Source of the DNA: Mytilus galloprovincialis
Taxonomy: Eukaryota > Mollusca > Bivalvia > Mytilida > Mytilidae
Assembly (NCBI RefSeq): GCF_965363235.1
Contig: NC_134849.1
Coordinates: 55,436,122 to 55,500,121, forward strand
Length of the DNA stretch: 64,000 bases
Direction of reading: 5' to 3'
How positions within the stretch are numbered: the stretch's first letter is position 1; each line of letters begins with the position of its first letter. The notes beneath the pieces are model-generated. The model searched no databases. It saw only the letters and a list, made by a program, of their open reading frames with translations, and was not told the DNA's origin. This document shows positions 1 through 64,000 of this stretch, in pieces. The translations under genes and the position numbers were made by a program.

Positions 1-1011
1 TAAACACATAGACGTATACCTAATTAAAAAATAAACACAGATAACTGTCTTATTTATTGGCCTTTGTTTTTGGACGATGGGCATGCAGAATTGACAAGAG
101 ATGGACAAAACTTTCGTTTGCTGTAAGTTTATCGACAGAAAGTAGTTGACCGATAACGGACCCCTAGAACAGTATTTTGCTGGACACAGACATCGTCACT
201 ATATTCACAATTGCGTTGTAAAATTAACCGAAGACAACTTACATTATGTTAAGTACGAATATCTTTGCATACAGACAGCAATATGTGTTGATCAGAAGTA
301 TGACAACAATTGCCTTTCCTGTATGAGCTTTAATGCTTGGCAACAAAAGATATCTGAACAGAAATCCAGTACTGAGACCTTACATGAGACAAACCACAGA
401 AATATGCAGACCAGGGAATGTAGAAAATCAAATACTAGTAGACGTATTATACACTATTAGAAAAAATAATATCACAAAAATACTGAACTTCGAGGAAAAT
501 TCAAAAACGGAAAGCCCCTAATCAGAGTAAAGGTTGACCATGCCATCGGAAAATGAAAAGAAAACACGAATTTAAGAGGACTGTTTGACGATTCACATCT
601 GTGAACAAAGATTTGTTGCCTATGTGTGAAGTCGGAAGACTTATTTACGTGATTATTTCATTTAACTATGTATCATAATTGGATTTATATTTTCATTTTG
701 GGAAGACCACTTATTTTTCGTTATATGTAATTGTAAGTCTAAGTGTAATCCTAATTTTCATCAATGTCTACCAACCCCATATGGAAAAAAAACACGGTAA
801 TCAAAAGGTTGCTTTGTTACCAATCATATTCTTATTCATTTCGCAAAGGAGGTTTCATAGTGCAAGATACTCTTATTGATAAAAACAAAAATCGGAACAA
901 TATCATGTACTAAACTACCATGATAATTTAATAATTATATATTAAACTTAATTACATTGCATTTTAGATGATTTGAATTATTTATCCAGCATTTAAAAGA
1001 CAGACCAGAAA
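1..1011. other. Upstream stretch with no recognised gene
   Basis: Open frames at 146-460 and 679-879 are short, lack splice support and match no family I know. About 455-545 carries a decayed copy of the short repeat described at 2117. The rest is AT-rich sequence leading into the first exon of the PLA2-like gene. Confidence 0.5.
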
Positions 1012-3859
1012 ATGGGTATAGATCTGGTACTTCTGTTGGTCTTATGGATTTTGGCAGGTAAGTTGGATGGATGGGCTTTCTGTCCTGTTCCAGCATTTGT
1101 CCAGGATATAACAGTATTATGTATTATCTGTGCTATTTTTTATCCAAGTTATTAATTTATTCAATGATGATGGATGTCATAATATTGCAGATTACTAGAA
1201 GAATGCACATATATTTGTCTTCATGAGCGATATGTATTGAATTCATTATCTTCATTGAAACGTTTTGTTCGTTTAACGGAGTTTGTGAAATGGGGGTTAA
1301 ATCTAATTTGGGAGCAGATAAACCCATTTTGACACTACACAAGTATGAAGTAAAAGTACAAAGCACTTTAGAAAAAAAACGAGAAAAGGTCACCAAACTT
1401 CACGATGGACCCACACCAACTTAAAACTATGAAAGTAGAGTCAAAACGTGTTCTCTATTATGGAAGTTTAGCTGAGGTATCCACAGGTATGCGGTGATTG
1501 CATGGGTTTAATAAACAAACGTAAGCCATATTCTGCATGTGCTTACCTTAAATCAAGAGGATGTATTTTGTTTGTTGATTTACACTTTAATCATGATGTT
1601 GGTTTTGTTGTTCTTATCGTCCTACGTTTTGGAATATTGAGACATGATATAGCTTTCTATGTGAAATGGATTATCAATCATCTTTAAAGACGACTCTAAA
1701 TGTGCTTCATTTAACTGCAAAACATTTTGTTTTTCTTATTTTAGTTGTATGCGTAGCAGCCATAGGTAGTCCAAATACATTGTTATGGACGTCTGTTCGG
1801 GAAACTGCAATGGATACAAATCAAGATTTGCTTTTACCAGGTAATACCATTTTGTGCAATTCAGTAAAGAGAGAAATATTTACTCTAATTTAGGTACATT
1901 TAAACAAGCAAGATATGTTATTTCAGTTTACTTAAGTAAAAAAAAACATCAGATAAGTCTTGGAACGTATAATACAATGAGCAAGATGTTTTCAATTATT
2001 CCGCATTTTGTAATGTCGGGTACTGTAATAGCTGATTATGCGGAATGAATGAAGTTTATCATTGAACCTCGTACAGTAACCTTAAATGATTAACTTTCAC
2101 GTCATTTTACACTGTAGTGAAAAGTAAAATTACAAAAATACTGAATTCCGAGGACAATTCAAAACGGAAAGTCCCTAATAAAATAGCAAAATCAAATGAT
2201 AAAACACATCAAACAAATGGACAACAACTGTCATATTCCTGACTTCGTAAAGGTATTTTTTAAATGTAGAAAATGGTGGATTGCATACTAAATAAAACAT
2301 ATATGCCTTTTCTAAGTACCAATTTCAATATAATCGGCAATCAGTCTGTTCAATGTGTTATGTAGAATACAACAAAAACTATGTATGCATTTTGCCACTT
2401 ATTCTACAGTAAGCTTATGTTGAACGATTATATAATCTATTCATTTTGTAGATGATCTCAAAAGTATTTATCGAATTCACTTTATACTCAAAACTAAGTC
2501 GGATAATGTTTATTTTGCCGATGATTTAAACAAGTATGGATGTTGGTGTGCTCAAAACGGAACTAGCTATCCTGTTGACGAATTAGACAGGTACTTATTT
2601 TTTCTTTTTTATATTCGATACTATTGGAACTACATCTTCCCATCGTGAATTTCATTGACGTTTTATTCTGGGCTCAGAAAACCCTTAACAAATTATAACC
2701 AATAACGTTATGGTGCAATAGCAGGATAATTAAAGCAAATAACGACGAAATAGTTATCAAAGGTATCAAATGGCAAAATCAAAACTTTATAAGACTTTGA
2801 CATTTAAGTGATTCCTTAAAATGCAGCTTTTTTTCTGTAGATGCTGTTTAGAGCACCAGATGTGCCTTAAAGAGATATTATCAAAAGGTTGTCCATTATC
2901 ATCTAGATACTACTCCTATGAGCAGTGCTTTGGCTTACTATTTAAATGTAGTAAGTACAAATATTTACATCTTGTTATATAATCTTAATGCATATTAAGC
3001 AAAAAAGCCGCGAAGTGGACTAGAAATGTTTAACGTAAAATTAAGTATCATCAAAAATAAGTTTGTGTACAAATTATTTTACATGCCGTATCAAGTCTCC
3101 TCATTAAGAACACTTGAAATAAACAAGAGTTTATCCGGACAATGTTAAGATCCATGTTTACGATGCTTTTCATAAATTAGTGGTTTTAAAACATAACAAA
3201 AAACGGGTCCTATACTGAGACAAAAATAGAACCTCATGTAGTAAAGACCCTCACTTGATTACAGTCGCATAACATTCCATTTTATTGGCAAAGTTGTGTA
3301 AACAAAACAACCAGAACAATTCAAAACGGAAAGTCCCTTATCAAAAGGCAAAATCAAATGATAAAACACATCAAACGAATGGACAACAACTGTCATATTC
3401 TTGACTTGGTATATGCATTTTCAAATGTAACGAAACACAAAAGTCACATAGACAAAGCACATTTAATTTAACAAAAATGAAAGACAATAATTCAAAAATG
3501 TACCATAACACAAGTACGGGATATATAAGTAAAAATTCACGTAATATGTCGAAAAGAAACACAAAAGACATATATTAATATTAGTACAACGCACAAAAAT
3601 GTACACGTCATGGCAAATCTCAATTTAATCTGTAAAAAGTTGATCTCTTTAGATATCATCTCACTTGACTGTTACTCTTTTTATCTTAGACACTTGAATT
3701 AATATGCATCTATATCATTATTTTTCAGCTGATAGTGAGCAGTGCAAACAAAAATTCTGTACGTGTGATATCGAGGCAGCAAACTGTTTGTCAAATAAGA
3801 AACTTCTTTATAATCCACGATGGAAGAAAGGAAATAAAGAGTACTGTATCAAAACATAA
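1012..3859 (+). CDS. Secreted phospholipase A2-like protein with altered calcium site
   Basis: Five exons with GT-AG borders and consistent phases: 1012-1057, 1745-1840, 2452-2590, 2841-2950, 3729-3859, giving 173 residues. Residues 1-23 or so are a hydrophobic signal peptide. The mature part has the conventional secreted PLA2 layout: YGCWC (76-80), PVDELDRCC (88-96), CCLEHQMC (95-102), CTCDIEAANC (141-150), and many cysteines. Family PLA2s hydrolyse the sn-2 ester of phospholipids using a His-Asp dyad and a calcium ion. Here the histidine (H99, family H48) and the second aspartate (D144, family D99) are present, but the calcium-binding D49 is glutamine (Q100). The calcium loop, normally CGxGG, reads CAQNG. 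This looks like a non-catalytic or altered PLA2 homologue, comparable in principle to the Lys49/Ser49 homologues. No frame break is seen, so it is not an obvious pseudogene. Start chosen at the ATG that opens the signal peptide. Confidence 0.88.
2117..2260 (+). repeat. Short interspersed repeat copy
   Basis: Begins GTAAAATTACAAAAATACTG and continues through a fixed string that includes AAAACGGAAAGTCCC, GGCAAAATCAAATGA and CAACTGTCATATTCCTGAC. It lies in intron 2 of the PLA2-like gene. Related copies or pieces occur near 455, 3308, 6405, 11228, 35572, 36205, 40498, 46385 (minus) and 59590. It resembles a SINE or MITE widespread in mussels; I see no clear pol III boxes. Confidence 0.65.
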
Positions 3860-6800
3860 ATTAACGAACAACTAAATCGAACAATGGAAAACAATGATTA
3901 CTAACTCTGGTGCTCTGTGGTACAGACGTGTCTTTCTTTTTTAAATCATTCTCATTTTTTCGAGTTTCGAATGTTGCGATTGTTGTCTTTGTTCTGAATG
4001 CTACAGATTCATTTATATTCATAAATATATACATATTATAAATTATAGTGTTTACAATTTTATTCTTTTGAATAGATTTTGGTTTGCTTATCTAAAAGCG
4101 AGAAGATATTGAGGGGGCATAACAAATAGATGGGAATGAATCCTACTCTAATATCTGCACCCGCTTTTTTTGCTAATAGCGTGCCAAAGTATGGTGACCA
4201 AACGCATATAATTAATGTCATCATCTAGGCGAGTGTTGAATTTTATAATGATAAGTAGAACACTTCGAGGTCATTCATGCCAACGACTATCCATCACAGT
4301 CAATGAAATCATGATTGTATTTTTGAAGCAATGAAATATGATTAACGCAATTGGCCTCACTTTGGGTTTGTCACTTTATTTACTTCTTTTCAACGTTGGT
4401 ATTGGGTTTTGGATTTTTTTTTCTTGCGCATCACTGAAGAAAAATCAATAGAGGAAATGCGCAACAATAACACATAAATGTTTACTATTAATAATTTTAC
4501 CTATAATAAAAAGAGGCATACTTTTCCAATATGTTATATTAAGTTAAAAAGATATGAAAAGGCATAATTCCTAATACAAATCAATGGCCACATGTGTTTC
4601 GGTTCATTTTTTGTACTCTGATATTATAGTCAGATTTGTTTGGTCTTCTGCAATACCAAAGGTCATTTAGAAAACATTTCTGGGAATTCGCATCAAGAGC
4701 GATAACCTTTTATAAAGCATTTATGCACAAATATTAAAAAAAAGTAATAATAACGTTAATTTCACTTCTGTCAGTATTCTACTCGAATTTTAATTGAATT
4801 CTTTTCATTTTGTAGATATGGTTTTTATTCAAGTAGTGTATGTAAACATTAAAGACATTATTTTCATATTTTGCAAAACATATTATAAAAGAACTATTTG
4901 AAATTCCTGTTAGTAAGTTTATAAAGGTATTCGACATAAACTTCATTGATGTTTGTCAATTATCCATAAATACAGAATGTGCCTTATATACACGCTGAAT
5001 GAAATGTAACATATTTAAATGTTGTATCAGTTTATTATGTTTTAATTACTTTTTAGTTTTTTGTTTATTACTTTTTACTTTTTATTTTTGTCATTTCTTT
5101 ATATCTGTTAGGCCACTGTGCTAAACATATCTGTTTATTATAATTTTATTCTCCAGTAAAATTTAATTTTCCGCGCTTATCTAAAATATTACAAAATTGC
5201 TTTACTCAAAAATAGGTCTTCTTTGACACACACACTCTCATTTATTTCAACGCGTCTCATAAAATTGAAGCATTAAAGGCACATGCGTATGTCCGTTTCG
5301 TAGTTATGTCTAACGGTTATTTAACTTCATTAACAAAACAAGTTAAGTTGAAACTTTTATATTGCTTTCGTAAACACTTATTTACAATACTTTTAGAGTC
5401 CCTGACATGACTTGCGATACCTTTGTCTGATAAAGTGCAAACTCAGATTAGTTTAGATGAACATAATGATTATGTGAAGGATGTTGGCTTCTCTGTTTAT
5501 TTTTAAAATAACTGTAATAAATTGATAGTATATAAAATCTGATATATTCTTTATGGGTTAATTCCTTGTGTTTCTTATAGCCAAGCATAGAGCCGACCAA
5601 AGAATTGTGACATTGACCATCTCACTCTTAGTAATAAGAAACCTTTTGAACAAATCAATCTAAAATTTTAAGAAAACCTCATCAAAAATAAGAATAAGAT
5701 TGGAACTAAGTAGACTTCAAGTCGAAAATTACATTACAACCCAATCTATTTTATACCGTGCTAGACTTAATATTGAGAATCTAAATCCATTATCAAAAGA
5801 GGACTTCGAACTTTCAAATCCCTTGATCTACAAGAGGTATATTATTATTACACATATGGTAATAAAATGTATCTTGTCTTATCTTATCATATGCTTTAAA
5901 TGTCTTACCAGACAATAAACTTTAAGACAAAGTGGCCAATTGTTAGACAATTACATAGCATCGTTTGTGAACATTCTGGAATCGAATGTGACTCTCATGC
6001 AAGTAAGAGGTGTAGCTAGCTATATAACAGGTTTCATCTACCATTTCTACATATGAAAATGTCTGTACCTACTCAGAAATATGACAGTTTTTTATCCATT
6101 CGCTTAATAATTGAGTTTTTGATTTTGATTGTGATGAGTGATTTTTCATTTGAATTTTCCTCGGAGTTCGTTATATATGTTATTACTCTTTCTAGGTAGT
6201 GACGAAAAGCATAACATTAATAATTTGTATATGTTAACCAATTTGATTCTTTCAGGGATTGTCACATGTAAGACGGTATTTTCGAAGGAAGATAGAAAAT
6301 GGCGCATAGCAAAAGTGCTATTGCTCAGTCATTTTTGGAATATCTAAAAACCGAGATACTTTGTGACGTCATCAAATGAATGTCATGATATTGTAAGAAT
6401 TTAAAAGTAAAATCACAAAAATACTAAAGTCCGAGGAAAATTCAAACGGAAAGTTCCTAACCAAATGATAAAACACATCAAACGAATGGACAGAAACTGC
6501 CATATTCCTGACTTAGCAAATGGTGGATTAGATCTAGTCTTAAAGCGCTAAACCTCTCACTTGTATGACAGTTACATCAAAATATAAATATATTTATGAA
6601 AGATAATTTGAAGAAGAAAAAATCTTCAAATATATAAGATGGACACAACAAAACATGAATGATAATTGAACTACAGTGAAACCTCTTTTGGAGTTAAGAT
6701 TTTGTTCCATGTTGGCCGATGTTCGGGTTAATCAGGTCTACAACGTATACTATTTGATATGACAGTGCTGTAGAACATGTTTGGTTATATATAGGTTATC

Positions 6801-6980
6801 GGTTTATACAGGATACAGCCTTTGTGTTAGGTTGATATAGGATATATCTACCCAAAGAAGTAAATCGACTTTGGACTTCATCCTCAGTCGTTTTTTTGTG
6901 TCAATATATCCTTGTTTTTACCTCCTACAAAGGCTATAATTGTATCGTATAAATACATGTAATGCAAACTACAAACAAAA
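3860..6980. other. Gene-poor AT-rich intergenic DNA
   Basis: No coding exon could be supported. It contains a reversed fragment of the short repeat near 6117-6185 and a longer forward copy at 6405-6570. Near 6675 a TACAGTGAAACCTC string resembles the end of a pogo/Tigger-type element. The open frames at 5700-5918 and 6138-6347 match nothing I recognise. Confidence 0.45.
6405..6570 (+). repeat. Short interspersed repeat copy
   Basis: Another copy of the family described at 2117, carrying the core motifs AATACTAAAGTCCGAGGAAA, GGAAAGTTCC, AAAACACATCAAACGAATGG and the end CTAAACCTCTCACTTGTATGACAG. Confidence 0.65.
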
Positions 6981-6984
6981 TTAA

Positions 6985-7520
6985 ACAAATATTGAAAAAG
7001 TGAAGAAGTGGAAATTGCTTTGCTCTCTAAAGAGGAATGAACAACGAAGATACCAGTGCCTTGTCTTATGGAGGGATAAATCCTACTTTGTAAAGTATCA
7101 CTCTGTTTCAAACAAAAATTTATCTGAAACTGACATTATCAAGATGCTTGATTTCTTGATTGACAGCTTATTTGTAACATTTAGCAATATCCTTTAACTT
7201 TACTTTTAGCTATATATATGATGTTCTCTCACTAAATAATTCAAAATTTGGTAACTATGTTGAATGCATCTATCCCATCGAAATAGAGATTAAGAGTATA
7301 ACACATACAGTTAAGTCGGCCTCATATCTTGACTTACATCTAGAAATTGACAATGAGTGTCGGTTAAAAAATTAAACTTTACCACAAAAGAGATGATTTC
7401 AGCTTCCAAATTGTGAACCATTCTATTTCTATGTAACAACATTCCAGCAGCGCCTGCATACGAAGTATAAATCTCTTAACTGATACGATATTCCCGGGCT
7501 TGTATGTCATATCAAGATTT
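6985..7520 (+). pseudogene. Decayed retroelement reverse-transcriptase fragment
   Basis: The forward frame at 7000-7197 reads DKSYFVKYHSVSNKNLSETD and then DIIKMLDFLIDSLFVTF. After a break it resumes from about 7205 with SYIDDVLSLNNSKFG, then YLDLHLEIDNECRL and HKRDDFSFQIVNH. The YIDD box is the polymerase C motif of reverse transcriptases, and the neighbouring strings match from memory an RT very common in mussel genomes. The segment between the two blocks, which would carry the upstream RT motifs, is deleted and frames are broken, so this is a relic. I am confident it is RT-derived but not of the exact clade (Penelope-like is possible). Confidence 0.72.
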
Positions 7521-7529
7521 CCTTGTTAA

Positions 7530-10080
7530 AGGGTTGAGGTCAAATGTTTTAAATTATGAATGCAAAGTTTACAAGAACATGTGTGATTTAACATAATGCG
7601 GACAAATTTGCAAACAAGTATACCACATCTTCCTATATCTATAAATACGTATATTGACACTAATATTATCAGAGCTAAATTGGTAAACCGAATCCGCCTT
7701 GTAATTACAACAAAATATGGAATCTTTATTTTTTCTTGTTTTCGATAATGAACAGATGTTGATTTGTGAAGAACAGCACTGATTTTCAAAACAGAAACAC
7801 CGCGGATAGTATCTTCAACATGCCGATTTTTTTGCAAATAACATGCGAAGAGTGTTTGATTAATATTTAAAATTACTTCAGAATCACAGTCGGTAAAGAT
7901 GTACACACCAACTGTCAAATATCATCTGTCCATCATATTATTTGTCCAACAATCTGGAAATGTGATTGTTGATGAATAGCATAATAAACGCAAAACAGAA
8001 ACAGGAACAGCAAAAATCAATGTATCATACATATCTGTTCAACTCTTTTTTAAATCATAAGCCAACCAAAATATCTGAAGGACAAGTATACTAATTGTAA
8101 ATTTCCTGCCAAAACTTTATCTTCCTTCATTTAAATATTCATAAAAAATAACGTGAAGTGGTGTAGTGGAGAGATGCAACGAGTGTTATTGTATCTCCAT
8201 CAGGTAAGGCTTATAGAATTGCAGTAAAAGTTTTCAGAAATCGTTTAAATACATGTACATATTAAGGATGTTGGCTACTCTGTTTCAAAATAACAAACCT
8301 TTTAAAAAAATCTGTTAGAAATGGGTAGTATAAAAATAAAGGACCTAAACAAGGAGAATCCAATTTAGATCCGTGTGCTTGTTTTTGGAATATAAGCCAT
8401 TGAAAATTTGGCGAGAAATAATTTTTCTGGACTTTCTTACAAATAAAATTGGCACCCTTTTTCTTTCAAAAATAATGATCAATTAAGTATTTTCAAATAT
8501 ATATTTTTAAAATATTTGTAATTAAATTATAAAAAGAAAAGTAGGGGTTTGTGGGGAATTTTTTTTACTGGCAAACATTAAAAAAAGAGGAGCGAATATT
8601 CTTAACATAATATTTTATCAGATCAAGTTACATGTGAGAAAATAAACATACTGGATAAGGTATTCTTATCTCAGAAGAAGAGGATGTATGTGTGACATGT
8701 CAACATTGTAATAAGATGCAATATGACTAAAGAGGAATTTTTGGAATTAATTATTTGGTACAACACAGACTATATGTCCTTACTTCATACAAAATATTTA
8801 CACCGGTGATGTTTGTATTACAGATACAAAGACAGTTAGATTTGAAACGTCATCACTGAGATTGAGTTTCATTTTTCTTTTATGTACATTTTTTCAAGTG
8901 TTTAAAACCTATGCTTGTTAATTTCGATCGTACTGATTATATACCTACATAATGATGTTTTACAGAATAATAAGTTTATAATTTTTGTATAAAAAAATTC
9001 TTTTTTTCTTTTTTTTCAATTTTCCGTTCAATTGCCAATGAGAAAGTGTCGGAAATATATGATTTTATCGACTGTGATCCATGAATAATCTATTTGTAGA
9101 AAACAATTTCAAATTCTTAACAGATGTGACTATGTATATATTGTAAAATATGTTCCTATCTTTGACGTCCTACATGTTAAATTTTGATGTAGTGAATCCT
9201 ACTAATAATTTATTTTTATGAAATTAAGTGCTAGTACTGTGTCTGTTTGTCAAATACATGCGAAACTACCATTGTCAAATTGTAAACGATTGTTTGTATA
9301 CGTCCAATCCATGACTAATTTCTATTTGATGAAAAATAAAAAATAAAACATTAATTTAACAGAGATATTCTTTGTATATAACGACGCACAGGAACTAAGA
9401 AACAACTTAAGTGATTGTTTATGTGCTGCCATGTTTGGTGATTCAAGTCAAACATCGAATTATCCATTAATTCAAGTTAAAAAAGTTGATGGATATGATC
9501 TGTGTCTAATTAATTCACTTCTAATATGTATTCATTGTATTTAATCATAATATACACCAATCTGAAAATGTACCATGTTTGTCATATTCACTATTGTTAA
9601 TTTCTGATTGGGTGCGGATTAGCATCATGTGTGATGCATGCATAGAGAGAAAAAAAAACGTTCATCAATTAGGTTTTCATTCATTTGTGTAGTCTACATC
9701 ACGTCTGAGTCTTTCTCTCTTGAACTGTGTCATATTTTGTATTATTATACTTCACATTTAAATGCCATATTTGTATTGGCTAATTCGAGGGTGTTAATTT
9801 ACTCTATCACATGGCTGAGTGGGTAACGAATTTTTTTATGTCACCCTCTCGTCTACACTAATCAAAAATCTATAATTTAAAGGACAATGAATTGAAATTA
9901 CATCGACTTAGATTCTATTATTTGACTGTCAAACAAAAACAAAAAACATCTATCTTCACCTCTGTTGATTTTTCGAATACCTGTGACGTTGTGATGTACT
10001 TGACGTCATAGAAAATACTTTTAATAAAATTCATCTGTAAAGACATTAATGATAGGACATCCAGTATAATGAATTAAATA
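7530..10080. other. Gene-poor AT-rich DNA
   Basis: No exon or RNA gene supported. The reverse open frame at 7526-7918 lies partly over the 3' side of the RT relic and a generic repeat end (CATACCACATCTTCC type near 7620), and is not thought to be coding. Poly-T and AT tracts are frequent at 8500-9010. Confidence 0.45.
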
Positions 10081-10083
10081 AAA

Positions 10084-10208
10084 ACATAGCTGAGAGGGTG
10101 ATAGAGCAGATTGTTACCCCTCTAAATAGCATTGTCAAGCTTTGCTTCGACGCGGTTGACAATGTTTTCTCGGGGTACCAATCTGCTCTATCACCCTCTC
10201 AGCTATGT
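10084..10208. repeat. 125-bp near-perfect hairpin (foldback MITE-like)
   Basis: The left arm ACATAGCTGAGAGGGTGATA is mirrored by TATCACCCTCTCAGCTATGT on the right. An inner pair, ATTGTCAA and TTGACAAT, closes on a short GC-richer loop. A partial related string (GGCTGAGTGGGTAACG) lies near 9812. No coding capacity. Confidence 0.8.
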
Positions 10209-10907
10209 GTTATTTATATAATATCGGGCATTTAACAGCGTATATATTTACATAGGTATTGGTTATGTCATCGTTGAAAGCAGTATGGTAACATGTACTG
10301 TTTCAACATTGTTGTCCTGCAGGTAGTTGACACGTTTGTAGTGAAAAATACTTACATCCATCGGTTTGTAGATCGGTCTTAGGTTAGTTTACTTTTGCCT
10401 TTAATACTTATTAAGTAGCAAGTCACACATACAACACTGCTAACCGAAAATAACTTATCAGATACAATATGATAAGAATCGCTAACAGAAGTCGAGATTA
10501 AGAGGGCCTGTCCTCCTTTTTTGCAGCAAATAATTGGTTGATTATATAGGGAATCAATGAAGAACGACTTGGCCGTACCCTTCCCAGGCAGTAAATTTCT
10601 GGAACAGCCACTACTTAAAATGCTTGTGACATGTTATCATATGACCAATATTGTAGGTAATAAAAATCAACACTAGAGAAAGGTTTTGCGTTATGCTTAA
10701 ATAAATTGTGTTTCGATATCCTTGTTATCATATTAATACAAGTGTTTAATACTTGTGTAACACACATCCTTGTTTTGATACCAACAAAATCAGATAGTAG
10801 ATAAACAAGTATTTATATTGTTTTAACAGGACATTTTTCCCGTTTCCTTCCAAGAACTTCAAACTACTACTTTAAATTACTCAATTGATGTTGTGAATCA
10901 ACAAGTA

Positions 10908-11060
10908 CAGTCGAACCTCGTCGTGTCGAACTCGATAGTGTCGAAAACTCGGATGAGTCGAAGTTATTTCTAATTCCCGTTAAAATTCCGTTTTGATAAA
11001 TGCATAATTACCTCTGATGCGTCGAACTCGGTCAATTCGAATACTCGATTAAGTCGAGTA
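10908..11060. repeat. Possible pogo/Tigger-type MITE fragment
   Basis: Starts TACAGTCGAACCTCGTCGTG and contains several GTCGAA/TTCGAC repeats (CTCGATAGTGTCGAA, GTCGAACTCGGTCAATTCGA). TA followed by CAGTCGAACCTC is typical of pogo-like terminal repeats. I could not define the other end. Confidence 0.4.
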
Positions 11061-11227
11061 AATGTTTTGGTCCCGTCAATATAAAATCAATGTAAAAAAA
11101 AAGGAAAAATTATATAAAGGAATCATTGACAAAGGTAAGATGTAAGTTTTGATGGAGTATGAAAATGTGTCGACACAACCAGTCTTATTCCTTTCGGTGT
11201 TAAAAATAATTACAGCAATTTATAAAG

Positions 11228-11375
11228 TACAATTACAAAAATACTGAACTCCGAGAAAAATTCTAAAACGGAAAGTCCCTAATCAAATGTCAAAATGAAA
11301 AGCTCAAACATATCAATCGAATATATAACATATGTCCTATTCCTGACTTGGTACAGGTATTTTCTTATATCAAAA
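11228..11375 (+). repeat. Short interspersed repeat copy
   Basis: Diverged copy of the family described at 2117 (GTACAATTACAAAAATACTG at the start, CTATTCCTGACTTGGTACAG at the end). It sits just left of the repeat that hosts the large transposon. Confidence 0.55.
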
Positions 11376-11484
11376 ATGATGGATAAACTTGTTTGGTTTA
11401 CTTGTAACAAGAAAACAAGTTCGGTGACACCGTTTGTATCTGTTTATTTTCTTAAAGCGTATTATAAAACTTATCTTATATAGA

Positions 11485-11858
11485 TTATAGGAAACTTGTT
11501 TATGTACTTAAAATATTTTGACGGAATCCCAAATCCTGGTAAGTCAAATTATGTAAGTACATATTTTGTTATTGGTGTTTATAAATAGTTGTATGTACTA
11601 TCATTAAAACACAAAATCAGAACGTGGAAATCTGATGAAAAACTGTATTTTATTATGTATCGGCCTACACCTGTCAATGATTTTCTTACATCAATTCTTC
11701 ATTGCATTTTATTCTTCTAAATATAGATGCATTTTGTACAGGCCTTGTCATTGATAGGTTCATGTTTTTAGAAATTACATATCTTCGAATTTTTCTGTTT
11801 TTGTATTAAACGCTTTACGATTTAAATTGTAATTATATTTTTTTCTAGAAACATCATT
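11485..11858 (+). repeat. Left part of ~1.1-kb repeat R1 (copy A), split by the transposon
   Basis: Nearly identical to 30665-31038 (copy B), including ACTTGTTTATGTACTTAAAA and CTATTGGTGTTTATAA-type stretches. It ends ACATCATT directly at the transposon terminus. The copy-B version contains an exon-like string, ATGGCAAACTTG to AATCCTG followed by GTAAGT; copy A has lost that ATG. Flanked on its outside by a ~35-bp string (about 11443-11478) that recurs at about 28336-28371. Confidence 0.75.
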
Positions 11859-11905
11859 CACAGTGTAGATACTATTCTGTACGCTATCCGGAAGTCGCGA
11901 TTTTC
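11859..11905 (+). repeat. Left terminal inverted repeat
   Basis: Starts CACAGTGTAGATACTATTCT and ends GTCGCGATTTTC. Pairs perfectly with 27587-27633. The AAGCGA immediately inward (11907-11912) also matches after one mismatch. A possible first exon, ATG at 11912 to a GTAACT donor after 11949, follows directly but is speculative. Confidence 0.9.
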
Positions 11906-12637
11906 AAAGCGATGATTTCCAACTGGCTAACTGGACGGTTTTGCCTAAGGTAACTTTTCTCATCATTTGTTTACTACTATATCTACAAAGTGCTTTGAAC
12001 ATCTTCAAGGTGTATATAGCATCATACATATGAGTAACTGTAACAAAAACATGCATTAAAATATAAAATATACGTGTGCATCACATCAACTTGGTAGAAA
12101 AAAAGTGAAATCGATGGACAATTTTGCGCTCGTAGTACAAAGCAAATAATCTTTTATTGCAAATATTTGAATCAGTGTACAGTTAAATATATACTGTTTC
12201 AATATTATTTTCGTATTTAAGTAGAATATTCGTATTTCCCATGAAGAATATGTTTTTCTTGAGGATCCCAAAATAAATTACTGTACGATCAGTCTAGAAC
12301 TGACTGTATTCTAGAAGCGATTTCAGATTTTTTGACTGTATGGCCAGTCGTGATTTTGAAGAAAAAACAACAGCAATTTGAATGTATATACGTGTATATG
12401 TGTATATGTGATATTATGAACTATCCAGGGAACTATAACGTGTAATTACTTTCATCAGACAATACAAATATATTTCTGATGAATTTTTGAGACGGCAAAA
12501 TAATTGTATTTTTGTTCCATCATTCTTATTTAAAATCAAATGCCTAAAAAGTAATACATGATTCGCTTGTGGACTTTGTAATAGTGTATGGTTACAGTTA
12601 TCTGTTTAGCTGTTACATTTTTAAAGATTACTAAAAC

Positions 12638-14030
12638 ACACCCGTGATATCGCGGGTCTGTGACTGAATTAAAATATTTAACTATGCGCAAGCCTTATTT
12701 TAGTATAAGTATTGTCATCTGATAAAGTCATGCCGTTTATAAGATACACAGTTTTCTCTGCTTTCAAATCTTTCTGTTTGAACCCGTCGAACTGGAACTT
12801 ATCAATTATTGGTAATATTAATTGTTTGGAAAACAAAAGGTCCTGGAATGGAGTATTTTTTTAATCAACAGCATTGTCCTATATTAGTTATAAATAAAGT
12901 TGAATTCTTTGATTCGCTGTTTTACGTCATGCCCGCTAACAAATTGAAAACTGTATCTATACACCTTATTTGTAGTCCAGATTTTTAGTATTCGTATTGT
13001 TATCTTAGAAAATCTTACTGATTAAAATACTACAATAGGTAACAATTTGACAATTTAGTAGTGTCAACCCTGTGATTATGACCCGTGTATATAGCATATT
13101 AATCCTGAATACACCGTTTGGTGGTGCGCCTGTCAGATGCGGAACGTACAGATAAGGTAGAGAGTCTTACTGATTAAAATACTACAGTAGGTAACAATTT
13201 GACTATTTAGTATTGTCAACCCGGTGATTATGACCCGTGTATGTAGCATATTAATCCTGAATACGCCGTTTGGTGGTGCGCCTGTCAGATGCGGAACGTA
13301 CAGATAAGGTAATAGGTAACAGGTGAATATACTATTGGTAACACCCGTGATATCGCGGGTCCGTGACCAAATTAAACATGTTAAAGTATATAACTATGCG
13401 CAAGCCTTATTTTAGTATTAGTATTGTCATCTGATAAATTCATACCGATTATAAGATACACAGTTTTCTCTGCTTTCAAATCTTTCTGTTTATACCCGTC
13501 GAACTGGAACTTATTCAATTATTGGTAATATTAATTATTTGGAAAACAAAAGGTCCTGGAATGGAGTATTTTTTAATCAACAGCATTTTCCTATATTAGT
13601 TATAGATAAAGTTGAATTATTTGATTCGCTGTTTTACGTCATGGCTGCTAACAAATTGAAAACTGTATCTATACGCATTATTTTTAGTCCAGATTTTTAG
13701 TATTCGTATTGTAATCTTAGAAAGTCTTACTGATTAAAATACTACAATAGGTAACAATTTGACAATTTAGTAGTGTCAACCCTGTGATTATGACCCGTGT
13801 ATATAGTATATTAATTAATCCTGAATACACCGTTTGGTGGTGCGCCTGTCAGATGCGGAACGTACAGATAAGGTAGAGAGTCTTACTGATTAAAATACTA
13901 CAGTAGGTAACAATTTGACTAATTAGTATTGTCAACCCGGTGATTATGACCCGTGTATATAGCATATTAATCCTGAATACACCGTTTGGTGGTGCGCCTG
14001 TTGGATGCGGAACAGGTGAATATACTATTG
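12638..14030. repeat. Nested tandem duplication (about 700-bp unit with 150-bp subunits)
   Basis: Two long units start with ACACCCGTGATATCGCGGGT at about 12641 and 13343. Each contains two tandem ~150-bp subunits with TCTTACTGATTAAAATACTA and CCGTTTGGTGGTGCGCCTGT (near 13010, 13165, 13725 and 13880). A hairpin-like GATATCGCGGGT core recurs. No coding frame. Lies inside the large transposon. Confidence 0.8.
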
Positions 14031-14149
14031 GTATTGGTATCGGACTCGACCCGGAACTTCTTAATTTTTGGCAATATTAATTACGTGGAAAACAAAAGGG
14101 CCTGGAGTGGTGTAATTTTTAATCTACACCTTTGTACTATATTAGTCAT

Positions 14150-15194
14150 ATATAAAGTTGAATTCTTTGATTCGTCGTTTTTACGTGATGACGGCTGACA
14201 AATTGGACCTCGTCATTTTAGTATTATAGATTTACACCGTCCGCCGTTGACCAATTGGTGATAACATAAATCAAGCTTGTCTTTTTTAAAATAACACACA
14301 ATGGATAAAGACAGCTTTGCGTAGGGTGATAATTCATGTGATATAATTTTGGTAAGTTTACAGAAATAGAAGGTCCATAATGCATTAATCGAGTAAAAAT
14401 GGAGCAATTTCAGAAAACTTTAATGATTTTTTAGGAGGTGTTGGAAATACCTGATGGGTGCCCCCATATAATGCAATGTTCATGTCCGTATCTTATATAA
14501 AGTAACCCCATAAAAGATTTTTACTAAAATTCGAAATATACGGTGCACAATACAGTCATTATCATTTATGATAAGGGAACCTAATAATATTAATTAATAG
14601 TTATATCAGTGACGGATTAAAAAAAAGGGGGATCCGGCAGTTTGAAACACTTTTTTAACTATCAATGCATTTGTATTGGAACATATATTTGGAATCCCCT
14701 TTTCTCCTGGATTGGACCCCCTCTCCATTTAAAAATGGCCGGAACCCCCAATGTATATTAAGTGGTTTATGAGGAGATGTGCTTACAAAACCGGCGAAAC
14801 ATATTGTACCATATATAAAGTTGAATTCTTTGATTCGTCGTTTTTACGTGATGACGGCTGACAAATTGGACCTCGTCATTTTAGTATTATAGATTTACAC
14901 CGTCCGCCGTTGACCAATTGGTGATAACATAAATCAAGCTTGTCTTTTTTAAAATAACACACAATGGATAAAGACAGCTTTGCGTAGGGTGATAATTCAT
15001 GTGATATAATTTTGGTAAGTTTACAGAAACACTTTTTTAACTATCAATGCATTTGTATTGGAACATATATTTGGAATCCCCTTTTCTCCTGGTTTGGACC
15101 CCCTCTCCATTTAAAAATGGCCGGAACCCCCAATGTATATTAAGTGGTTTATGAGGAGATGTGCTTACAAAACCGGCGAAACATATTGTACCGG
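14150..15194. repeat. Tandem duplication with internal deletion
   Basis: Segment X (about 218 bp, from TATATAAAGTTGAATTCTTT to GGTAAGTTTACAGAAA) occurs at about 14150-14367 and 14812-15028. Segment Y (about 170 bp, from AAACACTTTTTTAACTATCA to AACATATTGTACC) occurs at about 14644-14811 and 15027-15194. Copy one has ~275 bp between X and Y; copy two has none. Segment X also shares AAAGTTGAATTCTTTGATTC with the preceding duplication. Confidence 0.8.
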
Positions 15195-16430
15195 TCCAAC
15201 GGACGAACGGAAAGACGGACTTCTTTATAACTATAACCCCCCCCCCCTCCCCGCTTGACAAAGTGGTGTACAATTGAGTGTCAAAGAGACAGCTCTACAT
15301 CTTAAACAAAGTGAAGGAACTGTGATCAATTATAGGCTACAGTACGGCCTCGAATATGTGTAAATACATGCATTTTTATATAACAACTAAATCTGTGTGT
15401 TTGTACAATTTTAAGTGTAACGGAGGACATTTCTGAAACTTATATACTAGTATACAAACCTTCCTCTTATTTTAGCAACATTTAAACATCCTAATACTTA
15501 ATGTAGTAAGGCGAGTACACCCTATTAAGCTAAAACATGATTCATAAGTTTTCAGGATGTGAATGTATTGAAATATATTTGTGTTATTTTGAAAAATGCC
15601 GCCTTCTAATGTATCGTAAATAACTTTGAAATCACCACTAGAATACAGTGACATAAAGACTGATCATACAGTTTTAAAATATACAAGCCCGTTAATACAG
15701 TTGTCTGTCGGTCTGTCCTCTGCATTTCATTTTTAATTTTTTTTTATATTGCGGTTGTATATTGGTATCACCTTGACCCTGTCGTTGTAATCAGCTAGCG
15801 AAGTCCAAAGACATTTGGTTTCCAGACAATATCTTTACTTTAATTGAATAGAAATCTATGATTTAAGATTTTAAAAACTAAAAAGAAAATTTCTTCAAAT
15901 AGTTTTTTTTTTTTTGCCAATAAAAAATGGAGGGAGTTAAATTTGCAACAGCATCATAGGTGGATCAAGGGAGGGGTGGTCCAGGAGTTGGACCTCCTTT
16001 TTTTTTTGGCCGATGAATGAATATGAATGGGAACATATACATTTTGTACATGTAGATGGAACCACCCCCCCCCCTTCCCCCAACCCCTTTTTACTCTGGG
16101 TTGGGACCCCCTTTTAAAAATGGCTGCATATGCCCCTGCAGATGGTGTATTGCACCATAGCAAAAAAAAATAATATAAATTCAAATCATTACCCAATTCT
16201 AAGTCTTTGATTACAGTTATTCTCTGTCAGAAACCTATTATATGTATGTGTCAAATATTTGATTACAATCCAAATTCAGACCTGTGTCACATGATCAAGT
16301 ACAAATATTGTTGATTTATTAATTTCATATTTTAAGTTTTAAAAAGGTGGATTTTTCAGTTTTGAGCATTTATTATAACACTTAAGCTTTGGTGGCTGGG
16401 ATTTATCTATTAAGATAAACTCCTTTTTAT
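15195..16430. other. Transposon interior with low-complexity tracts
   Basis: No exon supported. It contains a C-rich tract near 15236-15250, a decayed repeat at 15955-16140 with runs of T and C (GGACCCCCTTTTAAAAATGG), and AT-rich sequence. The reverse open frames here run through the C/G tracts and are not believed to code. Confidence 0.45.
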
Positions 16431-16431
16431 G

Positions 16432-16866
16432 CCCCACCTACGATAGTAGAGGGGCATTATGTTTTCTGGTCTGTGGCTCTGTTCGTTCGTTCGTCCGTCT
16501 GTGCGTCCGTTCAGGTTAAAGTTTTTGGTCAAGGTAGTTTTTGATGAAGCTGAAGTCCAATCAACTTGAAACTTAGTACACTTGTTGCTTATGATATGAT
16601 CTTTCTAATTTTAAAGCCAAAGTCCAATTTCATGGTCCACCGAACATAGAAAATGAAAATGGGAGTTTCAGGTTAAAGTTTTTGGTCAAGGTAGTTTTTG
16701 ATGAAGCTGAAGTCCAATCAACTTGAAACTTAGTACATATGTTCCCTATAGTATGATCTTTCTAATTTTAATGCCAAATTAGATTATTACCCAATTTCAT
16801 GGTCCATGGAACATGGAAAAGGATAGTGCAAGTGGGGCATCCGTGTACTTTGGACACATTCTTGTT
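16432..16866 (+). repeat. Bivalve-type repeat with GCCCCAC / GTGGGGC ends
   Basis: Begins ATGCCCCACCTACGATAGTA and ends AAGTGGGGCATCCGTGTACT, so the ends are short inverted repeats. It contains an internal duplication of the string AGGTTAAAGTTTTTGGTCAA. A second, shorter copy is at 17378-17648. Found widely in bivalve genomes as far as I recall. Confidence 0.7.
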
Positions 16867-17377
16867 TTTTATGGATTTATGAAATTACATTGAGAAGTTA
16901 TTGTCACAAAATTGAACTTTAATTTATTCTTTTATAAAAACAGGGTATCATGCTCTATTAAACCACCAAAGATTTTCAATTTGAGATCTTCTTTTTCGTT
17001 TATATGTTAGCTAAAAATGAAATGAAATAATATTGAGTCTCCCTTTTCTACATACTATTTCAGGTCATGCAAGTCTAATTGGAATTAATACTGGGAAAGT
17101 TGTAGAATTTGACGTCAAAACCAGAAATTGTAGTATTTGCCAATATCACATAGGAAAAAATGAACCAAAGCCACCACATGAGTGTAATGTTAACTGGACA
17201 GGTATAGAATAATGATTAACTCATTGAAAATAAGGGGTGGATTGTTCAACTTCAATATATGTATATGGCCTTCGCTATTTTTTATTATACTCCACCCGAA
17301 TTTCATGATCAACTGAAAATACATAAGCATATAGTGCATGTGGGGCATCCGTAAAATATGGACACAATTTAATTTTT

Positions 17378-17648
17378 ATGCCCCACCCACGATAGTAGAG
17401 GGGCATTATGTTTTCTGGTCTGTGCGTCCGTCCGTCCGTCTGTCCTGCTCCAGGTTAAAGTTTTTGGTCAAGGTAGTTTTTGATGAAGTTGAAGTCCAAT
17501 CGACTTCAAACTTTGTACACATGTTCCCTATGACATGATCTTTCTTATTTTAATGCCAAATTAGAGTTTTTACCCCAATTTCACGGTCCACTGAATATGG
17601 AAAATGATAGTGCGAGTGGGGCATTCGTGTACTGAGGACACATTCTTG
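17378..17648 (+). repeat. Second copy of the GCCCCAC-ended repeat
   Basis: Begins ATGCCCCACCCACGATAGTA, has one copy of the TTTTTGGTCAAGGTAG core, and ends GTGGGGCATTCGTGTACTGA. The open frame at 17338-17538 is the repeat itself and is not a gene. Confidence 0.7.
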
Positions 17649-17696
17649 TTTTTAATGAGTTTTGCTCACATTTTAATAACAGTATATGGGAATGTT

Positions 17697-17850
17697 ACAC
17701 TGTTCTTATCAAATATAAAAAAAGAAGATGTGGTATGATTGCCAATGAGACAACTATCCACAAAAGACAAAAATGACACAAACATTAACAACTATAGGTC
17801 ACCTTACGGCCTTCAACAATGAGCAAAGCCAAAGACAAGATTTCAAATAG
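17697..17850 (+). repeat. Mussel-type interspersed repeat
   Basis: Carries GATGTGGTATGATTGCCAAT, GAGACAACTATCCAC and GGCCTTCAACAATGAGCAAA. Related copies: 25017-25150 (+), about 41580-41690 (-), 47400-47515 (-), 50925-50965 (- end only) and 55616-55690 (+). Confidence 0.65.
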
Positions 17851-17917
17851 TTTGGTATTTCTGAAATGTAAACAAACATGGTTAAACACACTGAGAAAGT
17901 CATCTGTCATATTTTTA

Positions 17918-19203
17918 GCTCACCTGGCCCAAAGGGCCAAGTGAGCTTTTCTCATCATTTTGCGTCCGGCGTCCGTCGTCCGTCGTCCGTCGTCCGTCGT
18001 CCGTCGTCGTCCGGCGTTAGCTTTTACAAAAATCTTCTCCTCTGAAACTACTGGGCCAAATCAAACCAAACTTGGCCACAATCATCATTGGGGTATCTAG
18101 TTTAAAAAATGTGTGGCGTGACCCGGTCAACCAACCAAGATGGCCGCCACGGCTAAAATAGAACATAGGGGTAAAATGCAGTTTTTGGCTTATAACTCAA
18201 AAACCAAAGCATTTAGAGCAAATCTGACATGGGGTAAAAATGTTTATCAAGATCTATCTGCCCTGAAATTTTCAGATGAATCGGTCAATCGGTTGTTGGG
18301 TTGCTGCCCCTGAGTTGGTAATTTTGAGGAAATTTTGCTGTTTTTGGTTTTTATCTTGAATATTATAATAGATAGAGATAAATTGTGAACAGCAATAATG
18401 TTCAGCAAAGTAAGATCTACAAATAAGTCAACATGACCAAAATGGTCAGTTGACCCCTTTAGGAGTTATTGCCCTTTATAGTCAATCTTTAACCATTTTT
18501 CATAAATCTAAGTAATCTTTTACAAAATCTCCACTGAAACTACTAGGCCACAATCATCTTTGGGGTATCTAGTTTGAAAAATGTGTCCGATGACCTGGCC
18601 ATTCAACCAAGATGGCCGCCACGGCTAAAAATAGAACATAGGGGTAAAATGCAGTTTTTGGCTTATAACTATGAAACCAAAGCATGAAGAGCAAATCTGA
18701 CAAGAACTTAAATTGTTAATCAAGTCAATATCTATCTGCCCTGAATTTTTCAGATGAATTGGACAACTGGTTGTTGGGTTGCTGCCCTCCAATTGGTAAT
18801 TTTTAAAGAAATTTTGCCGTTTTTGGTTATCTTGAATACTATTATAGATAGCGATAAACTGTAAACAGCAATAATGTTCAGCAAAGTAAGATCTACAAAT
18901 AAGTCAACATGACCTAAATAGTCAATTTACCCCTTAAGGAGTTATTGCCCTTTATAGTCAATTTTTAACAATTTTCATTAATTTTGTAAATTTATGTAAA
19001 TTTTTACCAAATATAGTTCTCTGTTACTAATGGGCAAAGTTCATTATAGATATAATTGTAAGAAGCAAAATCGTTAAGTAAAGTAAGAACTTCAAACACA
19101 TCACCATCACCAAAATACAATTTTGTCATGAATCCATTTGTGTCCTTTGTTTAATATGCATATAGACCAAGGTGAGCGACACAGGCTCTTTAGAGCCTCT
19201 AGT
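17918..19203 (+). repeat. 1.3-kb repeat with AGCTCACCT / AGGTGAGC ends
   Basis: Starts TAGCTCACCTGGCCCAAAGG and ends CCAAGGTGAGCGACACAGGC. It includes a CGTCCGT simple repeat (17967-18010) and two internal half-units sharing AAGATGGCCGCCACGGCTAA and CATAGGGGTAAAATGCAGTT. It lies in the first recognised intron of the transposase gene. A shorter relative occupies about 22375-23010, starting at the donor of the exon ending at 22361. Confidence 0.75.
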
Positions 19204-22200
19204 TTTAAGAGAAATGTAACTTAAGATTATGGGATGAAGTATGTAAAGGGACGAATTGACACCTTTAAAAAGAACAAGTTGTCATATAGTTTCCCTCCCC
19301 GTTCTGAATTTTTCCTTGTACTGGAAAGAGTTGACAACTTTGAAAAATGTCTTTGCAACCCTTTTAAGAAGAATTGATAGTGTTATTTGATTTAAAAGAT
19401 GTATAATCGTGCATTTAGATAGTTGTTCGTATAAAAATTCAACACCTTTGACCAGTTGTAAGTGTTGACTAAAAGGTCATGTAATTAAGGGTGTATATGG
19501 TATAGGGATGTTAACAGTTACATATTAATTACTTTCCTGTTCCCCATGTTAATGTTTACTGTAATAAAGGCCACTCATGGGGGTGTCCAAGTAATCATAA
19601 ATTCATAGAAAGTTTGCCAATATAATCACATGAACGCTCATTGATTTTTTTGCTTGACCTTGGAAAAAGTAGGGAGCATATTCGAAAAACAGAAAATTTA
19701 TTTATTTTTTAATGAAATAATAAAAGTAAACAAAATTAAGTAAACAAATCCTTATCATTTAATATGTCTGTAAATGACTCATTCTGAGGTATGCTAAGGA
19801 CTATAATTTCCTGACAAGACATTGGCTCATTTTAGACTTTGGCCACAGAAGAAACCAGTGACCATGTCTGTGTATAGCCCTTGAGTACACCTCAAGAAAA
19901 GTCAATAATGATAATGTATATCATGTGTATAATGTACCTCTAATTTGTCAACAGTTGTTCACAGTATTACAAATTATTGGACACACTCACTTTATTTTTA
20001 TTTTGTATTGCAGGATCAAGCAAAGGTATGGAGCCAGACATGACATGTTTAATGATCCAAAGGCTTGCTGAGGATGGATATACGGTTGGGACTTTACATG
20101 CGGATAATGATGCTACAACCCAATCAAGACTGCCTCGTTCAATTATTAAAAAAGATGACAAAACACATGTGAAGAAAAATCTGTCCAAACGTCTATATGG
20201 TCTGTCAAAAAACTACAAACAGTTAAAATCAGCAAAAGTCATTCCCTACATAGTGAGGTGTTTTATGTATACTATTTCTAAACACCAAAATAGTAAACAA
20301 TCAATGAAGACAGAACTCGCCACTATAGTGCCACATATATTTGGACACCATGAACAGTGCAGTCCAACTTGGTGTACATATGTTAAAGATCCAACTAAAT
20401 TTAGGTAATTTATACCATGACATTGATCCCTGGCCGGATGAAGTGATCATTTAATGTTTCAATGCTGCAATAATTTTTTTACAAGTTTTTATTTCCTAGA
20501 GTTCAGTAAAGTATATGTATAATTACAACAATTGTAGGGCTGTGTGAACTATTGTCATCATTATGTATTAATCATGTATCCATCTTTGTCTTGGCCCATC
20601 TGATAACTTTCAAAACTTCTTTCTTCTAAAAGTACAGTGTGGATTGAAAATAAACTTTAATGATAAAGATTTAATTTTTCACATCAGAACAAAAAAGATC
20701 ATTAGACTGAATAACATTTTTAGAATTCTGCTATTAGTGTAGAAAAAAAAACCAGTGGCAGTGCAATCTCATTTTCTGTGTGTTTATAAATATTACAGAT
20801 TCAAACATTTACCAAATGGGAAAGCCCTGTCTGGAGACAAGCTGAGGGAAGAGCTGGACAAGTTGGCACAAAGTTATATTGAAAGAGCAGATAGGCTGTT
20901 AAATCTAGGGTCAACACAGTCAAACGAAAGTTTCAACAACAGTGTTGCTAGTTTTGCCCCAAAAAACAGGTATGCCTTACATTACTTAAGAATTTCTTTT
21001 GATTATGGTCAAAATCTCTGCAACTGTTTAAAAATTGAAATAGAAGTCTTTGTTTGCACAAATGTTCCTTATCTTCAATGTTGTAATTTAAAATTTCAAA
21101 GTAAAACAATTCAAGTTTTAAACAGAACTTTTTGTAAGACACATACAAATTGTCAGTGACACACTCTCTGGTATTCCAATAATGTGTGGTAACTGTGATT
21201 TCAATGCAATCTGGGGTGTTTAATGTTTAACTTTGTCATTAAAAATGGAAAACATGAATATTTTTTTTGTAAAATCATGTCAATGTCATTGATGTTGAAG
21301 ACTGTCATAGCTCTGAATTCAAGCTCATCTTAGTTCCTTTACCATTATATTCATATGCCCCACAGTCACGATCCACTAACTGTCATTTTCTAGGACTAGC
21401 TGCAACAGAGAGACATATTTATGTGTTTTACTTTTGTGGAGCATAAACTATTTTGTTTGTATGTTGAACATTTATTTATGGGATTTTTTCAGGTTTTATG
21501 GAGGGACTAAATCATTAAAAGCTAGGGTGTCTTCAGCTGTGATGCAAAAGAATGAAGGCTATGGTTGGTTAAGCAAGGTAAATGTATTTAGGGGCTTTAT
21601 TATGTATGCTTAGTTTAAAATTATTTTATTTGCTTAATTAAAGCAAAATGGATTAGACACAAGTAAATCATACTTATGAAGTCATCTCCATAATACAACA
21701 TAAAATTACAATAATAGTATAATATAATGGACATGCATATAAAGCAAACAGTTTAAAGAATATAATACTAGCTTTCATAATGGTAAAAAGAGGAGAGAAA
21801 GTAAAAAGAGAAAAAGAAAGTTTGAAAAGTCGTATAATTCTGTGTATAAATGTTGTTATTTCACTCCCCTGACACCATACAACTGTAGGTTTTGTCATGA
21901 TGTTGGATCAAAACAAATTGTGAAAAATATGGTTCCTTACATTTTCTACCTTATTTTCAGAAGAAAAAATGCCATTTGCCAGTGTTATAAAAAGAGTAAA
22001 TTCCAATAGAGAAAAATATTTAACTCATGACCAAACAACACTGATAATTAACTCACACACTACATGTATACATTGGTGAATTGATGTGTAGTTATTCTAT
22101 AATTATATTTTTTTTTAGATATTTTTTTTTTCAGATCTGTACTTTTTTCTCTACATTCTAAATTTTATATCTTTAAAGTAAATGAATCATTCAAAATACA

Positions 22201-22374
22201 TTACATGCAAATGTCTTCATTCTTTTCAGGTGAATAAGAAGTCTCTACTCTCTCCTGGACATTTGACCATACTTCATGGAATTCGAAAGGATCGAAGGCG
22301 TAAACAGATAAGGAAAACACAGTCAACTACTAATTTCAAAAGAAAAAGACTCACAATAAAGGTAGGCCTTTTTA

Positions 22375-23010
22375 AGCTTGACTGGTCTGAAGGGCCTAGT
22401 GAGCCTTTCTTTTCACTTTGCGTCATTCGTCTGTTGTCGTCTGTTAACTTTTACAAAAATCTTCTCCTCTGAAACTACTGGGTCAAATTTAGCCAAACTT
22501 TGCCACAATCATCATTGGGGTATCTTGTTAAAAAAATGTGTCTGGTGACCCTGCCAACCAACCAAGATGGCCGCCATTACTAATAATAGAACATAGGGGT
22601 AAAATGTAGATTTTGGCTTATATCTCTGAAACCAAAGCATCTAGAGCAAATCTGGTGTGGACACATTGTTTATCAGGTCAACATCTATCTGCCGTGAATT
22701 TTTCAGATGAATTGGAGAACCTGTTGTTGGGTTGCTGCCACTAAATTGGTAATTTTAAGAAAATTTTGCAGTTTTTGGTTATTATTTTGAATATTATTAT
22801 TGATAGAGATAAACTGTAAACATCATAATATTCAGCAAAGTATGATCTACAAAAAAGTTAGCATGACCAAAATGGTCATTTGACCCCTTAAGGAGTTATT
22901 GACCTTTATAGTCGGTTTTTACCAATTTTTTGTAAATTTTTGTAATCTTCTACAAAAATCTTCTCCTCTGAAACTACTGGGCCAAATTTGATCAAACTTA
23001 GCCACAAGTC
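22375..23010 (+). repeat. Partial copy of the AGCTCACCT-type repeat in a transposase intron
   Basis: Contains AACCAAGATGGCCGCCATTA, ACATAGGGGTAAAATGTAG and the repeated CTTCTCCTCTGAAACTACTG. It fills most of the intron 22362-23200. Confidence 0.7.
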
Positions 23011-24850
23011 TTAAAGTTTATTCACATTTTAGTTGAAAACCCACCGATGGAGAATTCTCTGGCTCTTAATTTTGATTGGAAGGAGACATTAAATGTTTCA
23101 ACATAAAATAGCAATTATTCTAAAGATCCCACTGTGCATTTGCATAGATCTGAACCACTTCTTCCATAATTGTTCTTAAATTTTTTTATATTGTTTCTAG
23201 TCCAAGAAATTGAAAGATAATCAGCGAGAATCAGTAAAAGAGGGAGACACCTATGGAGGAGAAATAGAAGTGCAAGAACATATTGACACAGAAACTATTC
23301 CATCGAAGATGAAGTTTGGAGGAGAAGAATCAGTAGTAGTTTTTGATTTAGAAACAACAGGTAAGTGTAAACAAACAAATTGAATCACAGATATCAGGCT
23401 AAAATAATGGCACACAAGATACATGATTTGCCTACTTTCATGACTTTATTAGTGATTCTTTAATCAAATATTGATGCTTGGAATAAAGTTACCATGACCT
23501 TAAAACTTACATTGCTATTGTTAGTAAGTGAAATAAGCTTACAATTTAATTGTAATTCAGTGAAATAGATGAAAGTGACATAACATAAAGCGAAGTAAAC
23601 CTCCATTGTATTGGGAATGCTTCAAGATTATCTTGGAATAAAGTGATATATTACTGATGTTTGTTGGGAGTTAAGTCCCTTAAGATTGACATGGATTACA
23701 ATTTAACAGCATACACTATAGGCTTTGATTTAAATTTAGCTTTATTCATGAGGAACTTGACAAATATAATTAAGTTAGATGAAAATGAAATCGCAATATA
23801 ATGTTCATATGAAAATAGGGTGCACTGCTAAAATTAGAACCTGCTGAAATTGAAACAATTTTTCTTGTAATCAAGAAATTTGACTCCCATAAATTTGGAT
23901 GCGCTTTTCAAGAAGCCATAAGTTTTTAAAAGAGTCCACCATTTAAAACTTGCTGTCGCTTAAATTAAAAAAATTAACATGACAAAAACAGTATTTAAAG
24001 CAGAATTTAACCAAACTTGATATATGGAACAAGTCATCTCACATTTCGGGATAGATACACTTTTAATTATTAATGCAATATTTGTTTATTTTTGTTCCAG
24101 GATTATCAAGGAAGTCTGATATAACTCAGCTGGCTGCATGTGATGGAACCTCTGTTTTTAATGAGTATGTATCACCTAGGGAGGTTATTTCACCCAAATC
24201 ATCAGAAATAACAGGATTGACTTTTGATTTTTCTTGTGATCAGATGTACAATCATGGTAAACCAGTTAAAAGCAGAGATATTCAGATTGTACTCCTGGAA
24301 TTTATTGAGTTTATCAGCAAAAAGAAGAAACCAATTTTTTTCGGTCACAACATTGCTTCGTTTGACATTCCCATATTGATGAACAAACTACGTCAGCACA
24401 GTTTTCTTTCAGAATTCATGTTACATATTTTATGGGTGCATTGATACAATAAAATTGGCAAGAAGGAAATTCAAAACTAAAGACATAGGAAATCATAAAC
24501 AACAAACATTGGTCACAAAATTACTTGGTGTAGAATATGATGCTCACAATGCATGTGCTGATGTCACAAGTCTATTTCAACTTCTTGCGCACTTTGAATA
24601 TTCAGAAAAGGATGTTTTTCCATTCAATTCAGCTTTGCTAACAGATTCTTACATTCCCTTGATAAGGGACTCGCGCATCACCAAGCTAACAGCTAGAAGA
24701 TTAGCACACAGTGGACTTTGTCTGAAACATCTACAGTTAGCATTTAACAGAGACAGTGAAAATGGCCTCAAATCTATTTTGTTAGAGCATGGCTTTAATG
24801 CCAAAACAGTCACATGTTTTACTAAATATTTAACATGTACTGAGGAATAA

Positions 24851-27586
24851 CTTGTTATAGATGTAATACCACCAAATCATAGAAAGTTACATCCAGTTGC
24901 GTAGGAAAATTTTATTGGTTAATATCCAGTGATGGTTAGTTTCTTACATGCAATGTATAATGTACAGTTTCATCTTTTTCTATAGTATTAGTGCTGGACC
25001 TTACTCATGCTAAATATGGAAAAAAAAGATGTGGTATTATTGCTAATGACACAACTTTCCACAAGAGAACAAAATGACACACAAAATTAACAACTATATG
25101 TCACTGTACTGCTTTCAACAATGAGCAAATCCCATACCACAAAGTCAGCTATAAAAAGGCCCCGAAATGTCAATGTAAAACATTTCAATGGGGAAAACTA
25201 ACAGTCTAGTTTATGTACACAAAATGATTGAGAAACCAATATATGTACATGTAACACATAAGCAAACGTCAACCACTGAATTACAGGCTCCTGAGTTAGA
25301 AAAGGCACATTAACACACAAAATGTGTCAAAGAAAGTATATTTTATTTGAAAAAAAAAAATTCTGCATATTAAACAAGGACTGTTTAGGAAAATCAATGG
25401 TAGATTACATCTATAGGTTACCAGATTGTATTGGCACAACCATTTTATGAACATAACATGGTATTCAGAATAGAGATTATGGCTAATCAGGTCCATATGA
25501 GTGCATGTTATTTTTTTATTATTAGAACTCACAGTTATTATGTACTTTGTGTTAGGAGTACCACAGATTTTCAACTGGAATTTGCTTTGTTTGTAATTAT
25601 GTTTACATGTATTGCTTTATTGATATGCAAAGAAAATATTAAACTGTGGTTCTTTGTCCCAAATCTGTGTTTGTTCAGTTTATACTTCTAACTAAGAACC
25701 AGTTAACATATCCTGGGCCCTTTACTGATCTCTGATTAGTGTAAATCAGATGCTTCATTTGCACTGTATCTTTTCAGCGTTTGGTTAGGACTCCAAAAGG
25801 GAAAGCATCTAAGTATTCGCAACATAGTCCCTATTTAGAATAAGGAGCAATATATAGGGAGGATTGATTCTGTATCTTGAAAAAAGGCAACCATTGTTGC
25901 CTTTGGAGAAATTAATTGTTTATTACATTCAATCTATAGAAGTAAGAACCAATAATCATGAGTTGTCTGTTGTAATGTTATCACTTTTTGGTCTGTCTGA
26001 AAACTACTTCCTAATTGCTGGTACTTGTAACATTTTAGGTCGAATATTTTTTCTTTCAGAAAATACTTGGCAGAATTAATGACTTCATTATTCCTAATTG
26101 GCCAATACAACACCCTGACAGTGATAAGTTGAAACGTGTAGTTACTTTTTGGGTCTGTCCAATACCTTCATCCTGTTATCAATACTTTGAATTTTACAAG
26201 TGTGGGATAGTCATAGCATTATCATGTGTGCAAAGTTTTTGTCACTTTAAGACCTGCAAACAAAAATTTGTTTATATGGAAATCATTTTCACCTTGAAGT
26301 CTTTGTTCAAGGTCAACAATACTATGGTCACTATGGTGCATGACACATCTTCATGAATTGATTTACATTCATACAAAATATCAAAAGCAGCAGTTAAGCC
26401 TACATCAAAAGACAAAAGTTACAGTTCTAGAAAAAAAAGAATCATTAAATTGACCTTGAGGTCAAAGTTCAAGGTCAAAAGTCACTTATCATGGTAGTAA
26501 CACATCCTTTGGAGCTGAGCTACCCTTATACCATATATATCAATAGCCTACATAAAAAGACAAAAATGTTACAACCAGAACCTGATCTGAACAGATTGAC
26601 TTACGGACAGACTGATACCCAAAGGGCATCTTCTTTTTTTTTGGCAGGTCCATGATAAGGTTTGTTTATTTAGAATGACTGATAGAACAAACTCCCTTTC
26701 ACCATACATTTTTCATCAATTTTAATTACTAATTTATGACAGTTTATCTATTAAATGGTATTTTAAGTCAATTTTCCAAATTTTGCCACTTTACTTCAAT
26801 TATCAGTATACAGTACAGACAATAAATGAGGTAAGAAATGTATGTTCATATTATGCTTAAACAATGCTTAGGTATAGACCTTCAAAATGCTTGTATTTAA
26901 AAAAAAATCTATTGGGTGGTTTTTTGTACAGGGTGACCTAATTTGCATAATTGGCTCCTACAGAAGTGCCAATTTTCATCAAAATGTGTTATTTTTACCC
27001 CGTTCACAGATTGTAACTGGAAGTAAAGCACACATCCAATTATTATTATATGAAACAAATGTATTTTTTATAATTATGTAGAAAAAAAATGTTTTAACTG
27101 TAAAAAATAAAAAAAATAACATGAAATTAGTGTTTTATTGGGAAATTGAGGAAATCATCATTAGGGGGGATAACTCATGGTGGGTTATCTCCCTTATTTA
27201 CCAAGAAAGTGGTCATAATACTTTCATATTTTTCTGAGGACACCCTAATCTTGCAAAATGATAAATATTGTAGAAATCTATTGGAGGATTTTTTTTTAAC
27301 AAAACATCCTTATCCACCTTAAGTCAGGTTTTTACGTTACTCTGTACTCTAAGAGGGCAAACAGATAGTTTTTAGGTTCGCCGACTGATTTTTCTTAGAG
27401 ATGCACTTGAAAATCTCTTGACTAAGGCAAAGATACGAATAATGAATGTGCGGAATTTAATTCTAAACCATTTGAGAATATCGATGTCGGCTGAATTAAT
27501 CATTAAGCAATGTACAGATGATCAACTTACCGTTTAATTCAGTATATCCATCAAATTTAAAATGTGATCCAAAAAGTTCTCGCTTC
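24851..27586. other. Transposon right interior without recognised genes
   Basis: It contains a mussel-type repeat at 25017-25150 and a cluster of AGGTCA-like half-sites at 26451-26477. A short GGGATAAC/GTTATCTCCC hairpin of a kind common in molluscs lies near 27163-27195. The open frames at 25431, 25864, 26129 and 26887 match nothing I know and have no splice context. Confidence 0.45.
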
Positions 27587-27633
27587 GAAAATCGCGACTT
27601 CCGGATAGCGTACAGAATAGTATCTACACTGTG
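27587..27633 (-). repeat. Right terminal inverted repeat
   Basis: Ends TATCTACACTGTG at 27633, followed by the target duplication TCATT. Reverse complement identical to 11859-11905. Confidence 0.9.
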
Positions 27634-28335
27634 TCATTCAATATTCGAAAACACAAATTATCTACTTTCTTTTTATTTTCGTTAGCATTGCTAGGTCCCT
27701 TCTGCAATGTGTATAAGTCATATTTTTATATCCTGTTTGATGATATATATTCAGCTTCTAGTTAAATAAGCCAAACTGGCTTATAAACGTTTCGGTTAGG
27801 AAGTGCCTGCCTGATAAAGGGAAATGCAGACGTTTTGAAAGAACAAAATTTGTAAAGCATTTATTTCATTTACTAGCACTGAATATATATATATTGCTAC
27901 AGCTGAAAAGGTTATCAAATATGGTATGATAAGCACATAATGCATTGTAATGGTACTGACATAATTTATAATATGCAAATTTATCTTTAATATATTCCCC
28001 CTTAATCAATTTATAAATTATATTATATAATTCCTAACAAACAATGTATTCACTGTGTATATTTCTGTCATTGTTAGTTTATTTTTCTTGTGTATCATTG
28101 TTCTATTTCTAATCGTTCGCATATTATCTGAATTTCTTATGATGTTTTACACATTTAATAGATTCCAACTAACTTCCAATAATTTTGCACTTTAGATTCT
28201 CGATTTCTATTTTAAAATCAGTAGTAACAAACTTTTACATCAAATAACAAATTTTAACATCTTTGTAATATTAAACATTTAGGTTCTTCTCGTTTGATCG
28301 CTCAGGTTTATATTTCAATTTAAAATCCATTTATT
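27634..28335 (+). repeat. Right part of repeat R1 (copy A)
   Basis: Closely matches 31034-31412 plus 32127-32465 of copy B, for example TAGTTAAATAAGCCAAACTG and GGTTCTTCTCGTTTGATCGC. It lacks the 714-bp foldback found in copy B: ATCTTTAATATATTCCCCC is continuous near 27985. The reverse open frame at 27796-27978 is not supported as a gene. Confidence 0.75.
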
Positions 28336-28371
28336 TTTATTTTCTTAAAGCGTATAATAAAACTTATCTTC

Positions 28372-28935
28372 TCATAATTCATTTAAAAATTAAATCTCAT
28401 AGATCTCATTTTATTCACAAAAATTCATAACGAGGCATCTAATTTTCCTATGGGTTTTATTTCATATGTAGGAAGAAGAAAAATTAAAATATTCATTGCA
28501 ATTTTTCTCTTATTTCAAATAAAGAACTTATAAATCTTGAGACTGACATATTAACATTTTCAGACTCACATGACAGGCGATACAGTAAAAATATCTCGTC
28601 AATATGTCTATCAAAATTTTAAAAGAATCTATATATATATATATATATAGCTTGACAATTTACGTTTATAAACATATATCCCGGTGTGAAATTTACATGA
28701 TTTGTATAAAAACAATTTTTTCTGAATGCGATAAAATGTCTATAAAATCAGAAAATTATTGTTATCAAATAAAAAGCCAGGGATGAGTTCTTTTCTAATA
28801 AAATGCCCTCAGAAAAAAGCAATACCTTTGATATTTTTTTTGCGATTTCGAAATAACACTTTTAATATTTGTAGTCATACATAACATAACAGGATGCAAA
28901 ATAAATCATTGCAGGCTCGTGAGGTCATTGTCTAG
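28372..28935. other. AT-rich DNA, nothing recognised
   Basis: Simple TA repeat near 28630-28648. The small forward open frame here runs through that tract and is not believed to code. Confidence 0.4.
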
Positions 28936-28944
28936 TTTAAAAAA

Positions 28945-29535
28945 ATAAATGTGATGTTTAATACGAAGCCACGCCTGTTTTCCGACTAAATGTATCTCAT
29001 TCTAAAGCAAAGCATCTTTATAAATATGCCGTCACATCAACCCTTCGACAGAAAACACCATTCTAAAGAAATGCATCCTTGTTCACTGTGTGGGATGTAT
29101 AAATACGCAGTCACGTGTGCTATCCGACAAAACAACTCATTCTAATTAAATGCATCCTTTACTGTTGCTAATGTATAAATATGCCGCCACGTCTGCCTTT
29201 TGTTTGAAAAACCCATTATTATAAAATGCTTCTTTTCTGACGGTGTAGGATGTAATAATACGCAACTACGACTGTCTTCCCACTGAATACCCAATCTAAA
29301 GAAATGAATCCTTATTTATTGTTAAGGATGTATGATAACGCAGCCACGTTTGCCTTCCGACAGAGAACCTCATTCTACAGAAATGCATCCTTTTACTGTT
29401 TGTAATGTATAAATTCTCAGCCATGTTTGCCTTCCAATATAAACCCCAATTCTTGAAAAATGCACCAAAACTTCATTTTTAAAAAATGCATCCTTTTTTA
29501 CTCTGTTGGATGTATAATTGGTACAGGCATTGTCA
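28945..29535 (+). repeat. Diverged minisatellite, about 78-bp unit, roughly 7 copies
   Basis: Successive units share CATTCTAAAGAAATGCATCC, then a GATGTATAAATACGCA-type string, then CCACGTCTGCCTTCCGACA. Units differ by many substitutions. It runs directly into the 55-bp satellite. Confidence 0.7.
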
Positions 29536-29536
29536 T

Positions 29537-30413
29537 AGTTTCCAACACGTCAAGTGCACACAATTATACAACAATCTGTATTATTGTTAATAGTTTCCCA
29601 CACTTCAAGTGCACACAATTATACAACAATTTGTATTATTGTTAATAGTTTCCCACACTTCCAGTGCACACAATTATACAACAATCTGTATTATTGTTAA
29701 TAGTTTCCCACACTTCCAGTGCACACAATTATACAACAATCTGTATTATTGTTAATAGTTTCCCACACTTCAAGTGCACACAATTATACAACAATCTGTA
29801 TTATTGTTAATAGTTTCCCACACTTCAAGTGCACACAATTATACAACAATCTGTATTATTGTTAATAGTTTCCCACACTTCAAGTGCACACAATTATACA
29901 ACAATCTGTATTATTGTTAATAGTTTTCCACACTTCAAGTGCACACAATTATACAACAATTTGTATTATTGTTAATAGTTTCCCACACTTCCAGTACACA
30001 CAATTATACAACAATTCGTATTATTGTTAATAGTTTCCCACACTTCCAGTGCACACAATTATACAACAATTTGTATTATTGTTAATAGTTTCCCACACTT
30101 CAAGTGCACACAATTATACAACAATCTGTATTATTGTTAATAGTTTCCCACACTTCAAGTGCACACAATTATACAACAATTTGTATTATTGTTAATAGTT
30201 TCCCACACTTCAAGTACACACAATTATACAACAATCTGTATTATTGTTAATAGTTTCCCACACTTCAAGTACACACAATTATACAACAATCTGTATTATT
30301 GTTAATAGTTTCCCACACTTCAAGTACACACAATTATACAACAATCTGTATTATTGTTAATAGTTTCCCACACTTCAAGTACACACAATTATACAACAAT
30401 CTGTATTATTGTT
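29537..30413 (+). repeat. 55-bp satellite, about 16 tandem copies
   Basis: The unit contains TTTCCCACACTTCAAGTGCA, CACAATTATACAACAAT and CTGTATTATTGTTAATAG. Variation is limited mainly to CAAGT/CCAGT, GTGCAC/GTACAC and ATCTG/ATTTG; the last four copies all carry GTACAC. The open frame across its left end is fortuitous. Confidence 0.92.
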
Positions 30414-30659
30414 ACAACAATCAAACGATACACCGATAAAATTTGCAATGAATAATGTTACAGCGAGAATATGCTGGAACAGAGTTTATTGCCCTTGAAA
30501 TAAACATATTATGGTTGATTTACCTTTAATAAATCTTTACGCTCTGAAAGCAGCATTGCGTATATCGTTATTTCACCTACTTTACCTTTAAGTTTTTAAT
30601 GATTAGGATGCATATTTTGAAACACTCCGCTGCTCAAATGCACATATTTTAAAATAACC
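30414..30659. other. Short unique stretch between satellite and R1 copy B
   Basis: No feature recognised. Confidence 0.4.
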
Positions 30660-31279
30660 TATAGATTATGGCAAACTTGTTTATGTACTTAAAATATTTT
30701 GACGGAATCCAAAATCCTGGTAAGTTAAATTATCTAAGTACATATTTTGTTATTGGTGTTTATAAAAAGTTTTATGTTCTATCATTAAAACACAAAATCA
30801 GAACGCGGAAATCTGATGAAAAACTGTATTTTTTTATGTATCGGCCTACACCTGTCAATGATTTTCTTACATCAATTCTTCTTTGCATTTTATTCTTCTT
30901 AATTTTGATGCATTTTGTACATGGCATGTCATTGATAGGTTTTTGCTTTCAGAAATTACATATCTTCGAATTTTTCTGTTTTTGTATTAAACGCTTTACG
31001 ATTTAAATTGTAATTATATTTTTTCTAGAAACATCATTCAATATTTGAAAATACAAATTATCTACTTTCTTTTTATTTTCGTTAGCATTACTAGGTCCCT
31101 TCTGCAATGCGTATAAGTCATATTTTTATATCCTGTTTGATGATATATATTCAGCTTCTAGTTAAATAAGCCAAACTGGCTTTTACACGTTCCGGTAAGG
31201 AAGTTCCTGCCTGATAAAGGGAAATGCAGACGTTTTGAAAGAACAAAATTTGTAAAGCATTTATTTCATTCACTAGCAC

Positions 31280-31318
<39 letters not shown>

Positions 31319-32465
31319 CTACAGCTGAACAGGTTATCCACTATGGTATGATAAGCAAATAACGCATTGTAATGGAACTGACATAATTCATAATATGCAA
31401 ATTTATCTTTAAGGTAGCACAATACAAAGATTTTTTCACTCCCAATCAGACAACTTTAAACTGATGTAATTCATTTCATCCTTCTTAATATTTTATAAAT
31501 GAGGTACCAAAAGAAAGAAGAAAGATCAATCTTTCAAATTGTGATAATTTCATTATGACATAACTATTACATAATTAATTATGATGTAATAAGTCGCTAT
31601 ATTTTGATGTCCACACTTGAATGAATTTAGCGTCTTTGTTTTTCATAACATCCCAAAATATTTTATAGATTCTTGTACAACACAGCTTGACCTCCGAAAC
31701 TATGTCTCAAATTTCCAAAATCATCAATAGAACAAATTTTATACTCAATTGAACTTAGTGGTCTCTAATGAATTGATGTTGCAAACTTCATTGAAGATTT
31801 ATGAGAGAATGAAATACAATAGGACAAATCTGAGACATAGTTTTGGAGGTCAAACTGTGTTGTGCAAGAATCTATAAAAATTTTTAGGATGCTATGAAGA
31901 ACAAAGAAGCTAAATTCATTCAAGTATGGACATCACAGAATGGCAACTAATTACATAACAATTGATTATGTAATAATTATGTCATAATGAAATTATCACA
32001 ATTTGAAAGAATAATCCTTCTTCTTTCTTTTGGTACCTCATTTATAAAATTTAAAGAAAGATGAGTTGAATTACATCAGTTTAAAGATGTCTGATTGGGG
32101 ATGAAAAATCTTTGTATTGTGCTACCTTAATATATTCCCCCTTAATCAATTCATAAATTATACTGTATAATTCCTAACATTCAGTGTATTCACTGTGTAT
32201 ATTTCTGTCATTGTTAGTTTATCTTTCTTGTGTATCATTGTTCTATTTCTAATCGTTCGCATATTATCTGAATTTCTTATGATGTTTTACACATTTTAAA
32301 GATTTCAAATAACTTCCAATAATTTTGTACTTTCGATTCTCGATTTCCATTTTAAAATCAGTAGTAACAAACTATTACATCAAATAACAAATTTTAACGA
32401 CTTTGTAATATTAAACATTTAGGTTCTTCTCGTTTGATCGCTCAGGTATTTCAATTTAAAAATTT
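30660..32465 (+). repeat. Repeat R1 copy B, carrying a nested foldback element
   Basis: Uninterrupted counterpart of the two R1 pieces that flank the large transposon. Its left end encodes an exon-like open frame, ATG at 30668 to AATCCTG then GTAAGT at 30720. The longer 112-residue frame is hydrophobic and unrecognised. A (TA)n tract lies near 31283-31315. The insertion point equivalent to the transposon site is ACATCATTCAATATTTG at 31031-31047. Whether R1 is a transposon or part of a duplicated gene is not clear. Confidence 0.75.
31413..32126. mobile_element. 714-bp foldback element with TTAA target duplication
   Basis: Begins GGTAGCACAATACAAAGATT and ends with the inverted AATCTTTGTATTGTGCTACC. 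The inverted arms are roughly 300 bp each (for example GAGGTACCAAAAGAAAGAAG against CTTCTTTCTTTTGGTACCTC), around a short centre near 31740-31800. TTAA flanks both sides (31409-31412, 32127-32130) and is single at the homologous site in copy A. TTAA duplication is known for piggyBac and Kolobok families. No coding capacity, so it would be non-autonomous. Confidence 0.88.
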
Positions 32466-33330
32466 ATTTTTATACATTTTTTTCGAGTGTGGTTTATAAT
32501 GTATATTCTGTTAAAAATAATTATATATGCTTGCAAAGAGGGTAGCTTAAGTAGTTATTATATGATTATATAGTGATGTTTGGATTGATATTAACGCAAT
32601 GGAACATGAAGAAAAATCTATAGTCATACGTATTAAAACTTAGTTTGGTTTTACAGTTATTTTTCGATAGGATTTATTGTGCTTTAATTTTCTATTAGAA
32701 TGAATAAGATAGCTTGAAAGTAGTTTTTATTTGTTATCATGTATCATGTGTCCATACTGAAGTAAAAAAAAGAATGAACAAATAAAGACAGACTTTATTC
32801 AAACTAAGACTTTTCTATAAGTAGGATATAAAAACATTTCACAGAAACTCACTTCTGGACAAAAAAAAAGATTACCAAATGTAGTCATACTTTATTTAAT
32901 ATAATGTAAAACGTGTCACACATACGCACTTCGGAATAAAAAAATGAAAAACAAATGTAGTCATCCTTTATTTAAATAAGGACTTTTGTAGGTAGGATAT
33001 AAAAATATTCCACAGAAACGCACTTCTGGACAACAAAAATCAAATTCACTCTATTAAATGTCTTCATCCGGAGTTTAAGACACAAAACTCTACGAAATCG
33101 ACACTATTGATTCGTTTTTCGTGTACCTGTATATATTATTTACAGAAAATTAAACTAGATGAATATTTCGTAAGGTAATATATGTATGATGTCATTTTGT
33201 AACTTAAAAAGTGAAAATAAACTTAAATGAATATTCCGCCCAGAAAAATAGGTCCTGATATGTTTTAAAATTCTACATTTTCATTGTAAAATTCTATGTT
33301 TCATAAATTTCATACTGAAACTTATATTAA
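32466..33330. other. AT-rich DNA with a weak tandem repeat
   Basis: Near 32820-33060 strings such as GTAGGATATAAAAA, CAGAAACGCACTTCTGGACA and AAATGTAGTCATCCTTTATT recur two to three times at ~80-170 bp spacing. No gene recognised. Confidence 0.45.
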
Positions 33331-33334
33331 TTGG

Positions 33335-33990
33335 TTATCAAAAGTACCAGGATTATAATTTTATACGCCAGACGCGCGTTTCGTCTACATAAGACTCATC
33401 AGTGACGTTCAGATCAAAATAGTTAAAAAGCCAAACAAATACAAAGTTGAAGAGCATTGAGGACCCAAAATTCCCAAAAGTTGTGCCAAATACTGCTAAG
33501 GTAACCTACTCCTGGGGTAAGAAAATCCTTAGTTTTTCGAAAAATTCAAAAGTTTTGTAAACAGAAAATTTATAAAAATGACCATATAATTGATATTCAT
33601 GTCAACATCGAAGTGCTGACTACTGGGCTGGTGATACCCTCGGGGACGAAACGTCCACTAGCAGTGGCATCGACCCAGTGGTGTAAATAGTTATCAAAAA
33701 TACCAGGATTATAATTTTATACGCCAGACGCGCGTTTCGTCTACATAAGACTCATCAGTGACGCTCAGATCAAAATAGTTAAAAAGCCAAACAAATACAA
33801 AGTTGAAGAGCATTGAGGACCCAAAATTCCCAAAAGTTGTGCCAAATACTGCTAAGGTAATCTACTCCGTGGGTAAGAAAATGCTTAGTTTTCCGAAAAA
33901 TTCAAAAGTTTTGTAAACAGAAAATTTATAAAAATGACCATATAATTGATATTCATGTCAACACCGAAGTGCTGATTACTGGTATCTATA
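33335..33990 (+). repeat. Two tandem copies of a mussel-type repeat
   Basis: Both units contain ACGCCAGACGCGCGTTTCGT, CATAAGACTCATCAGTGACG and AAGAGCATTGAGGACCCAAA; the first ends with a CCACTAGCAGTGGCATCGAC tail. Reversed copies lie at about 39424-39568, 53170-53325 and 63842-63985. Abundant in Mytilus as I recall. Confidence 0.75.
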
Positions 33991-34386
33991 ATAAGTCGTA
34001 TTACAACAAGGTTGATGCCGATACTGGTACAGTTTCTTCTTCCAATGGTATCACCAGTTGGGAAGTCAGCATCAAGATAATAAAATCTTAAGAATTTTTT
34101 TTCGAATTTCCCTGTTGTTTTTATATATTTTATTAGGTTTGATGCCTTTGAATAAAAGACGGTATGCTGCACGACATGGACTTATAATTCGTCTATTCAG
34201 AATCTAATGCATTCTGGGTAATATTTTCAAACGTACTCGAATTCGTTGTGATTGGTTTAAAAAGTTCTAAACAATGGAAATTCAACGAAAGAAGTAACGT
34301 TATTTTCATTATGATGTACGAAAAATGACATTATCCATAGTTCTGAAAAGGCGAACTGTCTTGATATGATTGACTTTTGATGCGAA

Positions 34387-34405
34387 TAACACTTTTTATT
34401 CACAG
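34387..34405 (+). promoter_or_regulatory. Putative 3' splice site of a 5' UTR intron
   Basis: A pyrimidine-rich AACACTTTTTATTCACAG precedes the start codon by 22 bp, suggesting an upstream non-coding exon for the membrane protein gene. Not verified. Confidence 0.4.
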
Positions 34406-34427
34406 TTGAAAGCCAGTCGTCTTTCCA

Positions 34428-35492
34428 ATGGTCCCAAAAAAGATTATGTACCAGGCGACCATCGCTATTGTACTATACTGTTCCCTCTACATATTCTTCT
34501 TGCTGAAACCATTTTACCAAGATCACAGAAATGCATTTAATACATTTACATTACAAAGAGGAGCAGTTCATCTTGAGCATCAAGATGACAAACAAGTATT
34601 TTCAAAGACAAAACCTCTTCTTACTATTTTTACAACATGGATTTCTGACAAGAAAAAAAATATTTGCCGAAATAATACTGTTCAAAACTGGAATCTTTTG
34701 CAGAAGAATGTTGTTAGAATCTTATTTACTAATGAGTCTGATTTGACTGTAAGAGTGAAGTCGATGGGTTGGAAGGTTCTTACAGTTAAAAAAGTAGCAA
34801 GCGTAACTAAGGTACCGGTGCTAAAAGATCTGTTTTACTCGAGTTTCAAGGCTGTAGATTCTACGTTTTATGCATATGCTAATGGTGATATCCTGTTTAC
34901 AGATGACCTCATAAAAACATTGGAAACCATTTTGAAATCGATACTAAACAATTCAGACGATTTGTTGCTTATAGGTAGACGTACAGACGTACGGAATGTA
35001 ACGCTCGAAGAAGCAAAGAATCACGTGACCCTGAAACATGCAGCTTATAATAGAGGATCTTTACATACACCATATGGAATTGACTTCCTCATAATAAAAA
35101 AATCCTATCCACTTTTTGACTTACCTGACCTGGTTATAGGCAGACCTTATATAGATTCATTTATTGTTTTGAGGGCAGTGAATCGTGTACCTGGTCACGT
35201 GATTGACATTACTGCGACCTCATTGGCTGTACATCAGGTCACATTACCTGGAAAGGAAGGGGTCGACGAAGGTAGTACGCATCTGGATAAAAATTACAAT
35301 TACGATTTATTGAAATCAAGAAAACCGAATTACTCAAGAGGAAATACAAATTGTGCTCAATATTATACTAATCATACTTTGTTGAACAACAAAATAACCA
35401 TTGCAATTGAAAGAAGGAGGCATCTTATAGACAAGAGATGTTTACCATTAATAGTTGACATTTTTAAAGTAACTGGTGTTTTACGAGGATGA
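34428..35492 (+). CDS. Type II membrane protein, GT-A-like glycosyltransferase family (uncharacterised)
   Basis: One open frame of 354 residues. A likely acceptor (TTTTTATTCACAG, ending 34405) lies just upstream, so a 5' non-coding exon is probable and the coding region itself has no intron. Residues about 7-27 form a single signal-anchor segment, with a lumenal remainder as in Golgi glycosyltransferases. Inside are LLTIFTTWIS (about 64), ILFTNESD, a YANGDILFTDD motif (about 149-159), VGRRTDV-like LIGRRTDVRN, YGIDFLIIKKSYPLFDLPD and IGRPYIDSF. The order, with an NGD acidic motif, a GRR loop and an aromatic-rich acceptor region, resembles uncharacterised animal GT-A-like proteins. Donor and acceptor are unknown. 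Potential N-glycosylation sites occur (NES, NVT, NYS, NHT). A short repeat copy lies ~80 bp downstream. The gene call is strong; the enzyme class is an inference. Confidence 0.82.
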   Translation: MVPKKIMYQATIAIVLYCSLYIFFLLKPFYQDHRNAFNTFTLQRGAVHLEHQDDKQVFSKTKPLLTIFTTWISDKKKNICRNNTVQNWNLLQKNVVRILFTNESDLTVRVKSMGWKVLTVKKVASVTKVPVLKDLFYSSFKAVDSTFYAYANGDILFTDDLIKTLETILKSILNNSDDLLLIGRRTDVRNVTLEEAKNHVTLKHAAYNRGSLHTPYGIDFLIIKKSYPLFDLPDLVIGRPYIDSFIVLRAVNRVPGHVIDITATSLAVHQVTLPGKEGVDEGSTHLDKNYNYDLLKSRKPNYSRGNTNCAQYYTNHTLLNNKITIAIERRRHLIDKRCLPLIVDIFKVTGVLRG

Positions 35493-35571
35493 AAAATGTT
35501 TACAAACTATATACATGTTATTATTTAAAACGAAAATAATCATATGTTAAAAGTTTGCAAAAAACAAGTAA

Positions 35572-35770
35572 AATCTCAAAAATACTGAACTCCGAGGAAA
35601 ATTCAATCAGAAAGTCCCTAATCACATGGCAAAATCAAATGACAAAACACATCAAAAACGAATGGACAACAAGTGTCATATTCCTGACTTGCTACCAGCA
35701 TTTTCGAATGTAGAAAATGGTGGATTGAACCTGGTTTTATAGCGCCTCTCACTTGTAAGACAGTCTCCTC
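35572..35770 (+). repeat. Short interspersed repeat copy
   Basis: Long copy of the family at 2117 (AAAATACTGAACTCCGAGG through TATAGCGCCTCTCACTTGTA). The reverse open frame at 35618-35818 is antisense of the repeat. Confidence 0.7.
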
Positions 35771-36204
35771 AAAAGCCGTTATATTTACAACGACAGACAT
35801 AATAAATAAAATAGTCAAAATATGTGTACAGCAAACACGAAAAATATCTGACGTTGGATAAAGAACCTGAACAAATTATTTAAAAAGCCTTATTTTAACC
35901 GTTACCTTACAGCAAATCAATAGGAAAATATTAAAACCTGTTGACATTAAAATTGATATACAAGTTGGATCAAAGCAACAACAAAAAATACAATACGTTC
36001 AACAATTTGCATATTATGAATTATGTCAGTACCATTACAACCTACGAAACAGAGTACCTATCTTAGATTACTCACAGTCTTTTAAGTTAGGGAATGAACT
36101 ATATTTTACACAAACTTATTTTTAGAGGGTACACCCAAAAAGATGATGGGTAAAGAAATTATAGACAGTCTTAGAAAATCATGTGTGTCTGCAAAACATA
36201 GAAT

Positions 36205-36345
36205 ATTAACAATATCGAACTGAGGGAAAATTCAAAACAAAAATTATCTTATCGAATGACCAAATCAAAGCCTCAAACTCATCAAACGAATAGAAATCAC
36301 ATGCCATATTCCTGACTTGGTACAGGTATAACCTTATGTCGAAAA
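36205..36345 (+). repeat. Diverged short interspersed repeat copy
   Basis: Same family as 2117; recognisable by CAAACTCATCAAACGAATAG and CATATTCCTGACTTGGTACA. Sequence from here to about 37540 holds no recognised gene. Confidence 0.55.
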
Positions 36346-37544
36346 TGGTGCATAAACCCTAATTGTTATACTGAAATACAACATGATGTAGGACAATAAA
36401 GGTTAAACATATGAAATCTCTAGTTTTAGATGCATATTAAAATATCAAATACGGAGGTTTGGGAAAACACTATAATATCAATCAATTCTTTCTTGTACTC
36501 TTCTTTGACCTAAAATCACCTACTTTTTTCTTGGGTCAGTGTCGGTAAGTCTTAAGTTTCTGTTAAGTTACTAGTAGAATGTTTATCTTTTTGTCATTTT
36601 CGAGAGGGGTTGTCGTCCTTTTGTCGATTTTTCTTCTACTTATTATACCTTTCTCTTTTGTAAAGCACCTTTTTCTTTTTGTATTAAATAATCTTTAAAA
36701 GAAAATTCAATAGTTTAAAAATATCTTATTGTTCAAAAGGACAATGTATGAGACAAAAGTTTTTCAACTGAGCATTGTCTTCGTCGACAAAAAATAAAAT
36801 TCAATGAAATTTTTTACATTATACGAATAAATTGATATGCGAAATATCAAAATTGATTCTGTATATTTATATTACCAAAGGAACAGATATGATAAGAGTC
36901 CTTTTAGCCTCTATAATTGCACAGATAGATAAGAATTATTCTAATCTTTCAAATCATGATCATGTGTTCAGATAAATGAGCTTGTTGGCGTATTCTGGAC
37001 CATTTCGTGTAGAGAGATCATTTATAGAAATCTTGAAATGACATATAGGAACGCAAGTGTCCATTTTTTTATTTGGCAAAAATAAATACTCACTCCAAAA
37101 AATATTTTAACACACATAAGCATCTTTTAAAAATGGATATGCATGGTTGTAAAATATCTTGATGGGTAAAGCATTGTTCTTTCTTCATGATAAATGATCA
37201 GCTCTCAAAATGATGCATTTTTTCAATACTGCTGTTTTCCATTCAATGTAAAAGTGTAAGGCCATAAAAGACGAGACACAGATGAATGTAAAGTAAGCGG
37301 CCGATTCGTTGTTCGATATTCGATATTCAATATCCAACCGGCTGCTAGCAGTCGGTTCGATATTCAAATTTTGTTGAAAATCATAAAAAATCTAAATATT
37401 TGATAACAAAGAAGCATGATTTTCATAGTTAAAAGGAGTGAGATGAAACGAAGGAAATTCTGTTTAAGCTGTCGTAAATTCTCGTTGTCCAGAACCATTT
37501 CGAAAAATAAATAGAAACATGTATCCCTCCCCCGATTTTTTTTT

Positions 37545-38440
37545 AAATTTCAGGACAAAGGGCTTTGAGCAATGGTGAGACAACCCTGATCTCTTAATCT
37601 TATAATGCAGTGTACACTTCCTGTCTTCTATGTTTCAGAGGGCCCAAAGTGCAATTTGGATATTCAAAATTTATAGTGAAATTATCAAGGTTGTATCAAA
37701 AGGATTAACCAAATAACATCATCTTTGATATATACTGAGTGCTTAGATTGTCACTTCAGTTAAAAATGTTTAAATTTCAGGACAAAGTGCACTGGGAAAT
37801 GGTGAGACCCCCTGATCGACCAATCCTCCTTATAGTATGCAGATAGTTAGATAAGATGTGAATACAAACGTGACTTAAAGTAATTTGGGTACACTTTCTG
37901 TCTTTTATGGTCAAAAGTGCCATTTGGATATTCAAAATTTATAGTGAAAACCTATTAGACCGGAGACCGCTTCAATGACGATTTGACCCCTTGGTCTTTC
38001 AATGTCCAGAAAATTCGATGAAATCATAGACTTTGTATATATAAAGGTTGTATCATAAGGATTTTCCAGAATAAAGTCATCTTCGATATCTACAAAGTGG
38101 TTAGATTGTCACTTTTCACCTAAAAATTGTTAAAATTTCAGGACACAGGGCCTTGGGCAATGATGAGACCCCCCTGATATCTCAATCTTCATATATCATG
38201 CAAACAGCTAGTTATTATGAAAATACAAATTCGTCTCCAAATAATTTGGATACATTTCATTTTTTTCTATGTTTACGGAGTGACAAAAGTGCCAACTGGA
38301 TATTTAAAAGTTATAGTGAAAACCTACCAGAGACAGCTTAAATGACGGTGAGACGCTCCTAAGTTTTTCAGTTTCCATATAACGTGTATAATTAGACCTC
38401 ATAGACTTTGTGTATATAAATGTTGTATCAAAAGGATTTT
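37545..38440 (+). repeat. Three tandem diverged units (about 225-360 bp)
   Basis: Units start near 37545, 37771 and 38132 with AAATTTCAGGACA and share GGATATTCAAAATTTATAGT, GGTTGTATCAAAAGGATT and TTAGATTGTCACTT. No continuous coding frame. Confidence 0.7.
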
Positions 38441-40366
38441 TGTGGCGTTGATATTATCAAAGCTAAATTTCTAAAAATAAATAGACAGTCTAAAATGTAA
38501 TAAGATAACAAAATAATGTTCCAGTTTTGTTTTTATTTCATATAATATCTTGAAAGACATTAATATCTTAATTTATATCACTGATTAAAAATAGTTCAGA
38601 CTTGGAAAGTTATTGAACCGGAAAGTAGGCGATTCTGCTTCACAGTAAAATTGTTTCCCAAAATGTAAATGATCTTCCTTCCTATACCCCAGTTCCAGAC
38701 TGAAGGAACACATCTCGTTGTCGTTTTCCATTCTGTAAATGAAATTTAATTTTCGATTGTCAATCAGTATACTTATTCTAAGCGGCATTTATTGATGTAA
38801 AGTATCAAACGAACATCGATAATTGGTATCCTCCCAAATATAATTCTTACATTCGAACTAAAAATCAACGTTTAAAAAAAAACTGACATACAGTTGTTGC
38901 ACTCTACGAGATTCCAAGGGGTATGCTGACACAGAAAACACAATAAATGTAATCCATATGTATTAATTTGATATTGGAGTGTATTGGGAATTTTGTATTG
39001 TTCCATTACTGGTATAAACTAGAAACGTGAAAATTTGTAAACCCATGTTTTCGTACAAGTATATTACTGGATTTTAATAAATTTCCAACATTATATTCAT
39101 ATTCAGGTACAAATTATGACATACAAATTACATGTCTAATATATTTTACCAACGTAAATGTGGAGTACATCTTTGGACTATGATATACCTGGGTTTAGAA
39201 CCATCTCAATGTTGTTTTGCATCTAGTGTGGGGGTTGTGGTCTTGTTGTTCAGTTTTATAAAATATTCCTTGTATTCAAATAGGATGTGCGAACTCGATT
39301 ACGTGTAGCCATGTTTGGTTTTTAATTGGCATATTTAAAACAGGGCTTTGTATTTTGTACAAGTTGGTTTATAATGAAATCGCATTGACATGTATAGTCA
39401 AATTCAAGTATTTTTAAAACTTTTTGGAATTGGGGGTCCTCAATGCTCTTCAACTTTGTACATGTTTGGCTTTATAACTATTTTGATCTGAGCGTCACTG
39501 ATGAGTCTTATGTAGACGAAACGCGCATCTGGCGTATACAATTATAATCCTGGTACCTTTGATAACTAATAAAACAATACATGCAATAATCAGTGTGCAT
39601 ACTACAGGTGTACAAATGTATCCATAAAGTAGCTACTTTAAAACTATGTTTTTAAACGTTTATCAAATTTGCCAACCATTATAAAAATCATACATTTAAT
39701 TAAAGTTCATCAGATAACTTAAAATGACATAAGTGATAAAACAATATTCAGATATAATAACAAACTCAAATTACAACGTTGCAGTTTTGTCAAGTTGTGC
39801 ATGGACAGCAAAATAGAAATTCAAAGATCACACCATAGATAGGAAACTTAACAACATAATCAGGATGATATATTCAATGTTGTTAGCACTTGCTTAAATA
39901 ATATGTTGTTTTGATGAAAAAAAAAATCCTTGAATTATAGCAAGTATTCCATAACATAAAATGAGTGAAGAGTACCGTGTATCGCATACTTTTTTTACAT
40001 TTTGTTGCGATATAACAATACAAAAACGAATCCTTTGCTGACATTATCATTAATGACAAGAATTTTAATCATATTTCAAATTTGAAATTATATTAATCGC
40101 CTACACAGCTAAACTGTTAAAATTTGTAAAGGTACCGTTTTTTTTAATTTGGACATTAATCTATGCTTTGTAACAGTTAGCTCTTTTGAGTGGATTGCAA
40201 TTATTGATCTAAAATGTTATTAAATTGATTTCATTATTTATGAACAGTACGCAACATTCAGGCTTCTCGTGACGTCAATTATGCATTGGTAAATATAAAA
40301 AAAAGCTTGAAATAAATCGTTATTTTGAGTTGTAAGTCATGATTAATTATAAGAACTGAATGATTC
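38441..40366. other. Intergenic DNA 3' of the PHM-like gene
   Basis: Contains the reversed mussel-type repeat at 39424-39568 (GACGAAACGCGCATCTGGCG). Otherwise AT-rich without a supported gene; the reverse open frame at 38585-38788 is unrecognised. Confidence 0.45.
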
Positions 40367-43300
40367 CTATTCGTGATTCGATAGGTTGTAGAAACATTGA
40401 CCGTTCGGAAATATATTAGTACAAGGTGCTTCAACGCTTTGTTCAAAGTGTGAATCTATAAGACAAAATTAAAATAAACAAAATAACATAAATAAAAAAC
40501 CTAAAGTCCAGTCACGAATGGCAAAATCACAAGCTCAAACAAACCAAACTATTGGAAAACAACTGTCATACTATTCTGATTTATTTAAGACATTTCCTGA
40601 TGTAAAAATGGATTAAACCAGCTTTATTGCTATCAAAACCTCTCACTTGAATTACTGTCGCATACAAGTGTATTATACTGACAGCAACTTGTGACAAAAA
40701 CAATCAGACAAAATTGATAGGTATAAATTTAAAAAAAAAGGTAAAGCAGTCAACACTGTGTTATAATCTTTATCACTATTAAAATTTAATAATAAAGAAA
40801 AAACAAAATGGCACGTAGACACTCTAAAGGCCGTCTTACCGTGTTTATATATCCCAACCTATTCGATATGCCAGTGTCTGTAGTTACGTTTAGTATTTTA
40901 ATGAGCGTAATCTTTGTCTTACTAGTAAATTAGTAAAGTCAGGAATTTCGTTACCAAAAATGATTAAAACCTTTCCTTAATTAAAAGATACAAATATTTG
41001 ATTTGCAAAACTGGCTGTAGAAAACTTATTTCAAACGGAATAGCACATCCGAAATGTTATGGTGATGAAAAAAACCGAGCTTGGAAATTCAGTTACGATC
41101 CCGGTAAACTTAACCATCCTTTAGATAAACGTATTATTAAAGGTTACCTGATCAACACTATATAATTAAATCCTGGCATATTGTTTTTATGGTGTAAATA
41201 TGGATTTTGTTATCAGTAAATTAAAACCATACTACATATGTAATTTCACGGTACTACCACCTATCGATACTTATAGTTTGGCATTGCACACATCATGTTT
41301 TAATTTGACTGTTATTGACGTCCTCACACTAAATCCATTTGATATCGGATGTGTACTGGTTGAAAATTTAGTCTAAGATACATGTTTTTTTCATTGGCTT
41401 TGAAACAGTTGTCAGTAACTGTACTCTCAGATATGTACTCAGTGTCCAATGTTTTTGGGATGTACAAGTACCCGTTCACGTCGTGTTTTGTATTTCAATG
41501 TGTATGCATCTAATGAGTTAAGCCTTTTTCAAAAGTTTTATGTCGAAGCCGTTTATAGCCGACCACACGGTATGTATTTTTCTCATTGTCGAAGGCCGTA
41601 CGGTTGCCTGTGATTGCTTACATCCACTTCAATTGAACTTTTAGTCGACAGTTGTCTCATTGACAATCATACCACATCTCGTTATTTTTATAAAGCAGAT
41701 AAGCAAAAATGAATGACAGGAATACAAAAAGTGACAATAGCACAATAATGTAAAGGATGGATGTTTAAATACAGAGAAATGACAAAAGAATAATACCAAA
41801 AATTGAATAAAACGTTAGGGGTAAAAATATACAAAGACAATATTTATGTACATATGACTAACAGCGTCTTCGGTGATTATGCAAATGTCCATTCATTTAA
41901 AAGTCATTGATTATTTTTGTATAACCTTACCCAAAATGAACATTCTTAGCATTTGAATTGATGTAAAGACATCTGGCAGCCTAAAATAAGACAATAAATA
42001 GATAAAGCACACAAATAAGAATCATAAGTAAACAAAAATAAAAATGTTAGATAAAAAAAATCATACCCAGAAGATAATAGACATTCTAAATGCTTGACAT
42101 TCAACGTAAGATTATCTAAAAATATTCATGTTTTGGGAATAAATTTGAATATGAACTTTCAAAGACAATAGATTTGGTGGACAGAATTAATCAACTTTTT
42201 AGAATACCAAAAAAAACAGTTTTAACAGACCACATTGATTGTTTTAGCATTATTCTCATTAACCGTTGGTGATATCGGATGATCTAAAATATCGTATAGA
42301 CGGGGATCTACAATTGAGAATGAAAGTATGAAATGTTTCCAAGAGACAACAACCCGACCAAAGAGTAGAAAACAGCCTGAGGTCACCAATGGGTTTTCAA
42401 CAGAGCGAAAAAAATCCCGTGTCCAAAGGCGGATTTCAGCTGGTCCCTAACTAAGTATGTATGTAATGCTTACTTTGCATTCACATTATCAAAAGGGTGC
42501 TTGTTTTAACGTAAATACTTTAACGGTTTGCACCTTCTTGCATCAGAAGGGCGAAAGATACCAGATTGACACTCAAACTTTAAATTTATCTTTCCTATAA
42601 TAGATGCTATTCCTTTAGACAAACAATAGAAAACAAATGTCAAATACGATATGTATTTGTAAACAACTTAGGGTTACCTTTCACAAATGTTGAAATGATC
42701 ATGCATGAATTGTCTTATCATCGAACTAATAGAGAGCACCTACGTTGGTAATCGGTGTCGATATATGATTGACGATATTCAATTATCAAATGAAGGCTGA
42801 GTGGTAATTGAAGTTTCCTTATAGAAAGTCAGTCGATATTTAAAATCGTCAATTATTACTAACCAGTATGTCCCCATGTTCTATTCGCTTTGGTCCTCCA
42901 AGTACTTCATACCAGTTCTTAAAAATAAAGAAAATAAAGTTTATGACAGGATGAGAAGTTACGAAGAATGTATTGCAGCATGCAGTTAATCATTATTATA
43001 AAAATCGGAATAGATGTAATAGAAAGTTGGGTTTTTTTGTCTTTTTGATAGGAAGAACAATCTTTTAAGAATCATTAACCTTAATAACCGAATCTTGTAA
43101 ATCAATTGTTATCTTAAATGACAGTAGCAGCACTTTTTTTTTTTGCACCAGATGCACATTCCGTCAATGAATGTGTGTTAAGTAAAACAGTTAATTTGAT
43201 TTTAAAAGCTCAGAAAAAACTGAACATAAATAATAACTTTATTGCAAAATGTGAAACCCTGCTGTGTTAAAATGCAAACATAATATACACAAGTGACAAG

Positions 43301-46300
43301 AAACATAATACATGACAAATGCTTAAAATAATGATTAAGTTATGTTCAGTCTTTCATTTTTGTTTTAGATTTATCTACGCTGGTAAATTCAGTACTTGTC
43401 AGACAATTCGCCGAAAAAGGTACTGAACAGTGATAAAATGGCCGTAAGCGAAACGTCTGAACACGTATTGAATTTAAAACAAGAAAATATCTAAACATGC
43501 TTCAAAATCATATGAATTGTTTTCAAAAGTCGATTAGTTTTATATAGCTGAGTAGCTATGTTTTATTATCAAACAAGTATCAATGAACTTTACAATAAAA
43601 AAAATCCTAAGTCTTTTTAAATTCTTCAAAAATGTACTGTTATCAAATTATCGTCTTATTGTACTCTAATTCAGCGATAGTCTGTTCCGTTTGAAGTGAC
43701 CTTAGCCACGAATTTACTCGTTAGAACTTCGCCATCCGAACCAATGCGAGAGGACACGGTATTTAAACGTGTTTAAAGAATGTAAAAAATCGTGCATTTG
43801 AAGGCAAATAGTGTTACTGTAAATAATTTTACTTTCTCTATTATCGCAGAAAGATTGGAGACGCGAAAATTGAAACTTCCGGAAATAGTTCCAGGAAAAC
43901 TGATTCAAAGTATGAAAACAATCTGGTAACGTATAGCAATTGAATTGTCGCTCGATTACCTCATTTTATTTCCAGGTGCTCCATGATTTTGAGTTGATTG
44001 CATATCAAGGTTACGATCAGGTAAACTTCCGCATCAATCATGAACGTAAATAAGTCGCTTAAGTTCATAAGAACATTAAAGAGTTGTGATAAATGAAAAC
44101 AATGTGCATAGAGAATTTAAGACAAGCAAAGAGCTTTTTTATCTCTTTAACTTAGCAAAAACAATATAACTTTAGCCCATTCAGAAATTTCACTCGGCAA
44201 TAAAAGTACCAACATACATTAAATTCTTTAATTATGTGTATAAATTAGCTGCTTTGAATGCAATCTAAATAATGAGAATTGACACAATACCTTTGTTTTA
44301 GCCTGAGATAGAGCACTTCCTAGAAGAATCCACGTTCCATTTCTTATTAGAAATGCCTCCACATGAAAACCTTTAAATTATCAATGCAAAACATTTCAAC
44401 GTTACTATTAGTTAACTCACAAAGAAGCTTGTAAAATGCATGTGAATTTTTTTTCTAGACACCCTCTGATTCATATAATGCGTGATTACTTAAATTTGCA
44501 CTTTTATTTTGACCCTTTTCCCTTTCTGCTCGTTTAAAAATGTATATGTACGTTTATCAGAATTACAATAGCTCCATTGTAAAATCTGACATGACATGAT
44601 AGCGTACATGTACGAATATCAAAATCATCGGAGTGAGCGCCATTAAATTAACCATCTGCACGACAATTGCCGTTAAACAAGTGTTCAGAGATAACCATAA
44701 ATAAGTATAATGAAAACATTTTTTTTTTATCTAATATAATAAATATAGTATAATTAATATCATCTGTTTGCCTTAAATTTATCTTGTTTGTCAAAGCAAT
44801 CGATCTCCGCCTTTTGAATTTCTTGTAATTTTAATCAACATTCTGCGCACATGTGCAATCGTAATCAATTCAGATTAATTCATAAGTTGCATGCATGTTA
44901 TACAAATAAGGTCAACACAGCATTGACTGCTAAGTTAATGTTATTCAATATACCGTTTTTGTAGATGTTTGAACTTATATATTGTTACACTGTCGGAATC
45001 CTAGCTAACGACTAATCATATCGTTGGAAGAAAGGGGACCTGTATTATCAAATGCCACGAAGTTATTCAATAATACCCGTCTATTTTGTTTCATAAAAGG
45101 AATACAATTATGGTAACACTAGTTAGTAAGAATTTTTAGGATATTCTAATGCGAACATACAAGTCTGTTTATGTTTTATGAACTTTTGTGATAATCAGCT
45201 GATTAGAAATTAGATACTGTAACATTTAATTGTAAGTGGATCACAGAAAATTTAGTAAACGAAACGTGAAACGAAAACTGCATTATGAAAAAAATGTCAT
45301 TTCCTTAGCTTATGCTATACAAACCTATATGATGCGTGTGTACTCGATAGCGGTAAGCTTTTACACTAGGCAATTCCCAACGACACGCAACATTTGTCAG
45401 GAATCCTGAAATAAAACATAAGTGCCAAGTATATTTGAAAAATAATCTAATATTATATTTTTTCCCATAAATCGAACACAAAAGAGACACAATCTATATG
45501 AAAAAGGTTAACAATAAACGTATAAGAGAAGATATGGGTATTGGTAAAGGGTTCTTTTCCCCCGAGAAAACACTTTGCTACGATGATTTATTTGATAGAT
45601 ATATACAGCAACGAGTGTTTAAACAAGACTCCGTCCCCCTTTGTGTTCATTAGTTTCGCAGATAAAAGCAATTTCTTATGAATTTATATATTCAGTTATT
45701 ATGCACTTGAAAACACTAATCAAAGATAACTGACATTGAATTTCGAACAAAAGACGTCGGTTTCGTAAGTTCACTAAATCATAATTTGGCCCTTAAAATC
45801 AATATTTTTTTTCAACTTCGATAATATAATAAAAATTTGATAAAAACGTCTATGTTATAATGTCCATTCTTTCAGTTAGGAATTTTTTCAACGATTTGCA
45901 TTATTTGTGATGTATGTGTGATGTCATATATATTTGTGAATTTATTTTAAACTATATTGTATGTATAGTTTGGCAACACTTTATCACATTATAGATTTTG
46001 AAAGTGTTGTTGTGTTCCACAAAAGAACAATGACCAATAGTCATTAAATGAATGAACTAAAATATGAATAAAGCACATTCAAAAGATGGTTTCATTCACC
46101 ATTTTAGTAAAGGATAACGTTGTTCAATGCCACACTGTAAAATCTCAAAAAATCCATGGTTGTCATAAAAATCACACAGCATTGATGATTATTGCACATT
46201 TTTGTTACGTTAATTAGTGTTCTCTTGTGAAGTTACTGGATAATGTCAGCTTCCAGTAAGACTTTATTCCTAATACATGAATTTGTTCTGGATTTTGGCA

Positions 46301-49300
46301 TTTGTGTTCTTCTATATCTTTAGTTCACTGTTTTACCATTATAGTACATAGTCCCATTTTTATAACTCTTACTGTTATACATTCATTTGATGTGTTTGAG
46401 CTTTGGATTTTGCAATTTGATTATGAATTTTCCTTTTTGAATTTTACTCGCAGTTCAGTATTTTTGTAATGTTACTTTTTACCTTTAGGTGTGTTACTTG
46501 GGATATATCCTCTGTTACCAATCGTATACAACTGAAATTGATACCGAGTCCTGAAATGAATCGATAATATTTCATATTTGGATTAAAAACATTTGATCAA
46601 AATCAAATAAAAACAGACAACTTGATCGTCATGGTGAGAGAAAAAAAAACGACGGAAAGTCAAATAACTAATTCAATAAAAACGATGAACAAAGCAACAC
46701 GAACCCCAACAAAAAAAGTAGGAAAGTTTCAACGCAGATGCTCCAAAATGATAAATAGTTTTTTATAATAGATAATATAATTATTAGTAAAATGCATACT
46801 TGGCTAACGTATACGCCCACAATAACTCTAAAAAAAAACTTGATGTGTACAATTGGATTACAGATTGTTATTTAATTTTCGATAAGGATATACTAGTAGC
46901 AGACACAACTTGATACACATGTAGGGTGCGAATATGATAACAAATCAATCTAAGGTGAACCTCCGAAACCAATTTCGAAGAAGAAATGCAATTGAAAGTA
47001 CAAAATATCATGTCAGAAAGAATCTTCCAACATTTCACATTATTTTTGGGGAGACATTGCGTATACAAACAGGAGATTGAATGTAAAATTAATTGACTCT
47101 CCCATCAATATCAACAGCAAACTTCAGTACGTGGGGCCAAAGGAAACGACTTGATTAAATGTATGGGTTATAGAAAGGGTTCAAAAATCTAAATATGCAG
47201 AAAAATAGTAAAAACTTATAGAAATCGTATAATACTTAAAACATAATCAAAGTTTTGTAAAAAAAAGACAGTAGTTGTCGTTTGTTTATGTAATTTATAC
47301 GTTTTTCTCGTTCCTCTTTTTATATATAGATTAGACCGTTGGTTTTCCCGTTTGAATGGTGTACACTAGTAATTGTGGGGCCCTTATAGCTTGATGTTCG
47401 GTGTGAGCCAAGGCTCCGTGTTGAAGGCCGTACCTTGACCAATAATGGTTACTTTTATAAATTGTTATTTGGATGGAGAGTTGTCTCATTGGCACTCATA
47501 CCACATCTTCCTATATCTAATAACCAAATAAAAGTTTAATTTAGCTATTTTGTTCCAAAACAAGTTACATGTTGGAGCATTGCCTTGGAAATCCTTTGCT
47601 TGTTGTTGTGTTTGGGTTGCTGTCCCATAAGAGATTATCTGTTTTATTCGTTCGTTGATTTTTAATTGTTTGATTAAACGTAACATTTAAGTAAGGAAAA
47701 AGAAACAATGTATACCAAAGCGACAAACATATTCATAAGTTACAGAAAACAGACAGGACACTTAAATGAAAAACAACGAAAAGACCAACACTGAACTGCA
47801 AAATTAAGATGGAGTTATGGTCATTAACTTGATCGATGTTCGAAAGCTCGTAAATTGGTTACAAATAGATAATGCAAGTAAACAATAAAAACCGAGAGAA
47901 TCACAGCAACTCCAAAATGAGTAAGTCCAAGGGCAACAAAAATCCGAACGAAAACTAGAAATAATCATGAGTGATCAAGAAGGGTATTCAGAATCTTTTA
48001 TTGGTTTAAAGATTGAAAGATGAAATAAATATATACTTACGGATAATCAGATAGTTGGAAAACAACTTTGGCAGCAGGTTTGGTCTGGTCTGGAAATAAT
48101 CATTGATATAAAGATGTTTAGTCGATGGTATTTTTCATTTGCTTCATTGTACATATTAACCTGTTATTTCATTATAACTTTTGTGGAATGAAATTCAATT
48201 ATTATTACTAACTAAAGGAAACTGTTTTTGTTTGTTTTGCCTCGTTTAAATCGCCTCTTCTCCGTATCAGTATATGCATTGTCCCTCTTCTGTCATGCCT
48301 TATTAATCAAATAGATGATTGATGCGTTTTGAACTTTTAATAAAATGTAAAACTTTGATTATTATGTCAACATGCTCTGATGTCCAAGACGTATGTCCGT
48401 TATGTGTATTATTTTTTTCTTTTATTACGTTATTGATTGTGTTTTCTAGCGGTTTGTTTTTTTGATAATATTTCCAGCCTATTAGTGTCAACTCCTACGC
48501 TAACAGAAAATACCGTTGATCCTTTAAGGTTTATAATATTTAATATTATTCCATGTAAAAAAGAAAACACGAAGGTGTTTATAATCCAGGGCATAGATCG
48601 CTTTGGCAAAAAAGGCATAATTGTGTTTCGGAAATTTTAAATTTAAGTCATCCACCACTTCGTTATAACTTTGATTTTCTAATTATTTTGTTAGTGCACC
48701 ACTTATTGTATAGACCAGAAATTCTTTTTAAATCATAACTAATTTAAATCTGAAATAAATTGCAGTCAAACCAGTATAGAAAGGACTTATAGTAAGTATT
48801 CACTGTCGTCTGCAAACAAAGCGGCATACGTTTTGTGTTGCAAAATATAATCATAAAATTAATGTGCATATGTTTTGTATGTATATATGTATATATATGT
48901 ATTACATGCTTACTTGTTTGCTTAGTTGTATAATGCAGCTGCAATACCAAGTTTTTCATTCGGGTTTTTGAGCCGACCTCAATCGACAAATCTGAATTTA
49001 AAATATACAACGCAGTCCTTCATAAATGGATTTGTATCAAAGTAATGAATAAAATCATAAAAGATAAAAAAAAAAAAAAAGGCAATAATGTCCTCGAGTA
49101 TACACATCAACTCCTGTTCAAACTTAAAACGAAAGTTTGAAGCAATATTATCTATCATACGGACACTGCGAATGAAAAATAAAAAAAAATTAAGGGTATA
49201 TGGAACATAAATGAGCCGATCTCTATAATTATTTGTTTATCACTGATATAGTCACAACTAAAATTCAACGAACTGCATAATAACCTAGCCCATGATATAT

Positions 49301-52300
49301 AAAGTAATTGTTATACTGTCCGAAATTGGCTAACAATGATCTACATGTACACAATACACGTGATATCACAACAATATTCCGTACTTGTGTTTTTTATACA
49401 CTACACAGCATACGGAATCGTTATATGTTAGACATGCAATTTCAAAAATTTGTAAATGATATTATATGTGAATATGGATTTTTCTCTCTTCAAAAAATGA
49501 AAAAAAAATAACGATCTTATATTTAACTGTTACTATGAGTCCCAGATAGGAAACAGACGTTGGTTCTTTCATGTCCAATGGCAAACATATCACACATGTT
49601 CAAGACGATAACACAATAATAACACATTTTGGTGAAAAATACAATAGGTAGATTTAGTAAAAGATGATGTTATGGATGAAAATTTGACTGACATGGAAGT
49701 GTTCCCTAACAACAGGCCACCTACGAACCACTCAAATAGTTGTTGAATTTTGCCTTAATGTGAAGAGAGCTTGACACCTTCTCTCTTAACGAGGAATCGG
49801 ATTTAACGTCCCGATTATTACAGGTTTAGGCTACGCACTTATACATCCTGTTAAGCCTTATGGACGTCTCACTTTATCAAGTTTAAAACTGCCGGTCAAG
49901 AGAAGACAAAAAGTAACAATATTTCCATTCCCCAGTAATATTTCGGTTTCTAAACTTTAGATAACGAAATTATACCTACCGTTTGGAAATGTAAAGTCAT
50001 GTTTATCCAATGTGTATTTATCCCAACCTCCAAATCCAGCTGATGCGCCGATACAATTACTGCCTTGTGTAACCTTACATCCCCTTTAAAGAGAACTAAG
50101 CTCTATGATGTATATAATACGGTAAAAAAATGTAGTTTAACGGAAATCACTAAAATCAAAAATCAATTTCAATACAATAAAAAAATGTCTATTTTCTCAT
50201 GTTTGCTTAATATTTCAATGTTTCCTTTCTTTACACTGATCGTTAGAATATGTACATTTTTAACATTCTTTCCTTCCCGTGGATTTCAGTTGATTTATCA
50301 GTTAAAAAAAAACAAGGAATTGATCCTAAAGGAATAATCACTATCCCAAGAAACGAACTGTCAATGCCATGACAAAATAAAAACGATAAACGACCAACAA
50401 ACAAACAGACAAATAGCAGAATACAAAACACAACATAGAAAGCTAACACGAACTCCATCGATCAATGCAGAGAATCATCGCAGGTGATCCAGAAGAGTAA
50501 TCAGATCCAGCTATACCTGTTGTGTTAATAAACGCCATGTGATACCTCATAGGGGCAACATACATGTAAATGAAAATCAAAAATTTCAAGCTAAAAGTTA
50601 AGATCATGATTGCAAATCAAGCACGCTTGCCTATATTGATTTTCTATGTGGCTATATACTCCTATATCATACAAAGCTTGTAAACATATATGGGATGCAT
50701 ATTACTATTTTTGTCTGACAATGGTTGCATATCTTAATTTAATTGTTCCGTTATTTAAAAAAGTATACAGAGTACTTTGTAAGTAAGACCTTTTTAATTT
50801 GTAACTAACCCATCCCACCCCCACAATTTGTTTTTGGTTTAAGCAAAATGAATACTTCTTCCTTTTTTGGATTTAAATGGGGAAATATTGCATTGAAGTA
50901 CTTTCTATGTCATTAAGTTTCTGTAAGAAAGTTGTCTCATTGGCACCCATACCATATCTTCTCATTTTATATAGACTATTATCTTACCTAAATACATCAA
51001 TTGTGTCGTCACTTCAAGTGGGAAATATTTCATGCATATTTAGTGCAACCAAACATTTAGAAGTATCCATAAAACAAATTTCCAACGAATTACACAAAGT
51101 ATCCTCAATAATCGGCGAAAATATCAAATTTTGACGTTACAAATTGAGACGTAATATCGTGCTAACCCTCATATGATACGTGTTACAAGAAACATTTAAT
51201 ATACAGAAGTAACAAATTTATAAAAAATGTTTGCTAGCTAATAAGTTTGTTATGTATGTTTGTAACTTAAGCCTGTCTATCAAATGTTTAAATGACATTA
51301 AAAAAAAATCATTACCATATCTCTTCCTTTGATATTGCTTCTTCGCAAACGCTTGTGGTCAAATGATGCACTCGGGAACGATCAACATCCATGTGAAGTC
51401 CAACTGATATTGCAAAATCAATTATGTACAATAAGAATAATAAATATATATATAATGTTGAAGGTTTTTACCTGACATTTGTATTTTTTCTATATTTTTT
51501 TTTTTTTTTTTTTTTTTGCTGTCTCGTTGAAGTTTACCTTGCAAGTAATTTGTGTTGACTTACAAACAATGATAACTATTTCAAGCTATTTTAGTCTCCA
51601 AATAAACGCAAAAATACGGTAGGGATGTGTGGCTCTACTTCCAAAAAAGACAACTAACATATTAATAACCAAATAAAAAAGATACATTCAATTGTCAGAA
51701 AATGACTATATAATTTGATCTAAGACAATAAAAGAAAACCAATAATGATAGACAACAGCCATGGACAACCTTTTAAAAACAGGTACCTTGCCTTAAAAAG
51801 CTCAAAAAGTGGCGAGGTTAATGATGTTGGTTTGGGATTCAACGTATTACCACGCCATAAAACCAGTCACGATGACATAAATAACATATGAAATAACAAA
51901 AGAAATCAGTTGAAAATTACTTAACTCATTTGATCGACACGAAGCAGGAAAAATAATAACACAATCCCTTAATACATTACGTATTGATCTAAATGTATTC
52001 TAAGTTTAAAAAAGTAAACTAGTCCTCAATATCACGTACGTGTATTGATATATATTTATATTATATATGCAAAGAAGACTCATCCAAAAGGCAGTTCGAA
52101 CTCGGACTTAGAGATCAATAAACGTTTCCTCCTTTGATGATCTATGCTATAATAAAACTGGTAAAGTTTAATTAGGAGACTTTTTATAACTATTTGATAG
52201 AATGTAGGAATTTATTTCACTATAGTTAAGCTATCAATCCATTTACTTTATTTTCAACCAAGTTTGAAGAGACAAAATGAAAAAAATATCTATGACTTAC

Positions 52301-52645
52301 CAATATAAGCTCTTTCATAGTCGCTGAAAGGAATAACTCTACACACATATGCTTCCTCCTGAAATTATTGACATCCTTTCTGAATTTCATTAGTACACAT
52401 GTTCACACTGTATGGTTTAAATTAGCAAGGGTGTGATGAAAAACAGAGTTACAAGGAAAAACTACAGACATCAATATGAACACAGTATGTTATATTTTAT
52501 CATATGTAAGTGGTTTCTATTTACTTACCTCCAGGGTATCGATTGAAGGCATTTCAACGGTAAACGTTTTGGAATGTGTTGAGCGCATCATTGCAAGAAA
52601 AGCGAAAAAAATAAAACAGTACATCATTGAATTCGCGTGATACAT
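40367..52645 (-). CDS. Secreted copper-dependent monooxygenase-like protein, PHM family
   Basis: Minus-strand exons with matching phases: 52529-52645, 52301-52358, 51316-51403, 49980-50059, 48914-48991, 48041-48089, 46483-46550, 45325-45405, 44291-44370, 42864-42917, 41931-41980, plus a likely last exon 40367-40455 ending in TAG. The product starts with a signal peptide (YCFIFFAFLAMMRS). PHM enzymes hydroxylate peptidyl-glycine, the first step of C-terminal amidation, using two coppers and ascorbate. Visible motifs: MPSIDTLEEEAYVC (32-45), VHHL (H71, H72) and LQLHY (H134), matching the three CuH ligands. VHTHHIG (H202, H204) matches two CuM ligands, followed by RNGTWILLGS, HGDIL and AARC. The exon that should carry the third CuM ligand (the EMC methionine) was not found between 41931 and 40455. 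Phase also demands one more exon there (length 2 mod 3). No lyase domain is seen. A related role (monooxygenase paralogue, not true PHM) is possible. Confidence 0.84.
40498..40660 (+). repeat. Short interspersed repeat copy in the last PHM-like intron
   Basis: Diverged member of the 2117 family (CCTAAAGTCCAGTCACGAAT, AACAACTGTCATACTATTCT, CTCTCACTTGAATTACTGTC). Confidence 0.55.
40975..41690 (+). repeat. Retroelement-derived composite repeat in the last PHM-like intron
   Basis: Around 41030-41160 one forward frame reads ISNGIAHPKCYGDEKNRAWK then LNHPLDKRIIKGYLINTI. From memory this is a string seen downstream of RT domains in mussel elements, here truncated by stops. It runs into a generic repeat end (GACAGTTGTCTCATTGACAA at 41647). 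It may have disrupted or displaced the missing PHM-like exon. Confidence 0.45.
42300..42425 (+). repeat. Mussel-type interspersed repeat
   Basis: Contains GTTTCCAAGAGACAACAACC and CAGCCTGAGGTCACCAATGG. A reversed relative lies at about 58525-58620 (GGTCGGGTTGTTGTCTCTTT). Confidence 0.6.
46385..46478 (-). repeat. Short repeat abutting a PHM-like splice donor
   Basis: Reverse-oriented member of the 2117 family (TTGAATTTTACTCGCAGTTC, then AGTATTTTTGTAATGTTAC). Its 5' end lies within about 5 bp of the donor of the exon 46483-46550. Confidence 0.65.
47400..47515 (-). repeat. Mussel-type interspersed repeat
   Basis: Reverse copy of the family at 17697: GTTGAAGGCCGTACCTTGAC, GAGTTGTCTCATTGGCACTC, CATACCACATCTTCC. 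Lies in a PHM-like intron. Confidence 0.65.
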
Positions 52646-52687
52646 GTCTTCTCAATAGTATTGATCTGAAAATAAATCCCAATATTG

Positions 52688-52695
52688 CTATATAT
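52688..52695 (-). promoter_or_regulatory. Possible TATA box of the PHM-like gene
   Basis: On the minus strand ATATATAG lies about 45 bp upstream of the start codon at 52645, a plausible distance for a short 5' UTR. Sequence only. Confidence 0.35.
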
Positions 52696-53169
52696 TGTGC
52701 TGTCCTCTCAAGATATCAAAGTATACTCGACGAACTATATATCTGTTTATTTACAGCTGTTATGTTCCCCCTCGCTTAAAACAAATTTATTCAAAACAAA
52801 CGTTCGTCGACATTAATCTTGTTTATGTAATACGCCATTCGATCAGCAATGTTAACCTTGATCTACATGATAGGAACGAATAATATGTATGCCTAATAAG
52901 ACTAGCTATTGGAATACTTTAGGTGTAATAAATCAGGTGCCTTGCAGTTACAAGTTAGTTTAAGTGAATGTATATACAAAGATATAAACACCCTAAAAAG
53001 GAGTAGATCAACACAAAATTAAAAAATTTAAACAAAACAATATATCATTCTGTGTTGACTTGAGTTATCATTGGTATGTTCATAATTATAAATTAACTTA
53101 ACAAAACTTTGACTTTTTGAAAAACTAAGGCTTTTCTACCTCAGGAATAAATTACCTTAGCTGTATTTG

Positions 53170-53325
53170 GCAAAACTTTTATGAACTTGTGGTCCTCAAT
53201 GCTCTTCAACTTCGAACTCTATTTTTCCTTTTAAACATTTTTTAATTCGAGCGTCAATGATGAGTCTTTTGTAGACGAAACTCGCGTCTGGCGTAAATAT
53301 AAAATTTTAATCCTGGTATCTATGA
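53170..53325 (-). repeat. Reversed mussel-type repeat upstream of the mini-exon gene
   Basis: Contains GTGGTCCTCAATGCTCTTCA, GATGAGTCTTTTGTAGACGA and CGCGTCTGGCGTAAA. It ends about 280 bp before the TATA box of the mini-exon gene. Confidence 0.7.
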
Positions 53326-53606
53326 TGAGTTTATTTGTACAAGAATCAAGAGTAATCTACTTTCTTGTGTGGTCCATATAAGAGTGTAAAACAGGATTTC
53401 TTATCATCAGATTAGGTACTTTGAAATTGTTTTCATTTACTTCGATCATTCTCAAGTTGAAAATTATACATATCAGTTATTAGCAAAGCTAAAATTAACC
53501 TTTAACAACAAAACCTTGAACTTTATTTGGCTTTGTTATATTCTTCTGCGCATTTCACTCACTTAAATATGGTATTCCTTTATCAGTTCTTCCACTGATA
53601 AAACTG

Positions 53607-53614
53607 TATATATA
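53607..53614 (+). promoter_or_regulatory. Probable TATA box of the mini-exon gene
   Basis: TATATATA followed by GCC, about 50-58 bp before the start codon at 53665. Fits transcription starting near 53640. Confidence 0.5.
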
Positions 53615-53664
53615 GCCGATATACAGCGAAATTTGTTTATAACTTGCTATTTCTAGATTTCAAC

Positions 53665-56600
53665 ATGATCGTTCTTTGTTTGGTTTATTTGAGCATAAGC
53701 GGTAAGTTCATTGCAACACAAATTAATGTTAAAACTTCAGACACCATTGCATAAAGAGACAACACAATAGCGAATTTTCTCATTTATTCGTTTAATTGTT
53801 TGTTTTTTTGTTGTGCTTTTTTTTGGTTTACACACTATGTGAATCATAAATTTTTAAACTTTGAAGTTCATCTGATTATGCTTATATGATTATAACGTAT
53901 AGAAAAGTTCCAGTAGATCTGACAACTTAAAACAAATCAGAATGTACTAATCTTTCAAGTTACATGCGTTTTTCTGATTTCACTTAAAGTATAAAAACGG
54001 GAAGATGAGAATTGTATTACTTTTGTGTTTGTATAGATCAATGCACAATCATAATGTGTTTTCTTCATCAATTTCAGTGTTTCAGTCGGCAATTGGTTGT
54101 AAGTTTATTTACCCTATTTTATAAATTCAATTTGATCTGATTCCATAAACGTATCCGAACAAATATTAGCTATACATCAATCTTGGTTTTAAAAAAATCA
54201 TATGCAACATTCAATAGAGGTAGTATCCTGCTTGTAATGACATGTTTTTATTATTGTTGAAGGTTTACCAGGCAAAAACGCAATTCAATACCGATACTTT
54301 GAACTGATGTACATTAATCGTTTCTCCATAAATACTTCAGTAAATCTGAAATAAAATGCCCGCTTATTCCAAAACATAGTATATATATTTCTCTAATTCT
54401 TCGTCAATTTATCTCTTTCTGCACCCATTGTATAAAAAAAATTTAACCAACATGTGGTTCGTTTGATCTCAGTTCTTCATTGGTTAAAATCCGATTATGA
54501 CGTCGACATTTCTGACGGCATGAAAAAAAGCTACCATGCCTGATGACGTCACATAGAAAGAACACATCTTTTTGCAGATCATTCGAAAAGAAGGAATACG
54601 TTTGCCTGCATATTGTTTGAAAATCTTCAGATAAAAAGATTCTACCACCAAATCTCATGTAATACGATATTTATCCACTCTCGACAGTTAAATTTCAAAT
54701 ATTTAAAACGCTCGGCGAGTCTCGCGTTTTAAATTTTAAAATTTAACTGTCTCGAGTGGATAAATATCGTATCACACTCGATGCAGTGGTAGAATCTATA
54801 TATATATAAACAATATTTATAAATAATTCAAACTGATGTTCATTTATGTATTAATAGTCAACTGCAAATGAATCAACTGTAATTTGAGTAAACACAATAC
54901 CTTGATAGAGTATATCTCCTGCTTAACATGCCACACCCTTCGAAACATTTTTGTGTATTTTATATTTTGTCTCAAATATAAACTTTGTTGTATGATAAAA
55001 TCGATTATAGTTTTGTGTTTTCGTAATATAATATTGTCTTATTACAGTAAATGAACGGTATATTTACCCACAAACAGGCACGGTTTCTGCAGAAAAAGTG
55101 CACGAATGTAAGTTCTGTTTCAAAATATATCGTAATTATTTTATATATTTGTGAAAACATTAAATCTTGATCTTTCTTAGTAGTAAATTATTGTGAAATT
55201 ATTGTAAAGTTCATTCATGCTATAAACTTTCTTTATTACGGATAATTGAGATTTTATTACACTTTCCTTCGACCTTTTTTCGTTATAGTTAACGTTTGTT
55301 GCATCGCTACATATAAGCCTCATGCAGCATAGGATACAATAATTGTTGATTCATTTCAAAAATGCAATTGGGATTGTTATTAGATTCACACTTCATACAA
55401 TGAAAGAATTGTTTTCACAATTGTAAGGTTGATTCATAAACCAGACACAGTACTTTAGCCTTACGAAACTAATCTATTTCATCTAGCAAAAGATGGTTGT
55501 TTTACTTTAAAGCAGACAAATAATTCATTAAACGACAACTGTACCATTTAACGTCAACAATGTGGTTTTCTTATATAAAATCTGTTCTTATCCTTCTGAT
55601 GAGTTAATATAAAAACAGAAGATCGGGTATGATTGTCAATAAGACAATTCTTCACAAAAGACCAAACGACACCGAAATTAACAACTATAAGTCACTATAC
55701 GATTCAAATATTTGCAGGATTTAGGAATAAGTTGTTCAATGAAAATGCTGGGCTTTCTTTTAGATATTGGGTTTTTAATATTTAAATAGTATCTATGTTC
55801 AGGGAGATTGCCAAAGTCATAGTACCGTTAAAAGTAGGACTAACATAAAAGAGAAAACAATAATGAATCCATCATGTTCAGAAATGGGATAAAATGAAAC
55901 CTCGTCTCAGTTGGTATCTTATGTCTGCATTGGATATATAACCCATCACTTGGTTCCAATGTCGGACATTTTCAGTAATAACAGTCAGAGAATAAATTTG
56001 TAGTTTTTTGTACGCTTTTGAATAGTTTCAATATTGACAACAAAAAGTCGCATCAAATTCCATTATATTTAGTTATCGTTACAAAAAAAAATGCATTAGA
56101 ATGAAGAGTAACGTGTCAGTGTTCAATGTTTTTACATTGTAATGTAGCACTTGGCCAGAGAGGTGGACACTGTGTTTGTAGAACTTAAAACCACTTGTAT
56201 ATTTGTAAAAGTATCTACTTAGTACATCAAAATTAGTTTATGGTCAAAGTCCTACAATTTTAGACATATGCAAACCATACTTTGATTTTGTTTTGATTTT
56301 TTTCAATGAAGAATAGTCAGTTAGTAAACATTTCGACCTCTTGTTATTGCTAGTTAAGATCATAATTATATTAGAAATAAGGTCAGGGTATAATTTTGCC
56401 TCTTTTTACATTACAGTGGTGGACAGATATGCCTATCCACAAACAGGTACAGTATCTGTAGAAAGAGTGAATGAATGTAAGTATTAATCTTCCTTTTGAT
56501 ATTAAAGTTGTTAAATAATTTTGAGAATACAAGATTTAAACTAACATTTCAGTTTCTAATGCAAAATAAATTGAGATATGATCAACTTATATAGCATGTA

Positions 56601-59600
56601 AATAATGATAGATCATTCGTATGACAAATTCTAAACTGAACTATCAATGTACTTTGATAGGTTATATATATATCCCCCCCCCCCTTGTCAACATTAATCA
56701 TGTACTATATTTCGAGTTTTGATTTTGAACTTTGTTGCATGATATCATTGATGATAGTGAAGTGTGTTAGTATTGAGTTATTTTTGTCTTTTTTTAACAA
56801 CAAAGATATGTTTTAAATCCCTTATATTGCTTGTTTCGTGTCTACCTTAGTGTCAGAACGCCAGGGAGTGGGGTATTCCAGTGTTATACTTTCTGATTGG
56901 CCAAGAAAATACACAGAATATAATTTTGTATGACAATAAATATTATTCTATGATATTAATTCCTTTAAATTAAGGAAAATTACATTTTTTCTGATATCTT
57001 GTTTATCGAAATTGAGTTTTGTTTAAAGATGTTCTACTGCCGTCAAAAAGTCTTTTAAAAATTAACTTTGAAAAAAAAGGTAAATTATCTTCTTCCCTAC
57101 TGTTTTACAAAAACACATGAACTATCGTTCGAAATTTTTCATCTCAACAGAGACTGCTTTGTAGCAATAATATACTATAATATAATATAACATGACTGAA
57201 GCAATTTCCATTTAAACATTTCATCTTCTTCTCTATTAAAAATTTGAATATAAAATCGTTTATGAATGATATATGTGGATAGTTGTTTATCTTTAAATAA
57301 CTTATCCAACCATAGATTCAAACTAGATGTGTAAATTGTGTTCATCTAGTAAACAGGCTTAACTATCGTATAACATTTTATCATAAATATCTTTTGTTTT
57401 TGGATTTGTTTATTTTCTCATCTCTTGTTTATTTTCTCATCTCACTTCAATACTGATTATATTCTTGATATAATTTTCTTTTATTAGAACTTGCTGTCAT
57501 TTCCTCAGGATGTAGGATGTTTATGTCTTAACCTTTACAAATCAATTTGACTTATCGTTTAATTTTTCTAAAGCAAAAACATGTGATCCAGTTTGTCGTT
57601 GATATTTATCAATCTACTTTCCATCCAGTTTTGAAATACAAGCATTTGTTGCAAAGTTTATTGTGTATATTTGAAAAGAGATCTTTAAATTTTATAAAAC
57701 CCGACTTGAAATTACCTGCAAATACATTTTCTGTGTTTTTCCGAATTTTATTAGTGATCTTACATTAACTAAATTCATTTTAAAGACATGAGAAATTGTA
57801 CTCTGATTTTTAAAACATTAGGCAGATGTTGTAAATCTGAAAATCCATGAATATTTCAGTGTCATAAATCACTTATCTTAGTCAACTTTTTTAATCAACC
57901 TCTTTGATATTCGCCGATAATAACATTTTTTTATACTTTGCAATTTTTACCATCTCTAATATATTTAAAACAACATTTATTTTTATTACAGTACTAAGAA
58001 GGTATATTTACCCTCAAACAGGCACAGTTTCGGCAGAAAAAGTGCACGAATGTAAGTTTAAATTTTTTTTCAGTTTGTAGTTTGTATTTTTATTTTTTTT
58101 TTTTCAATTTGTTAAAACAGTAGCTCCTTGTTTCTCCTTAGATGCACTTATTGTAAAATGCATATGCACTATCATATTTATATTTTTATGGGGAGTTGCT
58201 TACACTATTACCCTGTCCTTTGTTCGTCATATTTATCACTTGTCGTATTGGTATAGCTTGACACAGCACAGGAACACATAACAGCTGATTTATTTTCATA
58301 AGGCACATGGGATTGTGTCATCGTTATAAGATTTTGTATTTATTTCCTATATCTCGTAAGCAATGAACAAACAAATCAAACCTTGAATGTCATATTTAAA
58401 AAAAAACATGATAGATATTTAAACCAAATACTGGTCAAGGCGTTCTGTATACCAGATACCAGATAACTCCATTCTTTCTTGTATCTTCGTAAATAGTTTA
58501 TGCCTATAGTATGCTTACACTCGCTACATTGAAGACCTGTTGGTGATCCTCTGCTGTTGTTTTGTTTATTTGGTCGGGTTGTTGTCTCTTTGACACATTC
58601 CCCATTTCCATTCTCAATTTTATTACACGTTTATTTAACAACCTTCCTTCTGGTTAATACTTCAGATACTAAACACTTATGGAAATAATACTCTTCTATT
58701 TTCGTCATGTGAAAGATGATTGTTTTACTTTTAAGCAGACATATTAGTCGTAGAAGGACAAATATAGATTGCCACTTTCTCGATTCAAATATTTAGGAAT
58801 AATATGTCATATGAAGTCGTAATATTGGATTTTAAATTCTAGCACAAGATTAAGATATGTATATGTTCATTGAGCAGATCAAACTCATTGTACAAGTTAT
58901 CAACAGGTCAAATAAAGAACTAAAAAATATTATCAACTTCAGAAAGAGAAACAAACAAAAACGCGACTAGGTAGACATCTTCTATTGATATCTAATCAAT
59001 TATTTCATTCCAAAAGAGAACATTTTGTAATACTAGTCTGATCAGAAACATAAAATGACGACAAGTAACGTGTCGAGGAATAATTTATTTATATTGTCAA
59101 TTTGCTGTTGGACAAAGAAGTGCATTCTCAAAAACCGGACATGGCATATGTAGAAATTAAAACCTATTTACAAATGTACACACACAAAATTCCTTGTTTA
59201 TAATTGATACACTACAACCTTAGTATATCAATATCTTTTTTGTTATTTGTTATTTTCCAGGTTCTTACAAAAAAAGTAGAATAAAAAATATACTAAACCT
59301 ATATTTTCATTCCAATACAGAATATTTCCTGTAATATTATTCAGAACAGAAACACAACATGACGAGTGACGTGTTGGTGAATTATTACATTACATTGTAA
59401 AATTGCTATTGGACACAGAAGTGCATTTCCAAAAACGGACATGCCCTATGTAAAAATTAAAATCCCTTTTCATATTTACACACAAACAAATTTGAAAGTT
59501 AATAATTGTGACACCACCTACTTATTATATCAACATTAAATTAGAAAGGGGTTATTTAAAAAAAAGAAGTAAAATAAAAAAAAAAACACAAAATCCACAA

Positions 59601-62600
59601 AAATATCTCAAAACGGAAAGTTTCCTTATCAAATGGCAATGCAAAAAGAACTTATGAATTATTTTTTTAAAACAAGAATAGTCAGACAGTACACATTTTC
59701 GTGTCGTGTTACTTCGAGTAGAAATCAGAATCACGGAAGTACAAGTTTCAAGATATAATTTTGACTAGTTTTCACATTACAGTGGTGGACAGATATGCCT
59801 ATCCACAAACAGGCACAGTCTCTGTAGAAAGAGTAAATGAACGTAAGTATAAATCTTCAGTTAAAATTGATTATTGTGCAATCATTTATATATTTTCGCA
59901 TCGTTCATTTATTCATGGAAAACAATATTTGTGAAATAATTTTCAGAATGCAAGATTTATCTATAAATGTCAATTTCTTGAGAATTGAATACAACAGAAA
60001 CTTGCCAACTTTATATGTTGATTTGAGCAGGCGCAGATCCGGGTGTTATTTGCATTACACAAAATAACATCTTGCTTCCTTGACATATGCATACCAGTAC
60101 ATTCTTTAGCTTATAACTACGAAATGCATTTTTATAACGAAGGTTAATCTTAATTAACATTGTACAATTTAAATATGGTGTGCAGTTATAATTGCGAAGA
60201 ATAGAATGTTTAAGAAAAGTAAGCAAGATTGTCTTTTAAGTCGTCATTTGAGATCTTCTGATATCACTAAAGATATCGCAATCGCCTGACTATTTATTAC
60301 GTTAATCATAATAAAGCTCTGGTCTAGGTTGAAGAGACTCAATCTAGAAAAACAAGTGTAGTTCAAAGAGTGCAGTGCTAACAACAACAGCTAGATGAGT
60401 GTTATTTGGGGTGTACAATGCGCAGTTCCATATATTTCAAATACTTAACTACATGAACTAAGATTCCACAAATAACTTTTCCATCGGTATGAATATCAAT
60501 AAAGCAAAATAAGACTCCACTGTTCATCCTAATATTGTAGAATTATCGGGTGTCTAATATATCTATTGATAATAATTATTGTGCTTCTTTACCTCATATT
60601 TTTGTGTCGCTTTTGTTTGCATTTTGAGGCGTAAACCAAAACATTATACTATATGTTATTCAAGTCTCACGCAGGGTATATAATGTGACATCTCATGCTT
60701 AGAATTTAAATTCTCTGAGCCGTTGGCGAAAGTGATATACACCTTAATACGGGAATGCCACATTATTACTGTTTGTGTTTGTTTGACTATTTTTTGTAAA
60801 AACTATATTGTGAAAACCCCACCCTGATTTTTTCTGCATTAGTGAAGGATTTTGTAATTTGCTTAAAAAAACAATCTTATCGTGTATGTAATATTTTATT
60901 AAAACACTTTAAAACATTATTTTTGGGAATTTAGAGTTTATATTGCATGATTTTGAATTGAAAACGTTTTATCGACGGATGCACGTCATTATTTCCCTCT
61001 CTGAGCGTTTGAATTCTTTAAGTATTCTGTATAGCTTTACAAATGGATCAACTTCAAACTTACTTAGCACAATACCTCGACAGAGTATATATATATTCTG
61101 CGCAGCATGCCACACCCGTCAAAAATTATAATGTTTGTTATATCAAGTGACGATTATAAACTTTATTGCATGATATAATCGATGATAATTAAGTGTATTC
61201 ATAATCTTTTATTGTCTCATTACAGTAAATAAACGGTATGTATACCCACAAACAGGCACGGTTTCTGCAGAGAAAGTGCACGAATGTAAGTTTTTTTTTA
61301 ATTTTAAATTGCAATTAATTGTTATAGATTTGCTAAAATATTTACTCTTGAACTTATTTAGTAGGTAATTATTGTGGAACTATTGTAAAATGTATTAATA
61401 CTATAAACTTTTTTATTATTGATAAATGAGATTTGTTACACTTCGAACTTTTTCATCAATGTTTACGCTTTTTGGCATTGCAACATATGATAAACTAAGT
61501 GTTGATTCATTTTAAAATGACTAATGGGATTATAGCGTCGTTCTTAGATTCACTCTTTCTTTGTTAGAGGCTGGTAGAACGTGGATTCCTCCCCATTAAA
61601 TATAGTTGTCAACATCCAAATAAAAATTATCGTTACAAACAAATTGCATTAGAATGAAGAGTAACGTGTCGGTTTTAAATGTCTTTATATTATAATGTAG
61701 CACTGTGCTAGAGACGTATAAACAGTTTGTGTAGCAATTAAGATATTTAACCTTGTATTTCATTCCAATAAAGAGTATTGTGTAATACTAGTCTGATCAG
61801 AAACATAAAATGACGACGAGTAAGGTGTCGATGAATACTTTATTTATATTGTCAATTTGCAGTTGGACACAGAAGTCCATTCTCCAAAAACGGACATGGC
61901 ATATGTAGAAATTAAAACCTATATACAAATGTACACCCACAAATTGCATTGTTTATAATTGCGACACTACAACCTTAGTATATCAAAATCTTTTTTTTGT
62001 GTGTAATTTGTTATTTTCAAAGTTCTAACAAAAAAGTAGAATTAAACAAAAAAATCTATAAAATAACCAAAACGGAAAGTTTTTTTATCAAACGGAAATG
62101 CATACAGAACTTATAATTTTTTTTCATAAACAAGAATAGTCAGATAGTACACATTTTTGTGTCGTGTTACTGCGAGTAGAAATCAGAATCACGGTAGTAC
62201 AAGTTTCAAGATATAATTTTGACTATTTTTCACTTTACAGTAAAGGTCAGATATCCCTATCCACAAACAGGCACAGTCTCTGTAGAAAGATTGAACGAAT
62301 GTAAGTATTAATCTTCATTTAAAATTGATAAATGTGTAAAAAAAACTTCAAAGTTGGCTTTGATTGTTATTTTCCATCAATTGGAATAGCTACGAGATGT
62401 TCAATAGCGATTTCAAGAAAAATAATATACGGAAATTGATATACTAAACTTAAAATGCCAATTCTCATTTTTGCAAACCATATGCTGTCGTTACTTCGAA
62501 AAATTGTATGAATTTACAGTACTACAAAAAAAAATGCAGCTTTTTGTCTTACCACAATCAATAAATATATATCTTAAATAAGGTAATCATTGTAAAGGTA

Positions 62601-63541
62601 ATAACAAGATGTAGAACTTTAGAAAATTTTATGCAAAATCTTTGAATCATGTTTCTTGCAGGACTTCAAATATTATGTAATAAGAACAGAGTAAATAATT
62701 ATGACATTGATGAGGCAGGACAGCTATTTCATAATGTCTTTTCTGCTATCATTATCTTTTTTTTATTTTTTGAGAAATTATGTACCCCAAAAATTTGGAA
62801 ATAAATCTCATTCGAAATTTGAGATCTCCTCACAACACCTAAGCAAAAGGGATGTTGCGCGTTTATTAACAAAATTAATCATGAGACACCTTAATCTGTT
62901 TAAGATAGTAAATCCGGAGATAAAAGGTTCAAACAGTTCAAAAGGTACAACCGTTATCTAGGACAAAGCTGACGAGGCAAGGCATAACATTGACCAACGA
63001 AAGCTATATTTGTATGTAGCCTATGTGGTCGAGTGGTCTAAGGGTATGGACACTGTTCAGGGAGTGTTGCCATGTTGTCACTGAAGCTAGGGTCCGAGTC
63101 CAGCTGCGGGAAGAACAAAAGTTTCTAGCTCAAATTTGAAGATAAATTATTGTTGGCCTATGTTTGAGACGAATTAAACCTATATATTTCATATTTATAA
63201 TTCGTCCAAATATTACCCCAACAATGTTATTTTCATATTTTTGTATATACATATATTTATATTTAATTCAAAATGATGTTCATTTACGTTTCAATAGCCA
63301 ATGCATCAACTGTAAAAGGAGTAAACATGATACCTCCATATAGTATGTATGTCCTGCTTCACATGCCAAACCTGTCAACGTATATCATATATGTTATATT
63401 GAGTCTGAAATATTAACTTTGTTGCATGATATAATTGATGATTATTAAGTTCATTCATAATCTTTGATTCTCTTATTGCAGTAAATAAACGGTATATTTA
63501 CCCACAAACAGGCACGGTTTCTGCAGAAAAAGTACACGAAT
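53665..63541 (+). CDS. Secreted tandem 20-residue-repeat protein encoded by alternating 60-bp mini-exons (runs off window)
   Basis: Exon 1 (53665-53701) encodes a signal peptide start, MIVLCLVYLSIS. Exon 2 (54078-54098, 21 bp) adds VFQSAIG. Then come seven exons of exactly 60 bp: 55048-55107, 56417-56476, 57992-58051, 59783-59842, 61226-61285, 62241-62300, 63482-63541. All are flanked by AG/GTAAGT and all are phase 1-1. Each encodes one 20-residue unit with core RYxYPQTGTVSxExxxE. Odd units are type A (YIYPQTGTVSAEKVHE, once YVY); even units are type B (YAYPQTGTVSVERVNE, the last PYPQTGTVSVERLNE). There are no cysteines. Basic residues precede the YxYPQ core (NKR, LRR, VDR), so processing into peptides is conceivable. 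I recognise no family. The last exon ends in a good donor at 63542, so the gene continues to the right. Confidence 0.85.
54637..54797. repeat. 161-bp hairpin element in intron 2 of the mini-exon gene
   Basis: Left arm AGATTCTACCAC ... TACGATATTTATCCACT ... GACAGTTAAATTT pairs with right arm AAATTTAACTGTC ... AGTGGATAAATATCGTA ... GTGGTAGAATCT, around a GCTCGGCGAGTCTCGCG centre. Foldback or MITE-like; no coding capacity. The reverse open frame at 54443-54658 adjoins it and is not believed to code. Confidence 0.8.
55616..55690 (+). repeat. Mussel-type repeat fragment in a mini-exon intron
   Basis: GGGTATGATTGTCAATAAGA and ACAACTATAAGTCACTATAC match the family at 17697. Confidence 0.55.
58525..58620 (-). 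repeat. Mussel-type repeat in a mini-exon intron
   Basis: Reverse relative of the repeat at 42300: GTTGGTGATCCTCTGCTGTT, GGTCGGGTTGTTGTCTCTTT, ATTCCCCATTTCCATTCTCA. Confidence 0.6.
63015..63170 (+). repeat. tRNA-derived SINE
   Basis: A box-like TGGTCGAGTGGTCTAAGGG at 63028 is followed by a B box-like GGTCCGAGTCC at about 63091, an arrangement typical of a class II (Leu/Ser-like) tRNA head. It continues into an unrelated tail. The acceptor stem is not intact, so it is called a SINE and not a tRNA gene. Lies in the intron after mini-exon 62241-62300. Confidence 0.65.
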
Positions 63542-63841
63542 GTAAGTTTTGTTTCAGTCTATGTTGTACTTATTTGTTATAGATTTGGTCTTCTTTAGTA
63601 AGTATTTATTGTGAAATTCATTTATACTATAAACATTCTTTATCATTGATAAATGATATGTTCCCGCGACCTTTTCTATCATAGTAAACACTTTTCGCTT
63701 CGCTACATATAATCACGGTTGATACATTTTAAAAATTGGGATTTATACGTCGCAATTATATTCACGTTTTATACAATGTGAAAATTGTTCAAACGCAACA
63801 TAAGAAAAACCTAAGAAATTCAAATCTAAAACACAACATAT

Positions 63842-63985
63842 GCTCCTAAATGCTCTTCAACTTCGTACTCTATTTGGCCTTTTAATTTTTTTTTTATTCG
63901 AGCGTCATTGATGAGTCTTTTGTAGACGAAACGCGCGTCTGGCGTAAATATAAAATTTTAGTCCTGGTATCTATGATGAGTTTAT
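63842..63985 (-). repeat. Reversed mussel-type repeat near the right edge
   Basis: AAATGCTCTTCAACTTCGTA, GATGAGTCTTTTGTAGACGA and CGCGCGTCTGGCGTAAATAT match the family at 33335. Confidence 0.7.
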
Positions 63986-64000
63986 TATAACATAAAATGT

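Follow-up and report, generated by a model that had tools for sequence, protein, structure and literature searches.

The window (the whole 64-kb stretch of Mytilus galloprovincialis DNA analysed here) contains, towards its right-hand end, a series of 60-nt exons that each encode one unit of a repetitive, putatively secreted product, and the question is what kind of gene this is. The preliminary description had proposed seven such exons in phase 1-1 with the core RYxYPQTGTVSxE, behind a TATA box and a signal-peptide exon, and had considered both a 20-residue repeat protein and a peptide precursor. Our analysis makes it probable that the gene is complete, belongs to the mussel lineage and encodes a secreted precursor with multiple peptide copies, which would be cleaved at Lys-Arg or Arg-Arg.

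All seven exons are present in the window, each with an AG acceptor, a GTAAGT donor, phase 1-1 and the core (7/7). The + strand of the 64-kb window has seven occurrences of the strict pattern CAG-60 nt-GTAAGT, and in each the predicted phase is open; the - strand has none. In 40 first-order Markov simulations the pattern appeared 0.275 times on average (0.1 times with an open frame) and never more than twice in one simulation. An isolated TGTVS at window position 34023 is a chance match and belongs to no repeat unit. The TATA box and the signal-peptide exon were also found as described, together with a second, 21-nt exon (VFQSAIG) that completes the signal peptide and had been missed. Extension of the sequence to the right, as had been suggested, added three repeat exons followed by two others, one of 48 nt and a short terminal one, so the count of seven holds for the window and the array itself has ten repeats of two types in strict A-B-A-B order (Table 1). 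The predicted gene, assembled from the genome, has 14 coding exons over 16.3 kb, with a CDS of 717 nt and a product of 238 amino acids. The proposed exon symmetry extends to all 12 internal exons (phase 1-1, lengths divisible by 3), none of the 14 exons has a broken splice site or a stop, and YPQTGTVS is identical in all ten repeat copies.

Table 1. Features of the predicted gene, in window numbering; features from repeat exon B4 onwards lie beyond the window.
Feature	Position	Strand	Description	Basis
TATA-box-like element	53607..53615	+	TATATATAG; 58 nt upstream of ATG	sequence
Coding exon 1	53665..53701	+	MIVLCLVYLSIS; predicted signal peptide start, ends in phase 1	counterpart of M. californianus model residues MITLYLVYFSIC
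Coding exon 2	54078..54098	+	VFQSAIG; 21 nt, predicted signal peptide end, phase 1-1	7/7 identical in M. californianus model
Repeat exon A1	55048..55107	+	LNERYIYPQTGTVSAEKVHE; first unit after signal peptide, without dibasic site	sequence
Repeat exon B1	56417..56476	+	LVDRYAYPQTGTVSVERVNE	sequence
Repeat exon A2	57992..58051	+	LLRRYIYPQTGTVSAEKVHE; RR preceding Y	sequence
Repeat exon B2	59783..59842	+	LVDRYAYPQTGTVSVERVNE; same as B1	sequence
Repeat exon A3	61226..61285	+	LNKRYVYPQTGTVSAEKVHE; KR preceding Y	sequence
Repeat exon B3	62241..62300	+	LKVRYPYPQTGTVSVERLNE	sequence
Repeat exon A4	63482..63541	+	LNKRYIYPQTGTVSAEKVHE; KR preceding Y, final exon in window	sequence
Repeat exon B4	65663-65722	+		genome sequence
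Repeat exon A5	66509-66568	+		genome sequence
Repeat exon B5	67232-67291	+		genome sequence
Exon 13	68157-68204	+	48 nt	found via M. californianus tail
Exon 14	69957-69967	+	terminal	found via M. californianus tail

A search of 5.8 billion proteins for relatives returned one, the uncharacterized Mytilus californianus LOC127732076 isoform X2, an apparent orthologue judging by its order of signal peptide, VFQSAIG, A unit, KR exon and short EN-stop end. Its single A unit is identical to A1 at 20/20 residues, and exons 13 and 14 were located through its tail and have the right splice sites and phases (FAKRFFLERLAQRLRD / LEN here, versus LPKRFILGRHAKRLLD / FEN in the model). The annotated N terminus of the model is 42 residues longer and matches the promoter/TATA region here with a broken frame; most of these residues align to the translated region upstream of exon 1, and LYIKP of the model would fit TATATAAA at the corresponding position. 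The model has one repeat, and the multi-copy form is known from the M. galloprovincialis genome alone.

The predicted precursor would consist of a signal peptide (MIVLCLVYLSISVFQSAIG), five tandem 40-residue blocks, each made of one A exon and one B exon, and a short tail. Hydropathy was the sole criterion for the signal peptide, with nonamer means of 3.04 to 0.90 in windows from residues 1-13; cleavage would probably follow AIG, with A at -3 and G at -1, and the M. californianus model has a corresponding segment. The blocks share 33-39 of 40 residues pairwise and each is followed by KR or RR. Each half-block may form a turn at YPQTG and, after it, a stretch resembling an amphipathic helix; two 14-residue segments have helical moments of 0.44 and 0.56 at 100 degrees vs 0.06 and 0.11 at 170.

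The precursor has five [KR][KR] sites (residues 62, 102, 142, 182 and 222), spaced by exactly 40 residues and each followed by Y or F. The basic residues described for every unit border are thus dibasic at the five pair borders (A2-A5 and exon 13) and single at the five B borders and the first A border. Fisher's test for 5/5 pair borders vs 0/6 other unit starts gave p = 0.002, although it assumes an independence that paralogous copies do not have. The number of sites is not unusual for the composition (5 vs 4.3 expected from residue shuffles, P(>=5) = 0.43); what is unusual is their placement only. The basic pairs are retained although their codons vary (AGA AGG, AAA CGG twice, AAG AGA and, in exon 13, AAA CGA). 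The probable unit of duplication and processing is therefore the 40-residue A-B pair and not the 20-residue unit first proposed. If a convertase of the prohormone type cut behind KR or RR at the five borders and the basic pair were then trimmed off, the products would be one peptide of 42 residues, four of 38 residues and FFLERLAQRLRDLEN, the 38-residue form being Y[IV]YPQTGTVSAEKVHEL(VD/KV)RY[AP]YPQTGTVSVER[VL]NE(LN/LL/FA). The calculated average masses of the 38-residue forms without modification are about 4327.7, 4366.8, 4326.8 and 4357.8 Da. The five pairs are preceded by L, N, N, L and A, never by Gly, so the peptides would not be amidated; amidation is present in many neuropeptides, not all.

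All ten repeat units and exon 13 have R before Y or F, B borders included, so this residue may be structural, or every border may be cut. In the former case the product could be an uncleaved secreted structural protein of byssus, shell matrix, mucus or egg coat, its ten helix-turn units being stacked or joined by Tyr cross-links and the basic pairs incidental. Tandem near-identical units fit such a protein, as do the composition of the seven window units (10% Tyr, 10% Thr, no Cys) and the restriction to one lineage, which is common among repetitive structural proteins. We nevertheless regard it as somewhat unlikely: dibasic sites mark all the pair borders, are absent elsewhere and are kept through differing codons, and a chain with a single unit, as in the M. 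californianus model, would be ill suited to a repetitive structural role. Cutting at all R-Y borders, mono- and dibasic, would give ten peptides of roughly 18-20 residues, of A and B kinds. It gains from a basic residue at P8 of the B borders (AEKVHELVDR; hand count), given the P4/P6/P8 rule for basic residues at cleavage sites, but the residue before R at B borders is acidic or aliphatic (VDR, KVR), unlike later A borders, and the alternation of two unit types in 10/10 exons also argues against it. We consider cutting at every border unlikely, although this reading overlaps with that of a precursor cut at dibasic sites only, so that their chances do not sum to one.

Searches of proteins, Pfam and solved structures met no described family, as the preliminary description had anticipated. 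The full 238 residues passed the Pfam cut-offs of Tas3-like_N (PF22378; 46.2 bits, cut-off 26), DUF2533, nSTAND6 and DUF3155. Four of six equally repetitive shuffles also passed some Pfam cut-off, one at 55.2 bits, and a single block matched no family at E <= 0.01, so the four matches of the full chain were taken as artefacts of repetition and membership of these families was rejected. Two single blocks gave only Tas3-like_N, at E 0.039 and 0.15 and under its cut-off, and no hormone family, in a search in which the HMMER filters discard most weak matches. Among solved structures the best E was 0.39 (159-residue chain), and a single block gave none at E <= 10. None of 49 candidates for longer relatives (about 250-800 aa) reached E <= 10, and no relative was among 76 pattern matches in bacterial/archaeal contigs and 16 in viral contigs. 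AlphaFold2 on the M. californianus protein was uninformative (mean pLDDT 51). A genome search gave 11 matches and recovered 6/10 known repeat exons, which shows limited sensitivity. The five outside the locus, at C6:91.19 Mb (three overlapping) and C12:73.67 Mb (two), are tandem DNA repeats; a 20-residue repeat appears on translation of three frames of one strand in the first and of two frames in the second, and both were therefore taken as non-coding sequence matching by period.

In overall plan, with a signal peptide, many similar copies and basic-residue borders, the predicted precursor resembles the multi-copy neuropeptide precursors of molluscs and other spiralians (FCAP, FxRIamide, APGWamide; Platynereis DH44). 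The cited sections on these describe scallop precursors that carry 13-21 copies, and for annelid DH44 they give copy numbers of 13 and 16 (PMC5996578, PMC4200219). The mussel gene differs from them in that no sequence relation was found, it has no amidation glycine, and each copy is split across two 60-nt exons, one per half. Some features would fit a relation to myticalins, portrayed in the cited excerpts as linear, Cys-free secreted mussel peptides presumed to be processed at KR (PMC5577615, PMC12294457): the precursor has Cys-free repeats, a signal peptide, KR sites and one known relative in Mytilus, and myticalins share a phase-1 intron. As described there, however, myticalins have three exons, a different signal peptide, an anionic tail and a single highly cationic mature peptide (pI > 11; PMC5577615), whereas this gene has 14 coding exons and predicted peptides of pI 4.96-6.77; exon count and charge speak against membership, which was rejected, and an antimicrobial-peptide precursor related to myticalins is very improbable.

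The repeat exons are under purifying selection, as judged from dN/dS of 0.10 among the five A copies and 0.37 among the five B copies. Residues 7-20 have pN of 0 (A) and 0.013 (B) vs pS of 0.33 (A) and 0.175 (B). Exon identity exceeded that of the pooled 200-nt flanks in 20/20 within-type pairs (p 4e-10 to 0.008), a comparison in which some flanks, 41-50% identical, may be non-homologous; for A1-A4, among the better-aligned flanks, it was 58/60 for the exon vs 257/350 for the flank. B3 and B5 both carry KVRYP, yet the upstream flank of B3 is 88% identical to that of B2 and 68% to that of B5, a sign of exchange between copies, but an array that is decayed or was never expressed, its copies held similar by gene conversion, is scarcely credible given plentiful synonymous differences (pS 0.405 in A, 0.162 in B) beside residues 7-20 nearly without amino-acid change, intact splice sites and reading frames, and an A unit identical in M. 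californianus.

Within a gene for a secreted peptide precursor, the exon structure may also bear on which peptides are made. The 91 possible forward joins give no stop; 60 give Leu, all repeat-to-repeat joins included, 13 (from exon 1) give Val and 18 (into exons 13 or 14) give Phe. Since internal exons are 1-1 and every repeat junction encodes Leu, skipping could change how many peptides are made and of which kind: loss of a B exon would leave an 18-residue A peptide between dibasic sites, and loss of an A exon would leave two blocks fused. Exon skipping is thus allowed by phase and hinted at by the M. californianus model, in which one A unit is joined straight to the last exons. Donors are GTAAGT in 12/13 cases (the exception, B4, has GTAGGT), which suits constitutive inclusion. 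Three inverted repeats of at least 20 nt were found between window positions 53000 and 64000, none arranged for intron RNA pairing as in mutually exclusive splicing. In mode, although we claim no homology, the gene may resemble vertebrate Tac1 (preprotachykinin A), also a peptide precursor gene, since its own internal exons are symmetric cassettes. To our knowledge Tac1 has no array of near-identical exons. The cited part of one account gives it four splice variants and some family peptides that span several exons (PMC6880623).

The locus points to an apparently undescribed secreted peptide family, met only in mussels so far, with the core YPQTGTVS unchanged in ten copies, and its peptides may have a signalling or other extracellular role. 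With one exon per half-peptide, a cleavage site on alternate exons and Leu at the array junctions, a link between exon choice and prohormone processing becomes testable. We would go only tentatively, and with considerable doubt, as far as a splice-programmable peptide gene, with two interchangeable mini-exons per peptide, one of them carrying the cut site, in which the spliceosome sets peptide number and size. If this is true, such a gene would yield 18-residue monomers, 38-residue helical hairpins or longer fusions, and the position of possible proteolytic cleavage would be set by exon choice.

The preliminary description reported seven 60-nt mini-exons in the window, each in 1-1 phase and carrying the core RYxYPQTGTVSxE, and their positions, phase, core and in-window count were all correct. 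Within the 64-kb window, the + strand carries seven instances of the strict pattern CAG-60 nt-GTAAGT, every one of them open in the predicted phase, and the - strand carries none; across 40 first-order Markov simulations the mean was 0.275 (0.1 open) and the maximum 2 per simulation. The window lies at C12:55436122-55500121 of the 1.38-Gb genome. When the sequence was extended 60 kb to the right, as had been proposed, the array continued with three further repeat exons, giving ten in the whole gene. None beyond these was seen in the 74 kb scanned (window 50001-64000 plus the following 60 kb), and elsewhere in the window a motif scan matched nothing but TGTVS at 34023, by chance. The gene model comprises 14 coding exons, among them an exon 2 absent from the preliminary list, and introns of 376 to 2121 nt. 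GTAAGT forms 12 of the 13 donor sites, and an AATAAA-type signal lies about 258 nt past the start of exon 14. The 717-nt reading frame encodes 238 residues. The gene is real and conserved, to all appearance complete and not previously described, and very probably encodes a functional secreted protein.

Features of the repeat gene and its surroundings (window numbering; values above 64000 lie beyond the right edge; P0001 is the M. californianus relative)
Feature	Position	Strand	Basis or detail
Exon 1	53665-53701	+	sequence
Exon 2, 21 nt	54078-54098	+	sequence
Additional repeat exons	start 65663, 66509, 67232	+	sequence reading
Exon 13, 48 nt	68157-68204	+	sequence, guided by P0001 tail
Exon 14, terminal, ends TAA	69957-69967	+	sequence, guided by P0001 tail
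Fragments of Mutator-like transposase and PML_C / DNA_pol_B_exo1 type gene	19977-20405 and 24073-24847	+	PF20700, E 6e-33; PF25244, PF03104
GC skew	28001-30000		-0.23 in 2 kb
Minisatellite	29535-30414		55 bp x 16 copies, 97% matches
Type I hammerhead ribozyme	33365-33408	-	36.1 bits, gathering score 34
Uninterrupted open frame, 354 aa	34428-35492	+	N-terminal stretch hydrophobic; no Pfam match at E <= 0.01
Dispersed repeat	53184-53335 (upstream of promoter), 63835-63986 (intron after A4)		two copies, 90.8% identical
MITE-like inverted repeat, intron 2	54631-54803		77-nt arms, 81% complementary
tRNA-like stretch	63020-63110		by eye; boxes similar to GTGGTCGAGTGGTCTAAGG and GGGTCCGAGTCC; may be a SINE

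ARAGORN (bacterial code) found no tRNA gene in the window.

A protein search of 5.8 billion sequences returned a single relative, P0001 ('uncharacterized protein LOC127732076 isoform X2 [Mytilus californianus]', 100 aa), as one match among two candidates. A second query returned it again, and none of 49 candidates from a further search of the 5.8 billion sequences was related; diverged or far longer relatives could escape this method because it requires shared 5-residue words and similar length. With breaks placed by us, P0001 reads ...MITLYLVYFSIC-VFQSAIG-LNERYIYPQTGTVSAEKVHE-LPKRFILGRHAKRLLD-FEN. It is identical to the exon 2 product VFQSAIG (7/7) and, in its single A unit, to A1 (20/20), and counterparts of exons 13 and 14 follow. 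These two exons are not independent of P0001, since its tail guided the search for them; their correct splice sites and phase are. The first 42 residues of the P0001 model are probably not real protein, because the region they align to here has an interrupted frame and contains the TATA box. The 'isoform X2' label means that one or more further isoforms of LOC127732076 are predicted. PMC12294457 dates the divergence of the M. californianus/M. coruscus lineage from the Mytilus species complex to about 78 million years ago, a figure that applies only if the source species lies within the complex.

The searches made found no described family that accounts for the repeat, as had been suggested. 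Pfam gave no match at E <= 0.01 for one block (one A plus one B exon, 40 residues) or for P0001, both having weak matches below cut-off in family libraries at E <= 10. Literature searches for YPQTGTVS, PQTGTV, YPQTG with Mytilus, and LOC127732076 found nothing in full texts, a coverage that excludes most subscription journals. The whole chain exceeds four Pfam cut-offs; 4 of 6 shuffled-repeat controls also exceed some family's cut-off, one outscoring the real chain. Identity with myticalin was rejected against the description in PMC5577615. Two other loci matched by the repeat query, L001 (G000:C6:91192360-91195587; open frames of 141, 166 and 346 codons) and L004 (G000:C12:73670685-73673915; 385 and 326 codons), are tandem DNA repeats, each readable as a 20-residue repeat, and probably matched by period alone.

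The ten repeat exons alternate strictly between types A (...AEKVHE) and B (...VERVNE or VERLNE). Same-type exons are 80-97% identical and A and B exons 67-75% (seven window copies). The five A-B pairs share 33-39 of 40 residues, 33 positions being invariant and positions 2, 3, 6, 22, 23, 26 and 38 variable. The preliminary description placed basic residues at every unit border. Dibasic sites do mark the pair borders and exon 13, where the precursor has all five of its [KR][KR] sites (residues 62, 102, 142, 182 and 222), and are missing from the other six unit starts, namely the B borders (VDR, VDR, KVR, VDR, KVR) and, next to the signal peptide, the first A border (NER). For this composition their number is unremarkable (4.3 expected, 5 observed, P(>=5) = 0.43); it is their position that stands out (5/5 vs 0/6, Fisher p = 0.002, assuming an independence that paralogues lack). 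More telling than this test is that the basic pair is kept through different codons (AGA AGG, AAA CGG twice, AAG AGA; AAA CGA in exon 13) while the adjacent residue 2 changes between copies.

Values of pS and pN were 0.405 and 0.058 among the five A exons and 0.162 and 0.065 among the five B exons, pN falling to 0 (A) and 0.013 (B) over residues 7-20. Exon identity exceeded pooled 200-nt flank identity in 20/20 within-type pairs (p 4e-10 to 0.008); the better-aligned pairs are the fair comparisons, because some flanks reach just 41-50% identity and are perhaps not homologous. A1-A3, A1-A4 and A3-A4 have exons 93-97% and flanks 73-74% identical. Scored singly, 39/40 flanks were less similar than their own exons. 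The exception, the B2-B3 upstream flank (88% vs 85% for exons), together with KVRYP common to B3 and B5, points to probable exchange of exons among the copies. Exchange alone does not account for the synonymous excess over amino-acid change.

Frame, phases, dibasic spacing and conservation were obtained from the sequence. A precursor processed at dibasic sites is the somewhat favoured reading. Signal peptide cleavage after AIG and cutting at KR/RR would release one 42-residue and four 38-residue peptides (predicted pI 4.96-6.77) and a 15-residue tail. Each peptide half may form a YPQTG turn followed by an amphipathic-helix-like segment (helical moments at 100 degrees 0.44 and 0.56). No glycine precedes the basic pairs of the precursor, so amidation is not predicted. 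The main rival is that the product is an extracellular structural chain instead of a signalling peptide; for the processed peptides, a hormone-like or other extracellular signalling role is a first guess.

All 12 internal exons are 1-1 symmetric, and the proposal that any subset joins without a frame change was borne out across the 91 possible forward joins, which would create no stops (junction codons 60 Leu, 13 Val from exon 1 and 18 Phe into exons 13 or 14). If a B exon were skipped, the basic pairs would enclose an 18-residue A peptide; loss of an A exon would join two blocks into one. Intron pairing of the mutually-exclusive-splicing type was not found in window 53000-64000. Combinatorial splicing is thus permitted by phase and hinted at by P0001, though unproven, and it seems unlikely that exon choice regulates the products. 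In its mode the gene is akin to the multi-copy peptide precursors of molluscs and annelids (PMC5996578, PMC4200219) and, as regards splicing, to vertebrate Tac1 (PMC6880623). Multi-copy secreted peptide precursors as such are already known; what is unusual here is the layout of two mini-exons per predicted peptide.
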